Shown here piece after piece: positions 1 through 64,000 of a DNA stretch of 64,000 bases (its first letter is position 1; each line of letters starts with the position of its first letter). A model generated the notes under the pieces. It did no database searches and had not been told where the DNA came from. It worked only from the letters and a program-made list of their open reading frames with translations. The position numbers and the translations under genes are program-made. This DNA comes from Gemmatimonadota bacterium (GTDB lineage Bacteria > Gemmatimonadota > Gemmatimonadetes > Longimicrobiales > Gaopeijiaceae). The DNA lies in NCBI GenBank assembly GCA_030428885.1, contig JAUIEJ010000001.1, positions 62,001 to 126,000 on the forward strand. The letters are read 5' to 3'.

Positions 1-191
1 TAGGGGCCCCGGCCGTCGATGGTGACGTCGATGGTGGGGCGGCCGCCGGCGGTGGACATGGGCACCACCACGGCCCGGGCCAGGGGGCGCGCCTCCATGG
101 CGGGGGCGGCCCGCCGCACCTGCTGCCCCGCCCCGGGCGTCGCACACGCCACGACCAGGGCCACCGCGAGCCCGCCGGCCCGGGGGCTCAT
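1..191 (-). CDS. Partial secreted retropepsin-like aspartyl protease (N-terminus only)
   Basis: Only the first 63 or so codons lie in the window; the gene continues past the left edge. The ATG at 191 overlaps the stop of the upstream S41 peptidase gene (ATGA), so the two are probably co-translated. The product begins with a signal-peptide-like hydrophobic segment (residues 6-20) and reaches a stretch ending IDVTIDGRGPY. In retropepsin-like aspartyl proteases (gag-asp/aspartyl protease families) such a strand directly precedes the catalytic DTGA motif, which would fall just outside the window. The family call therefore rests on this lead-in only, and the catalytic residues cannot be seen. Confidence 0.5.
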   Translation of the reverse strand, partial: MSPRAGGLAVALVVACATPGAGQQVRRAAPAMEARPLARAVVVPMSTAGGRPTIDVTIDGRGP

Positions 192-1708
192 GCCTCGCCT
201 CCCCGGTCCGTCTCCTCCCACGCCCCGGACGGCAGGCGCACCCGGATTCGCGCCACGGTCCCGTCGGCGCCCCGGGCGAACTCGATCCGGGCCTCGGGCA
301 CGGCCTCCAGGACGAAGGCGTCGTCGTCCACCGCCAGGAGCGGGAGGGCGGGGGCGTCGCCCACGTCGATGCGCTGCAGCATGAGCCGGTCGCCCTCCAC
401 CCAGACCCGCCGGGACCCGTACGCGCCGGCGTAGTCCGCCAGGTCCGTGGCGTCGAGGGCGGGGCGGGAGAGGGCGGCGTAGAGGGCGCCGGCCTGGGCC
501 AGCTCCTGCCGCCGCAGGGGGTCGTCGGTGCGGGCCGAGAGTTCCTCCATCGCCAGGGCGTGGGCCCGGGGCAGGGCGTCGGCCGACGCCGCCTCCACGT
601 CGGGGGTCACGCCCGTGCCCTCGAAGTCGGCGTCGGTGCGGGGATCGAAGACCCGGGCGATGGGGAGCACCATGGAGAAGCCCCCGGGGAGCTCGGCCAC
701 GGTGCTGCTGTGGCCCGCCCCGGCGGTGGCTTCGCCCACCCGCACCGCGCGACCCGTGGCGCCCAGACTGAACGCCATGTTCTCGGCCGCCGATCCCGAG
801 CCTTCGTCCATGAGCACGTAGAGGGGCACGTCGGGGAGGCGCACCGGGGGGATGTCGGGCACCGTCCAGTACTCCCGCGTCACATCCTCTTCGGCGTAGA
901 ACCGCGAGTAGAGGTGAACCGGATCGTCGCCGAAGAAGAAGCTGCTCAGGTACTGGTTCATGCCCTCGCCGCCTCCCGGGTTCCCACGGAGGTCGAGAAT
1001 GAACGCGTCCACGTCGGCCAGGAACGACATGGCGGCATCGGCGGCGGGGGCGGCCCACGGCATGATGGGAAACCGATCGAGGTCCAGGTACCCCACGTTG
1101 CCCGGCAGCACCTCGACTCGGCGCAGGTAGTGGTTCACCCGGCGTTCGGCGGCCACCTGGGCGGCCACGGGGGAATCCTCCAGCGGCGGGGGCTCCTCTC
1201 CGTCCGGGACCCGGAAGCTGGTGGGAAGCCCCGGGTCCAGGTGCGCCCGCCGCCGTGTTTCGGGGGACTCCGGAGTCGGCCCGCCTCCCCCGCCGACCAC
1301 GCGCCGCACGGCCCGGGTGGGTCCCCCCGCCAGCGGACCGGCCCCGGGAGCGGTGATGGCCAGGTGGAGGTCGTGGGCCACCTCGGCCAGATCCCGGGTC
1401 AGGGCCGTGGCGAAGGCGGTGGTGGTGGCGGCCTCGGGCCACCCGTCGCCCGACGCGCGGGCCCGGAGCAGGGCCGCCATGTCGGCGCCCACGTCGGGCT
1501 TCACGTACGACGCCTCCAGCAGGTCGGCCACGGCCCGGGCGACCTCGGCCTTGGCCTCCGCGTCCACCGGGCTGGGGGCCGCGGGGGCGGGACGGGTCCG
1601 CACCTGGACCTGCTGGGCGGCCAGGGCGGTGCGGGGGAGGAACGTCACGGCCATGGCCAGGCCCAGAGCCAGGGCCAGGGCGGATGTGCGGAAGGGCGTC
1701 GTCGTCAT
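188..1708 (-). CDS. Secreted S41-family (tail-specific/IRBP-like) serine protease
   Basis: A 506-residue protein with a signal peptide (hydrophobic run about residues 10-30). Its C-terminal half reads as a peptidase S41 domain: a strand with DAFILDLRGNPGG, then DEGSGSAAE in which Ser306 matches the nucleophile position of the family, then GEATAGAG and FEGTGVTPDVE. The N-terminal part resembles the S41 N-terminal domain of the retinoid-binding-like subgroup rather than a PDZ domain. The protease probably cleaves unfolded or C-terminally exposed proteins in the periplasm. The start is uncertain: ATG 1708 sits in a TCG-repeat tract, and ATG 1741 would add 11 residues. A divergent sigma-factor gene lies upstream and a likely aspartyl protease is overlapped downstream. 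Confidence 0.85.
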   Translation of the reverse strand: MTTTPFRTSALALALGLAMAVTFLPRTALAAQQVQVRTRPAPAAPSPVDAEAKAEVARAVADLLEASYVKPDVGADMAALLRARASGDGWPEAATTTAFATALTRDLAEVAHDLHLAITAPGAGPLAGGPTRAVRRVVGGGGGPTPESPETRRRAHLDPGLPTSFRVPDGEEPPPLEDSPVAAQVAAERRVNHYLRRVEVLPGNVGYLDLDRFPIMPWAAPAADAAMSFLADVDAFILDLRGNPGGGEGMNQYLSSFFFGDDPVHLYSRFYAEEDVTREYWTVPDIPPVRLPDVPLYVLMDEGSGSAAENMAFSLGATGRAVRVGEATAGAGHSSTVAELPGGFSMVLPIARVFDPRTDADFEGTGVTPDVEAASADALPRAHALAMEELSARTDDPLRRQELAQAGALYAALSRPALDATDLADYAGAYGSRRVWVEGDRLMLQRIDVGDAPALPLLAVDDDAFVLEAVPEARIEFARGADGTVARIRVRLPSGAWEETDRGGEA

Positions 1709-1883
1709 CGTCGTCGTCGTTGGGGAGATGGGCCTCGACATCCCCACGACAGCCGTCGACCGGGCGACGTGAAGTCCGGGCCTCGGGGCAACGGCCCGCC
1801 CGCGCCGCCGCGTCGCAGGCGAGACCCCGACGTTCTTCACGTTCTCCGGGGTCGTGCTGTCCAGAGTGGGGAGGCCATACCCC

Positions 1884-2450
1884 GTGCACGACGACGCCAC
1901 ACTGATCGAGCGCGCCCGGTCGGGAGACCGGGACGCGTTCGGGATCCTGGCGCGCCGCCATTTCGGCGGCGTGTGGGCGGTGGCGTGGGCCGTCCTGGGT
2001 CGCAGGCAAGACGCAGAAGACGCCGCGCAGGACGCCCTGGTGCGCGCCTGGGAGCGCCTCGATCAGTGTCGCGATCCCGGCCGCTTCCGGGCCTGGTTGG
2101 TGCAGGTGGCCCGGAGCGTGGCGCTGAACCGGCTGGACACCCGGCGGCGTCGAGCCGCCGACGAGCTACCCGAGCACCTGGAAGCCGGAGGCCCCTCGCC
2201 GTTCGACGCCGCCCACCGCGACGAGCTGCGGCGTCGCCTCGCCCGGGCCGCGGCCGAACTCACCGAATCGCAGCGCACCGTGCTCCTGCTCTACGACCTT
2301 GAGGGGTGGAGTCACGACGAGATCGGGGCGGCGCTGGACCTCCGCCCCGCCACCAGCCGACGTCACCTCTCCGATGCCCGCCGCCGGATGCGGGCGCTGC
2401 TGGAGGCCCAATTGAATCCCGTGTCCCGCTCCGACGGAGACCGACCATGA
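1884..2450 (+). CDS. ECF-type RNA polymerase sigma factor
   Basis: A 188-residue sigma-70 family protein of extracytoplasmic-function size. Region 2 is seen as ARSGDRDAFGILARRHF followed by DAEDAAQDALVRAWERL, the usual core-binding and -10 recognition helices. Region 4 is seen as LTESQRTVLLLYDLEGWSHDEI followed by a helix-turn-helix with SRRHLSDARRRMRALL. The GTG at 1884 is chosen because GGGGAGG (1868-1874) lies nine bases upstream; a GTG at 1854 is the alternative. The stop overlaps the ATG of the next gene (ATGA), which encodes a small single-pass protein, so this looks like a sigma/anti-sigma unit. The target promoters cannot be read from the sequence. Confidence 0.9.
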   Translation: MHDDATLIERARSGDRDAFGILARRHFGGVWAVAWAVLGRRQDAEDAAQDALVRAWERLDQCRDPGRFRAWLVQVARSVALNRLDTRRRRAADELPEHLEAGGPSPFDAAHRDELRRRLARAAAELTESQRTVLLLYDLEGWSHDEIGAALDLRPATSRRHLSDARRRMRALLEAQLNPVSRSDGDRP

Positions 2451-2842
2451 CCCACACCGCCGACAGTCGACCCGACGACCGGAACGACGCCCTCGACCTC
2501 GAGGCGCTGGCGCCCGACCCGGCCACCCGGGACCGGGTGATCGCCGGGGCCCTGGCGCGCCTCCACGCCCCCGAGACGTCGGGGACCCGATCCGATCCCA
2601 TTGCGAGCGTGGGGGTCCTCTCCTCGGCCGGGCGCTTCGCCGTGCCGGCCCTACTGGCCGCCGCCGCGGTGGCGGGCCTCCTGCTGTGGTCCGACGCCGG
2701 CGCCGGTCCTCCGGCAGGCGACCCGTCGTCGGACGCCCTGCTCCCCGGGGCCCCCGGGACCTGGTCGCCGTGGGTCGCCGCCGGCCGGGCGCCGGCACCG
2801 GAAGAACTGATCGTCCTCTTCGCCGGAGGTTCTGCGCCATGA
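2447..2842 (+). CDS. Single-pass membrane protein, probable anti-sigma factor
   Basis: A 131-residue protein with an acidic N-terminal cytoplasmic portion (about 1-65), one hydrophobic segment (about 67-85, PALLAAAAVAGLLLW) and a short Gly/Pro-rich C-terminus. No zinc-binding anti-sigma motif (HxxxCxxC) is visible. The role is inferred from its ATGA overlap with the ECF sigma gene upstream and its membrane topology, the usual arrangement for anti-sigma partners. The downstream gene also overlaps it by ATGA, so all three genes are probably translationally coupled. Confidence 0.55.
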   Translation: MTHTADSRPDDRNDALDLEALAPDPATRDRVIAGALARLHAPETSGTRSDPIASVGVLSSAGRFAVPALLAAAAVAGLLLWSDAGAGPPAGDPSSDALLPGAPGTWSPWVAAGRAPAPEELIVLFAGGSAP

Positions 2843-3291
2843 CCCGATCCCCCGCGCCGCGCCCCTGGGCCGGCCTCATCGCCCTGGCCGGGGCCTTCGT
2901 GGCCGGCGGCGGCCTGGTGCTCCTGGCCGCCGAGCGCCCCCCGTCCACTTCGCCGGCCCCCGCCGTGGAGGCCACTGAACCGGCCGGCCCCGACCTCTTC
3001 GCGGGTCTCGACCTCACGGCGGCTCAGCGCGCCGCCGTGGACTCGATCCTGACCCGGACCCGGGTGGTGGTGGATTCGGTCTTCCAGGCGTCCACCGACG
3101 CCTACCGGGTCGAGGCCGAACGAGCCCGGACCGGCATCCTCGACGTGCTCGACGCCGAGCAGGCCCGCGCCTTCGCCGAGCGGGTGGAGGCCGCCGGCCC
3201 CCTGCGCATCCGACGGGTGCAGGTGGGCGACTCCATCGTCCGGGAAGACACCCTACCCCCCTCCCCTCTTCCCGAACCCGGGGGGGGGTGA
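2839..3291 (+). CDS. Spy/CpxP-like periplasmic sensor or metal-resistance-type protein
   Basis: A 150-residue protein with an N-terminal signal anchor (about residues 10-32) and a periplasmic helical region containing LDLTAAQRAAVDSIL and a long amphipathic helix ending LDAEQARAFAERVEA. This 'L(T/S)xxQ...Il...a...f..vLt.eQ...f' pattern is typical of Spy/CpxP and heavy-metal resistance (CnrX-like) families, which sense envelope stress. A good ribosome site (GGAGG at 2826-2830) precedes ATG 2839, which overlaps the preceding stop. It is the third gene of the sigma/anti-sigma operon and could be the sensory input. The C-terminus is proline/glycine rich. Confidence 0.5.
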   Translation: MTRSPAPRPWAGLIALAGAFVAGGGLVLLAAERPPSTSPAPAVEATEPAGPDLFAGLDLTAAQRAAVDSILTRTRVVVDSVFQASTDAYRVEAERARTGILDVLDAEQARAFAERVEAAGPLRIRRVQVGDSIVREDTLPPSPLPEPGGG

Positions 3292-3397
3292 CGGACCGGC
3301 GCGGGGAACCCGATCCCCCTCCCGTGACGTACACAGCCGGGAGAGACGATCGGGGGCGGGTCCCCCGGCGCACGGTCCACCGGACGGGAAGACGACG

Positions 3398-3862
3398 ATG
3401 ACGAAGCGAGGATCGATCCGCGGAGCGCAGCTGGCCACCCTGGCTCTGGCCGCGCTGACGCTCGCCGCGCCGGCGCCGGCGACCGCCCAGACCAGCGACG
3501 CCGACGCGGTGAGGGCCGTCGTGACCCGCGGATACGTGGAAGGCATCCACAAGAACATGGGCCGGGACCGGATCCGCGAGGGCTTCCACCCCACGTTCGT
3601 CATGCAGGTGCTCACGGCCGACGGGGTGACGTCCACGACCATCGACGAGTGGGTCGCCCGCCTTCCTCCCGAGGGCCAGGCGCCCAACGCCGAGATCACC
3701 CATGAGATCCCCACGGTGTCGTTGGCGGGCGACGCTGCCGTGGCCCAGGTGGAGCTCTATCGCAACGGCGTCCACGTCTTCACCGACTTCATCAATCTCT
3801 ATCGCTTCCCCGAGGGGTGGCGCATGGTGGCGAAGACGTTCTACCGGCGGCCGGCCGGCTGA
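3398..3862 (+). CDS. Secreted SnoaL-like / putative lumazine-binding family protein
   Basis: A 154-residue protein with a clear signal peptide (residues 1-30, ending ATAQ). The mature part begins DADAVRAVVTRGYVEGIHKN and ends with NLYRFPEGWRMVAKTFYRRP, the pattern of the NTF2-fold putative lumazine-binding (Lumazine_bd_2)/DUF4440-like group. Members are small alpha+beta cone domains, often of unknown ligand. The gene is monocistronic and convergent with the PD40 gene downstream, with only 17 bases between them. No catalytic residue can be assigned. Confidence 0.7.
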   Translation: MTKRGSIRGAQLATLALAALTLAAPAPATAQTSDADAVRAVVTRGYVEGIHKNMGRDRIREGFHPTFVMQVLTADGVTSTTIDEWVARLPPEGQAPNAEITHEIPTVSLAGDAAVAQVELYRNGVHVFTDFINLYRFPEGWRMVAKTFYRRPAG

Positions 3863-3879
3863 GGGCACCGCTCCGCCCG

Positions 3880-4779
3880 TCACCCTCCGGCCATGCCCTC
3901 CAGGGACAGGCGCAGGTAGGTGGCGAAGTCTCGCACGAAGAGCAGGCCGTGGGAGTCGGGGGTGAAGCCCGCGAAGTTTTCGTAGGCGTCGGGGGTGTTC
4001 ACAAGGGCGCCCGGATCGATGAGGTCGCCCCACCCGTCGCCGACGCGGCGGGACAGCCAGAGGTCGCTGGGACCCGGCCGCCCGTCGGAGCCCAGCGCCG
4101 AGGCCTCCACGGCGGCCCATCGACCGTCCGGCGCCGTCACCACCCTCCAGATGAGGTGGTCGGGCAGACGGGCTCGCCACGCCTCGGGCGTGGGGTCGGC
4201 CTCGGCGGGGCCGAATCCCGAGCCGGTCCATCGGGCCCTTCGGTGGGTCCGTCTCGCCTCCGGTCCCCACACCTCACTGGTCCACCGGAGCGTACCGTCC
4301 GGGTCGAAAACCGGTCCTGCGTCGTAGGCGGCGGGATCGCTCAGTTCACCCAGGTAGCGCGGCGCGCCGGGAGTCCCGTCGCTCCCCAGAGGCGCCCACC
4401 AGAGGTTCGCCTGGGGCGGCCCGCCCCCTGGAATCGGTCGGTACGACGAGAAGACCAACGCCCGCCCATCGGGCGAGACGGTGGGGTAGAGATCGGAATG
4501 ATCGCCGCCGAGATCCACCCTACGGGGAGGCCTCCACCCGTCGGCGCCGCGCTCGGTGACCCAGATGCGGTACTGCTCCCGGCCTTCGCCGAGCTTGCGG
4601 AAGAACCAGAACCGATCCCCCCCGCGGTCGAAGGTGCCCCGGTAGACGTTTTCCCCTTCTACGGTCACGATCCCGGGCAGGAACGGTTCCGGCTCCCCCC
4701 GCTGCGCCTCCGCGGGTGCCGCGAGGCACGTCCCCACCACGGCCAGCGCCACGCCCCGGACGCCTCGGCTCATCCTCAT
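3880..4779 (-). CDS. Secreted PD40 (WD40-like) beta-propeller protein
   Basis: A 299-residue protein with a signal peptide ending near AEAQ. The mature part has repeated propeller blades, best seen in DLYPTVSPDGRALVFSSYR and FAGFTPDSHGLLFVR, as in the PD40/TolB-like family. Such proteins act as periplasmic binding or scaffold domains; no enzymatic motif is present. ATG 4779 is chosen because GGGAGG (4787-4793) precedes it at good spacing; an internal ATG at 4773 is less likely. The neighbour upstream on the same strand is the frameshifted DUF4377 gene. Confidence 0.75.
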   Translation of the reverse strand: MRMSRGVRGVALAVVGTCLAAPAEAQRGEPEPFLPGIVTVEGENVYRGTFDRGGDRFWFFRKLGEGREQYRIWVTERGADGWRPPRRVDLGGDHSDLYPTVSPDGRALVFSSYRPIPGGGPPQANLWWAPLGSDGTPGAPRYLGELSDPAAYDAGPVFDPDGTLRWTSEVWGPEARRTHRRARWTGSGFGPAEADPTPEAWRARLPDHLIWRVVTAPDGRWAAVEASALGSDGRPGPSDLWLSRRVGDGWGDLIDPGALVNTPDAYENFAGFTPDSHGLLFVRDFATYLRLSLEGMAGG

Positions 4780-4909
4780 TCCCGTTCCCTCCCCCCCGTG
4801 GCTTGCCGTGAACCGCCCGCCGATCCCCCGTCGGCGGCCCCTTCCGTACACGACCGGATCATGGCCCCGAACGTGAGTCCACGCGAGTGGCTCCCCCGGG
4901 AAGGCCCCT

Positions 4910-5265
4910 TCAGCCCCCGCCGCCCGGGCACGCGGGCCACACGCTGCCGCAGGCCCGCCACTCCACCACCCGGAACGGATCCTCCCCGGTGGCGCCCAGC
5001 ACGAGGGTGACCTCCACGGCGTCGTCGCCGGCCAGGGCCGCGGCGAGCCCGTCGCAGTTCGGGTCGCCGTCGCGCGTTCCTCCACCACGATCCGGGTGGT
5101 CACGCCCCACTCGAACGAGAAGCCGATGGGATGCTCGTACATGAGCTCCCAGGCGGTGGCGCCGCGCTCTCGCACCCGCAGACAGAACCCGTACGAGAGT
5201 CCCGAGCACACCTCCATGTGCGGCGCCACCTCGTAGGTCCGGCGGGTACGGAGTCCCCCATCCAT
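4910..5265 (-). pseudogene. DUF4377-domain protein gene broken by a CG-run frameshift
   Basis: Two overlapping frames together read as one protein. The first part (from ATG 5265) has TYEVAPHMEVCSG, CLRVRERG, AWELMYEHPIGFSFEWG and TRIVVEER, the hallmarks of DUF4377. The second part, in another frame, continues RDGDPNCDGLAAALAGDD through VEWRACGSVWPAC to a stop at 4910. Removing one CG from the CGCGCG run at 5071-5076 restores a single frame (VVEERDGDPNC). DUF4377 proteins are usually small secreted lipoproteins; here no signal peptide or ribosome site precedes ATG 5265, so the 5' end may also be damaged. It could be a real lesion or a sequencing indel. Confidence 0.6.
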
Positions 5266-5319
5266 GGTTCGAACGAGCGGCGGATCCGCTGCGTGACGCC
5301 GGACGCCGACGGCGCCCCG

Positions 5320-7734
5320 TCAACTGATGGGACGCCGCCGCCGGATCACGAACAGCCCCTGCTTGTGGCTGGTCACGAGGATGTTGCCGCTGGCGAAGAA
5401 CGGGTAGTTGCTCCAGGACCCGTCGAAGAAGCCCGGCACCTCGTCGGCGTAGGGCGCCGTGTCGAACCACGCCACCTCCACCGGATTCTCCGGATCGCTC
5501 ACGTCCAGGACCCGGAGTCCCGCGGCGTAGTTGGACTGGTACATGAGGTTGCCGGCCACGTAGAGGTTGTGGTCGGTGGCGTTGTTGTCGGCCACGTACA
5601 CGCCGGCGAGCACGGGGTCCGACAGATCCTGCACGTCCCAGATCATGGTGCGGGTGCCGTCGGTGAGCCCGTTCATCTCGTCGAGCTCGTCGTTCACGTA
5701 GAGAAAACGCTGATCCTCGGTGAGCCAGCCCTGATGGATGTAGGCCGTGTTGGGCATGACGGCCTTCCCCACGACGACGGGGGACTCCTTGTCGGTGACG
5801 TCGCCGATGCTCACGGCGGATTCCGAAAAGGCGAAGCAGATCTCCCGCCCCTGGAATTCGGAGTCGGGACCCCGGTACGACACGCACTGGGCGTCGTGGG
5901 TCTGGCCGGCGGCGCCCAGACCCACGGAGAGATCGTTGTAGCAGCCGGCGAAGGTGGGGTTCTTCGGGTCCCGGAGATCGACGATGTGGAGCGAGGCGCA
6001 CCCCTGGCCCCCGGCGGAGTTGGCCATGGTGTAGGCGAACCCCGTCTCTTCGTTGACGGCCAGGTTGTGTGAGCTTCCGATTTCGGTGTAGAGGGCGTCG
6101 GCCTCGAAGACGGGCGGGTCGGCGGGGTCCACGTCCCGCAGGCGGGTCATGTCGAAGACCTGCATGCCGTGCTGCCCGGCGTTGTCGGCCACCACCAGGG
6201 CGTGGTTGCGCAGCACCTTCACGTCGCGCCACGCGTTGCCCCGGCTGCCCTCGGTCTTGGGCAACTGGCCCAGGTAGACCGGGTTGGCCGGGTCGGTAAC
6301 GTCCACGAACGACGTCCCTTCCGAGCGTCCCACCACCGCATACTCCCGCCCCGTGTCCGGGTCGGTCCACCCCCACACGTCGTTCACCATGGCGCCCCGT
6401 CCCGCGCCCAGGGACTCCACGGGGAGGAGGGCCACCAGGTCCATCTGCTCGCAGCCGAAGAGGGCGGCGGTGCCCTCGAGGCAGTCCACCTCTTCGCCCC
6501 CCACGGCCTCGTACCCCTCCACCTCACCGGCCAGGGTGCCGGCATCGCGCCAGCCGTCGGCGCCCCGGCGATAGGCCACTGCCACGCCGGCGCCGTAGTC
6601 GTCGCCCGGAGCACCCACCACCGCCGCATCGCCGCGGGCCGCCACGGTGAGCCCGAAGACCGGCATGAAGTCGGTGCCCGGGCCGTTCACCACGGTGCCC
6701 GCGTCCCAGGTGCCGTCCGTGGCGGTGAAGCGCGTGGCCGCCCCCACCAGTCCGCCGGCGTTGGGCGAGCCCACCCACACCGTGGGACCGGCGGCCACGG
6801 CCACGGACGTGCCGAACCGTCCCGCGGCGCCCTGGGGCGGGGCGAGGGTGGAATCCAGGGCGAGTTCGGCGGGCTCGCCGTCCACGGAGTACACGTACAC
6901 GGCGCCGCCGCCGGTGGAGAGGGGCAGCCCCAGGGCCACCCGGCCGTCGGCGGCGGCGAGACCGCACTCCTTGTAGGGGTCCAGGGAGAGGAGGCCACCC
7001 GCGACCGAGAGGGCGGGCCCGGGCGTCATGCGGGCGGAGGCCGTCCATCCCTCGCCTCCGCCCCGGGTCACCAGCTCCACGAAAGCCGCCCCGGTGGCGT
7101 CGGCGCCGCAGACGGCCAGGACGTCGGGGGATACGGCGGCCAGGGCGGCCCCGTAGCGGGTGTCGCCGGGGCGGCCGGTGAGGGAGGCCTCCAAGCCGAT
7201 CCCCGGCACGTCGCTCCGCACCACCCGCACGACCTCCGCCCCGTCCTCGTGCTCCACCCACGCGGTCATGGGGCCGGCCACCGCCACGGCCGATCCCGCG
7301 GCGGTGCCGTCGCCTCCCGGGGCCAGGCTTCCCTGGGGCTCCCATCGGGCGCCGTTCCGCTGGAAGAGGTGCACCGCTCCGGTCCCGCCGTGGGCCCTCG
7401 GCGCCCCCACGATCATCACGTCGCCATCCACCGCCACCGCCCGTCCGAACCAATCCGAGCGCTCCCCGTCCGGCGCCTGGAGCACCTGGGCCTCGACCCA
7501 GCCGTCGCCCTCGGCCCGGTAGACGTAGACCATGCCCGGCCGCAGCACGTTCTGGGGCTGGCCCACGAAGAGCTCGCCGCCCGAGACGGCGGCGGCCCGC
7601 CCGAAGGCCGTGCCGAAGTCGTAGAGCTGCTGGGCCCGTAACCCTTCGGGCGCGAGGGCGGTGATTCCGGCCACGAGGGCGCCGAGGGTGGCGGTTCGAG
7701 CCGCGGCGGCGAAGCGAGAGATGATCATGCGCAT
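5320..7734 (-). CDS. Secreted FG-GAP plus LVIVD-repeat (choice-of-anchor B type) protein
   Basis: An 804-residue secreted protein. A signal peptide (about residues 1-33, ending LRAQ) is followed by roughly 400 residues of FG-GAP-type blades (FGRAAAVSGGELFVGQP, FGRAVAVDGDVMIVGAP, FGTSVAVAAGPTVWVGSP). From about residue 435 it switches to LVIVD repeats (GTSFVDVTDPANPVYLG, LHIVDLRDPKNPTFAG, LRVLDVSDPENPVEVA), the layout called choice-of-anchor B family. Both parts are predicted beta-propellers used in cell-surface or extracellular recognition. It ends in a short basic tail (RRRRPIS) with no recognised sorting signal. The start at 7734 is supported by the signal peptide, not by a strong ribosome site. 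Confidence 0.85.
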   Translation of the reverse strand: MRMIISRFAAAARTATLGALVAGITALAPEGLRAQQLYDFGTAFGRAAAVSGGELFVGQPQNVLRPGMVYVYRAEGDGWVEAQVLQAPDGERSDWFGRAVAVDGDVMIVGAPRAHGGTGAVHLFQRNGARWEPQGSLAPGGDGTAAGSAVAVAGPMTAWVEHEDGAEVVRVVRSDVPGIGLEASLTGRPGDTRYGAALAAVSPDVLAVCGADATGAAFVELVTRGGGEGWTASARMTPGPALSVAGGLLSLDPYKECGLAAADGRVALGLPLSTGGGAVYVYSVDGEPAELALDSTLAPPQGAAGRFGTSVAVAAGPTVWVGSPNAGGLVGAATRFTATDGTWDAGTVVNGPGTDFMPVFGLTVAARGDAAVVGAPGDDYGAGVAVAYRRGADGWRDAGTLAGEVEGYEAVGGEEVDCLEGTAALFGCEQMDLVALLPVESLGAGRGAMVNDVWGWTDPDTGREYAVVGRSEGTSFVDVTDPANPVYLGQLPKTEGSRGNAWRDVKVLRNHALVVADNAGQHGMQVFDMTRLRDVDPADPPVFEADALYTEIGSSHNLAVNEETGFAYTMANSAGGQGCASLHIVDLRDPKNPTFAGCYNDLSVGLGAAGQTHDAQCVSYRGPDSEFQGREICFAFSESAVSIGDVTDKESPVVVGKAVMPNTAYIHQGWLTEDQRFLYVNDELDEMNGLTDGTRTMIWDVQDLSDPVLAGVYVADNNATDHNLYVAGNLMYQSNYAAGLRVLDVSDPENPVEVAWFDTAPYADEVPGFFDGSWSNYPFFASGNILVTSHKQGLFVIRRRRPIS

Positions 7735-7902
7735 TCCGGGTGGGGAGGGGCCCCATGGGCGGCGGCCGACGGGGGACCCGCACCATGGGCGCGGGCGCCG
7801 AGAGCGGTCAAGCGTCACGCCGATCAGAAAAGTACAATCCCGTTTCGCCGCCGGGCGTCATCGTGGGGACACGAACGACGTATTCCCCCGACGGAGGTGA
7901 CG

Positions 7903-8304
7903 ATGGAACTGGGACTCATGGACGCGCTGGCGGTGATCGTGGCGGCGGTGAGCAGCTTCGTGGTGGGGGGCCTGTGGTACGGTCCCCTCTTCGGAAAGGC
8001 ATGGATGCGGGCGGCGGACATCAGCCAGGAGAAGGCCGGCCAGGCCAACATGGGCCGGGTCATGGGGCTCTCCCTCGTGCTCCAGCTCATCGCGGCCGCC
8101 GTGCTCCTCATGTTCATCGGCCCCGACGCCGGCCCGGCCTTCGCCATCGCGGCAGCCGCGGCCGTGGGCGCCTGCTGGGTCGCCCCGGCCCTGGGCGTGG
8201 TCTACCTCTTCGAGCAGCGCCCCTTCGCCCACTGGGCGGTGAATGCCGGCTACCAGGTCGTGGCCTTCACCCTCATGGGTCTGATCCTGGGCTTCTGGCC
8301 GTGA
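7903..8304 (+). CDS. DUF1761 integral membrane protein
   Basis: A 133-residue protein with four hydrophobic segments and the DUF1761 signature near the first helix (SFVVGGLWYGPLFGKAWM). The family is of unknown function. ATG 7903 has GGAGG at 7893-7897, five bases upstream. The stop overlaps the GTG start of the AraC-family regulator (GTGA), so the pair is translationally coupled; the regulator may respond to whatever this membrane protein handles, but that is inference. Confidence 0.85.
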   Translation: MELGLMDALAVIVAAVSSFVVGGLWYGPLFGKAWMRAADISQEKAGQANMGRVMGLSLVLQLIAAAVLLMFIGPDAGPAFAIAAAAAVGACWVAPALGVVYLFEQRPFAHWAVNAGYQVVAFTLMGLILGFWP

Positions 8305-9137
8305 CCCAGGCCGACTTCCACTTCTTCTCGGCCGAGCCGTCGCCGGCGCTGGCGCCGTTCGTGACGTGCTACTGGGGCGTGCGGGGGTCGCTGGGGGTGT
8401 TGAACTACGAGATCGAGTCGGTGCTCCCCACGGGCACCGTGGAGCTGATGATCAACTTCGGCTCCCGGCAGCGGATCCTGGCCTACGGCGAACGCACGGC
8501 CGACGACGTCTTCGACACGGCGTGGCTCTCGGGCATGCAGGACCAGCCCCTGACCCACCGGGCCGACGGGTTCAGCGACCACATCTCGGTGCGGTTCCGC
8601 CCCGGCGGCGCCCACGCCTTCCTGGACCTGCCCCTGGACGAGCTCACCAATCAGGTGGTGAAGCTCGACGATCTCTTGGGACCCCGGGCCGCCTCCCTGC
8701 GCGACGCCCTCACGGCCGAACCCTCGGACGCGGGTCGCTGCCGCATTCTCGAAGGGTGGCTCCTGGCCCGACGCCGGGAGGTGCACCCGTGGTACGCCAC
8801 GGTGCGCCGGGCCATGGACCTGCTCCGGGGCGGCACCCGGAGCCTCGGCGTGACCGAGGTGTGCGACCGCCTGGGGCTGTCGAACCGCTATCTGATTCAG
8901 CAGTTCCGCACCACCGTGGGCCTCACACCCAAGACCTTCGCCCGGGTCCAGCGCTTCCAGGCCCTCATCGACGACACCCGAGGCAGCGACGATCCGCCCT
9001 GGGCGCGCCTGGCGGCCCGGCACGGCTACGCCGACCAGTCCCACCTGATCCGGGAATTCCGGAGGTTCGCGTTGCTCACCCCGTCCCAGTTCCTGGAGCG
9101 GCGAACCCCCGACGAGGGCAACGTGAAGGGCGACTGA
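8301..9137 (+). CDS. AraC-family transcriptional regulator with DUF6597-like N-terminus
   Basis: A 278-residue regulator. The N-terminal half (PSPALAPFVTCYWGVRG, VLPTGTVELMINFG, HISVRFRPGGAHAFL) matches the DUF6597-type sensor found in many AraC regulators. The C-terminal 100 residues contain the double helix-turn-helix (LGVTEVCDRLGLSNRYLIQQF, LTPKTFARVQRF, HGYADQSHLIREFRRF), diagnostic of AraC/XylS DNA-binding domains. The start is GTG 8301, overlapping the DUF1761 stop. The effector and target genes are unknown, though the coupled membrane protein is an obvious candidate partner. Confidence 0.9.
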   Translation: MTQADFHFFSAEPSPALAPFVTCYWGVRGSLGVLNYEIESVLPTGTVELMINFGSRQRILAYGERTADDVFDTAWLSGMQDQPLTHRADGFSDHISVRFRPGGAHAFLDLPLDELTNQVVKLDDLLGPRAASLRDALTAEPSDAGRCRILEGWLLARRREVHPWYATVRRAMDLLRGGTRSLGVTEVCDRLGLSNRYLIQQFRTTVGLTPKTFARVQRFQALIDDTRGSDDPPWARLAARHGYADQSHLIREFRRFALLTPSQFLERRTPDEGNVKGD

Positions 9138-9166
9138 CCGGCCGCGTTGGGAGCGGGGTCGTTGAG

Positions 9167-9198
9167 GTATACGTATACGTGCAGTACGATACGTATAC
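9167..9198. promoter_or_regulatory. Palindromic operator candidate of the VapBC pair
   Basis: GTATACGTATAC (9167-9178) is a perfect palindrome, and its core ATACGTAT recurs at 9189-9196. The two dyad centres are exactly 20 bp apart, about two helical turns, and the second ends four bases before the antitoxin start. This is the typical layout for an autoregulatory toxin-antitoxin operator. Confidence 0.6.
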
Positions 9199-9199
9199 C

Positions 9200-9421
9200 A
9201 TGAAGACGAAACTCACCATCACCGTCGACCGGGAACTCGTCCCCCGGGCGAAGCGGCTCGCGCGGGCGCGGGGCGTGTCCCTCTCATCCATCATCGAGGG
9301 CGCACTGCGGGAGCTGACCGCGCCCGAGACCCCCACCTTCTCCGAACGCTGGCGCGGAGCGTTCGAGTGGAAGGACGCCGACGACCCCAGGGCCCGGGCC
9401 CTCCGGGACAAGTATCGATGA
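9200..9421 (+). CDS. vapB: VapB-type antitoxin (DUF6364-like)
   Basis: A 73-residue protein starting MKTKLTITVDRELVPRAKRLA, a ribbon-helix-helix beginning typical of DUF6364-family antitoxins paired with PIN toxins. The C-terminal portion (FSERWRGAFEWKDADD) probably wraps the toxin. Its stop overlaps the toxin start (ATGA). Paired palindromes immediately upstream probably serve as its own operator. The family call rests on sequence pattern and gene pairing. Confidence 0.75.
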   Translation: MKTKLTITVDRELVPRAKRLARARGVSLSSIIEGALRELTAPETPTFSERWRGAFEWKDADDPRARALRDKYR

Positions 9422-9819
9422 TCCTCCTCGACACCGACGTCCTGCTCGACATCGCCCTGGATCGCCACCCCCACGTGGGTGCTTCCGGGGCCCTGGTGGA
9501 CCAGATCGAGCGGGGAGGTCGGGGTGCCTTCGTCGCCTGGCACACCCTCTCCAACCTCTACACCCTCATCCGGCCGGCCCGGGGCGAGGCCGAGACCCGG
9601 CAGTTTCTCGCCGAACTCACCGAAGTCGTGACGGTCGCACCCACCGACTCCGACTCCTTCCGGTACGCCGCGACCCTCCCTATGCCCGACCTGGAAGACG
9701 CCATGCAGGTGGCCGCGGCCCGGGCGTGCGGCGCCTCCGTGATCGCCACCCGGAACCTGAAGGACTTCCGGGCCTCCCCGATTCCCGCCCAGACCCCGGC
9801 CGACCTCCTCCGGCACTGA
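9418..9819 (+). CDS. vapC: PIN-domain ribonuclease toxin (VapC-type)
   Basis: A 133-residue PIN-domain protein. The first acidic cluster is MILLDTDVLLDIALDR (Asp5 and Asp7 near the start of strand 1), and later acidic residues lie in MPDLEDAMQVAAA and ATRNLKDF. VapC proteins are metal-dependent RNases that cleave tRNA or rRNA. The residue usually Glu in helix 3 is not obvious here (AWHTLSNLYTLI), a pattern also seen in some PIN subfamilies. It follows the antitoxin gene with an ATGA overlap, so the two form an operon. Confidence 0.8.
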   Translation: MILLDTDVLLDIALDRHPHVGASGALVDQIERGGRGAFVAWHTLSNLYTLIRPARGEAETRQFLAELTEVVTVAPTDSDSFRYAATLPMPDLEDAMQVAAARACGASVIATRNLKDFRASPIPAQTPADLLRH

Positions 9820-10191
9820 GTCCCGTGTTCAAAGGAGGCGCCCGAGGGGCGCCATCCATCTCCTGTGGCGGGGCCCGGCTGCGGAGGGCGGCCGCATCGC
9901 TCCCCCCGGGCCGGCGCGAGTTCCCCATCAGATTGCCGAAGCCCGCCGATTGGGGAATTCGCCCCGCCATTCGACGCGAAATCCCCGGCGCGCTCCCGCC
10001 GGCTCCTCGCCTCTGGGGAAATGGCGTCACATGGCGACGTCAATCCGGAATCCCACGACCCCGGCGCATCTGATGGGGATTTCGCACCCCGCCTCCATCC
10101 CTCGCCCCCCCGCTTGCCAACCCCCCCCCATTTCGAGAGTCTAAGCCGGTTCTCCGGCCGATCGCCCCGAATCCACCCATCAGGAGTCCCC
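9820..10191. other. Intergenic region between vapC and the topoisomerase gene
   Basis: No convincing gene. It holds the GC hairpin listed at 9837-9853, a small hairpin (GCCGG-TTCT-CCGGC, 10145-10158), and the AGGAG ribosome site at 10182-10186 for the downstream TTG start. A promoter for the topoisomerase gene is expected here, but no box is convincing enough to mark. Confidence 0.4.
9837..9853. terminator. GC hairpin after vapC, possible terminator
   Basis: GGCGCCC-GAG-GGGCGCC forms a perfect 7-bp stem with a 3-base loop, 18 bases after the vapC stop. No U-tract follows, so an intrinsic terminator is only possible. Confidence 0.35.
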
Positions 10192-12798
<2,607 letters not shown>

Positions 12799-12801
12799 AC
12801 G

Positions 12802-13956
12802 ATGAAGTTTCTGGTGCTCGGTGGCGGTGCCCAGGGTTCGGCCGCGGCCTTCGATCTCGTGCGGCGCGACAACGTCGAGAAGGTGATCATCGCCGATCAG
12901 ACCACGGGTCACGTGCGCCCGTTCCTGAAGCCCTTCGTGGGCGACCGGCTCGAGTTCCGGGCGGTGGATGCCCAGGACCACGGCGAAGTGCGTGAGGTCA
13001 TGGAAGAGGTCGACGCCGTGGTGTGCGGCCTGCCGTACTATTTCAACTACGACATGGCCGAACTGGCCGTAGAGAGCGACTGCCACTACTGCGACCTCGG
13101 GGGCAACACCGAGATCGTGGAGCGCCAGCGCACGCTGCACGCCGAGGCGAAGCGTCGGGGACTCTCCATCATGCCCGACTGTGGACTCGCTCCGGGCATG
13201 GTCAACATCCTGGCCCAGGCCGGCATCGACCACTTCGACGAGACCCGCTCGGTGAAGATCCGGGTGGGGGGACTTCCCCAGGATCCCCGGCCGCCCCTCA
13301 ACTATCAGATCGTCTATTCCATGGAAGGGGTCCTGGACTATTACACGACCCTCAGCGTGGTGCTGGAAGGCGGCAAGCTGGTGCAGAAGACCGCCCTGTC
13401 CGAACTCGAGAACGTCGACTTTCCCGAGCCCGTGGGCACACTGGAGGCGTTCCACACCGCCGGCGGCATTTCCACCATGCCGTACCGGTACCAGAACCAG
13501 ATTCCCCACATGGAATACAAGACCCTGCGCTATCCCGGCCACGCCAAGATCATGGAGGCCGTGCGGGAGCTGGGACTGTTGAGCCAGGACCCGATGGAGA
13601 TCGACGGTACCAAAGTGGTGCCCCGGGACTTCTTCATCCGGGTGGTGTCGCCCCGGCTGCGGAACCCCAAGGGCCGGGACCTGGTGGCCCTGCGCGTCGA
13701 GGTGGAAGGCACGAAAGACGGGGCCCAGGGCGGCGTGCGCTACGACCTCCTCGACTATTACGACGCCGAGCACGGCGTGACGGCCATGATGCGTACCACC
13801 GGCTACTCCCTGGCCATCACCTCATTGATGCAGGTCGACGGCCGGGTCACGGAGCACGGCGTGACCACCCCCGACGAGGGCATGCCCGCCGAGGCCTACA
13901 TTCAGGAGTTGGCCGGCCACGGCATCGGGATCGAGAAGTCGGTGGTGGGGTCGTAG
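12802..13956 (+). CDS. Saccharopine dehydrogenase-family oxidoreductase (lysine 6-dehydrogenase-like)
   Basis: A 384-residue NAD(P)-dependent enzyme. The N-terminal Rossmann motif is MKFLVLGGGAQGSAAAFDL, followed by DAVVCGLPYYFNYDMAELA and CHYCDLGGNTEIV, where family members bind cofactor and substrate. CGLAPGMVNILA and the GGLPQDPRPPLNY region match saccharopine/lysine-6-dehydrogenase-like proteins. It probably oxidises an amino-acid substrate in lysine or related metabolism in the cytoplasm; the exact substrate is not fixed by sequence. It starts three bases after the topoisomerase stop, so it may be co-transcribed. The following intergenic region has tandem repeats. Confidence 0.8.
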   Translation: MKFLVLGGGAQGSAAAFDLVRRDNVEKVIIADQTTGHVRPFLKPFVGDRLEFRAVDAQDHGEVREVMEEVDAVVCGLPYYFNYDMAELAVESDCHYCDLGGNTEIVERQRTLHAEAKRRGLSIMPDCGLAPGMVNILAQAGIDHFDETRSVKIRVGGLPQDPRPPLNYQIVYSMEGVLDYYTTLSVVLEGGKLVQKTALSELENVDFPEPVGTLEAFHTAGGISTMPYRYQNQIPHMEYKTLRYPGHAKIMEAVRELGLLSQDPMEIDGTKVVPRDFFIRVVSPRLRNPKGRDLVALRVEVEGTKDGAQGGVRYDLLDYYDAEHGVTAMMRTTGYSLAITSLMQVDGRVTEHGVTTPDEGMPAEAYIQELAGHGIGIEKSVVGS

Positions 13957-13961
13957 CGGGG

Positions 13962-14000
13962 GGCCGTGCAGGGGGGCCGTGCGGGCGGGCCGTGCGGGGC
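13962..14000. repeat. Three tandem 13-bp repeats
   Basis: GGCCGTGC recurs at 13962, 13975 and 13988, giving three head-to-tail 13-bp units (GGCCGTGC followed by a G-rich pentamer). They begin a few bases after the oxidoreductase stop. They resemble a slippage-generated minisatellite; no function is apparent. Confidence 0.7.
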
Positions 14001-14099
14001 GGGCTCCCGCCGGGTGCTCGGGAGGCGGGATGCGCCGGGGTGCCGTGGCCGGGCGACCCACCGGGCCGAGAAGAACGTGCGAATGAACGCGATGCCGAA

Positions 14100-14240
14100 G
14101 TTCATCGGGACGTTTCGCTCATTTGCTGAGCGAAACGCGCGGTTCGTTGTCGGGGTCGCGAGTTCATCCGGCGATTGTGCTCGTATTCGAGCCCTGACCT
14201 CGATCTGAACTCGCGACCTCCGTTCATCCGTACGTCTTGA
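14100..14240. repeat. Compound palindromic (REP/MITE-like) element
   Basis: Two strong inverted repeats sit side by side. The first is an 11-bp perfect stem CGTTTCGCTCA (14111-14121) with TGAGCGAAACG (14127-14137) and a 5-base loop. The second is a 13-bp arm pair GGTCGCGAGTTCA (14154-14166) and TGAACTCGCGACC (14206-14218), enclosing a smaller hairpin GCTCG-TATT-CGAGC. The motif GTTCATC appears three times (near 14100, 14163 and 14222). No coding sequence is convincing here. The layout resembles REP/BIME or MITE elements; it lies between two convergent genes. Confidence 0.55.
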
Positions 14241-14271
14241 TCGCGATCCCCGCAGTGACGACCCGCCGCAG

Positions 14272-15153
14272 CTACGCCCCGCCCCCCGTCCACTCCGCGC
14301 TCAGCTCCACCAGTCTCGCCAACGCCTCGGCGTCGAAGGCCTGTGCGTTGGGTTGAGCGGGCTGCATGCCGTTGAAGTAGCCGCCGGTGCCCAGGTCCGG
14401 GGCGTCGATGAGGTGGAGCACCGCCTCGGCCCCCTCGTCCACCGAGGCGCGGGCCTGGGCGCCCCGGGAGAGCACCATGTTGGTGTCCATCATGGTCGCC
14501 GGGTGGAGCGCGTTGACCGTCACCCCCGAGCCCTCGAACGCCTCGGCGTGGACCCGCGTGATCATGATCTGGGCCAGCTTGCTCTGGGCGTAGGCCCGGC
14601 CGTCGGAGTAGCCCGACTCCAGCATCACGTCGTCGAAATCGAGGGGGCGCTGGGCGATGGAGGCCACGTTGACGACCCGGGCAGGCGCGCTCGCTCGCAG
14701 GAGGTCGGCGAGGGACTCGGTGAGGAGGTAGGTGGCCAGGTAGTTCACCTGGAAGTGCAGCTCGTGGCCGTCTTCGCTCAGTTGCCGCGGACCCTCGAGC
14801 CAGATGCCGGCGTTGTTCACCAGCACGTCGAGGCGGGGATAGTCCGCCAGGATCTGCTCGGCCAGCCCGGCGATGTCGTCCAGGCGGGCGAAGTCGGCGC
14901 GCATGAACCGGGCCGACCCTCCCATGGCCCGGATCGAATCCACCACCACCCGGCCCCGTTCCTCGTTGCGGCCGTGGACGATGACGTGGTCGCCCGCAGC
15001 CCCCAGGGCCAGGGCCACCTCCCGCCCGAGGCCCGAGGTGGAGCCGGTGACGAGGACCACACGTTGGTCGCCGTCGGGGGTGTCCTGGGCCACAGCGTCG
15101 TGGGGAGTCACGGCGAACAGGGAGGCGGCGAGTATGGCGAGGAAGGGCCTCAT
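14272..15153 (-). CDS. Secreted short-chain dehydrogenase/reductase
   Basis: A 293-residue SDR-family oxidoreductase preceded by a signal peptide (residues 1-24, ending DAVAQ). The cofactor motif is VVLVTGSTSGLGREVALAL, the structural motif is VLVNNAGIW, and the catalytic pair is the YxxxK in RAYAQSKLAQIMI with Ser in VVNVASIAQR. SDR enzymes normally use cytoplasmic NAD(P)H, so an exported member is odd. ATG 15153 has AGGA at good spacing and gives the clean signal peptide. The order resembles retinol-dehydrogenase-like SDRs. The substrate is unknown. Confidence 0.85.
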   Translation of the reverse strand: MRPFLAILAASLFAVTPHDAVAQDTPDGDQRVVLVTGSTSGLGREVALALGAAGDHVIVHGRNEERGRVVVDSIRAMGGSARFMRADFARLDDIAGLAEQILADYPRLDVLVNNAGIWLEGPRQLSEDGHELHFQVNYLATYLLTESLADLLRASAPARVVNVASIAQRPLDFDDVMLESGYSDGRAYAQSKLAQIMITRVHAEAFEGSGVTVNALHPATMMDTNMVLSRGAQARASVDEGAEAVLHLIDAPDLGTGGYFNGMQPAQPNAQAFDAEALARLVELSAEWTGGGA

Positions 15154-15295
15154 GGGCGTCCTGCGGGTCGGGGGAAACCGGCACCGTCGGACTACAACAT
15201 GCGACCGCTCAGGGTTGGAGGCGAACGGTTGCGCGTCGGCGTCGTCGGGCCGAACTGTGTCGACCCACCTCGGCCCCTCCTTCCGCGAGTCCCCC

Positions 15296-15844
15296 ATGAA
15301 CAGGATCCGCTCCGCCGCCACACGGGCGTGCCTGGCCCTCGTCGTGTGTGCGCCTCTCTCTGCTCAAACCGCGCCGTCGGAATTCCGCGCGATCTGGCAG
15401 GGCCATTTCGACGGGTCGGCTCAGAAGTTCGTGGCGCTGGCCCAGGCCATGCCCGCCAGCGCGTATGCATGGACCCCCATGGACGGCACGATGTCGGTCG
15501 TCGAGGTCTACATGCACGTCGCGCGATACAACTACATGTACCTCGACGACAACATGGGCATCGCGGCTCCGGTGGCCTACGCCGACCTCGAGAGCGCAGT
15601 GACGGACAAGGACGAGGCGGTGGAGATCCTCGAGGCGAGCATGGACCACGTGCGCGGCGCGGTCGCGGCGATGTCCGACGCCGACCTGGAGGCGCCTACG
15701 ACCCTGTACGGCCGTGACGTGGCGAACTGGGCGGTGCTCTTCCAGCTCGTGGCCCACATGAACGAGCACCTGGGGCAGTCCATCGCGTACGCGCGATCCA
15801 ACGGCGTGGTGCCGCCCTGGAGTCGATCGACCTCTACTCCTTGA
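15296..15844 (+). CDS. Secreted DinB-family protein
   Basis: A 182-residue protein with a signal peptide (about residues 1-24, ending PLSAQ) followed by a four-helix DinB/DinB_2 fold: FVALAQAMPASAYAWTPMDGTMSVVEVYMHVARYN and LVAHMNEHLGQSIAYAR. The His residues in MHVARY and VAHMNEHLGQ match the metal-binding triad of the family. DinB proteins are often thiol- or metal-dependent transferases. The secreted form is unusual but recurs next to other exported enzymes here. The 3' end overlaps the convergent small membrane-peptide gene by 11 bases. Confidence 0.8.
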   Translation: MNRIRSAATRACLALVVCAPLSAQTAPSEFRAIWQGHFDGSAQKFVALAQAMPASAYAWTPMDGTMSVVEVYMHVARYNYMYLDDNMGIAAPVAYADLESAVTDKDEAVEILEASMDHVRGAVAAMSDADLEAPTTLYGRDVANWAVLFQLVAHMNEHLGQSIAYARSNGVVPPWSRSTSTP

Positions 15845-15947
15845 GGTTCCGCATCACCCAGAGGCCCAGGAAGATCATCATCCCGATGAGAAAGAGGATG
15901 GTGAGTGCCGACATCCATCCCGCGGTGTCGCTGAACAGACCCTCCAT
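15834..15947 (-). CDS. 37-residue single-pass membrane peptide (DUF3149-like)
   Basis: MEGLFSDTAGWMSALTILFL opens a 37-residue peptide with one hydrophobic helix (residues 13-32) and a short basic end (VMRNLKE). Length, an N-terminal LF...G segment and the single helix match DUF3149-type small proteins of unknown function. GGAG (15954-15957) lies seven bases upstream of ATG 15947. It is convergent with the DinB gene and overlaps its last 11 bases. Confidence 0.5.
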   Translation of the reverse strand: MEGLFSDTAGWMSALTILFLIGMMIFLGLWVMRNLKE

Positions 15948-16050
15948 GACGCAGCTCCAGGGAGAGGTGTGAGAATTTCGGGAGGGTCGATTCGGGGTCG
16001 AAAATGCGGGTCGGCAAGGGCCGGCGCCAGACTTGGACCGGTCACCGCAC

Positions 16051-17481
16051 TCAGGGCTCGGGACTCCCGACGGGATCACCCTCCCGCGCGGCCAGAGCCT
16101 CGTCGATGACGGCGTCCACCAGGGGTCCGTCGAGGCCGACGTAGGTGGTGGGATCCAGCAGCGCATCGAGTTCGTCGGCGCCGAGGGCCGCGCTCAGTTC
16201 GGGGTCGGCGACGATGGCGTCGCGGAGGGTCGCGCCCGACTCGAGGGCCTCGTCGGCGAGCTCCCGAAGTCGGTTCTCTGCGTGCTCGCGGCCCAGGGTC
16301 TCGCCCAGCGCGAACACGATCCGCTGGGTCATGATCCACCCATCGCTGAGGTCCAGGTTGGCCCGCATGCGCCCCGGGTCGACCTCCAGGCGGGAGATGA
16401 GGCGGCTGGCGTCGATGAGCATGTCTTCGGCGGCCAACGAGACGTCTTCCAGGGCATCGTTGGGGCGCGAGGTGTTATCGCGCTCGAAGTAGTTGATCAT
16501 GTCGTCGGCCACGATCTCGGCCAGCCTCGGCACCGTACGGGCATGTTGGCGCAGGGCGTGGGAGAGGGACGGGTTGTTCTTGTGGGGCATGGTGCTCGAC
16601 CCCACGGCCGTCGAGGTCCGCGCCTCCACGACCTCGGCGATGTCGGTCATCTGCAGCAGGAAGATCTCCTGCCCGAAGCGTCCCCAGGTGCGACTGATCA
16701 TGGAGAGCACGAGGGCGTACTCGGCGTAGACGTCGCGACTCGCGTGCCAGTCGTCGGGGTAGGCCGTGGGGAGTCCCAGTTCATGGGCCAGGGTCGTTTC
16801 CACCGCCGGGCCTTCCGCGCCGAGCCCGAGATACGAGCCCACGGCGCCCTTCATGATGATGGAGCGCTCCACGCGGGGCAGGAGATCGGCGAGGCGCTCG
16901 ATGTGGCGCCGGTTCTCGCCGATGTAGCCGGCGACCTTCTTGCCGAAGGTGATGGGCAGGGCGTGCTGTCCCAGGGTGCGGCCGATCATGACCGTCTCCC
17001 GGTGCTCCCGGGCGAGGGCGACGAGTTGAAGCTCGATGGTGCGGAGATCGTCGACGAGGGCGTGGATCGCGGCCCGCATCTGGAGGGTCAGGGCGCTGTC
17101 GTAGAGGTCGACGGTGGTGGCGCCGAAGTGCAGATAGTTGCCGTGCCCCTCGTCGAGGGACCGCCTCAATACGTTCAGGAAGGCGACCATGCGGTGCCGC
17201 ACCCGGTCGTACTCCTCGTCCACCGCCTCCTGGGGCAGGTTCGCGGGCACCGCCGCGTCCGTGATGGCGGCGGCGGCCTCCGGGGGGATCACGCCGTGGA
17301 CCGCCTGGGCGCGGGCCAGAGCGGCTTCGAGCTCCAGGACGAACCCGTTCCGTCGGGCCTCGGTGAAGAGGGGAGCCAGGTCGCTGCGGGTGGACAGGGT
17401 CGGGGGCGCCGGCTCCTGCCCCTGGACGCCGGTCGCCAGCGCGATCGCGGCTGCGGCACCCCATCGGCGTGCTCTGTTCAT
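16051..17481 (-). CDS. Exported fumarase/aspartase-superfamily lyase (adenylosuccinate lyase-like)
   Basis: A 476-residue protein. The superfamily signature GSSTMPHKNNP is present, together with YLHFGATTVDLYDSA, GRTLGQHALPITFGKKVAG and IIMKGAVGSYLG, best matching adenylosuccinate lyase or carboxymuconate cycloisomerase. A clear signal peptide (about residues 1-21, ending GVQGQ) precedes the fold, although these enzymes are normally cytoplasmic. The family forms tetramers with a composite active site and eliminates fumarate from substituted succinates. The exported location argues against a purine-biosynthetic role. The start is ATG 17481 with AAGGA very close upstream. No other purine genes are nearby. 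Confidence 0.8.
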   Translation of the reverse strand: MNRARRWGAAAAIALATGVQGQEPAPPTLSTRSDLAPLFTEARRNGFVLELEAALARAQAVHGVIPPEAAAAITDAAVPANLPQEAVDEEYDRVRHRMVAFLNVLRRSLDEGHGNYLHFGATTVDLYDSALTLQMRAAIHALVDDLRTIELQLVALAREHRETVMIGRTLGQHALPITFGKKVAGYIGENRRHIERLADLLPRVERSIIMKGAVGSYLGLGAEGPAVETTLAHELGLPTAYPDDWHASRDVYAEYALVLSMISRTWGRFGQEIFLLQMTDIAEVVEARTSTAVGSSTMPHKNNPSLSHALRQHARTVPRLAEIVADDMINYFERDNTSRPNDALEDVSLAAEDMLIDASRLISRLEVDPGRMRANLDLSDGWIMTQRIVFALGETLGREHAENRLRELADEALESGATLRDAIVADPELSAALGADELDALLDPTTYVGLDGPLVDAVIDEALAAREGDPVGSPEP

Positions 17482-17658
17482 GGTCCTTCACTCTCGGTGG
17501 GACTGGGGAATCGGCGGCGTGGGCCTGAAGAGGGAGTCTAGGGCGGAAACGGCGGGACGGGCCAGCGGTGGGGCGACCCGAATCGCCCCGCTCTGGCGGG
17601 CACGCTGCGGGCGCCCTACCGTGGACCAGCGCCGACGACCCCCCTCCTGGAGTCCCCC

Positions 17659-18213
17659 GTGGACCTGCCTTTCCGTCGCCTCACCCTGCTCGTGATGGCC
17701 CTCGTTCTGCCCTCCTGTGCGGATTCGGAGGCACAGACCGCACAGTCCGGGCCGATGAGGTGGGTCGGCTGTTCTGCCGGCGGCGGAGGAGGCATGCAAC
17801 GGGAGCGGGGAACGATCATCTACGCCTCCGACGGGAACGCCTACCACGTCGATTACCGGTTGGTGGTCGTGGGTCGAGATGTTCCGAGGAGGTCGCCGGA
17901 GTATCGGCCCCCCGCCTTCCGGATCCCGACTGAGCGAGGCATGAGTGGCGGCTCCATGGGCCCCTGGTTGGTCGGCATGGACACCGAGGGCACGGTCTGG
18001 CTCCACCACCGGAGCCACGACCCGAACGGCGCCAACCTCTTCCTGGTCGAACCGGCCCCGGCCCCCGACTCGGGCCTCGTCATCGTCGACGCCCTGACCC
18101 GGGATCTGACCTGGGACCTGGGACCCTGCGGAGCCACGGACTCGTTGATGAACGCCCTGAATCGAGACGACCGCGTGCTCGAGTTCCTGGGCGGCCCCAT
18201 GGGTCGTCGGTAG
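17659..18213 (+). CDS. Hypothetical lipoprotein
   Basis: A 184-residue protein with a lipoprotein signal (LLVMALVLPSC, Cys near residue 20). The mature part has no recognised domain; short runs GTIIYASDGNAYHVDYRL and WLVGMDTEGTVWLHH suggest beta-strand content. The start is GTG 17659 with GGAG upstream. It is followed after seven bases by the serine hydrolase lipoprotein gene, so the two may be co-expressed. Confidence 0.6.
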   Translation: MDLPFRRLTLLVMALVLPSCADSEAQTAQSGPMRWVGCSAGGGGGMQRERGTIIYASDGNAYHVDYRLVVVGRDVPRRSPEYRPPAFRIPTERGMSGGSMGPWLVGMDTEGTVWLHHRSHDPNGANLFLVEPAPAPDSGLVIVDALTRDLTWDLGPCGATDSLMNALNRDDRVLEFLGGPMGRR

Positions 18214-18220
18214 GCCCGCC

Positions 18221-19633
18221 ATGCGCGCGGCCTGGTGCGCGGTGGCGCTGGCCCTCTTCGCGGGGTGCGCCCCCACGGCTCCCTTGGGGGAGCTTCAGAC
18301 GTTGGACCCGGCCACCGGGTCGGCCATCGACTCCATCGCCGCGGAAGCCCTGGAGGCCGGTCCCGTCGCCGGCCTCTCCATCGCCGTGGTGCGGGATGGC
18401 GACCTCGTGTACGCCCGGGGCCACGGCTCGGCCGACATGGCCGCAGGCCGCGCCGCCACTCACGAGACCGTGTACGTCACCGCCTCGGTCACCAAGATGC
18501 TGACGTCGCTGGCGGTGTTGACCCTCGTGCGCGACGGCCGCCTCGACCTCGACAGCAGCCTGGGCGGGCTGCTTCCCACCCACCCCATCCCGGAGTGGGC
18601 GCAGGGCGTCACGCTGCGCCAGATGCTCAACCACACCTCGGGCCTGCCCGACCTGGTCCGGGACGCCCAGGACCGCTGGCTGGAAACGGGCGAGCCCCTC
18701 GAACCCGCGTGGGTGTTGGAGTGGCTGCGGTTTCGACGACTCGATTTCGACCCCGGAACCCGGTGGTCGTACTCCAACACGGGGTTCTACCTGGTGGGTC
18801 TCATCATCGAGGCCACGAGCGGACGCCCGTACGGCGACTACGTGCGCGAGGCCGTGGCGCTCCCCCTGGGCCTCGACGACACCTTCCTCTGCGATGACGG
18901 GCTCGTTCCCGAGCGCCGCACCGTGGGCTACGAACCCGGCGACGACGGCCTCACGGTGTCGGGCAACTACGAGACCACGGGGGTGCAGACGGGGTTCGGG
19001 GCGGCCGGCGGCTTCTGCTCCACGGCGGTCGACCTCGCCTCGCTGCCCCAGGCCCTTGCCGAGTCCCCGCTCCTGCCCGACTCCCTGCTGACCCTCTTCC
19101 GGAGTCCCACGACGCTGGCGGACGGAGCCACGGTGGACTACGGCCTCGGCGTTCGCCTGGGAAGCCTGGACGGCCATGCCCTCTGGGGGCACACGGGGGG
19201 TTCGTCGTCGACCTGGGCGGTGGTGGCCCACTATCCGGAGTCCTCCACCACCGTGGCCACGATGGTGAATACCGATGGGGCCCGGCCCGACGCCTGGCTG
19301 CTCGAGGGGCGGGTCGCTCGGCGGGTTCTGGGACTCCCGGACGCGGCCATCGACTCGGTGGTGGTGTCCGATCTGGGTCGCTACGAAGGGACCTATATCG
19401 GAGGACGGTTCCCTCGGCATTTTTACGTTCGGGTGCAGGGCGCCCGTCTCAGGATCAACGTCATGGGCGCGACCGCTCTCCCCACGGAGCTGACCCCTGT
19501 GGGCGAGCACACGTTCGCGCTTTCGTTCCGCCCCATGGACCACGTCGTCTTCGATGTGAAGGACGGCGTGGTGCTCGGCTACTCCATCTACTGGGACGGC
19601 ATCTTCTGGGAATCCCGCCAGGCGGTGCGATGA
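18221..19633 (+). CDS. Beta-lactamase-fold serine hydrolase lipoprotein
   Basis: A 470-residue class C beta-lactamase/penicillin-binding-protein-like serine hydrolase. The SxxK motif is Ser89-Val-Thr-Lys92 (ASVTKMLTS), the Tyr-x-Asn motif is Tyr184-Ser-Asn (YSNTGFYLVG), and the third motif is His324-Thr-Gly-Gly. A lipoprotein signal (ALFAGC) anchors it to the envelope. The C-terminal 120 residues form the extra beta domain typical of esterase or peptidase members. It may act as an esterase, D-aminopeptidase or peptidoglycan-modifying enzyme; antibiotic hydrolysis cannot be inferred. Its stop overlaps the next start (ATGA). Confidence 0.85.
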   Translation: MRAAWCAVALALFAGCAPTAPLGELQTLDPATGSAIDSIAAEALEAGPVAGLSIAVVRDGDLVYARGHGSADMAAGRAATHETVYVTASVTKMLTSLAVLTLVRDGRLDLDSSLGGLLPTHPIPEWAQGVTLRQMLNHTSGLPDLVRDAQDRWLETGEPLEPAWVLEWLRFRRLDFDPGTRWSYSNTGFYLVGLIIEATSGRPYGDYVREAVALPLGLDDTFLCDDGLVPERRTVGYEPGDDGLTVSGNYETTGVQTGFGAAGGFCSTAVDLASLPQALAESPLLPDSLLTLFRSPTTLADGATVDYGLGVRLGSLDGHALWGHTGGSSSTWAVVAHYPESSTTVATMVNTDGARPDAWLLEGRVARRVLGLPDAAIDSVVVSDLGRYEGTYIGGRFPRHFYVRVQGARLRINVMGATALPTELTPVGEHTFALSFRPMDHVVFDVKDGVVLGYSIYWDGIFWESRQAVR

Positions 19634-20565
19634 CGAGGGGGACCGTCGCTTCGGCCGTGGCGTGCGGGGCCCTCGTCCTCGTGGGCACCGCCGCGACCGC
19701 CCACGCCCAGGAGGAACCCCGGGACTTCCGAGCCGACCGCAGCTACGACACGGTCACCGTCGTGGGCGCGGCGACGGCGTGGGACCGGCCGGGCGTCTAT
19801 CGGACCCCGCTGCCGTGGTACTTCATCCAGATGCTCGACTCGGCCACCGTGGCCTACACCGAGGCGGACTCCGAGCACCTGGTCGTGGCCGACCTCATCA
19901 CCGCCAATGCTCGCGTGGTGGACCGGGAGCGGTCCGACAGCGCGCTGATCCCCCCGCGACCGGCCCCGTTCCTGTCGGCGAGTCGCGGGACCCTGCGCAC
20001 GGTCACCGTGGACGGGTTCGCGGCGGCGTTGTCGCCCGGGGGCGAGATCCTCGACGAATACCGGTTCCGCACCAGCGATCCCACCGGGATCCCCGTGGGG
20101 GTGCTGGACTCGGGGGTCGTGGTGGAGTTCCATACCGAAGACGGAGCGGCGCGCGAAGAAGTGCGGGCCTGGGCCCGGGACGGCTCCATTCGCTGGACCT
20201 TCGCCGACCTCCCCGGGACCGGGGTTCAGCTCGGAGACGCCCGTGGGGAGATGGTGGTTCTTGCCGAAGACTACGCTCCGTGGCTCCTCGTGCTCTCGGC
20301 CGACGGCTCCGTGCTTCGACGCACGGATCTGGGACTCCCGGTGGGCCGGGTCTTCATCGACGCCGACGAGCGGATCTGGGTGCTGACCCGGGCGCTCAAC
20401 GAGGAGCGCCTGGGATCCTGGATCGTGTTCGATGGGGAGCTGAATCCCCTCATGCGCCTCACCGAGGGTCAGATCGAGGACGCGTGGGGGGACTACGCCG
20501 TGGCCCTGATTCGGGGTGACTTCGACACGCCGGCCCTGGCCCTGCTCCGCCTCCGTCCTTCCTGA
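19630..20565 (+). CDS. Secreted beta-propeller-like protein of unknown function
   Basis: A 311-residue protein with a signal peptide ending AHAQ. The mature part has repeated strand-rich blades (SEHLVVADLITANARVVD, WLLVLSADGSVLRRTDLGL, RVFIDADERIWVLTRA) resembling six-bladed 'BF' or NHL-like propellers common in secreted proteins. No catalytic motif is visible. It overlaps the serine hydrolase gene by ATGA, and a hairpin terminator follows its stop. Confidence 0.65.
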   Translation: MTRGTVASAVACGALVLVGTAATAHAQEEPRDFRADRSYDTVTVVGAATAWDRPGVYRTPLPWYFIQMLDSATVAYTEADSEHLVVADLITANARVVDRERSDSALIPPRPAPFLSASRGTLRTVTVDGFAAALSPGGEILDEYRFRTSDPTGIPVGVLDSGVVVEFHTEDGAAREEVRAWARDGSIRWTFADLPGTGVQLGDARGEMVVLAEDYAPWLLVLSADGSVLRRTDLGLPVGRVFIDADERIWVLTRALNEERLGSWIVFDGELNPLMRLTEGQIEDAWGDYAVALIRGDFDTPALALLRLRPS

Positions 20566-20580
20566 AGATGAGGCGGCCGT

Positions 20581-20616
20581 GTCAGGGCCCGGCGCGGGGG
20601 CGCACCGGACCCTGAC
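20581..20616. terminator. Hairpin between convergent genes (bidirectional terminator candidate)
   Basis: A 12-bp stem (20581-20592 with 20605-20616, one mismatch) and a 12-base loop lie between two convergent genes, 15 bases after one stop and 17 bases from the other. No U-tract follows, but position and symmetry suit a bidirectional terminator. Confidence 0.5.
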
Positions 20617-20633
20617 CCGGTCGGGGACGGGAC

Positions 20634-21233
20634 TCAGCGACCCCCGCGAAGCCTCGGGAAGACCGAGTGGTGAACCACCCGGGTCCGGCCCCGGTCCACC
20701 AGGACCACCATGGCGGTGGGCTGCATGCCCTGAGCCATGGTGTTGATCACGGCCAGGTACCGATCCGGCTGCTCGCCGGCATCGGAGTACTTGGCCTGGA
20801 GGGTGAACTCCACGGCCCGGGGGCCGTCGATGCGGAGACGACTCCCGATCCGGGTCCGACCGACCTCGGCCACGAAGGCCTCGGCGTTGTAGCCCCGGAG
20901 TGTCAGGCCCAGCGTACCGGCCTTCAACTCCTCACCGCCGCCCCCATCCATCCCGCTGCACGTGGCCCGAGCGCTCCCCCGGCCGTCGGCAGCGCACAGG
21001 AGGCCGACCAGAGCGGTCCCCAGGCATTCCCCGGCGCCGGTGCATGGGTACTCGGTCGACGCGTTCTCGGCTGCGTCGAAATGGGCGGGCCAGCCCTCCA
21101 TGAATCCGTCGGCGCCGCCCTGGTCGGGCAGGCACCAGGCGGTGGAGGAGCACGCCGGGTCGGGCCTGACCTGGGCCGCAGCGCCGGGCCCGGCCAGCAG
21201 GAGCGCCACGGCCGCCAGCAATAGAATGCGCAT
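20634..21233 (-). CDS. Secreted Cys-containing protein, tandem paralogue 1
   Basis: A 199-residue protein with a signal peptide ending AAAQ. The N-terminal mature part has six or so Cys (ACSSTAWCLPD, YPCTGAGECLG, LLCAADG), probably disulfide-bonded. The C-terminal 100 residues (LKAGTLGLTLRGYNAEAFV, RTRIGSRLRIDGPRAVEF, VINTMAQGMQPTAMVVLVD) form a conserved block of unknown fold shared with the next gene. I do not recognise the family. It lies 17 bases downstream of its paralogue, so both probably form one operon. Confidence 0.6.
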   Translation of the reverse strand: MRILLLAAVALLLAGPGAAAQVRPDPACSSTAWCLPDQGGADGFMEGWPAHFDAAENASTEYPCTGAGECLGTALVGLLCAADGRGSARATCSGMDGGGGEELKAGTLGLTLRGYNAEAFVAEVGRTRIGSRLRIDGPRAVEFTLQAKYSDAGEQPDRYLAVINTMAQGMQPTAMVVLVDRGRTRVVHHSVFPRLRGGR

Positions 21234-21250
21234 CTTGGATTCTCCGGGTC

Positions 21251-21949
21251 TCAGCGACCCCGGACCACGCCCCGGAAGGCGGAGTGGTGGACGACCCGGG
21301 TCTCCCCTCGATCCACCAACACCACCATCTGGGTGGGCTGCATGCCCTGGGCCATGGTGTTGATCACGGCGATGTACCGATCCGGCCGCTCGTCGGCGTC
21401 GGAGTACTTGGCCTGGAGGCTGAACTGCATGGCCCGGGGACCGGCGATACGGAGGCTACTTCCGACCCGGGTCCGTCCCACTTCGGCCAGGAAGCTCTCG
21501 GCGTTGAAGCCTCGGAGCGTCACACCCAGGGTACCGGCCTTCAACTGTTGGCCTCCCCCGTCTCGCAGGCTTTCGGTGGACGCACTGCCGGTGCTCGTGT
21601 CGCTCCCGCTGCCGTCGTCACCCCCGTTGTCGCCGTCGCCGCCATCCCCCCCGTCATCGCCTCCCCCGCAGGCGACCTGGGCGATCTCCCGGCCGTCGAT
21701 GGCGCACAGGAGGTCCCGGAGCGCGAGTCCGAGGCAGTCGTCCGTACCCTTGCACTCGTAGTCTCTGAGGGCCCGGCCCACGGCGTCGGCAGCGCCGGTC
21801 ATTCCATTCATGAACCCGTTGGGGCCCCCCATCCCCGATCCGTCGGGGTGGCACCAGGTGTTGGGAGGGCAGCCGAGGTCGGGCAACTGAGCCGAGGCGC
21901 CGGGCGCAGCCAGGAGGAGCGCAACGGCAGCAGCGAAGAGGATGCGCAT
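21251..21949 (-). CDS. Secreted Cys-containing protein, tandem paralogue 2 with Asp/Gly linker
   Basis: A 232-residue paralogue of the downstream gene: the same signal-peptide start MRILFAAAVALLLA, the same Cys pattern (LGCPPNTWCHPD, YECKGTDDCLG, LLCAIDG) and the same C-terminal block (LKAGTLGVTLRGFNAESFL, VINTMAQGMQPTQMVVLVD). The difference is a roughly 40-residue Asp/Gly/Ser-rich linker between the two halves. The pair arose by tandem duplication and diverged in the linker. No function can be assigned. Confidence 0.6.
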   Translation of the reverse strand: MRILFAAAVALLLAAPGASAQLPDLGCPPNTWCHPDGSGMGGPNGFMNGMTGAADAVGRALRDYECKGTDDCLGLALRDLLCAIDGREIAQVACGGGDDGGDGGDGDNGGDDGSGSDTSTGSASTESLRDGGGQQLKAGTLGVTLRGFNAESFLAEVGRTRVGSSLRIAGPRAMQFSLQAKYSDADERPDRYIAVINTMAQGMQPTQMVVLVDRGETRVVHHSAFRGVVRGR

Positions 21950-22068
21950 GGTGGTTCTCCGCGGAGGGAGTGGAAGTGTGGTCGCTCAGTTCGCGACGAA
22001 CACCTCCGGGAACCGCCATGGGCCGGCCAGTTCCGCGCCCAGTCTGGCCTTGGGGGCCGCGACCATGG

Positions 22069-23010
22069 TCAGCCGGGCAGACCGTGGTCGTCGTATCCGA
22101 TGATCGCGTCGGCGTCGCGCACGTCGCGATCCGGAAGCTGCTCCAGAAACGGGAAGAAGCCCGGTCCCAGGCGGCAGTCCATGGCGATGGCGCCCAGCAT
22201 CTCGTCGAAGTACCTCCGGCCCTTCCGGAGCGCCGACCGGTAGGTTGCCCACATGCCCCACGCACCGAAGGCGCCGAGCACAACAGCCCCGCCGGCGATG
22301 GGCGCCGCCACGGCCAGGCCGGCGAGAGCGGTCGCCTTGGCGATGCCGAGTCCCGCCAGGCCACCCGCGCCGACCGACGCCCCGGCGATGACGTTGCTGG
22401 CGACCCAGTTGGACCGGCGCGACTGGGCGAGGGAGGTGGAGATGGACAGATCGGTGGTCCGGCCGTCGTCGGACGGACGGAGAGAGAACCCGACTTCCTC
22501 CACCTTGAGCTGGGCCATGGTGTAGGTGAACGGCGTGTAGTTGGCCGTGATTCGCGGGACGCGGAAGACGAGCAGGCCGCCGTCGAGGGGATCTTCGCCC
22601 CGGGCGTCGTGCAGGGTGAGGGTGTAGGGCGGGCGGGGCAGAATGCGCTGCATGGCCTCCAGGACCCGGGCCGGGGCCGCTTCCACCGACCGCGAAGCGT
22701 CGATTCGCCGGGCGTCGGACCCGAGCTGCCGCGTGGCCGCACGATCCTTCCAGCCGGTGAGGGTCCGGCTCGCGCCCCCCGACAGGCTGGCCTCGGTGAG
22801 GGCGGCGTCGACGAACTCCGATGCGATGCCCGCCTCCACCGCGGCGGTCCGGACGGCGTCGACGGTGAGTCCGTCGGTGGCGACGTGTCCCGCCGGGTCG
22901 TCGCCCGCACCCAGGCGTCGAGCCTCCCGCTCACGGCGTTGCGCCGCCTCGGCCTGAAGCTCGGCGGCGCGAAGCCAGATCGCTCGGGCCTCTTCTTCGT
23001 TCATGGGCAT
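22069..23010 (-). CDS. Hypothetical protein with N-terminal helical domain and C-terminal membrane segment
   Basis: A 313-residue protein. The charged N-terminus (NEEEARAIWLRAAELQAEAA) is followed by a short helical unit GLTVDAVRTAAVEAGIASEF, a pattern seen at the start of many uncharacterised proteins of this phylum. A soluble middle region precedes two Gly/Ala-rich hydrophobic segments (about residues 205-255). ATG 23010 has GGGAG five bases upstream. It follows the ROK kinase gene by 10 bases on the same strand. No known family was recognised. Confidence 0.55.
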   Translation of the reverse strand: MPMNEEEARAIWLRAAELQAEAAQRREREARRLGAGDDPAGHVATDGLTVDAVRTAAVEAGIASEFVDAALTEASLSGGASRTLTGWKDRAATRQLGSDARRIDASRSVEAAPARVLEAMQRILPRPPYTLTLHDARGEDPLDGGLLVFRVPRITANYTPFTYTMAQLKVEEVGFSLRPSDDGRTTDLSISTSLAQSRRSNWVASNVIAGASVGAGGLAGLGIAKATALAGLAVAAPIAGGAVVLGAFGAWGMWATYRSALRKGRRYFDEMLGAIAMDCRLGPGFFPFLEQLPDRDVRDADAIIGYDDHGLPG

Positions 23011-23020
23011 CGCATCTCCC

Positions 23021-23995
23021 TCAGCCCCCCAGGCGCTGCACGGCCACCACCGCCGCGCCGATGGTGGCCGAGTGGTCTCCCAACTCGGCCGGGACGATGC
23101 GGATCCGCTCCGCGCCCTCCTGAATCAGGAACGCGGGCCGGGCCTGCCGGGCGATGGGGTCGACGAAGCGGGCGCCCAGGCGGGCGACCAACCCGCCGCC
23201 GAAAACGACCATCTCCGGGTCGACCGTGTTCACCAGGTTCGCCACCAATGTGGCCAGGTGGCTCTGGGCTTCGGCGAGGACCTCGGTCATGAGGGGATCC
23301 CTCCGATCCAGGGCGGCTTCGAACACGCTGCTGGACATGCGGGACTTTCCCTTCTTCTTCATGATCTTGGGCACCACGCTCTTCCGCCCTTCGGCCATTC
23401 GTTCCCGGATCATGGCCTCCATGGCCGTCCGGCTCGCATACGCCTCGAAGCACCCGGACCGGCCGCACCCGCACACGCGTCCGCCGGGGATGGCCACCAG
23501 GTGTCCCACCTCTCCCGCTCCCCCACGGAAGCCGCGGAGCGGAGCCCCGTTCACGACCAGGGCGCCGCCCACACCCGTCCCCACGAACAGCGCCACCAGA
23601 TGGCGCGTGCCTCGGCCCGCCCCGTACACGTGCTCGCCGATGGCGCCCAGGGTGACGTCGTTCTCCACCACCACGGGCAGCTTCGTCCGCGCCGTCAGGG
23701 CGTCGGCCAGCCGGAAGTCCGACCACCCGAGATTCGGGGCGTGGTGGACGATGCCGGCCACCGGATCGACCCCTCCAGGCGCACCCACGCAGACCCCCTC
23801 GAGGGGCGTCGCGTCGCCGACGGCCTGGCGGAGTTCATCGACCAATCCGGCGATCTGCTCGACCACGGCCTCGGGCTCCCTCCCGGTGGCCGTCTTGCAT
23901 CCCGCCTCGGCGAGGATCGTCCCGGCCTGCACGGCGGCGGCGTGGATGCTGGTGCCGCCGAGGTCGATGCCGGCGTGGACCGCCGGGGCCCTCAT
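23021..23995 (-). CDS. ROK-family sugar kinase (glucokinase-like)
   Basis: A 324-residue ROK (repressor/ORF/kinase) protein without a DNA-binding domain, hence a kinase. The ATP-binding start is HAGIDLGGTSIHAAAV. PVVVENDVTLGAIGEH carries the catalytic Asp, FRGGAGEVGH the metal-ligand His, and CGCGRSGCFEAYAS the Cys zinc-binding cluster. It probably phosphorylates glucose or an amino sugar in the cytoplasm. Its ATG overlaps the stop of the upstream small membrane protein gene (ATGA). A lysine-rich insert (KIMKKKGKSRM) near residue 215 is unusual. Confidence 0.9.
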   Translation of the reverse strand: MRAPAVHAGIDLGGTSIHAAAVQAGTILAEAGCKTATGREPEAVVEQIAGLVDELRQAVGDATPLEGVCVGAPGGVDPVAGIVHHAPNLGWSDFRLADALTARTKLPVVVENDVTLGAIGEHVYGAGRGTRHLVALFVGTGVGGALVVNGAPLRGFRGGAGEVGHLVAIPGGRVCGCGRSGCFEAYASRTAMEAMIRERMAEGRKSVVPKIMKKKGKSRMSSSVFEAALDRRDPLMTEVLAEAQSHLATLVANLVNTVDPEMVVFGGGLVARLGARFVDPIARQARPAFLIQEGAERIRIVPAELGDHSATIGAAVVAVQRLGG

Positions 23996-24342
23996 GCCTC
24001 GCGCACCGGGTCGGGGACCGGAGGCGACACGAACGGGAGGAGGTCCCGCTCCCGCCGCGCCCCTCGAATCCGGCGGAGGGCCTTCACGACGCGGGTCGCC
24101 GAAAGCCCTCCCCAGGCGATCAGGGCCATGGCGATGGAGTAGGCCTGGGGTCCGACCTCGCCGGCGTACGACCCGAAGATCGCGGCGAGGAGCACGGCGA
24201 CCCCGGCCCGCCGACCGTGACGCCAGGCCGAGGCCGTGTTGGAGGCCTCCTGGTCGTCGAGTTCGCGGCGTCGCACGAGGGACGCGACGTCGGCTGCGGC
24301 TTCCTCAGGCGGGAGCGTGTCGTGGGAGGTCGAAGAATCCAA
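23992..24342 (-). CDS. Small two-helix membrane protein
   Basis: A 116-residue protein with an acidic N-terminus (LPPEEAAADVASLV), two hydrophobic helices (about residues 47-62 and 68-85) and a basic C-terminus. No family recognised. It heads the ROK kinase unit and overlaps that gene by ATGA. Confidence 0.55.
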   Translation of the reverse strand: MDSSTSHDTLPPEEAAADVASLVRRRELDDQEASNTASAWRHGRRAGVAVLLAAIFGSYAGEVGPQAYSIAMALIAWGGLSATRVVKALRRIRGARRERDLLPFVSPPVPDPVREA

Positions 24343-24498
24343 GGGGTCGGGCGGGGCGGGGGTGTCGTGACCAAGTGAGGTCGAAGCTACGGTTCGCCTG
24401 AGACGCGGATCAAGCGGCCGGGCAATTGCGGCCCACCTCGGCGAGCGCTAAGGATGGGGCCTCCGGCCCTCCGCCCAGGCCCTCGAACCCGCCCCGCC

Positions 24499-27069
24499 AT
24501 GCCCTTCTCCCGCCCCGCGTCCGCCGCCCTCCTCCTGGCCCTCGCCCTCGCGCCCGCGCGCGGAACGGCTCAGGAACCCACGAGCTACTTCTTCCCCGAC
24601 GGCACGGCCTTCGACCCCGCCATCCCGTCCCCCGAAGAATTCCTGGGCTACCCCATCGGCGACTTCCACACGCGCCACGACCGCATCGTGGCCTACATGG
24701 AGACGCTGGCCGAACTCTCCGACCGGGCCTCGGTGCAGATCATCGGGTACACCCACGAGCACCGGCCCATGCCGGTCCTCACCATCACCTCGCCGGCCAA
24801 CCTGAATCGCCTCGAAGAGATCCGGGTGGCGCACATGGCGGCCACGGAGTCCCCTGCGAGTGAAGAGCTCCCGGTCATCGTGCACCTGGGCTACGGCGTG
24901 CACGGCAACGAGACCTCGTCGGCCGAAGCCGCGATGCTCACCGCCTATTGGCTCGTGGCGGGCACGGGCGCCGACGTGGCGCGCTACCTGGACGAGGGCG
25001 TCTACCACGTGGAGCCGGTGCTCAACCCCGACGGCCGCGACCGGCACACGAACTGGGCCAACATGCACCGCTCCGAGCCCTTCGTGACCGATCCGCTGGA
25101 CCGGGAGCACAACGAGGTGTGGCCCGGCGGACGCACGAACCACTACTGGTTCGACCTCAATCGCGACTGGCTGCCGCTGGTGCATCCCGAGAGCCAGGCG
25201 CGCATCGATTTTCACCAGTCGTGGCGCCCCCACGTGGTGACCGACTACCACGAGATGGGCACGTCGAGCACCTACTTCTTCGAGCCGAGCGAGCCGGTGG
25301 GCTCGTGGAATCCCCTGCTGCCCGAGCGCCTCTACACCGACATCACCATGCGCTTCGCCGACGACTGGGCGGCGTCGCTCGACAGCCTGGGGTCCCTCTA
25401 CTTCACGAAGGAAGTCTACGACAACACCTACCCGGGCTACGGCTCCACCTACCCCAACTTCCTGGGGGGACTGGGACTCGTCTTCGAGCAGGCCAGCTCC
25501 CGCGGGCACTGGCAGGACAGCGATCACCACGGCGTGCTCACCTTCGCCTTCGCGATCCGCAATCACCTGCGCACGGCGCTGGCCACGGTGCGGGTGGCGG
25601 TGGAGGAGCGCGCGGTCCTGCAGGACTATCAGCGCGAGTTCTTCCGCACCGGCATCGAGACGGCCGAGGCCGGCGACGTCGGGGGCTGGGTCTTCGGCGA
25701 TGCCCACGACGCCTCCCTCAACCGCGCCTTCCTCGACCTGCTGCTGCGGCATCGCATCCGCACCCACGAACTGAGTAGAGAGGTGGAGGTAGGGGACCAC
25801 ACCTTCGCCCCCGGCACCGCCTGGGTCGTGCCCGCGGCCCAGCCGGCGTATCGATTGGCCCGTTCGATCTTCGAGCGCACCGACGAGTTCGCCGACTCGG
25901 TGTTCTACGACGCGTCCACGTGGACCGTGAGCCTGGCCTATGGGATTCCCGACGGGGAACTCGGGCCCGGCTCGCTCCCATTGGGGGACGAGGTGACGGC
26001 GGTGCCGGAGGTGGGGGGATTGTCGGTGGACCGGTCGTCCGTGGCCTACCTCATGGACTGGCGCGACTCGGGGGCGCCCACGGCGCTGCGGGCGCTGCAG
26101 GCTGCGGGGGTGCGGGCCGAGATGTCGACCCGGGGGTGGACGAGCGCGACGACGCGGGGCGACGTGGAGTTCGCCGCCGGATCCATCTCGGTGCCGGTGG
26201 GCATCCAGTCGATCTCGGCCGACTCGCTGCACCGGGCGGTGCAGTCCGCGGCGGGGGTGGGGCAGGTGCCGATCCATGCGGCGACCAGCGGCTACTCGGT
26301 GGCCGGGGCCGACCTGGGCAGCCGGAGCTTCGGCCCGGTGCGGGCGCCGAGGATCCTCATGCCCATCGGCGACGGCGTGAGCTCGTACGAGGCCGGCCAG
26401 CTCTGGCACCTGATGGACCAGCGCATCGGCCAGCCGGTGACCAAGGTCGACGTGAGCGACCCGGGCCGGGTGAACTGGGCCGACTACGACGTGCTGGTGC
26501 TGGTGTCGGGCGGGCTGTTCTCGGGCGCGCGCCTCGAGCGGCTGCAGTCGTGGGTGCGAGAGGGTGGCACGCTGATCGCGGTGCGGACGGCGGCGGCCTG
26601 GGCCGCGGCGAATGGGTTCACGCCGAACATCGAGGCGCCGGGGTCGGGTGGGGGCGCGGATTGGTCGGAGGACGAAGGGCCGACCCGCCTGCCCTGGGCC
26701 GACGCCGGCGACCTCCAGGGCGCCCAGGCCATCGGCGGCTCGATCTGGGCCGCCGACCTGGATCTCACGCATCCGCTGGCCTTCGGATACACGCAGCAGA
26801 CGATCCCCGTGTGGCGCGACCACTCGATGTTCTTCGAGCCCAGTACCAACCCATTCGGTACGGTGGCCCAGCTCACCGACGACCCCCACCTGAGCGGCTA
26901 CATCTCCGACGAGAACGAGGCGCGGCTGGCGGGGTCACCGTCGGTGCTGGCGGATCGCCTGGGCGGCGGCTCGGTGGTGCTGCTGGTGGACAACCCGAAC
27001 TTCCGCGGGTTCTGGCGGGGGACGACGCGGTTGTTTCTGAATGCGGTTTGGTTTGGGGATCGGTATTGA
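24499..27069 (+). CDS. Secreted M14-family zinc carboxypeptidase
   Basis: An 856-residue secreted peptidase with a signal peptide ending GTAQ. Zinc ligands fit HGNETSSAE (His135, Glu138) and the third His in VTDYHEMG (His251); a candidate catalytic Glu lies in GLGLVFEQASSRG. Between them NPDGRDRHTNWANMHRSEPF and HYWFDLNRDWLPL match the M14 subgroup widespread in secreted peptidases of this phylum and Bacteroidota. The C-terminal third resembles a class I glutamine amidotransferase-like or ThuA-type domain (YDVLVLVSGGLFSGARLERL, GGTLIAVRTAA), common in these proteins. ATG 24499 gives the signal peptide; 24454 is an alternative. It degrades peptides in the envelope or outside the cell. Confidence 0.85.
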   Translation: MPFSRPASAALLLALALAPARGTAQEPTSYFFPDGTAFDPAIPSPEEFLGYPIGDFHTRHDRIVAYMETLAELSDRASVQIIGYTHEHRPMPVLTITSPANLNRLEEIRVAHMAATESPASEELPVIVHLGYGVHGNETSSAEAAMLTAYWLVAGTGADVARYLDEGVYHVEPVLNPDGRDRHTNWANMHRSEPFVTDPLDREHNEVWPGGRTNHYWFDLNRDWLPLVHPESQARIDFHQSWRPHVVTDYHEMGTSSTYFFEPSEPVGSWNPLLPERLYTDITMRFADDWAASLDSLGSLYFTKEVYDNTYPGYGSTYPNFLGGLGLVFEQASSRGHWQDSDHHGVLTFAFAIRNHLRTALATVRVAVEERAVLQDYQREFFRTGIETAEAGDVGGWVFGDAHDASLNRAFLDLLLRHRIRTHELSREVEVGDHTFAPGTAWVVPAAQPAYRLARSIFERTDEFADSVFYDASTWTVSLAYGIPDGELGPGSLPLGDEVTAVPEVGGLSVDRSSVAYLMDWRDSGAPTALRALQAAGVRAEMSTRGWTSATTRGDVEFAAGSISVPVGIQSISADSLHRAVQSAAGVGQVPIHAATSGYSVAGADLGSRSFGPVRAPRILMPIGDGVSSYEAGQLWHLMDQRIGQPVTKVDVSDPGRVNWADYDVLVLVSGGLFSGARLERLQSWVREGGTLIAVRTAAAWAAANGFTPNIEAPGSGGGADWSEDEGPTRLPWADAGDLQGAQAIGGSIWAADLDLTHPLAFGYTQQTIPVWRDHSMFFEPSTNPFGTVAQLTDDPHLSGYISDENEARLAGSPSVLADRLGGGSVVLLVDNPNFRGFWRGTTRLFLNAVWFGDRY

Positions 27070-27499
27070 GGGGGGCGGCGGTCATGAGGAGGACCCGTGC
27101 GCCGGCGAGTGAAGGCGGGAGGAGAAGCGGCGCGGGCGTGACCCGGCGGTCCAACCGAGTCCCCTGGAGCAGGGAACGGAATCGGATCCTTGCACCTAGC
27201 GGATCGAACCAACAGAATGAAGTTTATCCGCACTGCATCCGGACGCCTCCTCGCTCAAGGCAGTTTGGCGACTACGAGGGATCGCAGCTCGCCACAGGAG
27301 GCCTTCTATCTACCCGGTCCGTTCGGAACCATGTAGTTCTGCGGGATCACTGAGGGCAGATCGGAGAGCTGTGGTCCAAGTTCCCCAGCGGCCGGCACCA
27401 ACAGGCGGCGTGAAGCGCGGGTAGACACGGTCGACGAGACGCGGTCTCTTCGTCCGTTCGTCCGATGGATACGAACGGTGGCAAGAGGGAGGGGCGCAG
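27070..27499. other. Intergenic left edge of the accessory island
   Basis: No gene is convincing. Base composition shifts from the very GC-rich preceding gene to visibly AT-richer sequence from about 27180 onward, marking the left edge of the accessory island. GGGAGGGG at 27487-27494 is the ribosome site of the next gene. No tRNA, integrase or flanking direct repeat was found. Confidence 0.5.
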
Positions 27500-29336
27500 G
27501 TGAGGATCGAGACCAGATATGCGGTGGAGACATTCTTCCCGAACTCAGCGTTCATCCAGGTCTTCTTTGAAGCCGTGGCCAACGCCTTCGATGCCGGTGC
27601 TACGGAGATCAGTATCGACATACACAGTGACGGTGAGCTTCGACCCCCGAACCTCACCATCATCATTTCAGACAACGGTGTCGGCTTCGACGACGAGAGA
27701 TTTGGCCACTTTGCCCGACTCCAGCAGCCGAAGGATGACCACCACAAGGGTCTCGGACGCCTAGTCTATCTCAAGTACTTCCGAAGAGTCGAGGTCGAGA
27801 GCTACTTCGCTGGCTCTCGACGGACCTTCGTCTTCGCCGATGATTTCGACGGCGAGTGCACACTCGAGCCAGTCGACGGTGACCGCCAGGGCGCCAGTCT
27901 AGTCTTCAGCCAGTTCGCTGGGGACCGTATTAAGTCCTACAATGACCTTAAGCCGGCTCACATCAAACGAGCGCTACTCAACCAGTTCCTTCCACTACTC
28001 CACAGGAAACGCGCTGAGGGCACTGAGTTCGAGATTCGGGTGTCATTGGAGACTGCCGAGGTGAATGAGCAGCACGACTTCTTCGATGACCAGCTGACGC
28101 TAACGGCGGACGACCTTCCAGCCTTCGAGGAGAGAATCATTGAAGACCCCGCTCTTGGTGCCTTCGAGAGAATCCGAATGTCATACTATGTGGACGACGC
28201 TCGGGGTGATGGGACGGTCGTCACCCTCGCGTCAGTGGACTCGAGATCAGTCCCTATCCCGCTCGTTCGATCTCGTCCGGCGCCTCCCGGCAGCTCGGCC
28301 ATCTTCCTCTTCGAGTCTGCGGCATTCGACGGGCGCTCTGACAACGAGCGGCAGATTCTAGACCTCCCAGAAGATATTCCCAAGACTCAACTATATGGGG
28401 CGCTAAGGAGAGCAGTAGGGAGGGTCCTAGAGGAGCAGCTTCCCGGGATTCACGAGCGCAACTCTGCCACCGAAGAGCACTTCAAGGAGAAGTACCCCCA
28501 TCTCGTTGGCCTCTTCGACTCAGAATCCGTCGGAGTCATTGACCGAAGCGAAGCGTTGGCTTCCGCGCAACAGCGGTTCTTTGAACAACAAAAGGCCGTG
28601 CTTGAAAGTGAAGACCTCGACGACGAGACGTATAGGAAGTCTCTTGAGGTCTCATCCCGTACGTTGGCCGAATACATCCTGTACCGGGACCTGATCATCA
28701 AACGCCTCGATGCGATGACGGAGGACAATCCGGAGGCTGACATTCACAATCTGATCGTGCCGCAGTTTGACGAGTACGCGGAAGGCGACTTCGTCGAGCA
28801 TCTCTACAGGAACAACGCATGGCTCCTGGACGATCGATTCATGACCTATCGAACGATCCTTAGCGAGGCTCGGATGCGCCAGGTCGTGGCCGCGATCACT
28901 CTCGATGACGAGGAGGAGCACGGGGGTGATGGCCGCCCGGACATCGCGATGGTGTTCTCGGCAGACCCTTACGACGATGTGCCCGTGGACGCCGTGGTCA
29001 TTGAGGTGAAGCGGCGGGTGGCTGACGACAGGGACGGCCTCTACGCGATTACTCAGCTCATCCAAGCGCGCGCGCCTCATAGTCGAGCATTGTGCGAACA
29101 TCCAGCGGGTCTGGTACTTCGGTATCATTGAGATCGATGACGCGCTTGCACAGATCCTAGAGGATCAAGGATGGGCTCCGCTCTTCTCGAAAGGCCGTGT
29201 GTTCTATCGCGATTTCAAGATCGATGACGTGCTTGCGCCCACCTATCTCCTTTCCTTGGACTCCATGATCGATGATGCGTTCGCGAGGAATCACACGTTC
29301 CTTGAGCTCTTGAAGTCCGAGATTGATCAGGACTGA
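27500..29336 (+). CDS. GHKL ATPase fused to PD-(D/E)xK-like nuclease, frameshifted
   Basis: The N-terminal domain is a GHKL (Hsp90/MutL/MORC-type) ATPase: Bergerat motif FFEAVANAFDAGAT (Glu24, Asn28, Asp31), ISDNGVGF (Asp58-Gly62) and KGLGRLVYLKYF. A long middle region follows. The C-terminal domain has RPDIAMVF (Asp481) and VVIEVKRR (Glu502, Lys504), a PD-(D/E)xK nuclease pattern resembling Shedu/DUF4263 proteins. The frame breaks at the GCGCGCGCGC run (29066-29075); adding one CG dinucleotide restores a reading that continues RLIVEHCANIQRVWYFGIIE to a stop at 29336. The start is GTG 27500 with GGGAGGGG upstream. The ATPase-nuclease fusion suggests an anti-phage role, which is inferred. The break may be real, phase-variable or a sequencing error. 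Confidence 0.7.
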
Positions 29337-29523
29337 ACCGCGGCCTCGTCCTGGTGAGAGTGACCGCGAATGACAAGGCCGGACACGGCATCGCGACACC
29401 CCCGGAGGTCGACGGTTCGGACCAAGCCGCCGTGGCCCGCTGCCGAGCAATTCCGAGCGTAGTGTTATGGGGCCGTTGGCCCCATCGCTAGGGAACCGCC
29501 AACCTGGTAGGGACTTCGATCAC

Positions 29524-30738
29524 ATGTGGCACGACTACGACATGGGACCGCCGTACTCGGTCGTGGAGAAGGGGGTCTGCAGAGAGTGCAATCCCAGTCC
29601 CGCTCTGGATTCGCTGGTCGAAGAGAACATCGGCGATTGGCACTGTAGCTACTGTGAAGAAGGGCGCGCTGCGCCAATCGAGGTGCTCCAGGCCGCGGTC
29701 CTCGAGGCGATCGCCTACAAGCACACGGACCCTGCCAATGTGCTTCCGTACGAGAGTCGGGAGGGGGGTTACCAAGGTGTCGTAAAGGATGGTGACGAGT
29801 TGGTGTGGGATATGTTCGAGTGGCACACGGCAACGGTTCGTCAAGAAGCCGTTGTGATCGATATCGCCGAGTCGTTTGCATGTACCGATTGGTGCGAGCG
29901 GGAGTACTTCGGGGTCGATGAGTACCAAGCGCTCTCCTATGGATGGCAGGAGTTCAGCGAGGTCGTGAAGCATCGTAAGCGGTACCTGTTCGGAGATGTG
30001 GACGACGCAGAGGAACACCGCAACCCGATGGAGATCCCGCCCAGTCGCATGCTGGACGCTCTGGGAAACCTCCTTGAGAGCTTTGGGCTGTTTTCAGACT
30101 TCCCAACGGATGTAGATCTGTTCCGCGCACGCATCCATCCCGCTGATCAGGCGTACGACCGCGCCGTCGATCTCGGGCCGCCGCCGAGGGAGCGGGCTGG
30201 GTGGTCGAACCGGATGAGTCCGGCGGGCATTCCGATGTTCTACGGGTCGCTTGACCCACGCACCGCCGTAGCTGAAACCTTCGATCCGAAGCTCGCCGAT
30301 CGGACAGTATCGATCGGCCGTTTCCGCGGCTCACGGCCGCTGCGAGTGGTGGACCTCACCGATCTCCCGAACCCTCCCTCTCCCCTCGATGCGGAGCGAC
30401 GGCACCTCAGAGACCCTCTCCTTTTTCTCCGAGGCTTTGTCAACGACCTGACCCGTCCCGTTGAGCGAGACGGCTCCGAACACATTGAGTACGTGCCGAC
30501 CCAGATCGTGACGGAGTACGCGCGCCACTCTCTTTCCAATCGCCTTGGCCGGCTTGACGGATTGCTGTACCAAAGCTCTCGCGAGGAGGGTGATCGATCT
30601 GTCGTGCTGTTCTTTGAATCAAACGACATCGGACCTCGCGATCGAGAAGCCTGGGAGACCAATCCGACGTTGATTCTCCAAGATGCCGAGACCTGCGACG
30701 TGGCCGACTACGGCGTGACCGCAGGACGGGCGCCCTAG
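29524..30738 (+). CDS. HEPN/RES-domain protein (predicted NAD-targeting toxin)
   Basis: About 404 residues from ATG 29524 (ATG 29467 is an alternative adding 19). The N-terminal part begins with two Cys pairs (GVCRECNPSP, WHCSYCEE) and matches the HEPN/RES N-terminal domain type. The C-terminal part is a RES domain: LFRARIHPAD supplies the Arg, MSPAGIPMFYGSLDPRTAVAE the Tyr and Glu region, and YVPTQIVTEYAR the later motif. RES toxins of known pairs degrade NAD+ (phosphorylase activity). No Xre/DUF2384 antitoxin is adjacent, as is usual for the HEPN-fused type. It sits next to the GHKL-nuclease gene in AT-richer sequence. Confidence 0.75.
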   Translation: MWHDYDMGPPYSVVEKGVCRECNPSPALDSLVEENIGDWHCSYCEEGRAAPIEVLQAAVLEAIAYKHTDPANVLPYESREGGYQGVVKDGDELVWDMFEWHTATVRQEAVVIDIAESFACTDWCEREYFGVDEYQALSYGWQEFSEVVKHRKRYLFGDVDDAEEHRNPMEIPPSRMLDALGNLLESFGLFSDFPTDVDLFRARIHPADQAYDRAVDLGPPPRERAGWSNRMSPAGIPMFYGSLDPRTAVAETFDPKLADRTVSIGRFRGSRPLRVVDLTDLPNPPSPLDAERRHLRDPLLFLRGFVNDLTRPVERDGSEHIEYVPTQIVTEYARHSLSNRLGRLDGLLYQSSREEGDRSVVLFFESNDIGPRDREAWETNPTLILQDAETCDVADYGVTAGRAP

Positions 30739-31048
30739 CGCGGTGGGCCGGCAGATGGAGGCCTCCGGCTCCGCGCTCTGCGGGCGCTCCGTCTGAGACG
30801 GCCCCGCCCGAAGACGGTGTGGCGAAGCCGATGCGCTCAAACGCAGTGTCATCCTGGGCGAAGTGGGTGGCGCGCGGCCCGAGAAGGGCGATTCGCAGCC
30901 GAGCGCAAGCCCTCACCGGAAGGTTGGCGCGGTTGACCGACGCGCCCCAATATTGCCGCGACGATTTCGACGAAGGGGGACGCGCCAGCCGGGTTTGCCG
31001 TCGGTACTAGCCGACCGCCTCGGGGGCGGGTAGGCCCCGCCGAGGCTT
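30739..31048. other. Intergenic region with GC hairpin
   Basis: No convincing gene. A hairpin with arms GCCTCGG (31017-31023) and CCGAGGC (31040-31046) lies just before the helicase start. Composition returns to high GC here, so the helicase and the RES gene may have different origins. Confidence 0.4.
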
Positions 31049-34000
31049 GTGACCTCCACCCCGCCCCGCCCAGAAACCGGAACTCCTCCGTTGCCCACCC
31101 TCCCGCCCGGCCTCTACGAATCGCTGGTCGACGAGGCACTCGCCGAGCGGCTCGAGGCGTTGGACGGTGCCCACCGCGCAGGTCGCACCGGGCTCCGTGC
31201 CGCCGAGGCCGCCGACCGGATCGCGCTACACGTGTCGCGGGTGGTCGAGAGGGCGCTGGAGATGGTGCCCGAGGAGCGGCGCACCGAGATCGGGATCCCC
31301 CTCGCGCGGACGCTGATCGAGGGGATCGTCGACCGACTCGGGCTCGAGGCGCTCCTGGCCGACCGGCCGCTGGAGCCGGGCGAGATCCTCCGCTCGGTGA
31401 CCCCCGTCCGACCGGACGGGACGCCGGCCCCCCTCGAGGGACCACTTATCCCCCTCCTGGACTCGGCGCTCCTCACCAACGCGCCCGGTGAGCCGAGCGT
31501 CGGGCATCAGATTGCGGCGGAGATCGCTTCGGCGGACCGGATCGACTTGGTGATGGCCTTCATCCGCCGCACGGGCATCCGACCCCTTCGGGACAAGCTG
31601 CGCGCCCACGTCGAGGAGGGCGGATCGCTGCGGGTGCTCACCACCACCTACACCGGCTCGACCGAGGGGCTCGCGCTGGAGTGGCTGGAGGAGCTCGGCG
31701 GGGAGCTGCGTGTCTCGTACGACACCTCCACCACGCGGCTGCACGCTAAGGCTTGGATCTTCTACCGCGACTCCGGCTTCTCGACGGCCTACGTCGGCTC
31801 GTCGAACCTGACGTACTCGGCGCAGGTGAGCGGCCTCGAGTGGAACGTGCGGATCTCCGGGGCGCGCAACCGCTCGATCATCGAGAAGGTCGCGGCGGTC
31901 TTCGACAGCTACTGGGAGCAGCCCGACTTCGAGCCGTTCGACCGGGAGCGCTTCAGGGAGGTGGGGGAGCGGCGGGAGCGGGAGCGGTTGGTGATCGCCC
32001 CGGTCGAGATCCGGCTGGAGCCGTTCCAGGAGCGGTTGCTGGAGCAGATCGAGCTGTCGCGGGAGCGGGGCTGGCACCGCAACCTGTTGGCGTCGGCGAC
32101 CGGCACGGGCAAGACGGTGATGGCGGCCGTTGACTACCGGCGTCTCCGCACGAAGCTCCCCCGCGCGCGGCTGCTCTTCGTGGCGCACCGCGAAGAGATT
32201 CTCACGCAGGCGCGCGCGACGTTTGCACAGGCGCTGCAGGACGCCTCGTTCGGAGAGCTATGGGTCGGCGGGCGCAGGCCGACGGAGTACAAGCACGTCT
32301 TCGCCTCCATCCAGTCGCTCGCTTCCGCCGGGCTCGATGACCTGGCGCCCGACCACTTCGACGTGGTCGTGGTCGACGAATTCCACCATGCAGCGGCGGA
32401 CTCCTACCAGGCGCTGCTGGACCACGTGAAGCCGCGCGAGCTCCTGGGGCTGACGGCGACCCCCGAGCGCAGCGACGGGCTCCCGGTACTGCACTGGTTC
32501 GACGACCGGATCGCGGCCGAGTTCCGGCTGTGGGACGCCATCGACCAGCACCGACTGGCCCCCTTCGCCTACTTCGGCATCGCCGACGAACTGGACCTGC
32601 GCGAGGTCCCCTGGCGCCGTGGCACTGGGTACGAGACCGGCGCTCTGACGAACCTCATTACCAGTACCGACGTCTGGGCCAAGTACGTCCTGAACCAGTT
32701 CGTGGAGTACTTCGGCAATCCTCCGGAGGTGCGAGCGCTCGGATTCTGCGTCGGCGTCGATCACGCACGGTATATGGCGCGGGTCTTCGAGGACCACGGT
32801 GTGCCGGCGAGGGCCGTGCTCGGGACGACAGGAGATGACGCACGAAGGGCGGCGCTCGAGGATCTGGCGAGCGGGAAGCTCAGCGTGGTCTTCTCCGTCG
32901 ACCTCTTCAACGAGGGAGTGGACGTGCCGACGGTCGATGCCCTGCTGATGCTGCGTCCGACCGAGAGCCCGGTCCTCTTCCTCCAGCAGCTCGGCCGCGG
33001 GCTGCGGAAGGCCGAGGGCAAGACCGTATGCACCGTGCTCGACTTCGTCGGGCATCATCGGAAGGAGTTCCGGTACGACCGGAGGTTTCGGGCGCTGCTC
33101 GGTGGGAGCCGGGCCGAGGTGGCCCGGCAGATCGAACAGGGGTTCCCGTTCCTGCCCGCCGGCTGTCACATGCAGCTCGACCGGGTGGCCGAGGAGCGGG
33201 TGCTGTCGAGCGTGCGGAACGCGCTGCCGAGCAGCATCGTGCAGCGTGCGGCCGAGCTGAGCGATCTCGCGTCGCAGCGGGGGGAGGTCGACCTGGGCAC
33301 GTACCTGCGGGAGACCGGCCTCGATCTCGACGACGTGTATTCGGGCAACTACAGCTGGTCGGACCTGCGGGAGCGGGCCCGGTTGTCGACCGCTGCGGAG
33401 GGGCCGCACGAGAAGACCCTGCGGCGGGTCTGCGGGCGGCTGCTCCACGTGGACGACCTGGCGCGGCTGGACGCGTGGCGCGGGTGGCTGAGGTGGGATG
33501 CGCCGCCGGAGGTCGATGCGTCGGGGGAGGACGGGCGGCTGTTCCGTATGCTGGTCACGCAGCTGCTCGACCAGGTGTCAGGGGGGGATGCAGATCTCGC
33601 GTCAGGCGGGCGTCTGCTCTGGGAGCATCCGCAGGTGCGTAGGGAGCTGGTCCAGCTCTTCGACGTGCTGTCCGACCGCCTATCACACGTGACGAAGCCG
33701 CTCGACGTCCTGCCGGACGTGCCGCTGCGGGTGCATGCCCGCTACACCCGGCTGGAGATCCTCGCCGCGTGCGGTGCAGGCGAAGGCGCGAAGGTGCCGA
33801 CGTGGCGGGAGGGTGTGCGCTACGAGGAGGACCTACCCGCGGACCTGCTCGCGTTCACTCTCGACAAGACCGACGGTCAGTTCTCCCCCACGACCCGCTA
33901 CCGCGACCACGCCATCAGCCGCGAGCTCATCCACTGGGAGAGCCAGTCGCTGACGCCCGAGGACAGCGAGACGGGGCTACGCTACCAAGAACACGCCAGC

Positions 34001-34177
34001 CGCGGGAGCCACATCCTGCTGTTCGCTCGCCTGAACACGAGCGAGCGGGCGTTTCACTTCCTAGGGCCCGCAACGTACGTCCGCCACACCGGCGAGAAGC
34101 CGATGGCGATCACATGGCAACTGAAGCACCCGCTCCCGGGGGACCTGTTTCAGGAGTTCGCGGCGGCGGTGGCGTAG
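31049..34177 (+). CDS. PLD-nuclease / DEAD-like SF2 helicase with DUF3427-type C-terminus
   Basis: A 1042-residue multidomain protein. Residues about 150-290 are a phospholipase-D-like nuclease domain with RLHAKAWIF (His232, Lys234) and SSNLTYSA (Asn253). The SF2 helicase core follows: Walker A GTGKT (352-356), Walker B DEFHH (443-447), motif III LTATPERSDG, and motifs V-VI FNEGVDVP and QQLGRGLRK. The C-terminal 300 residues match the DUF3427-type region, with FHFLGPATYVRHTGEKPMAI near the end. This architecture is widespread in genomic islands and linked to nucleic-acid processing and suspected phage defence. GTG 31049 is used; TTG 31091 is the alternative, and neither has a strong ribosome site. 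Confidence 0.85.
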   Translation: MTSTPPRPETGTPPLPTLPPGLYESLVDEALAERLEALDGAHRAGRTGLRAAEAADRIALHVSRVVERALEMVPEERRTEIGIPLARTLIEGIVDRLGLEALLADRPLEPGEILRSVTPVRPDGTPAPLEGPLIPLLDSALLTNAPGEPSVGHQIAAEIASADRIDLVMAFIRRTGIRPLRDKLRAHVEEGGSLRVLTTTYTGSTEGLALEWLEELGGELRVSYDTSTTRLHAKAWIFYRDSGFSTAYVGSSNLTYSAQVSGLEWNVRISGARNRSIIEKVAAVFDSYWEQPDFEPFDRERFREVGERRERERLVIAPVEIRLEPFQERLLEQIELSRERGWHRNLLASATGTGKTVMAAVDYRRLRTKLPRARLLFVAHREEILTQARATFAQALQDASFGELWVGGRRPTEYKHVFASIQSLASAGLDDLAPDHFDVVVVDEFHHAAADSYQALLDHVKPRELLGLTATPERSDGLPVLHWFDDRIAAEFRLWDAIDQHRLAPFAYFGIADELDLREVPWRRGTGYETGALTNLITSTDVWAKYVLNQFVEYFGNPPEVRALGFCVGVDHARYMARVFEDHGVPARAVLGTTGDDARRAALEDLASGKLSVVFSVDLFNEGVDVPTVDALLMLRPTESPVLFLQQLGRGLRKAEGKTVCTVLDFVGHHRKEFRYDRRFRALLGGSRAEVARQIEQGFPFLPAGCHMQLDRVAEERVLSSVRNALPSSIVQRAAELSDLASQRGEVDLGTYLRETGLDLDDVYSGNYSWSDLRERARLSTAAEGPHEKTLRRVCGRLLHVDDLARLDAWRGWLRWDAPPEVDASGEDGRLFRMLVTQLLDQVSGGDADLASGGRLLWEHPQVRRELVQLFDVLSDRLSHVTKPLDVLPDVPLRVHARYTRLEILAACGAGEGAKVPTWREGVRYEEDLPADLLAFTLDKTDGQFSPTTRYRDHAISRELIHWESQSLTPEDSETGLRYQEHASRGSHILLFARLNTSERAFHFLGPATYVRHTGEKPMAITWQLKHPLPGDLFQEFAAAVA

Positions 34178-34242
34178 GGGGGGGCGCGGAGAGCTCGTGG
34201 GGCGGGAGCCGATGGGCGGTGCGTCCGCATGGAGCCCATGCC

Positions 34243-34330
34243 CGGCGCCCAATCTTCGTGGCCCGCCGGGAACCGCTGTTCGTTCAGATACTGGCCACCC
34301 TCCGCTACGTGCTGGAGTTGCATGAACAAG
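34243..34330 (+). pseudogene. Short relic of an SF2 helicase (motif Ia region)
   Basis: The frame reads PIFVARREPLFVQILATLRY, which aligns with PLFVAHRERLLDQSLSTFRH in the decayed helicase copy at about 37074-37140. The nucleotide sequences also resemble each other across this stretch, including the upstream CGCATGGAG. Nothing else of that gene remains here, so this is a small fragment left after deletion. Confidence 0.6.
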
Positions 34331-34352
34331 TCCAGGGCTGCGGCGGGGGGAG

Positions 34353-34952
34353 TCAATCCTCCTCGCTGACCGCGCCTTCCGGTTCGCGTTCCTCGCAGCC
34401 GCTACTGACAGCCTGGCCTGCAGCATCACCGTCTGCGTTGTTGCGATCCGGGGCCCGCGCCTGGTTCTCCCCCGCTCTCCCGCTGCGCAGGCGAGTGAGG
34501 AGATCAACAACCGGTTCGAGAACGCGGAAGGCCTGGACCGTCGATTCCACCATCAGCCTACAGTGCGTGCTCACGAGCACAACGGCGATTCTAGACCAGC
34601 GCAAGAGCGGGTGCGGCCTGAGCCGCGCTCGTCGGAGCGCCGCCCTGCCATTCTCGAGAATGGGGGCGAAACGATCCGTGTAGGCGTCCTCAAACAGGAC
34701 CTCGGAGAGCAGATCCCCGAGAAAGAACCAATCCGTCGGGCGCTGAGGCCCGGCATGAGCAACGAAGGACGATCCGAACGCTCGGAGACTGAGGAACTCC
34801 AGCGTAGCAAGGGAGCCGATTCCGCAAGCCAACGCGGAGCCCAAGGCCGGCCAGCCAATCTCGCGAGTGACGGGCAGGTGCAGCTCGACGAGTTCGTCGA
34901 AGACGAGAGCTACGATGATCGCGACGATGAACTTGATCAGGTTTCTCCACAT
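34353..34952 (-). CDS. Membrane protein of unknown function
   Basis: A 199-residue protein. ATG 34952 with GGAG four bases upstream gives MWRNLIKFIVAIIVALVFDE, a first transmembrane helix; a second hydrophobic segment follows at about residues 35-58 (WPALGSALACGIGSLATLEF). The rest is soluble and charged, with an acidic C-terminus. I do not recognise the family. It lies antisense between two helicase-derived regions in the island. Confidence 0.5.
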   Translation of the reverse strand: MWRNLIKFIVAIIVALVFDELVELHLPVTREIGWPALGSALACGIGSLATLEFLSLRAFGSSFVAHAGPQRPTDWFFLGDLLSEVLFEDAYTDRFAPILENGRAALRRARLRPHPLLRWSRIAVVLVSTHCRLMVESTVQAFRVLEPVVDLLTRLRSGRAGENQARAPDRNNADGDAAGQAVSSGCEEREPEGAVSEED

Positions 34953-35266
34953 GGATCTCCGTCCTTGCGGCTGAAGTGAGGTGTGGTCCCCAACAACGGT
35001 TGCGCCATTCGGGCTTGGGCTCCTGGCTTCCGACCGGCACCGAGGGAGTTGGGACGGCGAGGTACGTGGTTCGTCATGACGAGCTCCTTGGGTTGATGAA
35101 AGGGCTAGCACTTGAGCGGCGCCTGGTATTACCGTGGACAGATAGCGCGGCTCTGCGGGAAGAGCATGGGACGCGTCATGGAGAAATGCAAGGAGATTTC
35201 GTGGAGACAGCATGGAGAAGTCGTGGAGCTCGCCTTGGCCTTACGCCTGCCGGAGTCTTCTAAGAC
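34953..35266. other. Divergent intergenic region
   Basis: No convincing gene. It separates two divergently read genes, so promoters for both are expected. A short imperfect direct repeat of ATGGAGAA and TCGTGGAG units lies at about 35175-35230. Composition is AT-richer than the core genes. Confidence 0.35.
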
Positions 35267-36430
35267 ATGGCGGATAAGTCACTTACGCCATTCGGTCTCT
35301 GGCTCTACCAAGCGCTGGAGGAGGCCGGCCTGACCGTCTCGGAGTTCCTCGAGACGACCGGCATCCCATCGAGTTCGCTCTACAAGCAGATTCGGTTTGA
35401 CCCCGAGCTGCCCGTCCCAGACGATCCTGAACCCGTCTTCATCGAACAGGTGGAGGCGGCCTTGGCCAGCAATAGCAAGAGACCCCTTGGTATGCTGCTC
35501 CGCTACCGCTGGAAGAGCCCGGCGGACCCGCGGGTGGAATGGCTGACAGCACGATTGCTCGACCTGGAACGAATCCTTCAGGGCTTCCAGGGTATGGTGC
35601 CCCATTCAGATTTCCTGACCGGTGTTGCCTTGTGCCAAGAGGCAGGGAAAAAGCTCAAAGAGCTGTCTGGAGAGAGCTCCGCGTGCAGGGACTTCTGGCG
35701 CTTCGGTGTGGACATTCCTTGGCGTGTCGGACTGAATCAGCGATTCACTCATCACGGTGAACAGGTGCAGGGCCTGCTTGGCAAGCCGGCTTCGTTCTTC
35801 ATCGGGAAACACTTCACGGTCGGTCTGACCAAGCAGTCCGCCCAGACCGCCCGAAAGCTGTTTGAGACCGCGTACGAGAAGGCACGGCGGAGTGGATCCT
35901 GGGGCGGGACGATCGGCTCCATCGTAGTGGAGGCGGAAACGGCTAGCCCTGACGCATCCGACGCAACTCGGTGGTTGGAGGTTCATGCCCGCTGGAGTGT
36001 TGACGAACACGGATTCCCGAACGGCGCCGTTGGGATCTCACGGGACATCACCTTACGAGCCAAGCTATTGCGTGCCCTAGGTCAGGCGTTCGGCGAGGGT
36101 AAGGGCGTTCTCGTCGTGAATGCGGAGAGACGAATTCTCATGGCCAACCCGACGTTCGCAGCGATGTTGGGCTCGACGGTGGAGGAGCTTGTCGGCCGTG
36201 ACTTCATCGAGATCACGGATGAGCGGGATCGCGACGCGTCGATAGGCCTCTTCGCTTCGCTGCTAAAGGACGGTGTTCGCCGCCGGTACGTCGTAGCAAA
36301 GAGCTACGTTTTCAACTCAGGGAAGAAGAAGGGACGGGCTGTGCCGGTAACCGTCGACGTCTTTCCGCTTTCGGAGGTGCCCGTTCCAGGCGTGGACCTC
36401 GCAACGGTGTGTCTCGTTACGCCGGCATAG
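35267..36430 (+). CDS. PAS-domain protein with N-terminal HTH-like region
   Basis: A 387-residue protein. The N-terminus (LTPFGLWLYQALEEAGLTVSEFLETTGIPSSSLYKQI) reads as a helix-turn-helix of the Xre type. Two PAS-like regions follow; the second is clear (GKGVLVVNAERRILMANPTFAAMLGSTVEELVGRDFIEIT). No kinase or output domain is present after PAS, so it probably acts as a ligand- or redox-sensing transcription regulator through the N-terminal HTH. The gene is AT-richer than core genes and ends just before the decayed helicase. Confidence 0.6.
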   Translation: MADKSLTPFGLWLYQALEEAGLTVSEFLETTGIPSSSLYKQIRFDPELPVPDDPEPVFIEQVEAALASNSKRPLGMLLRYRWKSPADPRVEWLTARLLDLERILQGFQGMVPHSDFLTGVALCQEAGKKLKELSGESSACRDFWRFGVDIPWRVGLNQRFTHHGEQVQGLLGKPASFFIGKHFTVGLTKQSAQTARKLFETAYEKARRSGSWGGTIGSIVVEAETASPDASDATRWLEVHARWSVDEHGFPNGAVGISRDITLRAKLLRALGQAFGEGKGVLVVNAERRILMANPTFAAMLGSTVEELVGRDFIEITDERDRDASIGLFASLLKDGVRRRYVVAKSYVFNSGKKKGRAVPVTVDVFPLSEVPVPGVDLATVCLVTPA

Positions 36431-36528
36431 AGTCGGTGTGACGCTGGTATCAGAGCACCTCCGGAACTGAGGATCCGCGGGGCGCGTGGGGATCTCATGA
36501 CACGGGATCGGCCTCACGGACTCCCAGG

Positions 36529-38046
36529 ATGGGCCTTCTCTCCGGCGCCAGCGACGCCAACGCCCTCGCGGCCCTGGCCCGCTGGGGCGCCGAGGTGCCA
36601 CCCGGCTTCACGCCAAGTCCTGGATCCTCCACCGTCGAGACGGCGCCACCACGGCCTACATCGGCTCCTCGAACCTGAGCAATTCCGCCATGCTTGAGGC
36701 ACTCGAGTGGAACGTTCGGTTGGCAGCGCTGGAGTCCCCCAGCCTCCTGGAGAAGATCATCGTGGCCTTCGAGAGCCACTGGGAGAGCTAGGAGTTTCGG
36801 GCCTTCGATCCTGATGACGACGAGCAGATGCAGGTCGTGCGGAAGGCGCTGGACCAAGCCCGGGGCGGGAGCGGTCCCGATCCGATCCTGTCATTCTTCG
36901 ACCTTAGGCCCCACGGCTACCAGCAGACCATGCTCGATACGCTGGCGGCCGAGCGGGAACACGGGCACACGAAGAACCTCGTCGTGGCCCCCCGGGCGTG
37001 GGCAAGACCATGGTCGCGTCGTTCGGCTGCGCCCGCATGGAGTCCCATACCCAACCCGGCACGCCCCCGCGCCCGCTTTTCGTGGCCCATCGGGAACGGC
37101 TGCTGGATCAGAGCCTGTCCACCTTCCGCCACGTGCTGAAGGACTCGGCCTTCGGCGAGAAGCTCGTGGGCGGCGCGCGCCCCCAGAAGGGCGATCACTT
37201 GTTCGCCTCGATCCAGTCGCTGGATGCCGGCGGACGTATCGACGCCCTTGATCCCGAGCACTACGAGGTGGGGCCACCCCCGAGCGCCACGACGGCAAGG
37301 ACGTGCGCCGGTGGTTCGACGGACGCACCGCCTACGAGATGCGGCTCTGGAACGCCCTCGAGCTCGGGCTCCTGGCGCCGTTCCACTACTTCGGGATCCA
37401 CGACGGCCAGGACCTGAGCCACGTGCGCTTCACCGGCGGCCGGTACGATGAAGCCGAGCTGAGCGCGCTCTACACGGGCAACGACGCCCGGGTACGCCTG
37501 GTGCTCCAGGAGATCGCCCGGGTCATGGGCAGCCCCACGGCGATCCGGGCCCTGGGCTTCTGCGTGTCGGTCGAGCACGCCCGCTTCATGGCGCGGCGCT
37601 TCACCGAGGCCGGGGTCGAGAGCGCGGCGGTGACGGGCGACTCGTCGAGGGACGAGCGCGAGGGCGCGATCCGCCGGCTCGAGAAGGGCGAGCTGAAGGT
37701 GCTGTTCACGGTCGACCTCTTCAACGAGGGCGTGGACATTCCCAGCGTCGACACGGTGCTGTTCCTGCGTCCCACCAGTCGGCGACGGTGTTCCTGCAAC
37801 AGCTCGGTCGGGGACTCCGTCTCCACGAGTCCAAGGCGTGCCTGCCGGTGCTCGACTTCATCGGCAACGCCCACGCGAACTTCCGCTTCGACCTGCGCTA
37901 CGTTCCCATTCCTGCGCGTCCGATCTCTCGGCGCGTTCTCGAAGTTGCCTCGCGACAACCTGACGTACGTCCGCTATGGCCGGGAGGACGCCTCCGGGAG
38001 TTGGGAGAGGGGAATTCGCGACCACATGTCCGTCTCCAATTCGTGA
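36529..38046 (+). pseudogene. Decayed PLD-helicase paralogue
   Basis: Fragments in several frames align in order with the intact PLD-helicase at 31049-34177. The PLD motif LHAKSWILHR and SSNLSNSA is followed by an in-frame TAG at 36790-36792 (SHWES*EFRAFD). Walker A is frameshifted (the GVGKTM codons lie in another frame from LVVAP). A deletion removes Walker B and joins DPEHYEV to TPERHDGKD. Later motifs FNEGVDIPSVD and QQLGRGLRLHES lie in different frames. Homology fades after FDLRYVPI near 37905. The gene cannot make a functional helicase. It is a related but distinct copy, not a recent duplicate. Confidence 0.85.
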
Positions 38047-38076
38047 GAGTACTTCTCGAGTCGGAGGATGGAATCG

Positions 38077-38505
38077 ATGTTGACCCAGCGGACACGCGGA
38101 GCCCTGAGGGTTCTCACCCTGATCGCGGCGGTGTTTCTCGGGGGGTGCGACGACCTCTTCTGCGACGATTCGCGCGAGACCCGGCAGGCGTCCGTGAACG
38201 TATTCGATCTGGCCACCAACCGGGTCTTCGCGACGTTCTACTTCGAGCAGGAGGGGAACACGCCCGGTGGCTGTGGCGACCTGGAGGCGGAAACGTCGCT
38301 CACGATCCGGAACGCCTCGGACTCGGCCGTCTCGTTCGCCTATCAGATCGACTACCGGCTCAATAGCGGCGGCTGGACCTACCAGGGGTCTGTGGTCGAC
38401 CTCGCACCCGGCGCCGAGGTTGACGTCGGCGTGGTGACCTCCAGCGTAGTCCGGATCGATCTCGGCAGGTTCACGATCGTCACGGACGCGCCGAGGTACC
38501 GATGA
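38077..38505 (+). CDS. Small lipoprotein of unknown function
   Basis: A 142-residue protein with a lipoprotein signal (LIAAVFLGGC). ATG 38077 is chosen because GGAGG (38063-38067) sits nine bases upstream, whereas ATG 38068 abuts it. The mature part has five Cys and a beta-rich pattern resembling a small immunoglobulin-like domain (LTIRNASDSAVSFAYQIDYR). No family recognised. Its stop overlaps the next start by ATGA. Confidence 0.6.
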   Translation: MLTQRTRGALRVLTLIAAVFLGGCDDLFCDDSRETRQASVNVFDLATNRVFATFYFEQEGNTPGGCGDLEAETSLTIRNASDSAVSFAYQIDYRLNSGGWTYQGSVVDLAPGAEVDVGVVTSSVVRIDLGRFTIVTDAPRYR

Positions 38506-39074
38506 GCGGTAGGCGCGGCCATCGCTTATTGTTGAGCATGGTCGCCCTGTTCGGCTGCGTCTCCGCGACGAGCTGCGCTTCGTTCGAGCCCATTCCATTC
38601 ACCCAGGAACTCATCGACCAACATCGCCTCACCGATACCGACGTGCGCAACCTCCAGTACTTCGTGGATAATCCGATCGTCCTGCGGCGCGAAGTGCGTG
38701 ACGCGAACCGCGAGGTGGTACGGGGGCGGCTGGTGACTCGGGAGGGGAGACTCGTGGACGAGGTGATGGTCGAGCCACTCACGCCTGGAGTTTCTCTCGA
38801 GGCGGAGATCGGGGTTCTCGAGGTCTCGTTCGAGCGACCCACGTTCCTCTATTTCGCTCCCGGACGATCGGGAAGCATGCTCACCGGGCAGTATTGCTTG
38901 GCTACCACCGTGAGCCACGTTTCGCGAGACGAGGTCCGGATTCGATTCGACGGGCAGCTCTACGACGCGAGCGAGGGGTACAGGACGGCGTGCCTTCTCG
39001 TCGACGCTCGGGAACTGAACGAGTTGGAGAGGCGCCGACGGATCCTCAAGGGGGAACGGATCGGGGGCGGGTAG
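38502..39074 (+). CDS. Hypothetical secreted protein or lipoprotein
   Basis: A 190-residue protein with a hydrophobic signal (about residues 8-26) containing two possible lipobox cysteines (LFGC and TSC). The mature part includes LQYFVDNPIVLRREVRDANR and FERPTFLYFAPG, with no recognised domain. It is coupled by ATGA to the lipoprotein gene upstream, suggesting a shared envelope role. Confidence 0.6.
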   Translation: MSGRRGHRLLLSMVALFGCVSATSCASFEPIPFTQELIDQHRLTDTDVRNLQYFVDNPIVLRREVRDANREVVRGRLVTREGRLVDEVMVEPLTPGVSLEAEIGVLEVSFERPTFLYFAPGRSGSMLTGQYCLATTVSHVSRDEVRIRFDGQLYDASEGYRTACLLVDARELNELERRRRILKGERIGGG

Positions 39075-39096
39075 TCGGTGCGCCCCGGCCTTCGAT

Positions 39097-40239
39097 CTAG
39101 TGCAGGGTCAGCCGTACAGTTCCCCACTCGTGATTTCGGCTGAACGGCCCGTCGAACAGCGGAGAGTGTCGGGTGAAGACCGCCCATGTGACGCCGAAAC
39201 GGCCCCAGCGGACGGTGAGGCCGACGGATAGGTCGGCCACACCTCTCCGGAGCGGCGCCGGGGAATCGTCGGCATAGGTGAGATTCACGGGGTCGTCTCC
39301 ATCACCCTGGCCCTGGAGCAACGCGTTGTAGACCCACCCCTGGTATCCAGCGCTCAGCCAGACGTAGGCCTCGTCCGGGAGCAGACTGCAGCCACAACCG
39401 GCGCCTGCGTTCCTGAGCCCGCGGGCCTTCTGCTCAGGTGTCGGCGCGACTTCAGGTGCCGGTCCGGAGGTGAAGAAGGAAGCGGTCGGCCACGGGCTGG
39501 CTACCCAACCAAGTCGAGCGAGGATTCCGGCCCGAGCCATGGTGTAGAATCCCGCCATGGCGTCGACGCTGATCGTCAGATCGCCCGGGCCAGGTGATTG
39601 TCCGAAGTCGATGCTCGAGTCCCCGATGGCCAGCCTCTGGTACTGCGCCCGATAGGCGGCCGTGGGAGCGCCACCGTCGGAGATCTGGTTCGGCCAGCCA
39701 CCGGGATCCACGTCATGGGAGATCTTGCGATGGATCCAGGTCTGGGCCGATTCGGCGATTCGCGTGCCGAGGACGCCCACCGTGAGTTCCGAGAAGAACG
39801 CGTGACGGCCGTCCCAGGAGCCGCGTCTGAACTTCGCGAAGAGGATCGATGCGTACGGGCGATCATCCAGAATGGGCTCTGTCGCGGCGAGAACCCGGCC
39901 CCCGGGCCCCTTCCGCGGCGTGAAGGCTGAGAATCCGAAGTGCCAGCTCTCCGTCCTTCGCACCCCCAGTAGGTCGTGCAGACAGTGGCCGAACGGTCGA
40001 TCGAAGAATGCCAGCAGTTCCTGGCCGAACCCCGAGCCGACGAAGTCGAGCTGCACGCCCATCGTGTAGTCCTTGTCTTCGGCCGGTTCGAAGAACACAT
40101 CCTGATCGACCTGCAACGCCCACGATCTGTGCGGCGCGGTTTCGACCGAGTCCGCCTCGGTCTGTGACGAAGCTCCCGCACCTGTCAGTGCGGCAAACGC
40201 CAGTGCCCCGGGCAGGGCCATCGGCAACGAGATCCTCAC
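39097..40239 (-). CDS. LpxR-like outer-membrane lipid A deacylase (DUF2219)
   Basis: A 380-residue protein with a signal peptide and barrel-type alternating strands to a C-terminal VRLTLH. It opens with VDQDVFFEPAEDKDYTMGVQLDF, the metal- and catalytic-residue start of LpxR/DUF2219 proteins, and has DDRPYASILFAKF, another conserved patch. Characterised LpxR removes the 3'-acyloxyacyl chain of lipid A in the outer membrane. An insert with two adjacent Cys (GAGCGCSLLP) is unusual for a barrel. The gene stands alone between the lipoproteins and the metalloprotease unit. Confidence 0.7.
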   Translation of the reverse strand: MRISLPMALPGALAFAALTGAGASSQTEADSVETAPHRSWALQVDQDVFFEPAEDKDYTMGVQLDFVGSGFGQELLAFFDRPFGHCLHDLLGVRRTESWHFGFSAFTPRKGPGGRVLAATEPILDDRPYASILFAKFRRGSWDGRHAFFSELTVGVLGTRIAESAQTWIHRKISHDVDPGGWPNQISDGGAPTAAYRAQYQRLAIGDSSIDFGQSPGPGDLTISVDAMAGFYTMARAGILARLGWVASPWPTASFFTSGPAPEVAPTPEQKARGLRNAGAGCGCSLLPDEAYVWLSAGYQGWVYNALLQGQGDGDDPVNLTYADDSPAPLRRGVADLSVGLTVRWGRFGVTWAVFTRHSPLFDGPFSRNHEWGTVRLTLH

Positions 40240-40265
40240 TGTCCATCCTCCTTTCCCAACAGGGG

Positions 40266-42338
40266 CTACCTGTCGCCCCCCGGACGTCGGACGATCGCCG
40301 GGGGCTGATCGGTCGGGACTGCTCGAACACTCTGCGTGGGGGCGGGGAGAACCTCATCGACCACGACCGGTCCGGGCTGCACCAGGTCGCCCGACGGATG
40401 GCTCAAGGGACTGCCGTTCCCGGAGAAGATGCGCTCCCGGAATCCCTCGTAGACGCGCCAACCCATGTCGTCGAGGGCCCCGACCGTGATGCCGGAGATC
40501 GGTGCCATGAACAACCCACCGGGTCCGTAGTTGCCCGAGATCATGACTTCATAGGGCAACATCCCCTCGCGCCAATGAGCGCACGCCGTCCCGTTGAGTT
40601 GACGGGACGAGCTATCCACCGGAGGCCACCCCGATCCACCGTACTCCTCTTCATATTCTCTACGCGCGTTGCTCGCACGAAAGAACATGTTCCTGCCACA
40701 ACGGTCGTTTGCCAACTCGATGAACTTGTCCCACCTCGTACTGGAACCGATCCCCATGATGTGCCCGATTTCATGGGTGATCAGGTCGAGAAAGGCGAAC
40801 GCCCCGTAGTCGAGTGCGACGGGATCGATCACGATGTGGCCTACCTGGGGGAGGTTGTTGTCCTTGCCCCACGACCGTCCCCTCACCAGGCATCTCGAGG
40901 CCCTGCCGACGATCGGATCGGGGAGATTGCCCACTCGGAAGCTGATGGCCAGGTAGTAGCTGTCTGGATAGGTCTCCGAAAACCCGTTGCAGTCCCGGAT
41001 TCGCTGGTCCCCCAGGAGGCGGAAGCCGGTCGGGGCCTCGGAGATGATTTCGGCCCAGCGCTCCAGCGCCTCGAAGATGAGCAGCTGCTGTTCCCAGGAG
41101 AACGCATCGTCGATCAAGGGCGTGATCTGGAAGTACTGCGGTCCTGGCTTCCGGACGTACAGATTCACGATCCTCGTCGAGTCGGCGCCGTCAGCACCGA
41201 AGTATCGTACATCGAAACTGAAGCGCCCGGAGAGCTGGGCGGCGCCCGAGATCTTACGACCGGTGGCGTCCAGGTAGACTCCCGGCGGCAGCCGGTTGAA
41301 CATCTCGTCGCGGGTGTCCGGTCTCGCCATTCCCGTCGGCGTGTACGAACTGGTGACTGCTTGGTTGAACGGAAGCTCGTACTCGAAATAGGCCCCCCGG
41401 TCGAACTCCAGGGCCGGGAGGTCCCCCAACCTGGGCCTCATGGGCTCCACGTCGATGCGGCCCGGAGCGGTACCGGCCTGGAGTCCGTCGGTGAATCCAA
41501 TCTCGAATTGCCATTGCCCGGGTTCGGTCGGTGTTCCCTCCACACCATCCTCGCCAAGGGATAGTCCGGGAGGGAGCGCTCCACTCGCCAACGAATACTC
41601 GACGGTATTCCCGCCACCGGCCTTCGTGAACGCCCGTGAGAACGGAAGACCCTCTTCACCGGGAGGGGGCAGGAAGTCGTCCACCACGAGAAGCGGCGGA
41701 GTGCGCAACACGCGCACCGAACTGCTGGTGGCTCCGAGAACGTTGCCCGCCCTGACCAGGATATGGTACTCGCGACCCGGCACGGCGGGGTCGATGCGAT
41801 ACGAACTCGCGCTCGGAGGCAAGCTGTCGATGCGCGTCCAGACGCCATCGGACCCGATCAGGATTTCGAAGAACTGCTGCACCGAGTCCGCCACGGCCCA
41901 GCGCATCTCCACTGCGAACGGCGGTCCCCCGTGAACCGCTTCGAGAGACTCGATGGTGGGCGGGCCCGGCGCGCGCTCCGGGATCACATCGACGAGCGCC
42001 GTGTCGGCCAGCGCGCGGATCGAAACGACGATGCGCCCCTGGCCGTAGGTCAGTGCGTCGACCACGCCGTTGCCGTCGACGCGCGCAATCTCGGGGTCCA
42101 GGGCCCGCCAGTTGGGGCGTTCGTTCACGGGGCCTCCCGTGCCGTCGAGGATCTCCGCGGAGAGCGTGACGGACTGACCTCGAGACACGGTGAAGCCCGA
42201 GGGCGATACGACGATGGACACGGGGTCGGTGAGGTCCGGCTCGACGCCTCCATCACGTTTGTCGCCGCCGCAGGCGGACAGGGCGATCAGGCACGCGATG
42301 ACGGACGCCGGTTGGAATGACGTTCGAAGGGGGATCAT
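40266..42338 (-). CDS. Leishmanolysin-like zinc metalloprotease lipoprotein
   Basis: A 690-residue lipoprotein (lipobox IALSACG). The N-terminal part has a bacterial Ig-like (BIG2) domain (SIVVSPSGFTVSRGQSVTLS), a fibronectin-like segment and a putative-Ig-like segment. The catalytic domain has the HExxH motif HEIGHIMGIGSS (His522, Glu523, His526), and downstream ACAHWREGMLPYEVM supplies the distant third His and the Met of the Met-turn, as in the leishmanolysin (M8) family. It ends with GALDDMGWRVYEG, also typical. Its ATG 42338 overlaps the stop of the Gly-rich lipoprotein gene (ATGA), with AGGGGG upstream. It acts on the cell surface or in the periplasm. Confidence 0.85.
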   Translation of the reverse strand: MIPLRTSFQPASVIACLIALSACGGDKRDGGVEPDLTDPVSIVVSPSGFTVSRGQSVTLSAEILDGTGGPVNERPNWRALDPEIARVDGNGVVDALTYGQGRIVVSIRALADTALVDVIPERAPGPPTIESLEAVHGGPPFAVEMRWAVADSVQQFFEILIGSDGVWTRIDSLPPSASSYRIDPAVPGREYHILVRAGNVLGATSSSVRVLRTPPLLVVDDFLPPPGEEGLPFSRAFTKAGGGNTVEYSLASGALPPGLSLGEDGVEGTPTEPGQWQFEIGFTDGLQAGTAPGRIDVEPMRPRLGDLPALEFDRGAYFEYELPFNQAVTSSYTPTGMARPDTRDEMFNRLPPGVYLDATGRKISGAAQLSGRFSFDVRYFGADGADSTRIVNLYVRKPGPQYFQITPLIDDAFSWEQQLLIFEALERWAEIISEAPTGFRLLGDQRIRDCNGFSETYPDSYYLAISFRVGNLPDPIVGRASRCLVRGRSWGKDNNLPQVGHIVIDPVALDYGAFAFLDLITHEIGHIMGIGSSTRWDKFIELANDRCGRNMFFRASNARREYEEEYGGSGWPPVDSSSRQLNGTACAHWREGMLPYEVMISGNYGPGGLFMAPISGITVGALDDMGWRVYEGFRERIFSGNGSPLSHPSGDLVQPGPVVVDEVLPAPTQSVRAVPTDQPPAIVRRPGGDR

Positions 42339-43195
42339 CCGACCCCCTCGCCCCATTCGATCATGACGTACCCGTCACCGCCGCGGCCCCCAGTGCCTCC
42401 ATCGCTCTGGTTGGCATTGGCGCCACCCCCTCCGCCGCCGGCGCACTGTCCCCCGGGACGGCCGTTGCGATCCGCTTCGCCGTTGCCACCGTTGCCTCCG
42501 GCCTCGCGTCCACCACCGCCCCCGCCACCACCACCGGAGTCTTCGTCGGGCGAGCCGCCGGCGCCGCCGGGAGCGGTGGCCGAGGCCTGTCCCTGGTCGC
42601 CGCTTTCGCTCCCTCCGAAGCTGCCGTTCCCGCCTGCTGTGCGACCGTCACCGCCCGCACCCCCGGCACCGCCGGTCTGGAAGGCGCCACCGGCGCCGGC
42701 GCTCCCGCCCGGAAACAGAGCCCCGGCGACGGAGGACTGGCCCCCGGGTTCTCCCGAGCTGCCCGGTTCCCTGCTTCCGCCGGAAGCGCTACCCCCGTCG
42801 CCGCCGAGCCCGCCGGCACCCACGACGATCTCGATCGAGCCTGCGGCGACCGGGACCATCCGGGTAGTCAGCTCGGCGCCACCCCCACCGCCCCCCGCCC
42901 CGGAGTTGGCATCCGACGTGTCGGCCCCCCCACCTCCACCGCCACCCCCGCCGCAGGCTGTGACGCGGAGCATCGTGATGCCGTTCGGTACGGTGGCAAA
43001 GAACGCCCCGGCCTCTTCGAAGGCCGCCGACTGGTAGGGAATGACGGTCGTCGGGTCTGAATCGTCGCCGCAGCCCACCATGATGAGTGCCGTGAGCAGG
43101 ACGGCCAGAGCGACCAGGCGCCTGGAGGGATCGATCCGGGTAGGGGCTCCGGCGAGTGCGCGGGTGGCGCGCGGTCGTTTGGGTGCAGCCCTCAT
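42335..43195 (-). CDS. Glycine-rich surface lipoprotein
   Basis: A 286-residue protein with a long basic N-terminus, hydrophobic segment and lipobox (LIMVGCGDD). After a short unit AAFEEAGAFFATVPNGITML comes about 200 residues of Gly/Ala/Ser-rich sequence ending RGGDGYVMIEWGEG. The architecture, a strand-rich start, Gly-rich middle and 'GG.G..G.v.i.w' end, matches the Gly-rich domain known from phage tail-fibre tips and adhesins. It probably forms a surface adhesion domain. It is translationally coupled to the downstream metalloprotease, which could process it. Confidence 0.65.
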   Translation of the reverse strand: MRAAPKRPRATRALAGAPTRIDPSRRLVALAVLLTALIMVGCGDDSDPTTVIPYQSAAFEEAGAFFATVPNGITMLRVTACGGGGGGGGGADTSDANSGAGGGGGGAELTTRMVPVAAGSIEIVVGAGGLGGDGGSASGGSREPGSSGEPGGQSSVAGALFPGGSAGAGGAFQTGGAGGAGGDGRTAGGNGSFGGSESGDQGQASATAPGGAGGSPDEDSGGGGGGGGGREAGGNGGNGEADRNGRPGGQCAGGGGGGANANQSDGGTGGRGGDGYVMIEWGEGVG

Positions 43196-43480
43196 CTCAC
43201 TCTCCGCTTTTCGGGGACTCCAACCGAGGTCCTGGACGGGCCTCGGTTCGACGTCGACCTAGACGGACTCGAGGGAGGGGGTTTCCATGAGCGGAAAACT
43301 CTCGACCCGCGTCCGTCGATCAGCAGCGAGTGGCGGTGGCACCGTCGGTCGAGGGTGTGCGGTCACAGCGACGGGTGGACTTGTCGCGACGAAGAGACTT
43401 GACGGTCCACACAATGGCCAGAAGGGTGTGGAGTACGTTTCCTGCTGACAGAATCAAATCCCCATGACGGAGGACGGGCG

Positions 43481-44416
43481 GTGTCGTTGATATCCCTACA
43501 AGGTCTTTGCTACTTCCAGGTCGCTTCGAACCGTGTCGTCGTCCACCTGCCGGTGGGTGGATGCGATGCGAACCACCAGGATGGCACGCCGGCCGCCCCG
43601 CACTATGCCGGGATCTTCATTGACCACAGGCTCGTCGTAGATCAGTCGGGCTTCGGTTCTTGCGAGTTCACGTCTCCGAAGGGCGAGACATTCGAAGGGT
43701 TGTATTTCCCTCTCTCGAGTTGGGGGAGCAACAGACCCCTGCTGGTGCAGGTCAGTGAGCAGGGACGATCGGCGCCCAAGACGTCGGATCTGAAGAAGAA
43801 ATTGCCGTCCTTCTCCCAATTCGTGCCGGGTAACAAGCCCCTGCGCCCAATACCGGGAAAAGCCGCGGCCCGAGTCGTGATCAAGGGAGGAAGCTTCAAC
43901 TTCGAGCCCAGCAAGAAGTACTCCTGGGAGATCGGCGAACTGGGCACGTCGAATACCAAGAAGAGCCTCGGCAGGGTGTCGTGGAAGGTGGATTGGCATA
44001 CGGGTGCCCCCGCCGGAACTCTGGTTCGAATCTCGGTCCACAACGACTTCGACGCAGGGCCGGGTCCTGCCGTGGCGTGGGTCGAGTACATGGCGGGTTC
44101 CAAGGATCCGAAGAAGCTGATCATCGGCAACCTCGACTTCGCCAACCCGGCTCAGTGGCCGAGCCGAGAGAACATGACCGCGGCGTCCTGTCAGGGTCCG
44201 GATGGAATGCCGTCGGGTGGTACGTCCTGCTACGACAACGACTTCAAGTGGTTCTACCGCCTCTTCGACGAACAGGACCTGCTTCAGAGGTTCGCAAACT
44301 CGGGGCTGAAGTACCTACCGGTGCCGCAGCTGAAGTCGTCGTCGCGGAAGAAGGGAGCGACTCCGTCCGTTCCCATCGGCTTCGACACCCCCACCTGCTT
44401 CCCCGGGACCGACTGA
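43481..44416 (+). CDS. Hypothetical protein, large unrecognised domain
   Basis: A 311-residue protein with no signal peptide. It starts MSLISLQGLCYFQVASNRVV and contains KKYSWEIGELGTSNTKKSLG, WVEYMAGSKDPKKL and a Cys pair near ASCQGPDGM and TSCYDNDFKWFYRLFDE. The GC content is lower than neighbours. No family was recognised. The 285-bp region upstream has no gene. It precedes the sigma/CHAT unit by 139 bases but has no obvious link to it. Confidence 0.5.
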   Translation: MSLISLQGLCYFQVASNRVVVHLPVGGCDANHQDGTPAAPHYAGIFIDHRLVVDQSGFGSCEFTSPKGETFEGLYFPLSSWGSNRPLLVQVSEQGRSAPKTSDLKKKLPSFSQFVPGNKPLRPIPGKAAARVVIKGGSFNFEPSKKYSWEIGELGTSNTKKSLGRVSWKVDWHTGAPAGTLVRISVHNDFDAGPGPAVAWVEYMAGSKDPKKLIIGNLDFANPAQWPSRENMTAASCQGPDGMPSGGTSCYDNDFKWFYRLFDEQDLLQRFANSGLKYLPVPQLKSSSRKKGATPSVPIGFDTPTCFPGTD

Positions 44417-44555
44417 TCAGGCCCCCCCGCCGCGCGGGTCCCGCGCTCCCGAGTTGACGCCCGATGCGCGAGGCCGAACGTTGCCCTCGACCTGAGACGC
44501 ATCGGACCGGCCGTCCGATGCCTGGGCGGCCCCCCAGCTCGGAGCGTGGGACCCG

Positions 44556-45365
44556 GTGGTTCCCGAGCCCTCCCCAGATGGCGACCTCTCGCCTCCGGAC
44601 GACGATCCGGAGGCCGTGTTCCTCGCGCACCTCGACACCGTCGATCGGATCGTGGGGGCGCTGGCGGCGCGCTATGCCATGTCGCCCGACGAGCACGACG
44701 ATTTCAAGGGGTGGGTTCGCATGAAGCTCGTCGAAGACGGCTACGCGGTGATCCGGAAGCACGAGGGGCGCTCCTCCATGAGCACCTACCTCTCCGTGGT
44801 CATCGCCAACCTGCTCCGCGACCGCCGCATCCAGAAGTGGGGTAAGTGGCGGCCCTCTGCGGCGGCGCGGCGGGCCGGGCCCCTGGGCGTCCAGCTCGAG
44901 CGACTCCTGAGGCGCGACGGCGTCGCCTTCGATGTGGCCGTCCGCATTCTCGGCAGTCGCAACGGAGAGGAGCTCGACCAGCGCGCCCTGGCCCGCCTCG
45001 CCGCGACGTTCCCGGAGCGGACGCGGCCGCGCGTCGATGCCAACCCCGACGCCGTGCTGCGGGCGGTGGGCACGCAGAGCGCCGAGGAACGGGTTGTGGC
45101 CGACGAGCAGTCCCAGCATGAATCCGCCTTGCTGGCGGCCCTGGACGGATCCCTCGACACCCTCGACGACGAGGACCGGGTGATCCTCAAGCTCCGGTTC
45201 TGGGAGGGGCTCACCGTGGCCGACATCAGCCGCGCCCTCCACCTCGAGCAGCGACCCCTCTACCGGCGGGTCAATGGGCTCCTCGCCCGACTCCGCACCA
45301 CCCTCGAGGGGGCCGGGGTCACGGGGTCCGACGTGGGGGAGATGCTCGGAGAGGAGGCGCGATGA
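44556..45365 (+). CDS. Sigma-70 family RNA polymerase sigma factor
   Basis: A 269-residue sigma factor larger than a standard ECF protein. Region 2-like sequence is DEHDDFKGWVRMKLVEDGYA and STYLSVVIANLLRDRRIQKWG. Region 4 near the C-terminus is LDDEDRVILKLRFWEGLTVA, with ISRALHLEQRPLYRRVNGLL as the helix-turn-helix. An inserted region between them (about residues 100-180) is unusual. The start is GTG 44556. The stop overlaps the next ATG (ATGA), whose product is a single-pass membrane protein, and then the CHAT protease gene. This looks like an envelope-signalled regulon whose output includes the protease. Confidence 0.75.
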   Translation: MVPEPSPDGDLSPPDDDPEAVFLAHLDTVDRIVGALAARYAMSPDEHDDFKGWVRMKLVEDGYAVIRKHEGRSSMSTYLSVVIANLLRDRRIQKWGKWRPSAAARRAGPLGVQLERLLRRDGVAFDVAVRILGSRNGEELDQRALARLAATFPERTRPRVDANPDAVLRAVGTQSAEERVVADEQSQHESALLAALDGSLDTLDDEDRVILKLRFWEGLTVADISRALHLEQRPLYRRVNGLLARLRTTLEGAGVTGSDVGEMLGEEAR

Positions 45366-46273
45366 GACTCGATGCCGAGACCCTGGCCGCCCTCATGGAG
45401 GGCCGTCTGTCGGACGACGAACGGGCCCGTGCCCTGGCGATCCTGAGGGACTCCGATGCCGACCTGGAGGTGCTCGGAGACGCCGCCGCCGTCCTGGAGG
45501 CCCTCGAGGGGGCCGTGCCCGCACGCGAGGGCGAGCCGAAGCCCGGAACCCCGAGCCGGAGCACGGCTCCCGGCCGGTCGTGGACCCGCTGGCTGCCTCT
45601 GGCGGCCGTCCTGGCCGGGCTGTCGGTGATTCCGTTTCTCGGAGGCCCCGACGGCCCGGACCTCGCCGACCTTCGTCGGGCTCTCGGGGCGGTCGGTCCC
45701 CTGGCGTCACCCCTGGACCTTCCTCCGGCCGCAGGGGGCGACGCCGTGCGGAGCGGAGGGGCCGATCCCCTTCTCGACTCGCTGTCGGCCTCGGCCCGCT
45801 CGTTCAGGAGGGGGGCCGCGTTCGCCCGACTTTCGGTCGTCGCTCCCGACGCGCGGCGGTCGAGCGCCGACGCCGCGACCCTCGGCACCCTGCTGGCGTC
45901 CAGCGCCGGCAGCGCGGCCCGCCCCGCCGTGGATGCGTGGTACGGGGACGAGGTCGAGGACGAGGCGTCCTGGACCACCGCGGCCGAAGCGGTGGCGACC
46001 GTGGAGGGAGTCCCGGCCGCATTCCGTATGGGACTCCTCATCGAGTCCGCGTCGCTGCTCCTGGCCCAGGGATCTCCATCCGGCGCCGCCGACCTTCTGC
46101 GGACGGATCTGGAGCCTGCCTTCGCGTCGCTCGACGCCTCGGTGCGCGCAAACCTCGGCGACGCCTTCGCCCGGCTCGGCGATGCCCTGGATGGCGGCGA
46201 CCTTCCGGCGGCTCTGGACGAATTCGCCCGACGGATGGCGACACTGCGGGACGGCGGCGCCCCGGGCCCGTGA
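45362..46273 (+). CDS. Single-pass membrane protein, probable anti-sigma factor
   Basis: A 303-residue protein. The N-terminus (LDAETLAALMEGRLSDDERA) resembles the zinc-finger-like anti-sigma domain start but lacks the Cys/His ligands. One hydrophobic helix (about residues 77-95) is followed by a long Ala-rich periplasmic part with TPR-like helices. The ATGA overlap with the sigma gene upstream and the GTGA overlap with the CHAT gene downstream support an anti-sigma or signal-relay role. Confidence 0.55.
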   Translation: MRLDAETLAALMEGRLSDDERARALAILRDSDADLEVLGDAAAVLEALEGAVPAREGEPKPGTPSRSTAPGRSWTRWLPLAAVLAGLSVIPFLGGPDGPDLADLRRALGAVGPLASPLDLPPAAGGDAVRSGGADPLLDSLSASARSFRRGAAFARLSVVAPDARRSSADAATLGTLLASSAGSAARPAVDAWYGDEVEDEASWTTAAEAVATVEGVPAAFRMGLLIESASLLLAQGSPSGAADLLRTDLEPAFASLDASVRANLGDAFARLGDALDGGDLPAALDEFARRMATLRDGGAPGP

Positions 46274-49272
46274 ACAGGGCCGGGCGCATGATGAGGTGGC
46301 TCCCGGTGGGCCTTCTGCTGATGGTGACGACCGGTTGTGAGCCGTCCGATCCCCTCGTCCGCCTCGCCGCCGAGCTGGCCGACGTGCGAGCGGTGGAGCC
46401 CCGCCGCAGCGATCTGCGGCGCCATCGACCGTGCCCCGTCGTACTGGAGTCCTCGACGGGACGATGTGCCGATGGCGATGCCGTCGAGCAGGCGACCCAT
46501 TGGATCGCCCTCGTGGACGAGGTCGAGACCCGCACCGGCGCCACGGGCCCCGTCGAAGGGCTCCGGGCCCTGAGCGCCTTCGACGTTCTCGCCGGAGCCT
46601 CCGACCCCGTCGCCCTCGATCGTGCCGTCGCACGGCTGCACGTCTCGGCCGATCTTCGTCCCGACGATCCCGACGTCCGGAACGATCTCGCCGTGGCGCT
46701 CCTCCTCCGTGCCGAGGCCATGGATCGCACCTGGGACGCCACGGAGGCCCTCGATCACCTGCAACGGGTGCTAGACGCCGACTCGACCCACGCCCCGGCG
46801 CGGTTCAATCGGGCCCTCGCCCTGGATCGGCTGGGCCTGGTGAACATGGCCTTCGAGGAATGGGCCCGGGTGGGCGAAGTCGACCCGGAAAGGGCCTGGC
46901 GGGCCGAAGCACGGGACCGGGGCGCCCGTCTCGCCCGGCGCGCGGATTCGGCCGCGGTCCACGTTCCCAGGGTCGACAGCGTGCTGCGGATCGTGGCTCG
47001 CGCCCGGGCCGACGGGTCCCTATGGGAGGCGGCGCGGCGGGAAGCCGCTCTACTGGCGGATCGGGGAGAAGACGGCGTGCAGACGCTGATCGACGCCCTC
47101 ACCGGCCCCGATCCCGACGGTCGGGGCCTTCCCGCGGGCCTGGAGTCGTACGTGGAAGCGCTGGACCTGTGGAGGGCGGGGGCCCTCGAGGAGTCCCAGA
47201 GGGTCTATCGCCGCGTGCTCGAGTTCACGGCCGCCCTCGGGCCGGAGGCACGTTACCTGCGCTGGCGAGCGACCGTCGGGGCGGCCCGAAAATCCATCTA
47301 CGACAACGAATACCTCGAGGCCGAGGCGGCCCTGTCCGGAGTCCTCCTCGACTCCCGCCGTTTCGCGGCCGCGGAAACGCGCGGGCATGCTCTCTGGGCC
47401 CTCGCGTTGTCCGTCGGCAATCGAGGGGACATGTCGGCCGCTTCGTCGCACCTCGCCGCCGCGGAGTCTCTCTTCACAGCGCTCGGTCAGCGGCGGGAGA
47501 CGGCGGCGCTCCGCTCCATGAAGGCGGAACTGCTGGGGGCCGAGGGGGCCACGAGCGCGGCGCTGGACCGGTTCGTGGCGACCCTGCCCCTCTACGGGAG
47601 GGACGGCGGGAATCTGCACCAGAACCTGCTCAGCACGGCGGGACGTCTCGTGGCGGCCCGGCATCCTCGCGCGGCGGTGTGGTTCCATCGGGAGGGACTC
47701 CATCTCTCCGGGGCCCGGGAGAACCCGCAGTTCCGGATCGAGGCGCTCATCCGGCTCGCGCAGTCCGAGGCCCAGGCTGGAGATAGCGCGCTGGCGGGCG
47801 CCTACCTCAGGGAAGCGCGCCGGGGCTTTCCGACGATTCGGGACTCCGCTATGGCCCTTCGGGTCCGAGCGGAATACGACGAGCTCGTGGGCATGCACGT
47901 GCCCGGGTTGGCTGCCCCCGCGCGGGACTCGCTCCTCACCGCGGCGGTGGAGTACTTCGCCGACGGCGGCAACCGGTTCAAGGTGCCGGCCCTGCTGGAG
48001 CGACGCGGCACCCACCGCATCGAGAGCGGGCGGGTCGCCGAGGGCCGAGCCGACCTGCTCGGAGCCGTGGCGACGGTGGAGGAGCAGCTCGAGGGTATGG
48101 AAAACCCCGGTCAGCGGGCCGTCCTGATCCGGGCGCGATCCGCGGCCGTCGAGGCGCTCGTGGCCTCGCACCTGGCGCTGGGCGACACGGTGGCCGCGCT
48201 GATGGCCCTGGACGGGCCGCGGGCGAGGGCGTCGCAGCGGACGGGGCGTACGGGGGGCGCCGAATGGCCCGCCGACCTGTCGGCCTCCGTGCCCGCTGGG
48301 TCGGCGATCGTTGCGTACGGTCTGGTCGCAGACGACGCCTATGCGTGGGTGCTGGGGCCCGACCGCGTCGCACTGCGTCGCCTGCCCGTGGGGACCACCG
48401 CACTTGCCGCCTCCGTCGATCGCCTCCGATTCGCCCTCGGGACGGGCGCATCGGTCGACGGCGTAGCCTCCCTCACCGCGGGATTGTGGGCGGATCTCGT
48501 GGCGCCGGTGGAGCCGCTCCTCGACGGCGTGGAGTCCGTGACGGTGGTGCTCGACGGTCCGCTCCATGGGTTGCCGATCTCGGTGCTCGGCGACCGACCG
48601 GGGGACTTCCTGCGGCGGTACCGCCTGGTCCATGCACCCTCGGTGGCGTTCGCCCTGGAGGGTGCCCGCTACGGGGCCCGGGCCTCGCCCGGACCGACCC
48701 TGTCGGTGGCCGCCTCGGAGTGGGACCCGGAACGGTATCCCGGGCTTCCGGCCCTGGCGTTCGCCGAAGACGAGGCTTCTGAAGTGGCCGCCGTGTACGA
48801 TGCCGAGCCGGTAGTGCGGCCCGAGGCAGACGGTCTCGCCCGGAATCTGGAAGAGGCCGGAATCTTCCACTTCGCCGGGCACGGCCTCTACCGATCCGAT
48901 CGTCAGGATCTCTCGACGCTGGTGCTCCCGGGCCCGGGGGGAGGCCTGACGGCGGCGCGCATCGCCGGGCTGGACCTGAGCGGACTCCGGCTCGCGGTCC
49001 TGGCGGCCTGCAGCACCCAGGAGGGGTCGAGGGGCGCCGAGGGTGGTCTGTCCGGCCTCACGTGGTCGTTTCTGGACGCCGGCGCACGCGGTGTGGTCGG
49101 GAGCTTGTGGGCGATCCCGGACCAGGCCACCAGCCGCCTCATGATCGACCTCCACCGCCGCGTGGCCGCGGGGGAGGAGGGCGCCGACGCCCTCCGCGCC
49201 GCGCAGTTGGAGGCGGCGGGCGCCGGAGACGCCGGCTGGACCTGGGCCGCCTTCCGGTACGAAGGCCGTTAG
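46270..49272 (+). CDS. TPR-CHAT domain protease lipoprotein
   Basis: A 1000-residue lipoprotein (LLLMVTTGC). Residues about 60-650 carry repeated TPR-like helix pairs. The C-terminal 300 residues are a CHAT domain of the caspase-like CD clan: His871 (FHFAGHGLYRSD) and Cys914 (LAACSTQEG) form the dyad, with GLSGLTWSFLDAGARGVVG after it. CHAT proteases cleave partner proteins when activated through TPR contacts. The GTG start at 46270 overlaps the preceding stop (GTGA); ATG 46288 is the alternative. Anchored outside the inner membrane, it is the third gene of the sigma/anti-sigma-like operon. The substrate is unknown. Confidence 0.85.
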   Translation: MNRAGRMMRWLPVGLLLMVTTGCEPSDPLVRLAAELADVRAVEPRRSDLRRHRPCPVVLESSTGRCADGDAVEQATHWIALVDEVETRTGATGPVEGLRALSAFDVLAGASDPVALDRAVARLHVSADLRPDDPDVRNDLAVALLLRAEAMDRTWDATEALDHLQRVLDADSTHAPARFNRALALDRLGLVNMAFEEWARVGEVDPERAWRAEARDRGARLARRADSAAVHVPRVDSVLRIVARARADGSLWEAARREAALLADRGEDGVQTLIDALTGPDPDGRGLPAGLESYVEALDLWRAGALEESQRVYRRVLEFTAALGPEARYLRWRATVGAARKSIYDNEYLEAEAALSGVLLDSRRFAAAETRGHALWALALSVGNRGDMSAASSHLAAAESLFTALGQRRETAALRSMKAELLGAEGATSAALDRFVATLPLYGRDGGNLHQNLLSTAGRLVAARHPRAAVWFHREGLHLSGARENPQFRIEALIRLAQSEAQAGDSALAGAYLREARRGFPTIRDSAMALRVRAEYDELVGMHVPGLAAPARDSLLTAAVEYFADGGNRFKVPALLERRGTHRIESGRVAEGRADLLGAVATVEEQLEGMENPGQRAVLIRARSAAVEALVASHLALGDTVAALMALDGPRARASQRTGRTGGAEWPADLSASVPAGSAIVAYGLVADDAYAWVLGPDRVALRRLPVGTTALAASVDRLRFALGTGASVDGVASLTAGLWADLVAPVEPLLDGVESVTVVLDGPLHGLPISVLGDRPGDFLRRYRLVHAPSVAFALEGARYGARASPGPTLSVAASEWDPERYPGLPALAFAEDEASEVAAVYDAEPVVRPEADGLARNLEEAGIFHFAGHGLYRSDRQDLSTLVLPGPGGGLTAARIAGLDLSGLRLAVLAACSTQEGSRGAEGGLSGLTWSFLDAGARGVVGSLWAIPDQATSRLMIDLHRRVAAGEEGADALRAAQLEAAGAGDAGWTWAAFRYEGR

Positions 49273-49691
49273 CGGAGGGACGAGAGTCCCCGGTCGGGGA
49301 TGAAGTACTGTGTGGCTCCACCCGGCCCCCTGTATCGCGCGGAGGGATGGGCCGGCATCGGTCGAGCGGTGGATTCCAGCACCTCGACCGGGCGGGCGAC
49401 GGTGAGCTCGTGTCGGGCCCGGCCGGCCCCTCCTGATCCGATCCCGACCCGTCCCATGTCGGCGGCGCCGATGGAGGGCAGCGCGAACCACCGGCCGCCG
49501 AGGTCGCCGGACGGGTGTGCCGAACTGGGCAGGTCCCGGAACTGGACGACGCGGTCACCCGGATGGAGGACCGTCAGCAGGACAGGCCGGTGCCAGTCGA
49601 TTCCGTCCAGCACTCCGAGGATGTCCGTCTCGTCCAATCCGTGGCGGCGGAGCCAAGCGCGGACCTGGGGCTTCGTGAGGAGTTTGTGCAT
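49269..49691 (-). CDS. Small unrecognised protein, convergent with the CHAT gene
   Basis: A 140-residue protein from ATG 49691 with GGGAG eight bases upstream. The N-terminal helical part is LTKPQVRAWLRRHGLDE; the remainder (DRVVQFRDLP, RWFALPSIGAADMGRVGIG, GATQYFIPDRGL) looks like a compact alpha+beta domain. The pattern of aromatic and glycine residues at the end recalls polymorphic-toxin C-terminal domains, but no family can be named. The stop overlaps the last four bases of the CHAT gene in convergent orientation. The caspase gene diverges on the other side. Confidence 0.5.
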   Translation of the reverse strand: MHKLLTKPQVRAWLRRHGLDETDILGVLDGIDWHRPVLLTVLHPGDRVVQFRDLPSSAHPSGDLGGRWFALPSIGAADMGRVGIGSGGAGRARHELTVARPVEVLESTARPMPAHPSARYRGPGGATQYFIPDRGLSSLR

Positions 49692-49833
49692 CGCGGGTTC
49701 TCCCAATCGAGGTGGCGGCGACCGTTTGGACGGACAGGGCGGACCATTTTCCCCACCCTGAGCCACCCCGCCGGGAAACTATGGAGTCGTGTCCGTCCCA
49801 GAGGTAACTCCCACCTCGAAACCCGGACACACG

Positions 49834-52457
49834 ATGCTCGGAACTCGCCTCCTCACCCGCGCTCTGTGCGCGGCCGCGGCTCTCATCGGACTCGGGGCCG
49901 GCCTCGAGGCCCAGCTCCTCCACGATCCCCGATTCGACAACGGCACCGGCGAACGCTGGGCCGTGGTCATCGGGATCAGCGAATACGAGGATCCGGGCAT
50001 CACGGACCTCAGCTACGCCCACCGCGACGCGGAGGCGTTCGCCCAGTTCCTGCGCACGCCCTTGGCGGGCCTGGGCGGGTTCAAGGACGATCACATCCGG
50101 CTGTTGACGAATCAGGATGCGTCGGCGAACCAGATCCGCACGGCTCTCTTCGACTTCCTCGCCCGGCCGGCCCCCGACGACATCGTCTACTTCTTCTTCG
50201 CCGGACACGGAATGCCCCAGCAAGGGCGGCCCAACGGCACCCAGTATCTCGTGCCCTCCGATGGTGACCACACCAACCTGGCGGGTTCGGCGGTGCGTAT
50301 GGCCGACGTGGAGAGCGCCGTGTTCAACACCCAGGCCCAGGTCGTGTTGTTCATCGATGCGTGCCATGCAGGGGCCGTGGCTACGCCCGGTGGCACCCGC
50401 GGCGACGATCTGAACCGCATCAACTCAGAGTTCATCGAGCGGATCGCCGCGGCCCGCCCCTCGGGGGTCTCCATGGTCGTGGCGGCCCACGAGGGGGAAT
50501 ACGCCCACGAAGGCACCGAATGGGGTGGGGGCCACGGAGTCTTCACCTACCACCTCATCCAGGCGCTGGGCGGACGCGGTGACCGTGATGAAGACGGCAT
50601 CGTCGACCTCGGTGAGGTCTACGACTACGTGCGCGCTCGGGTGCCTCAGGATACCGACAATCAGCAGACGCCGTTCGCCAACAGTCAGTTCCTCCGGCGC
50701 GAACTCCCCATGGCCATCGTGGCCGACAGCGCCACGCTCGCCGCCGCCGAAGCCGAGCGCGTGCGGGTCGGTGGTGCAGAAAGCGACTCGTCGTCTCTCG
50801 ATGTGTTCGTGGCTACCGACCTCACCCAGCAGGAGTGGTTCGCACCCGACTCCATCGTGGCCTTCGTCGGAGTCCCCGACACCCTGGAGGTACTTCTGGG
50901 CTCACCCACGGGTCGTCGCGCTCCGCCGACCCGCCTCCGGTGGACCTCGTCCAACACCTCCGTAGCGACCGTCGACGGGTTCGGTACGGTCCATCCGGAG
51001 TCCCCGGGAGTGGCGGAGATCACGGCCTCGGTGTTCACGAAGGACGCAAGGATCCTCGTCCGGGTGCTCCCCACCCCCACCTCCATCGTATTCTCGCCGC
51101 CGGAAGGCGCGGTGGACGTCTCCCAGTTCGACGAGCTGCGCTTCGCCGCCACGGTGGAGTTGCCCAGCGGCGAGACCGTGGCTGGAGTCCTGCCCACCAT
51201 CACCATTGCCGACACGTCGGTGGTGGCGTCCAACGGGAACGGACGCTTCACCGCCCGGCGGGAAGGCCGCGCGCGAGTGGAGGCCACGCTCGGGGCCCGC
51301 TCCGTGACATGGGACATCACGGTTCGCCCCCCCCGGTTGAGCATCGATCGCGGCCCGTACGGGGCCATGCGGTTCACCGACACCATTCCTCTGCTGGCCA
51401 GTTTCGTCCGAGACGACGGCTCCCGCATCACCGACGCGTCGGGAGTGACCTGGCAAAGCAGCGACACCACGGTACTCCGCGCGACGGCCTCGGGCCTCGT
51501 GGCCGTCGACGTCGGGCGGGCGGTTATTCGAGCGTCGGTCTCCAGTTCCAGGGACTCGGTCGAGATCTTCGTGCTCGGCGACATCATCGTCACGTCGGAA
51601 GCCGATGGTGGCCACCGGATCAGTACGGTGGACCTCGGCACCAAGCGCACCGAACACATCGCCGATGGGGATTTCGGCGACCGGGCGCCTCAGCTCTCGC
51701 CCGACGGCCGGCGCGTGGCGTTCGTGTCCACGCGCAACTCCGAGCGGCCCCGAATCCACGTCATGGATGCCGACGGGGGCCGTATCCAGCGGCTCACCGA
51801 AGAGCGGGGAGGCGTGTTCGGACTGCCGGGCGGGTCTACCAGGAACACAACCCCGTGTGGAGCGCCGACGGCGAGCGGGTCTTCTTCGTGGCGAACTACT
51901 CGGGCAACTACGACGTGTACTCGGTGGCGGCCGACGGCTCCGATCTCGTGAAGGTGACGAGTACCGGGAGCCAGGAACGATCGGTGTCGGTCTCGGCAGA
52001 AGGCGGTCGCATCGCGTTCGAGCGTGTGGACGGCGCCAACTCCTCCGACGTTTGGGCGGCGCTTCCCGACGGGGCCGAAGAGGTGGTGCTCACGGGCGGG
52101 GAGTGGAGTGAGTCCCGGCCGGTTCTCATGGCCGAGGGTCGCCTGCTCATCGTCGAAACGCCTCTCTCGTATCGGGCGGGCGAGGTCCTGGCCCTCTACG
52201 ACGGCGTAGCCGGGACCAAGGTCCGGACGCTGGTCCAGGCCCGGAAGGACCACCGCATCATCTTCGCCGCGTCGCCCGCCGGCGACTACGTGGCGTATTC
52301 CCAGGTGCCCCGCCTCGGGGGCGGCGACCCCCTAGTCACCATCGTCGACATGAATGGCATCGTCGTCGACAGCTTCAGCCTCCCTGACTCCGATCACATC
52401 GTCGATCTCTCCTGGGGGGCGGTCGCTCTCCGGTCCGAAGAAGGAGAAGGACAATGA
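49834..52457 (+). CDS. Secreted caspase-family protease with Ig-like and PD40 domains, frameshifted
   Basis: Two frames together read as an approximately 875-residue protein. A signal peptide (ending GLEAQ) precedes a C14 caspase domain: WAVVIGISEYEDPGITDLSYA, His125 (FFFAGHGMP) and Cys177 (VLFIDACHAG). Residues about 330-580 are BIG2-like Ig domains (RWTSSNTSVATVDGFGTVHP), then TolB-like PD40 blades (APQLSPDGRRVAFVSTRN). The frame breaks in GCCGGGCGGG (51825-51834); one missing base there would explain it, and the new frame continues HNPVWSADGERVFFV to 52457. The downstream barrel gene overlaps by ATGA. ATG 49834 is used; GTG 49789 is an alternative. The lesion may be real or a sequencing indel. 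Confidence 0.75.
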
Positions 52458-53362
52458 TCCGCCGACACACGCCCCTGCTCGTCGCTGCTCTGCTCTGGGT
52501 CGCGGCTCACCCTGTGTCCGCCCAGTGGTCGGTGGACATTCCTGGAGTCCCCCGAGCCTCACTCGTGCGGCAGGGGGCTCATCAGGGCCGCTTCGAGCTC
52601 GAAGGCTCGTGGCTCAAGCCGGGGGCCGAGGCGGGGGATTCGGCGGTCATCGCGGGTCGCATGGGGGTGGGATGGAGCTGGCGCATCGCCTCGGCCGTCG
52701 AGTTCGGCTTCGACTTCACGGTGGCGAATGCCCAGCGCATCTCCGGCATCGTGGCCCCGGATCTTCCCGACGGCGGGAACGAGCTGCGTCTCACGGGCGG
52801 CTACGGGCTCCGGTTCGGGCTCAAGTTCAGACCCATCTCGTACGTGGATCTGGACGGCAACGGGGTGGAGGTCGCCCTGGGGGTAGGGTATCAGCCGGAG
52901 CTGGAGCCGGTGGTGCGGTGGGAGACCCGGGGCGACTCGTCGGTGGTGGCGGGCCTCGTAGGTGGATCCGACCTGCCCGAGGGTCCGAAGATCCACTCGT
53001 CCACGCTGTTCATGGCCGCGGTGAGCTATCGTCAGCCGCGAATCATGGGCGACTTGGCACTGGTCTCGGAGAGCGCGACCGAGTCGGCGGATCCGTTCCT
53101 TACGGTGCATTCGGGTGTGGGACTCCGAGCCGGTATTCGGTATCGCCTCACCCATGGCTTCGCGGTGGGCGCGTCGTACTGGGGCTCCGGTGCGCCCCCC
53201 TGGCGAGACCGTCCGACCATCGCCCTGGCGACCGAGGACACCTCGCAGTTCGGGCTCCTGCTCTCGCTCGGTGGAACGCCCGAGAAGTCCACTGATCTGA
53301 TGGTGTCGTCTCCTACCGGATCGTTCGGGAAGTCGGTGACCGTCTACGTAGCGGTTCGGTGA
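52454..53362 (+). CDS. Outer-membrane beta-barrel protein
   Basis: A 302-residue protein with a signal peptide ending PVSAQ. The mature part has alternating amphipathic strands (IASAVEFGFDFTVA, ELRLTGGYGLRFGLKFR, AGIRYRLTHGFAVGASYW) and ends in a strand, TVYVAVR. No specific family was recognised. Its ATG overlaps the caspase stop, and its stop overlaps the kinase GTG, placing it inside a three-gene coupled operon. It could export or anchor the caspase-propeller protein, but that is inference. Confidence 0.65.
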   Translation: MIRRHTPLLVAALLWVAAHPVSAQWSVDIPGVPRASLVRQGAHQGRFELEGSWLKPGAEAGDSAVIAGRMGVGWSWRIASAVEFGFDFTVANAQRISGIVAPDLPDGGNELRLTGGYGLRFGLKFRPISYVDLDGNGVEVALGVGYQPELEPVVRWETRGDSSVVAGLVGGSDLPEGPKIHSSTLFMAAVSYRQPRIMGDLALVSESATESADPFLTVHSGVGLRAGIRYRLTHGFAVGASYWGSGAPPWRDRPTIALATEDTSQFGLLLSLGGTPEKSTDLMVSSPTGSFGKSVTVYVAVR

Positions 53363-54942
53363 CCCAACCCTCGCTGGAAGAGCGCCTCCGGTCGGCGACT
53401 CGCGGCCGGTTCGAGGTCCTGGGCATCCTGGGCCGGGGAGGCATGGCCAGTGTCTTCCGGGCCCGCGATCTCACGCTCGGTCGCGAGGTGGCGCTCAAGG
53501 TCCTGTCCGACGACGTGCTCTCGGACGATTCGGCAGTGGAGCGTTTCCTCGAGGAGGCGCGGGCCGTGGCTGCGTTGGACCACCCGAGCATCGCGAAGGT
53601 CTTCAGCGTCGAGCAGCGCAACGGTCTCTACTACCTGGTACTGCAGTTGGTGCACGGGCAGAGCCTGTCGGAGATCCTGAAGCGGGGACGGCTCCTGGAC
53701 GTGGGCATGGTCCAGATGTGGTTCGGCCAGATCGCCGATGCAGTGGACTATTCTCATCGATGCGGGATCGTCCACCGGGACATCAAGCCCGGAAACGTGC
53801 TGATCCGCGACACGGGCGAGGCGGTCCTCACGGACTTCGGAATTGCCAAGGCCGCCGCGGGCCCGAGTCTCACGCGCACCGGATTCCTGGTTGGGACACC
53901 GGACTACATGAGCCCCGAGCAGTGCAGCGCCGACCCCACGAAGGTGCGGCCGGCGTCGGACCAGTATTCACTCGGCGTCGTGCTCTACGAGGCGCTCAGC
54001 GGAACCAATCCCTTTTCTGGACACGGCAATCACATGGTGGCCGTGTCGAAGCAGATGGAGACCGTGCCGCCGGCCCTTGGCGAGATTCGGCCGGAAGTCC
54101 CCGCGGAGCTGTCCGACGCGGTGCAGCGTATGCTCTCCAAGGCACCAAGAGACCGGTTCGATTCGGTTTCCGCGGCGGCTCAGGCCGCGGGGTGCGGGGC
54201 ATCCATGGGGCGTCGTCGGGTCCTCTCCACACCGTGGGAGGCTCAGGGTGCCGCCGTCGAGGGAGGGAGCGAGCCCGTTCCCGTGACCACCCAGATCACG
54301 CGGCTCGTACGCACCCGGTGGGCGTGGTTGCTCATTCCCATCGGCGGCTGGGCCCTGGTCTCGCTCCCGTCCCGGTTTTCGGGCGCCGTGAATGAGGAGG
54401 GACCGAGCGACAGCGTGGTCGCCGCGGCCCCCGAGGAGGCCGTGGACTCTCCCGTGTCGGCGCCGCCCGATGAGTCGGCCGATCCTCCAGCGCCGGGCCC
54501 CACCACTTCGCGGCCCCTGGAAGGTGTTCCCACGGGGCCGGCCCCTCGCCGCGCCCCGACGGCCCCGCCCGGGGCGTCGGGCGTGTTCGTTCTCGGGCAG
54601 GGCAACGAGCTCTTCACTGCTCTGTCGTTTGCGTCCCCGTTGGACGGCGATCATTGGTGCGCGGGCCTGGAACTCTCGGTCAACGGTGCGCCGCCGCGTG
54701 AGGTCAGCCGCACGGAACTCCGCACCATGGATGCCGCCCAGGCGCGCCTCGTGACCAGTCTGGATTCTCTCGCGGCTGCCGAGGATGGTCCGGTCGCGGC
54801 GGTCGAAGCCGTGGGCCTCGTCCGCATGTGGCAGGGCAGTTGCCCGCCCGCCGGCTCGATGCCACGACCTGCGTTCACAGTAGATCTCGCCCCTCTCTGC
54901 GCGCAACGGATGCTGAGCGGGACGTGGTTTCCGTGTCGTTGA
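53359..54942 (+). CDS. Transmembrane Ser/Thr protein kinase (PknB-type)
   Basis: A 527-residue kinase. The Gly-loop is LGRGGMASVF, the ATP lysine Lys47 (VALKVL), the catalytic loop HRDIKPGN (Asp141), the metal loop DFG (Asp159) and the activation end YMSPEQ. A transmembrane helix (about residues 314-332, WAWLLIPIGGWALVSL) separates the cytoplasmic kinase from a Pro/Ala-rich stalk and an extracytoplasmic domain with three Cys. The start GTG overlaps the barrel stop. Such kinases phosphorylate regulators in response to envelope signals; here the signal may come from the coupled caspase-propeller protein. Confidence 0.9.
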   Translation: MTQPSLEERLRSATRGRFEVLGILGRGGMASVFRARDLTLGREVALKVLSDDVLSDDSAVERFLEEARAVAALDHPSIAKVFSVEQRNGLYYLVLQLVHGQSLSEILKRGRLLDVGMVQMWFGQIADAVDYSHRCGIVHRDIKPGNVLIRDTGEAVLTDFGIAKAAAGPSLTRTGFLVGTPDYMSPEQCSADPTKVRPASDQYSLGVVLYEALSGTNPFSGHGNHMVAVSKQMETVPPALGEIRPEVPAELSDAVQRMLSKAPRDRFDSVSAAAQAAGCGASMGRRRVLSTPWEAQGAAVEGGSEPVPVTTQITRLVRTRWAWLLIPIGGWALVSLPSRFSGAVNEEGPSDSVVAAAPEEAVDSPVSAPPDESADPPAPGPTTSRPLEGVPTGPAPRRAPTAPPGASGVFVLGQGNELFTALSFASPLDGDHWCAGLELSVNGAPPREVSRTELRTMDAAQARLVTSLDSLAAAEDGPVAAVEAVGLVRMWQGSCPPAGSMPRPAFTVDLAPLCAQRMLSGTWFPCR

Positions 54943-54964
54943 TCCCTCAACTCATCGAACCCGA

Positions 54965-55615
54965 ATGAACACAGCGCCAGGCGTGATAACGATCGGCGAC
55001 TGCGCCCTATGCGCCAGTCTGGTCTACTCGAATTCCGATGCCGCGGGAGGATGGACCTCGACGCACCTCCTATCGAGCATCACCGGATTCCAGGGTCGTA
55101 CGTTCTCCAGGGATGGCGCGTTGATCGTCGCCTTCCGTGGCACCGACTCGTACCTGGATATGCTGACCACCTGGCCTGAGCTCCTGACGAGTCGTCCGCC
55201 ACTGCTGCAGCTTGGTTCGGCGATGGACCTGGCTCGGGAAGGGTTGAAGGAGGAAGCGCGCCGCATTGTTGTGACTGGCCATTCCTTGGGCGGTGCTCTG
55301 GCGAAGATCGTTGCAACTCATCTCAACATCCCCGCGGTGCTATTCAATGCGCCCGACGTCAAGCTGTTCCTTGGCCGAGAGAGGCCTTGGATCAAGTCGA
55401 TCGCTGCGACTGGAGATCCGGTTTCCAGTTGGTTGGGAGCATCAGATACCCTCTTGGTTGCAGGCCTTACGAAGCAGGAAGTCAGAGACCGGGTGTGCCT
55501 TCCGTTGAATGTCCTTGGTCTTGAGGAGCGACACGAAATGAAGCGTATCCTCCGTGGAATCGAAGCGTATTCGGATATGCTCTTCCAAGCACCCGTGCCG
55601 CCGCGGGGGGCCTGA
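54965..55615 (+). CDS. Lipase class 3-like alpha/beta hydrolase
   Basis: A 216-residue protein. The nucleophile elbow is GHSLGG (Ser107), preceded by LIVAFRGTDSYLDM, the oxyanion strand typical of class 3 lipases. It probably hydrolyses an ester or lipid. No signal peptide. A Cys pair lies near the start (GDCALCASL). The gene follows the kinase by 22 bases, so it may be co-transcribed. AT-richer codon use than the operon suggests a separate origin. Confidence 0.7.
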   Translation: MNTAPGVITIGDCALCASLVYSNSDAAGGWTSTHLLSSITGFQGRTFSRDGALIVAFRGTDSYLDMLTTWPELLTSRPPLLQLGSAMDLAREGLKEEARRIVVTGHSLGGALAKIVATHLNIPAVLFNAPDVKLFLGRERPWIKSIAATGDPVSSWLGASDTLLVAGLTKQEVRDRVCLPLNVLGLEERHEMKRILRGIEAYSDMLFQAPVPPRGA

Positions 55616-55717
55616 AGACGGGCTCGTGTGAACGAGCAGGCATACCCTCACCCCTGAAGGTGCACTGGACTAACCGAGGCCAGCCCGGGAGCTCTTCACA
55701 CTCGTAGCCCGCCCACA

Positions 55718-56935
55718 TCACCCCCCCCGGAGACTCTCCGCGAAGTCGCGTCTCGACAGCGCCTCCAACAGCAACAGGGTCGCCCGATCACGTACGCTCC
55801 GCTCTGCCCACATCTCCCTGAGGCGAGCCCTTCCTCGGGGCGAGGTGGTGAGAACCCGAACGGCGACTTCGCGCCCCAACTGAGTCTCCCGCGTGTCTTC
55901 GGAGGTCGCAACCGAGGCGAGGAACGCCACGATGGTCGGATCTCCCGAGACGACGGCCATCTTCCGGATGACCGATGGCCGCTGGAGATTCTCCCGGGCC
56001 AGTCCTTCGTCGGCCAGTCGAATCAGCTGCTCAGGAGTCCCCACCAGGGCACCGTCCGGCGCTTCATGCACCAGCATGGACACCAGGATCGAAGTCTCGC
56101 CCACGTAGCGATCCTCGAGGAGCACGCGCTCGACGCCGGCAGCGAGGGAGTCGAGGCGCGTTCGAGGCCAACGCTCCGGGTCTCGAGTGAGGTCCGACTG
56201 GACCTTCATCGACACGGCGGTAGCCGCATCCGGCCCGCCGCGAAGTAGCTCGATGATGCTGTCGACCGAGATATCCCATACACCGAGCGGTACGAAGTCC
56301 GGGAGGAAGCCTCGTTTCTCGAGGCCCTCCATCAGAATGCGGGTGGCCCGATCCTGAACACTCCCTTCGGACCACATCTGCCGCAGGCGGGCCCTACCCG
56401 AGTCCGACGTGGTCAGCGCGCGAACGGCGAGTTCCCGCTCCAACTGGGAGTCGCGCTCGCCCGTTGAGGTGGCGACTGACGCAAGGAAGTCGACGATGAC
56501 GGGTTCCTCCCCGAGGCGCGCCATGTTCCGGATCACAGAGGACCGTCGCAGGTTGTCGAGTTCACGGCCCGCGTTGGCCAAACGAATCAACTGGTATGGC
56601 GTTCCGACCCGCGCCCCATCTGGGGCTTCCAGCACGAGGAGCCCCACCAGGGTCGACGTCATGTTCACGTATCGGTCCTCGAGGAGCACCTGCGTGACAC
56701 CCGCGGCAAGCGAATCGACTCGAGCTCGGGGCCACGATTCCGGCTCCGCAGCGATATGAGATCGAACCTTTCCGGCGTGCCCTTGGGCAGCGAACGGCCC
56801 GCTACGCAAGACCGCGACGACGCTGTCCACGGACACGTCCCAGATGCCCAGGGGCGTCAGTTCACGCTCCTGGCCTGACGCCGGGAGTGCCACCAGGGCA
56901 CCGAGGACCAGGGCGACGGTTGGTGCGGCGTTCAT
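55718..56935 (-). CDS. Secreted protein of two tandem ~185-residue HEAT-like repeats
   Basis: A 405-residue protein with a signal peptide ending ASGQ. It is an internal duplication: LGIWDVSVDSVVAVLRSGP starts unit 1 and LGVWDISVDSIIELLRGGP starts unit 2, and both continue with RVDSLAAGV/RLDSLAAGV, VLLEDRYV, LEAPDGARVGTP/HEAPDGALVGTP and VDFLASVATS/VAFLASVATS. Short helical repeats suggest a HEAT-like superhelix for protein binding. ATG 56935 has GGAGG nine bases upstream. It lies convergent with the lipase-like gene. No family name was recognised. Confidence 0.65.
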   Translation of the reverse strand: MNAAPTVALVLGALVALPASGQERELTPLGIWDVSVDSVVAVLRSGPFAAQGHAGKVRSHIAAEPESWPRARVDSLAAGVTQVLLEDRYVNMTSTLVGLLVLEAPDGARVGTPYQLIRLANAGRELDNLRRSSVIRNMARLGEEPVIVDFLASVATSTGERDSQLERELAVRALTTSDSGRARLRQMWSEGSVQDRATRILMEGLEKRGFLPDFVPLGVWDISVDSIIELLRGGPDAATAVSMKVQSDLTRDPERWPRTRLDSLAAGVERVLLEDRYVGETSILVSMLVHEAPDGALVGTPEQLIRLADEGLARENLQRPSVIRKMAVVSGDPTIVAFLASVATSEDTRETQLGREVAVRVLTTSPRGRARLREMWAERSVRDRATLLLLEALSRRDFAESLRGG

Positions 56936-57053
56936 GGGGAGCCACCTCCATCCCACTGCAGTCGATTCGGATGAGAGACCCAACGAGAGGTGATATCGTT
57001 CCGGATCCCGAGGTCGGACTCGACGAGGATTTCAGTTTGCGGCCGTTCGAAAC

Positions 57054-57287
57054 ATGGGATCGCCCCTGTGGTTCGCCGATCGTGTCGGGACCGGGGAGAG
57101 GGCCTCGCCGGAGTCCCCGAAACCGTCCGGACGGTGTGCCCACGGCTTCTTGGGTCAGTTCTGGTTGACGCCGCCGGCTCTGGCGTCCAGCGTGGGGTTC
57201 AGGGTCCACGAACTGGGCCAGCTTCTCCGCTTGATCCGATCGCACCGTCGGGAGTTGCTCGATGCATGGAACGCCTTTCACACCTGA
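57054..57287 (+). pseudogene. Degenerate DUF4160-like fragment
   Basis: The C-terminal half of this frame, GQFWLTPPALASSVGFRVHE followed by LIRSHRRELLDAWNAF, matches the end of DUF4160 proteins (W/F-L...L..S.GF...EL..I..LI..H...LL..W). The expected start with the PPH.HV motif is missing or scrambled, with hints of it in another frame. DUF4160 genes usually precede DUF2442 genes, as here (26-base overlap), in a suspected toxin-antitoxin pair. The first member looks broken. Confidence 0.45.
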
Positions 57288-57531
57288 CGCGGGTCCCCGC
57301 GTGGTCAATGTGCGTTTCAACGCGGACTCCATCTCGGTGGAGTTGTCCGACGGTCGGACGATCTCGGCGCCGCTCTCCTGGTACCCGAGGCTTCGCGACG
57401 CGACTGCGGAGGAGCGGGACCGCTGGCAACTCGCGGGTGGCGGACGCGGCATCCACTGGCCCGCGCTGGACGAGGATCTGAGCGTCGATGGGCTGTTGAG
57501 CGGTGCGCCGGCGCCGGGGGTGCGGCGGTAG
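57262..57531 (+). CDS. DUF2442 protein (putative antitoxin-like partner of DUF4160)
   Basis: An 89-residue protein matching DUF2442: VRFNADSISVELSDGRTISA, PLSWYPRL and GIHWPALDEDLSVDGLL. The family is small, DNA-binding-like, and usually adjacent to DUF4160. Here the DUF4160 neighbour upstream appears degenerate. ATG 57262 is the best start. Confidence 0.75.
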   Translation: MHGTPFTPDAGPRVVNVRFNADSISVELSDGRTISAPLSWYPRLRDATAEERDRWQLAGGGRGIHWPALDEDLSVDGLLSGAPAPGVRR

Positions 57532-57542
57532 GTCCGCTCAAC

Positions 57543-57752
57543 TCACCCCTGCAGCCGCTCCCGGACCACCCACCAGGGCACGAAGTTCGGATTCCGGTCC
57601 GCCAGCCGACGTTCCAGTTCTTCGCCATGCCACTCGGGAAACGGTACGCCTTCCGGCGTCGCCGCCATGGAGTCCCACGCATCACCCAGTAGTTCGATGC
57701 GTTCTGTGGGAGGGAGGCGGAGGATCTCGGCCAACAGCGTTTCTCGGGTCAT
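57543..57752 (-). CDS. Addiction module antidote protein (PF09720-like)
   Basis: A 69-residue protein with LLAEILRLPPTERIELLGDA, LWDSM-like and PFPEWHGEELERRLA segments of the 'putative addiction module component' family, normally the antitoxin of a RelE/ParE-like toxin. No RelE/ParE toxin gene follows or precedes, so it appears orphaned. ATG 57752 is chosen; no ribosome site is evident. Confidence 0.65.
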   Translation of the reverse strand: MTRETLLAEILRLPPTERIELLGDAWDSMAATPEGVPFPEWHGEELERRLADRNPNFVPWWVVRERLQG

Positions 57753-57936
57753 GGGTCCAATGTCGGCCGCGCCTCGGGGGCCAGCAATTGCGGCCCGGAG
57801 GAGTCGACGACGTTCACACCCGGTCTTCTCCCCGCAGGACGGTCGTATCGATCCCACGGAGTGCTCCCCTCATGGACTCGACGGGCTCGACCGGGATCAG
57901 CGAGACGCGTCCGCGAAACGCGCTAGCGTCGACCCG

Positions 57937-58344
57937 CTATCTCAGCAACTCGAATCCCGCGATCTCGAAGTGGTGGTCGAAGGCGAAGGCCGACCGCACC
58001 CCTTCGGCCCGCATCACCTCGAAGCTGACGGCGTCCACGAGGGAGAACGGCTGGTCCTGGAAGCGCGCGAGCCATCCGCTCATCGCTTCTCCCACCAACT
58101 CCGGCCCGACGGCGATCCACGACTGGATCGGGTCGTCCAGCAGGTGCCGGAGCGCCGTCCGGGCGACGGCGGCGTCGCGTAGGTAGAGCAGGTGGGAGTA
58201 GAACTCGGAGAGCACGAGGGTGGTGCCCACGAAGGTCCCTCCCTTCGCTCGGTGCCCCGCCGCGATCTCCACGGCGCGAGCGTGGTGCTGATCGCGCGCG
58301 TGGCTCAGAGCCAGCAGGGCGCTCGTATCGACGAGGGCCCGCAC
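57937..58344 (-). CDS. vapC: PIN-domain ribonuclease toxin (VapC-type), second locus
   Basis: A 135-residue PIN toxin: MRALVDTSALLALSH (Asp6), VLSEFYSHLL (Glu) and SLVDAVSFEVM (Asp), followed by AFAFDHHFEIAGFELL at the end, the complete acidic site of VapC proteins. The ATG lies one base after the stop of the upstream antitoxin, so the pair forms a compact operon on the minus strand. It probably cleaves RNA when the antitoxin is degraded. Confidence 0.85.
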   Translation of the reverse strand: MRALVDTSALLALSHARDQHHARAVEIAAGHRAKGGTFVGTTLVLSEFYSHLLYLRDAAVARTALRHLLDDPIQSWIAVGPELVGEAMSGWLARFQDQPFSLVDAVSFEVMRAEGVRSAFAFDHHFEIAGFELLR

Positions 58345-58345
58345 G

Positions 58346-58633
58346 TCACCCCTCCTGATCCGGTGCGCTCCCGCTGCGGAACAGGTACTCGTCGTGCCGC
58401 TCCGAGAGGTCCGGGGGCGCGTCGGTGTCGTCTGCGATCCCCGTCAGGTAGTCGAGCGACGAACCGGGACCCCCCTCGGGCAGCAGTTCCTCGGCCAGCC
58501 GACGGAGACCCCGGCGAAAGAGCTCGGTGCGGGCCAGACCCGTCTCCTCGGCCAGGCGCTCCAGCAACGCGCGATCGCTCGCGTTCATGTACACCACCGC
58601 CTGCTCGCGGACGCGTTTGGGTTCTGGCGCCAT
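58346..58633 (-). CDS. vapB: Ribbon-helix-helix antitoxin (VapB-type)
   Basis: A 95-residue protein. The N-terminus (QAVVYMNASDRALLERLAEE, TGLARTELFRRGLRRL) is a ribbon-helix-helix DNA-binding domain. The C-terminal tail (LSERHDEYLFRSGS) probably binds the toxin. It lies immediately upstream of the PIN toxin gene. A candidate operator precedes it at 58646-58677. Confidence 0.75.
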   Translation of the reverse strand: MAPEPKRVREQAVVYMNASDRALLERLAEETGLARTELFRRGLRRLAEELLPEGGPGSSLDYLTGIADDTDAPPDLSERHDEYLFRSGSAPDQEG

Positions 58634-58645
58634 GGTCTCGTTCTC

Positions 58646-58677
58646 TACATGTATGCGTGTGCAAGTACACTAGTACA
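58646..58677. promoter_or_regulatory. Candidate operator of the second VapBC locus
   Basis: TACATGTA (58646-58653) is a perfect palindrome. GTAC recurs at 58665-58668 and 58673-58676 around the palindrome ACTAGT (58669-58674). The cluster lies 12-44 bases upstream of the antitoxin start, in AT-rich sequence unlike its surroundings, as expected for an autoregulated promoter/operator. Confidence 0.45.
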
Positions 58678-58743
58678 TGCACGAGACTCCGACCAGTCTT
58701 CGCGGTCGTCGACCGCAGGCAAGAGTCCGTGCCGTAGCGGTGA

Positions 58744-59136
58744 TCACCCGCCCGACGCAGCCGGCTGCTCGAACAGCTCGGCGAGCGCGATCACGAGCGC
58801 GTCTTCGGCTCCGGGTGGCTTCCAGCGGAGTCTCTCGTCTCCGCCATACCGCACCGACTCCGCTGCCCCGTCGCCCAGCGCCCACACCTCGACGGCCTCC
58901 CGCTCGGGATCGACGATCCAGTACCCGCCCACGCCGAACAGGCGATAGCGGTCGAGCTTGATGCCCCGGTCGCGGGCTTCGGAGGCGGGAGAGACGATCT
59001 CGACGACCAGGTCCGGGGCGCCCTCGACCCCCCGGTCGCTCAGGACTTGACCACCGCGCTCTCGCCGTACGAAGACGAGGTCGGGCTCGACGTAGTCCCC
59101 TTCACCGAACAGCACGTCGGTAGGGGCTGGAGACAC
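58744..59136 (-). CDS. Uma2-family (DUF820) nuclease-fold protein, N-terminally truncated
   Basis: A 130-residue reading with the Uma2 signature YVEPDLVFVRRERG, PDLVVEIVSPASEARDRGIK and YRLFGVGGYWIVDPERE, a restriction-endonuclease-like fold (PD...EI.S acid residues and K). Full Uma2 proteins are about 180 residues; the expected start (YElidGel...H...) is missing. In-frame sequence upstream still resembles it (FVEREALGEV), but no start codon is available, so the gene is truncated or shifted at its 5' end. Uma2 proteins are common orphans, often near toxin-antitoxin genes. GTG 59136 is used. Confidence 0.6.
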   Translation of the reverse strand: MSPAPTDVLFGEGDYVEPDLVFVRRERGGQVLSDRGVEGAPDLVVEIVSPASEARDRGIKLDRYRLFGVGGYWIVDPEREAVEVWALGDGAAESVRYGGDERLRWKPPGAEDALVIALAELFEQPAASGG

Positions 59137-59316
59137 CTCACCCAGCGCTTCCCGCTCGACGAAAGCTCGTCGGCGATGATCTCGTACCGCGTGGTGCCGG
59201 AGAATCGGTCGACACGGTGGTGGCCGGTGGTATGTTCATGGGGAGCCGGGCACCGATTGGACTCGACGAGGAGCACACCCGTGGGGCGACGCAGCAGAGG
59301 CAGGGGACAGCAACCC

Positions 59317-59664
59317 GTGAAGGGCTTTCGCCCCGGCAAACAGCCGAAGGGGATGACCAAACAGGCGCTGAAACGTCAGATGCCCGAGATGAACCGCGCC
59401 CAGGAGCGGATGGTCGACCTCTTCATGGACAAGTCTCCGGAAGAGGCCAGGAAGATCCTCGCGGGCTGGCGGCGGACGGCCCTCGCAGCCGGGATCGTTC
59501 TCTCCCTGCTGGCCGTGCTCGCCGGGTCGTGGAATCTGGTCGCGGGCGCGGTGGTGGGGCTCCTCGCAGCCATCGCCTTCTTCTCGTACCTGCGCATGAA
59601 GGCCCAGCGCGCTCAATGGGAGGAACTGGCAGACCAGGTGTCACGAGCCAAGCGAGGCCGCTGA
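59317..59664 (+). CDS. Small two-helix membrane protein
   Basis: A 115-residue protein from GTG 59317. A basic N-terminus (KGFRPGKQPKGMTKQALKRQ) is followed by a charged helix (RMVDLFMDKSPEEARKIL) and two hydrophobic helices (about residues 52-68 and 71-88), then a basic helix ending SRAKRGR. No family recognised. It is divergent from the Uma2 gene. Confidence 0.55.
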   Translation: MKGFRPGKQPKGMTKQALKRQMPEMNRAQERMVDLFMDKSPEEARKILAGWRRTALAAGIVLSLLAVLAGSWNLVAGAVVGLLAAIAFFSYLRMKAQRAQWEELADQVSRAKRGR

Positions 59665-59752
59665 GGATGAACCGCGGGAAGCAGGATCCTTGACAGGCTA
59701 GGCGCGCAGGCCGAACTCTGGGGAGCCCCCCCCTAGCCCGAAAGGGGGACGT

Positions 59753-60088
59753 ATGCGCGCCATGCTCTCGTGGGACGTCGATCCCGCAGACCCGCAGTTC
59801 CAGCAGATCATTCTCGACCTGGGGTCGGTTCTCCCGGCGGGCCGATACCGTCCGCTTTCCAACTACGCAGGTATCGTCGACCCCGTCACGACGAGGCAGT
59901 ACCGAGACCTCGCCATCGAGTTGAACTCCGTGGCCGATCGATACCCTCAGCGGCTGTACTTCGTGTGGTCGCTTCATCCCGCGGGGGCCACGATCTGGGG
60001 GCGCTTCCGGGAGCCCGGGGCGACACTCCTCGTCGAAGACGATACGCTGGGTTTCGGGCTGGGCGACGGCGCCCCGGGGGCCCCATGA
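59753..60088 (+). CDS. Hypothetical 111-residue protein coupled to the OMPLA-like gene
   Basis: A soluble protein without signal peptide: LSWDVDPADPQFQQIILDLG, YAGIVDPVTTRQYRDLAIEL and LYFVWSLHPAGATIWGRF. The pattern suggests an alpha+beta fold but no family was recognised. GGGGGA precedes ATG 59753. Its stop overlaps the next ATG (ATGA), so it is coupled to the barrel gene. Confidence 0.5.
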   Translation: MRAMLSWDVDPADPQFQQIILDLGSVLPAGRYRPLSNYAGIVDPVTTRQYRDLAIELNSVADRYPQRLYFVWSLHPAGATIWGRFREPGATLLVEDDTLGFGLGDGAPGAP

Positions 60089-61203
60089 CTCGCGCCTCGC
60101 TCGCGGGGGTGCTGATGCTGCTCGTCCCCGGAGCGACCCTGGCCCAGGAGACCGATCGCCTCGTCCGTCCGAACTCCCTGGAACGCTCGTACATCTTCGC
60201 CCGCGTCCCCATGGACGACCTGGCATTCGAAGCCCAACTGGCGCCACATCTCTACCCGCGACGACCCGATGTCTGGGGCACGGCGGCGGACAGCCTGTTC
60301 TGGTCGCCCGTGACGTCCTGGGCTGTGGCCCTGACGCCCATGGTGCGCCTTCGCATGATGAGCACCAAGTCCAATCCCGTGCGCACGCCCTCGTACATGC
60401 CCCGCCCGCTGGGTGACTGGCAGTTCTTCCGCGCCAGTGTGGCCGACCCCGACGCGGAGAAACGCCTCCTGGGCAACGCACCCCTCCGCCTGTGGGCACT
60501 GACCGTCTCCCCCTGGGCCCACCACTCCAATGGCCAGGACGGGTGCCTCTACACCTACCAGGAGCGCGGAGACGACGGAGAGTGCGCGGCCGTGGAGCCG
60601 CCTCCCGAACGCCCGACCACCAACAAGCTGGACGGGAGCTTCACGACGAACTTCGTCTCGGCGCTGCTGGCGTACTCCTACGTCCCCATTCCCGACGACT
60701 CCGGCGACGCCCTGGAGATCCACCGGAGATGTACGTATCGCTTCGGAGCCGAATGGCACCCGACGGGATACCTGATCGGCGGGATCAAGGACGAACAGGC
60801 CGAGTTCTACCCTCAGTGGCAGTTCGTCGGTGGCATGGAGTGGTTGGGCCTGGGTGGGCGCCTCCTCCTCTCGGGGGACGTCCGATTGATGAGCGATCCC
60901 GCGCCGGCTCCCGGTACAGCGGCGTACACGGTCGAGGCATCGTGGGCGCCACGACGACTGTCGGGCTGGGGGTTCTTCACGCGGTATTACCGGGGCATGG
61001 ACTACTACAACCTCGGCTTCCTCGATTCCATCGAGTACCTGCAGTTCGGACTGGTCTGGGACGCCGGCTCCGTCGAGCAGTTGCTGCTCCCCGAGGAAGT
61101 CGACCTCTCTGGAGTGTCCGATCCTCCGCCCTACGACACGCACGCGCTCCTGGACGGGTGGCTCACCCGCCCGCTGGATGGTCTCTGCCGTCTCCTTCAC
61201 TAA
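60085..61203 (+). CDS. OMPLA-like outer-membrane phospholipase A
   Basis: A 372-residue protein with a signal peptide ending TLAQ. The segment SPWAHHSNGQDG supplies the HxS..NG motif of outer-membrane phospholipase A (His146, Ser148), and NKLDGSFTTNFVSALLAYSY starts a strand with a candidate catalytic Asn180. The spacing from Ser to Asn is about 20 residues longer than in E. coli OMPLA, so an insert must be tolerated. Alternating strands (WQFVGGMEWLGLGGRLLLSG, YLQFGLVWDAGSVEQL) fit a barrel. The enzyme would hydrolyse phospholipids in the outer membrane. Alternative: a related barrel without activity. Confidence 0.5.
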   Translation: MTRASLAGVLMLLVPGATLAQETDRLVRPNSLERSYIFARVPMDDLAFEAQLAPHLYPRRPDVWGTAADSLFWSPVTSWAVALTPMVRLRMMSTKSNPVRTPSYMPRPLGDWQFFRASVADPDAEKRLLGNAPLRLWALTVSPWAHHSNGQDGCLYTYQERGDDGECAAVEPPPERPTTNKLDGSFTTNFVSALLAYSYVPIPDDSGDALEIHRRCTYRFGAEWHPTGYLIGGIKDEQAEFYPQWQFVGGMEWLGLGGRLLLSGDVRLMSDPAPAPGTAAYTVEASWAPRRLSGWGFFTRYYRGMDYYNLGFLDSIEYLQFGLVWDAGSVEQLLLPEEVDLSGVSDPPPYDTHALLDGWLTRPLDGLCRLLH

Positions 61204-61242
61204 CCTCTCACGGGGAAGATCGGGCTCGATGAAGTCGGCGGC

Positions 61243-62091
61243 CTACCCCACCGCCCCTGCGATCCACCCGGCCACCTTCGGATCCACCAGATACCCGGTG
61301 ATGTCGTGTGGATCGACGCCGCTGTTCTTCACCTTCGTGTGGTTTTCGATGCCCGCGATGAAGTTCGACGGCGTGAGTGCGGAGTAGAGCGCCACCACGT
61401 CCTTCTCGTCGGTGGCGTTGCGCCAGCTCTTCACGCCAGCAGGAAACACCAGTGGATGGTGGTCTTCGAGACCGATCTGGATCTCTTCCAGGCCCAGAGG
61501 GGAGCCCACGGTGACGTACAGCGGCACGTCGACCTGGTCTCCAAGCTCCGCCAGGACCGAGTACCCCACGACGCTCCCCAGGGAATGGCCCACGACCACA
61601 CAGGGGCCCTGGGTCAGGTGCGGCCGTACGATGTCGTGGACCACCTTCCGGACGTCGAGACGGTTCAGGTAGGCCGACACGTCGGCGGTGAAGCGGCCGA
61701 TCACCTCTCGCGTGACCCCGGGAATCCGTCGATCGATCACCCGGGCCAGCGCCTGCACCCACTCCCAACGCTCGGGACCCCGCTCCAGCACGTCGGTCTC
61801 GAGTGCGGTTCCGGGATCGATACCGCCGCGCTCGGCCATTCTGCGCACGATGGCCAGGGTCAGGGGATCGACCTGGCCGGCGGGATCGCCTCGCTCCAGC
61901 GTCTCCGCCCGGCTCGACATGGCCACGTCGAGGGCGTCGCCGTAGAAGGGCGCTTCCGACGTCGTCGGGTCGAACGGCTCCGCGGCCCCGGCGTGTCGGT
62001 AGCCCTGGATCAGTCCGGCGTCCCATACTGTCTTGATCTCCAGGGCGCTCTTGCCCTTCTGCGCCCGCCCGTGGATGTACACGATCCTCAT
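61243..62091 (-). CDS. Alpha/beta hydrolase coupled to a caspase gene
   Basis: A 282-residue protein starting MRIVYIHGRAQKGKSA, an alpha/beta-hydrolase first strand with HG oxyanion motif. The nucleophile elbow is CVVVGHSLGSVVGYS (Ser170); a later Asp in ATDEKDVVALYSALTPSNF and His in NHTKVKNSGVDPHD complete a plausible triad. The ATG overlaps the stop of the upstream caspase-family gene (ATGA). It has no signal peptide. The substrate is unknown. Its pairing with a caspase-fold gene mirrors the lipase/kinase/caspase unit 10 kb to the left. Confidence 0.75.
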   Translation of the reverse strand: MRIVYIHGRAQKGKSALEIKTVWDAGLIQGYRHAGAAEPFDPTTSEAPFYGDALDVAMSSRAETLERGDPAGQVDPLTLAIVRRMAERGGIDPGTALETDVLERGPERWEWVQALARVIDRRIPGVTREVIGRFTADVSAYLNRLDVRKVVHDIVRPHLTQGPCVVVGHSLGSVVGYSVLAELGDQVDVPLYVTVGSPLGLEEIQIGLEDHHPLVFPAGVKSWRNATDEKDVVALYSALTPSNFIAGIENHTKVKNSGVDPHDITGYLVDPKVAGWIAGAVG

Positions 62092-64000
62092 GTAGTCAGC
62101 TCCTTCTCTCGAATCTGATCTCGCTCCTCGCCCTCCAACCGCTCCCCCAGCACGCGTCCGGCTTCGTCGGGGAAGGTGGTGAACATCGCCGTCGTCGGAG
62201 CCGACGGCAGATCGACCAACAGCGGAGGTGGCGCCTCTGCACGCAGAATCCGGGACCAGCCGCGACGCAGGATGGGGAAGTCGGGGGCCACCGGCACGTA
62301 CTCCCGCACGTCGTCGAGCCGACGGCTCGACAGCATCACGATGTCGTACGGCACGGCCTGCTCTCGCGCCACGAAGTAGCCGATCATGTCGTCCACGCGC
62401 TCGACTTCGTCGGCCTCGGCGTAGGCGTACGCAGCGTACACGCCGAGCATGGGGTTGCGGTGCTTGAACTCACGCATGCGGCCAGCCACCTCGACGAAGT
62501 CGGCGCCGAGCAGGCTCGTGCGACCCGCGCGGAACGCGGCCTCGGCGAGCACCAGCAGCCGTCGCTCTTCGTCCGGGTCTTCGGATTCGTCCCACGGGCC
62601 GCCCGGAGCGGGTCGGTACCGCAGGCTCTCGACTCCGGATTCCGAGAGCACGGCCTCACCGAGGAACCCGGGGAAGTGGGCGAACCCTCCCCAGAGCCCG
62701 TCTTCGAACTGCACCATCACCGATCCCGGTCGGTAGCCCCGCACGAAGGCGTAGCCGGGCTCCTGCCCCCAGCCCTCGTTCGGGCCCAATACGGCCTGGA
62801 TGAAGGCACCGGTGATCGAGATGCCCGTCTCCGTTTCGAAGCTGTGGCGGGTCGGGGCCCGGGCGAACTCGGCGAGGCGGCCCTCCACTTCGTCGTCGGC
62901 CTCGATGGGATGAGCCAGGGTCGGATCCGCTCCGGCCTCCATCACCCGCAGCTCGGTCCGTACGCGACCCGTGAGGACGTCTTCGTGCACCACGGTATAG
63001 ACGCCGTCTTCGCTCGGACGGTCGGCGCGTCGCCCACTCTGGTCGAGCACGTATCGCTCGACGAGTTGTGCTTCGGGTCCGGTGGAGTCGCCGGCGAGTC
63101 CCATACTCGGACGCAGCAGGACTTCGTTGTCGGCGTTCCGTCCGGTGAGCAACGCCAGGGGCTCGGGCGCGAGGGGCTCTTGCACGTACCCCGGCTTGGT
63201 GGCCCGCACCCCGTAGATGCCGGCCGGAAGCGTCTCGGTCAGTTCCGGGCCGTCTCCGGACGCCCGTTCGATCGGGTTGGCCACGTTCGACATCTCCAAC
63301 ACCGCGATCGAACTCCCTGCGGCCGGCGATCCGTCCGGGTGCTTCGCGCGGATCACGAGCGTGCCCTGCTGCGGGGGCCCCAACTCGATCAGGGCATGCT
63401 CCTGACCCGAGGTGGGCCTAATGTCGGGGGTCTGCCTCCGGCCGGTGAGACGGGAGGATTCCTCGGGGACGATCCGGTCCAGGTAGGGTTTCAGGCGCCC
63501 AGCGTAGATCACCGTGGCGCCGGTGGACGGATGGAGCGAGCGAACCTCGCCGACATCGCCGTTCAGGGCGTCCTGCAGCGCCTTCGTGAAGATCCCGTGG
63601 GCGTCGATGATCTGCTGGTCCGTGCCCCGCTCGATCACCTCCATGGCGGATCGACCGCTGATCGTGCTGTTGAAGATGTCGACGACAGCGTTGGTGTTCC
63701 CCGAGGCTCGAGAGGGGAAGACGGCCGGCGAGCCCTTCGCTACGGAGAAGAACTGTGAGGGGACCGAGGTGCGGCAGGCGTCGGCGAAGAACGCCACGTG
63801 CCGCAGGCGCCGGTTGGCCCGCGCCCGGGTGGTCGACGCCGAAGCGTCGATGGGGTCTTCGTACCCTCCGGAGAGGAGCCAGTAGTCCTCGTCGTGTCCG
63901 GCCGCCACCCCATGCCCTGCGAAGAACACGAAGACCTGCTCGATGCCCTTGGTATCGGCGATCTCCTTCCCAGCCGCCAGCAAGGCCTCGCTTGTGACCG
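62088..64000 (-). CDS. Caspase-family protease, N-terminus beyond the right edge
   Basis: At least 637 residues in the window; the frame continues open to the edge, so the TTG at 63983 is not the start. The C14 caspase core shows VFVFFAGHG (His) and VAFFADACRTS (Cys). Downstream regions include PEGA/carboxypeptidase-regulatory-like beta domains (GTLVIRAKHPDGSPAAGSS, LPAGIYGVRATKPGYVQE) and a long helical C-terminal part (LLVLAEAAFRAGRTSLLGAD). It probably acts as a processing or self-destruct-type protease. Its stop overlaps the alpha/beta hydrolase start, so the two form a coupled pair. It is the third CD-clan protease in 18 kb. Confidence 0.75.
   Translation of the reverse strand, partial: VTSEALLAAGKEIADTKGIEQVFVFFAGHGVAAGHDEDYWLLSGGYEDPIDASASTTRARANRRLRHVAFFADACRTSVPSQFFSVAKGSPAVFPSRASGNTNAVVDIFNSTISGRSAMEVIERGTDQQIIDAHGIFTKALQDALNGDVGEVRSLHPSTGATVIYAGRLKPYLDRIVPEESSRLTGRRQTPDIRPTSGQEHALIELGPPQQGTLVIRAKHPDGSPAAGSSIAVLEMSNVANPIERASGDGPELTETLPAGIYGVRATKPGYVQEPLAPEPLALLTGRNADNEVLLRPSMGLAGDSTGPEAQLVERYVLDQSGRRADRPSEDGVYTVVHEDVLTGRVRTELRVMEAGADPTLAHPIEADDEVEGRLAEFARAPTRHSFETETGISITGAFIQAVLGPNEGWGQEPGYAFVRGYRPGSVMVQFEDGLWGGFAHFPGFLGEAVLSESGVESLRYRPAPGGPWDESEDPDEERRLLVLAEAAFRAGRTSLLGADFVEVAGRMREFKHRNPMLGVYAAYAYAEADEVERVDDMIGYFVAREQAVPYDIVMLSSRRLDDVREYVPVAPDFPILRRGWSRILRAEAPPPLLVDLPSAPTTAMFTTFPDEAGRVLGERLEGEERDQIREKELTT

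Follow-up and report, generated by a model that had tools for sequence, protein, structure and literature searches.

Most discussion of bacterial caspases has concerned proteases that act in the cytoplasm, in cell death or defence. Among the prokaryotic metacaspases and orthocaspases, members with N-terminal export signals have been described (PMC3501461, PMC6426788). The autokinase activity of the kinase VgrS is lowered when its sensor is cut by Prc, a periplasmic protease (PMC6237974). The locus described here lies in a stretch of 64,000 nucleotides (the window), in which genes for a secreted caspase homologue, a putative outer-membrane barrel and a PknB-type Ser/Thr kinase follow one another on the plus strand. 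The parts belong to known families, and their combination was not found in the literature covered by a limited search. The features of the locus are as follows.

49834..51951, plus strand: secreted caspase-homologue gene, first frame (signal peptide, C14, Ig-like Big_2 domain, first propeller blades)
49789, plus strand: alternative GTG start of the caspase gene
49954..50724, plus strand: caspase (C14) domain (PF00656, 7.8e-23)
50206-50208, plus strand: His125 codon
50362-50364, plus strand: Cys177 codon
50581-50616, plus strand: EF-hand-like loop DRDEDGIVDLGE, with D250 and E261 invariant
51800..51850, plus strand: zone of a -1 frameshift (one base) between two coding frames
51852..52457, plus strand: rest of the PD40/TolB-type propeller, second frame (PD40, 8.6e-6; TolB propeller model, 1.1e-9)
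52454..53362, plus strand: exported 302-aa protein, probable outer-membrane beta-barrel (weak)
53359..54942, plus strand: PknB-type Ser/Thr kinase gene (PF00069, 3.6e-48)
54319-54366, plus strand: short transmembrane (TM) segment of the kinase (hydrophobic segment, aa 321-336)
54965..55615, plus strand: Lipase_3-like alpha/beta-hydrolase gene (PF01764, 1.1e-7)

The open-reading-frame list bore out the gene positions of the initial annotation, and the alignment of homologues confirmed its numbering of His125 and Cys177. The His-Cys dyad was intact in 138 of 140 caspase homologues, and an Asp was located two residues ahead of the Cys in 139 of the 140. Over aa 40-300, the predicted structure of the caspase domain was good in most blocks; the best structural match of the modelled domain was plant metacaspase-4 (Z 20.5, 215 residues, rmsd 2.7). 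Both marks of the metacaspases/orthocaspases (C14), the caspase fold and the His-Cys dyad, were thus present. D250 and E261, spaced as in an EF-hand loop, were invariant across 24 relatives, which suggests calcium control of the caspase. Cleavage after Arg or Lys would be the expected specificity, for which the Asp ahead of the Cys is an indirect indication. In the PDB sequence search, a repetitive toxin aligned with the caspase; this was a chance repeat match and was discarded.

The gene had been described as encoding a caspase with a signal peptide and Ig and PD40 domains. The domains were recovered with Pfam (C14, 7.8e-23; Big_2, 8e-10; PD40 in both frames), but no single open frame holds them all. 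Translation from 49834 meets a stop at 51951, within the propeller, a break that had been overlooked, and the remaining blades and the ATGA overlap sit in another frame, which is open over 51636..52457. GC by codon position changed frame between about 51.80 and 51.85 kb; GC3 was 0.84 on both sides of the shift, and the two halves were equally coding-like. The shift zone was G-rich. A programmed -1 frameshift was rejected because no slippery heptamer (X_XXY_YYZ) was found in this zone. The frameshift may have originated either from a sequencing or assembly error or from a real mutation, and it is presumably an artefact or a recent event. The caspase product may be truncated as a consequence. 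In the deposited sequence, the barrel ATG comes about 500 nt after the caspase stop; therefore, the ATGA coupling would hold only if the frameshift is bridged, and as deposited the caspase and barrel genes are without translational coupling. Hence, of the overlaps said to join the three genes, the GTGA at 53359 (barrel/kinase) was retained, the ATGA at 52454 was retained between the propeller frame and the barrel gene only, and the coupling to the caspase frame was lost.

The middle gene product is a protein of 302 aa with a signal peptide. Nine amphipathic strands were counted, compared with 4.4 +/- 1.8 in shuffled sequences, and 18 of 1000 shuffles were as high (p about 0.018). The match to the Pfam family OMP_b-brl was below the cut-off (E=0.02), and the AlphaFold model, built from the single sequence without relatives, was uninformative (pLDDT 35). 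No homologues were found in 57 near relatives or in the 393 other genomes of the class (E<=0.001). Solved structures were rejected as relatives, the matches being weak, implausible and to unrelated enzymes. The beta-barrel that the initial annotation placed here agreed with the signal peptide and the strand pattern, and the family match stayed below the cut-off; the gene probably, though on weak evidence, encodes an outer-membrane beta-barrel.

The annotation of the third gene as a PknB-type kinase with an ectodomain held (Pkinase, 3.6e-48). The VALK, HRD and DFG motifs were all intact, and the catalytic domain was followed by a short TM segment (16 hydrophobic residues, aa 321-336), a Pro-rich linker and, at the C-terminus, an ectodomain containing four cysteines. 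The kinase domain, TM segment and extracytoplasmic domain of PknB-type receptor kinases were all recognised, with a topology predicted from the sequence. The PknB_PASTA model of NCBIfam matched in part, over the kinase domain only (8.5e-84; 282.6 bits against a cut-off of 450 bits), and no PASTA domain was found in the kinase with the Pfam and NCBIfam models; an assignment to the PASTA-domain kinases (Stk1/PknB equivalog) was rejected on these two counts. Matches of the kinase in the defence library reflected the shared kinase domain only. Roughly 28 Ser/Thr kinase matches were present in the genome of the window. A Lipase_3-like gene, unmentioned in the initial annotation, begins 22 nt past the kinase gene and is a possible fourth member of the operon.

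Conservation was evaluated in the class (394 genomes, 393 others) and in the family (121 genomes, 120 others). Caspase-domain homologues were present in 87 of the 394 class genomes, with identities to the query of 48% or less. The gene order was judged from the caspase homologues across the 121-genome family, with the neighbourhoods read for part of them. The caspase-barrel-kinase order proposed for comparison across genomes was found complete in no other searched genome: the barrel was found in 0 of 393 class genomes, and the kinase ectodomain, which belongs to no recognised family, in 0 of 120 family genomes. A conserved three-gene module was therefore rejected.

Secreted caspases were found beside membrane kinases at two further loci. 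The closest homologue of the window's caspase (46-48% identical) belongs to another genus of the family (L121), where the caspase gene overlaps by 4 nt a gene for a PknB-type TM kinase, which is followed by a gene for an exported Big_2/He_PIG protein and then by the contig end. In the window itself, a gene for an exported Big_2/He_PIG protein of similar make-up lies at 39097-42356 on the minus strand, and after 26 nt it is followed by a gene for an LpxR-family outer-membrane protein. At the other locus (L243), the kinase comes first, a TM kinase fragment being followed by the secreted caspase. The L121 kinase was closer to another kinase of the window's genome (45%) than to the operon kinase (33%), and the operon kinase was better matched by a different kinase of G171; by these comparisons the operon kinase and the L121 kinase are not orthologues. 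Moreover, in the caspase tree (75 rows) the three kinase-linked caspases were placed separately and not as sisters. A single inherited caspase-kinase module was unsupported because the kinase matches were non-reciprocal, with better matches elsewhere, and the caspases were not sisters.

In the survey, a secreted caspase was a caspase with an N-terminal hydrophobic segment (n=80). An operonic kinase was located beside 3 of these 80, or 2 of 79 once the window is left out, and beside 0 of 479 background genes, a comparison with a small background, simple gene calls, a simple signal-peptide test and often short contigs. Binomial estimates for 3 of 80 ranged from 0.006 to 0.12 under the assumed kinase densities. 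The enrichment was marginal and, because of the small background, simple calls and short contigs, was taken as suggestive only.

The usual partners of secreted caspases in the window's family were different genes. Most close caspase homologues there sit after a gene for a CsgG-domain protein, and the two genes often overlap by 4 nt; about 15 same-strand loci of this kind were found, nearly all in one well supported clade (including L042-L048 and L123-L130). In other families of the class (L190, L191, L192, L194, L156), a gene for a cytoplasmic kinase lies upstream of a cytoplasmic caspase and a CHAT gene downstream, and nSTAND/WD40 genes lie downstream of the caspase at one locus at least (L194). 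These clusters resemble published conflict systems (PMC7159879). The window operon matches neither the CsgG pairs nor the kinase-caspase-CHAT pattern. A second conserved caspase arrangement was observed in another family (L138, L140, L141, L143, L147, L148), where downstream of the caspase gene come a gene for an exported protein (about 270-330 aa) and another for a small lipoprotein-like product, in most cases with 4-nt overlaps. A caspase adjoining an alpha/beta-hydrolase was not seen as a general rule when the neighbour genes were searched with a simple GxSxGG motif test.

The DNA upstream of the caspase gene carries a separate unit at 44556-49272 on the plus strand, in which a sigma-70-family gene is joined by an ATGA overlap to a second gene (45362-46273), followed by a gene for a TPR-CHAT protein. 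The product of the second gene has one hydrophobic segment and is anti-sigma-like by its position; no Pfam match was found for it, and no BLAST homologue in the 120 other genomes of the family. The TPR-CHAT protein, with a lipoprotein-like N-terminus and FAGHG and AACST motifs, is apparently a second clan CD protease adjoining the operon, and an extracytoplasmic one. This unit ends at 49272, about 500 nt upstream of the caspase, and has a higher GC (71-72% vs 66-68%). A tie of the operon to it was rejected on these grounds, and the suggested link of the kinase to the neighbouring sigma and anti-sigma genes was left unsupported.

Given these results, we tentatively favour a lineage-specific envelope operon, in which caspase, barrel and receptor kinase act as a protease-receptor signalling set. 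The intact caspase dyad, the kinase motifs, the signal peptides of the caspase and the barrel, the overlaps and the L121 and L243 pairs are consistent with such an operon. The exported caspase would be located in the periplasm or at the surface, where the Ig and propeller domains, and perhaps the barrel, would keep the protease in place. The probable outer-membrane barrel would be produced together with the caspase, and the PknB-type receptor kinase would span the inner membrane. Ca2+ may switch the caspase on through the EF-hand-like p10 loop, and the active caspase would cut after Arg or Lys. Its target may be the kinase, trimmed in the linker or the ectodomain, or else a barrel-bound ligand. 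Such trimming would alter cytoplasmic Ser/Thr phosphorylation, so that the kinase would report envelope proteolysis. The locations of the mature proteins, the protease specificity, the substrate and the signalling direction are those that we infer. Of the envelope signalling module originally suggested, the exported caspase and the ectodomain-bearing membrane kinase agree with the sequence; conservation of the order was rejected, and the sigma link is unsupported. A tie between the caspase and a receptor-like kinase, in a lineage-specific variant, is plausible, with a mechanism perhaps of the kind outlined above. It is rather unlikely that the pairing of a secreted caspase with a membrane Ser/Thr kinase is a recurrent type of envelope signalling, assembled independently each time, with the receptor kinase reading proteolysis outside the inner membrane and the window operon as one lineage-specific version.

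A chance or loose neighbourhood is almost as likely as the protease-receptor pair. The transcription unit would then bring together, with no joint function, an orphan envelope protein, a secreted caspase of accessory type and one of about 28 kinases. This would agree with the occurrence of the full set in one genome only, the number of kinase matches in that genome, the non-orthologous kinases and non-sister caspases of the other pairs, and the marginal enrichment statistics. However, start and stop codons overlap both in the window operon and in L121, and no operonic kinase was found at the 479 background genes of the same DNA set. A decaying gene set is unlikely by comparison: the caspase would be truly frameshifted, its product would end in the propeller, and the operon would be in the course of being lost, with only the barrel and the kinase functional. 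The frameshift without a slippery site, the lack of the set in relatives and an atypical codon-position GC would be explained in this way, but codon-position GC was normal up to the shift in both frames, with the same GC3 on its two sides, no second lesion was present, the overlap with the barrel gene was intact, and dropping a single G from a G-rich run is an error typical of sequencing too.

The least probable of these explanations, and quite an improbable one, is a defence or conflict island, with the operon as an envelope-located relative of the caspase conflict systems, a sensor leading to proteolysis and cell damage, and the lipase-like gene as a second effector. Defence-type genes do occur in the window. 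The partly low-GC segment at 27500-38046 encodes a HATPase, a HEPN-RES protein and a type IV restriction helicase (PADLOC mREase_IV, 4e-254), and a fragment at 37303-38043 matches the middle of the same helicase family; by its sequence this segment is a defence-type island carrying a truncated helicase copy. Just downstream of the operon, at 57937-58633 and 58744-59136 on the minus strand, lie genes for a PIN-domain toxin, which has a small partner gene upstream in a toxin-antitoxin-like arrangement, and for a Uma2 nuclease. At 61243-64000, also on the minus strand (L053:3244-6830), the end of a second caspase-domain gene (C14, 1.4e-7) overlaps an alpha/beta-hydrolase-like gene by 4 nt; counting G000:C2:145752, three caspase genes lie in 35 kb of one contig. 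The type IV helicase, HEPN-RES and PIN genes and this caspase-hydrolase coupling, a pairing known from conflict systems (PMC7159879), point to an island, as does the occurrence of cytoplasmic kinase-caspase-CHAT clusters in the class. The window caspase is nevertheless exported, unlike the conflict-system caspases. Its score with the EACC1-caspase model was 97 bits against a 140-bit cut-off, and the interval from the CHAT gene to the caspase, where an upstream EACC1 partner would lie, holds no called plus-strand gene; membership in the EACC1-caspase systems was rejected for these reasons. Furthermore, the operon contains no STAND, vWA or MoxR gene, and the hydrolase and defence genes lie outside the transcription unit described.

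If the envelope protease-receptor pair is real, exported caspases would be a new input for bacterial Ser/Thr kinases, and the logic of a protease acting on a receptor would extend beyond the histidine kinase case (Prc-VgrS) in which it has been documented so far. The CsgG-domain proteins, as the common conserved partner, make an envelope role of secreted caspases in this family testable.

Among the described systems, the prokaryotic metacaspases and orthocaspases (PMC3501461, PMC6426788) share with the window caspase the caspase fold, the His-Cys dyad and the Asp two residues before the Cys, whereas the literature searched gave no example among them of a C-terminal Big_2 domain with a PD40 propeller or of an operon that includes a TM kinase. 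The EACC1-caspase and other caspase conflict systems (PMC7159879) have in common with the window the caspase core, membrane association, and a kinase and an alpha/beta-hydrolase as frequent neighbours; the window differs in its exported caspase and in having no EACC1, STAND, vWA or MoxR partner. The PknB/PASTA-type receptor kinases resemble the window kinase in their active-type Hanks domain, TM segment and predicted extracytoplasmic C-terminus, but the window kinase has no PASTA domain, and its ectodomain is without a recognised family or relatives in the family genomes. In Prc-VgrS (PMC6237974), as in the proposed model, a protease outside the cytoplasm controls a membrane kinase through cleavage of its sensor; by analogy this would hold for the window pair, where the cleavage is a proposal and the protease and kinase types are unrelated to those of Prc-VgrS. 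The CsgG-domain/secreted-caspase pairs of the same family have a CsgG-domain protein as the partner in place of the barrel and kinase, and they share with the window operon a related exported caspase and a short overlap with the gene of an envelope protein.
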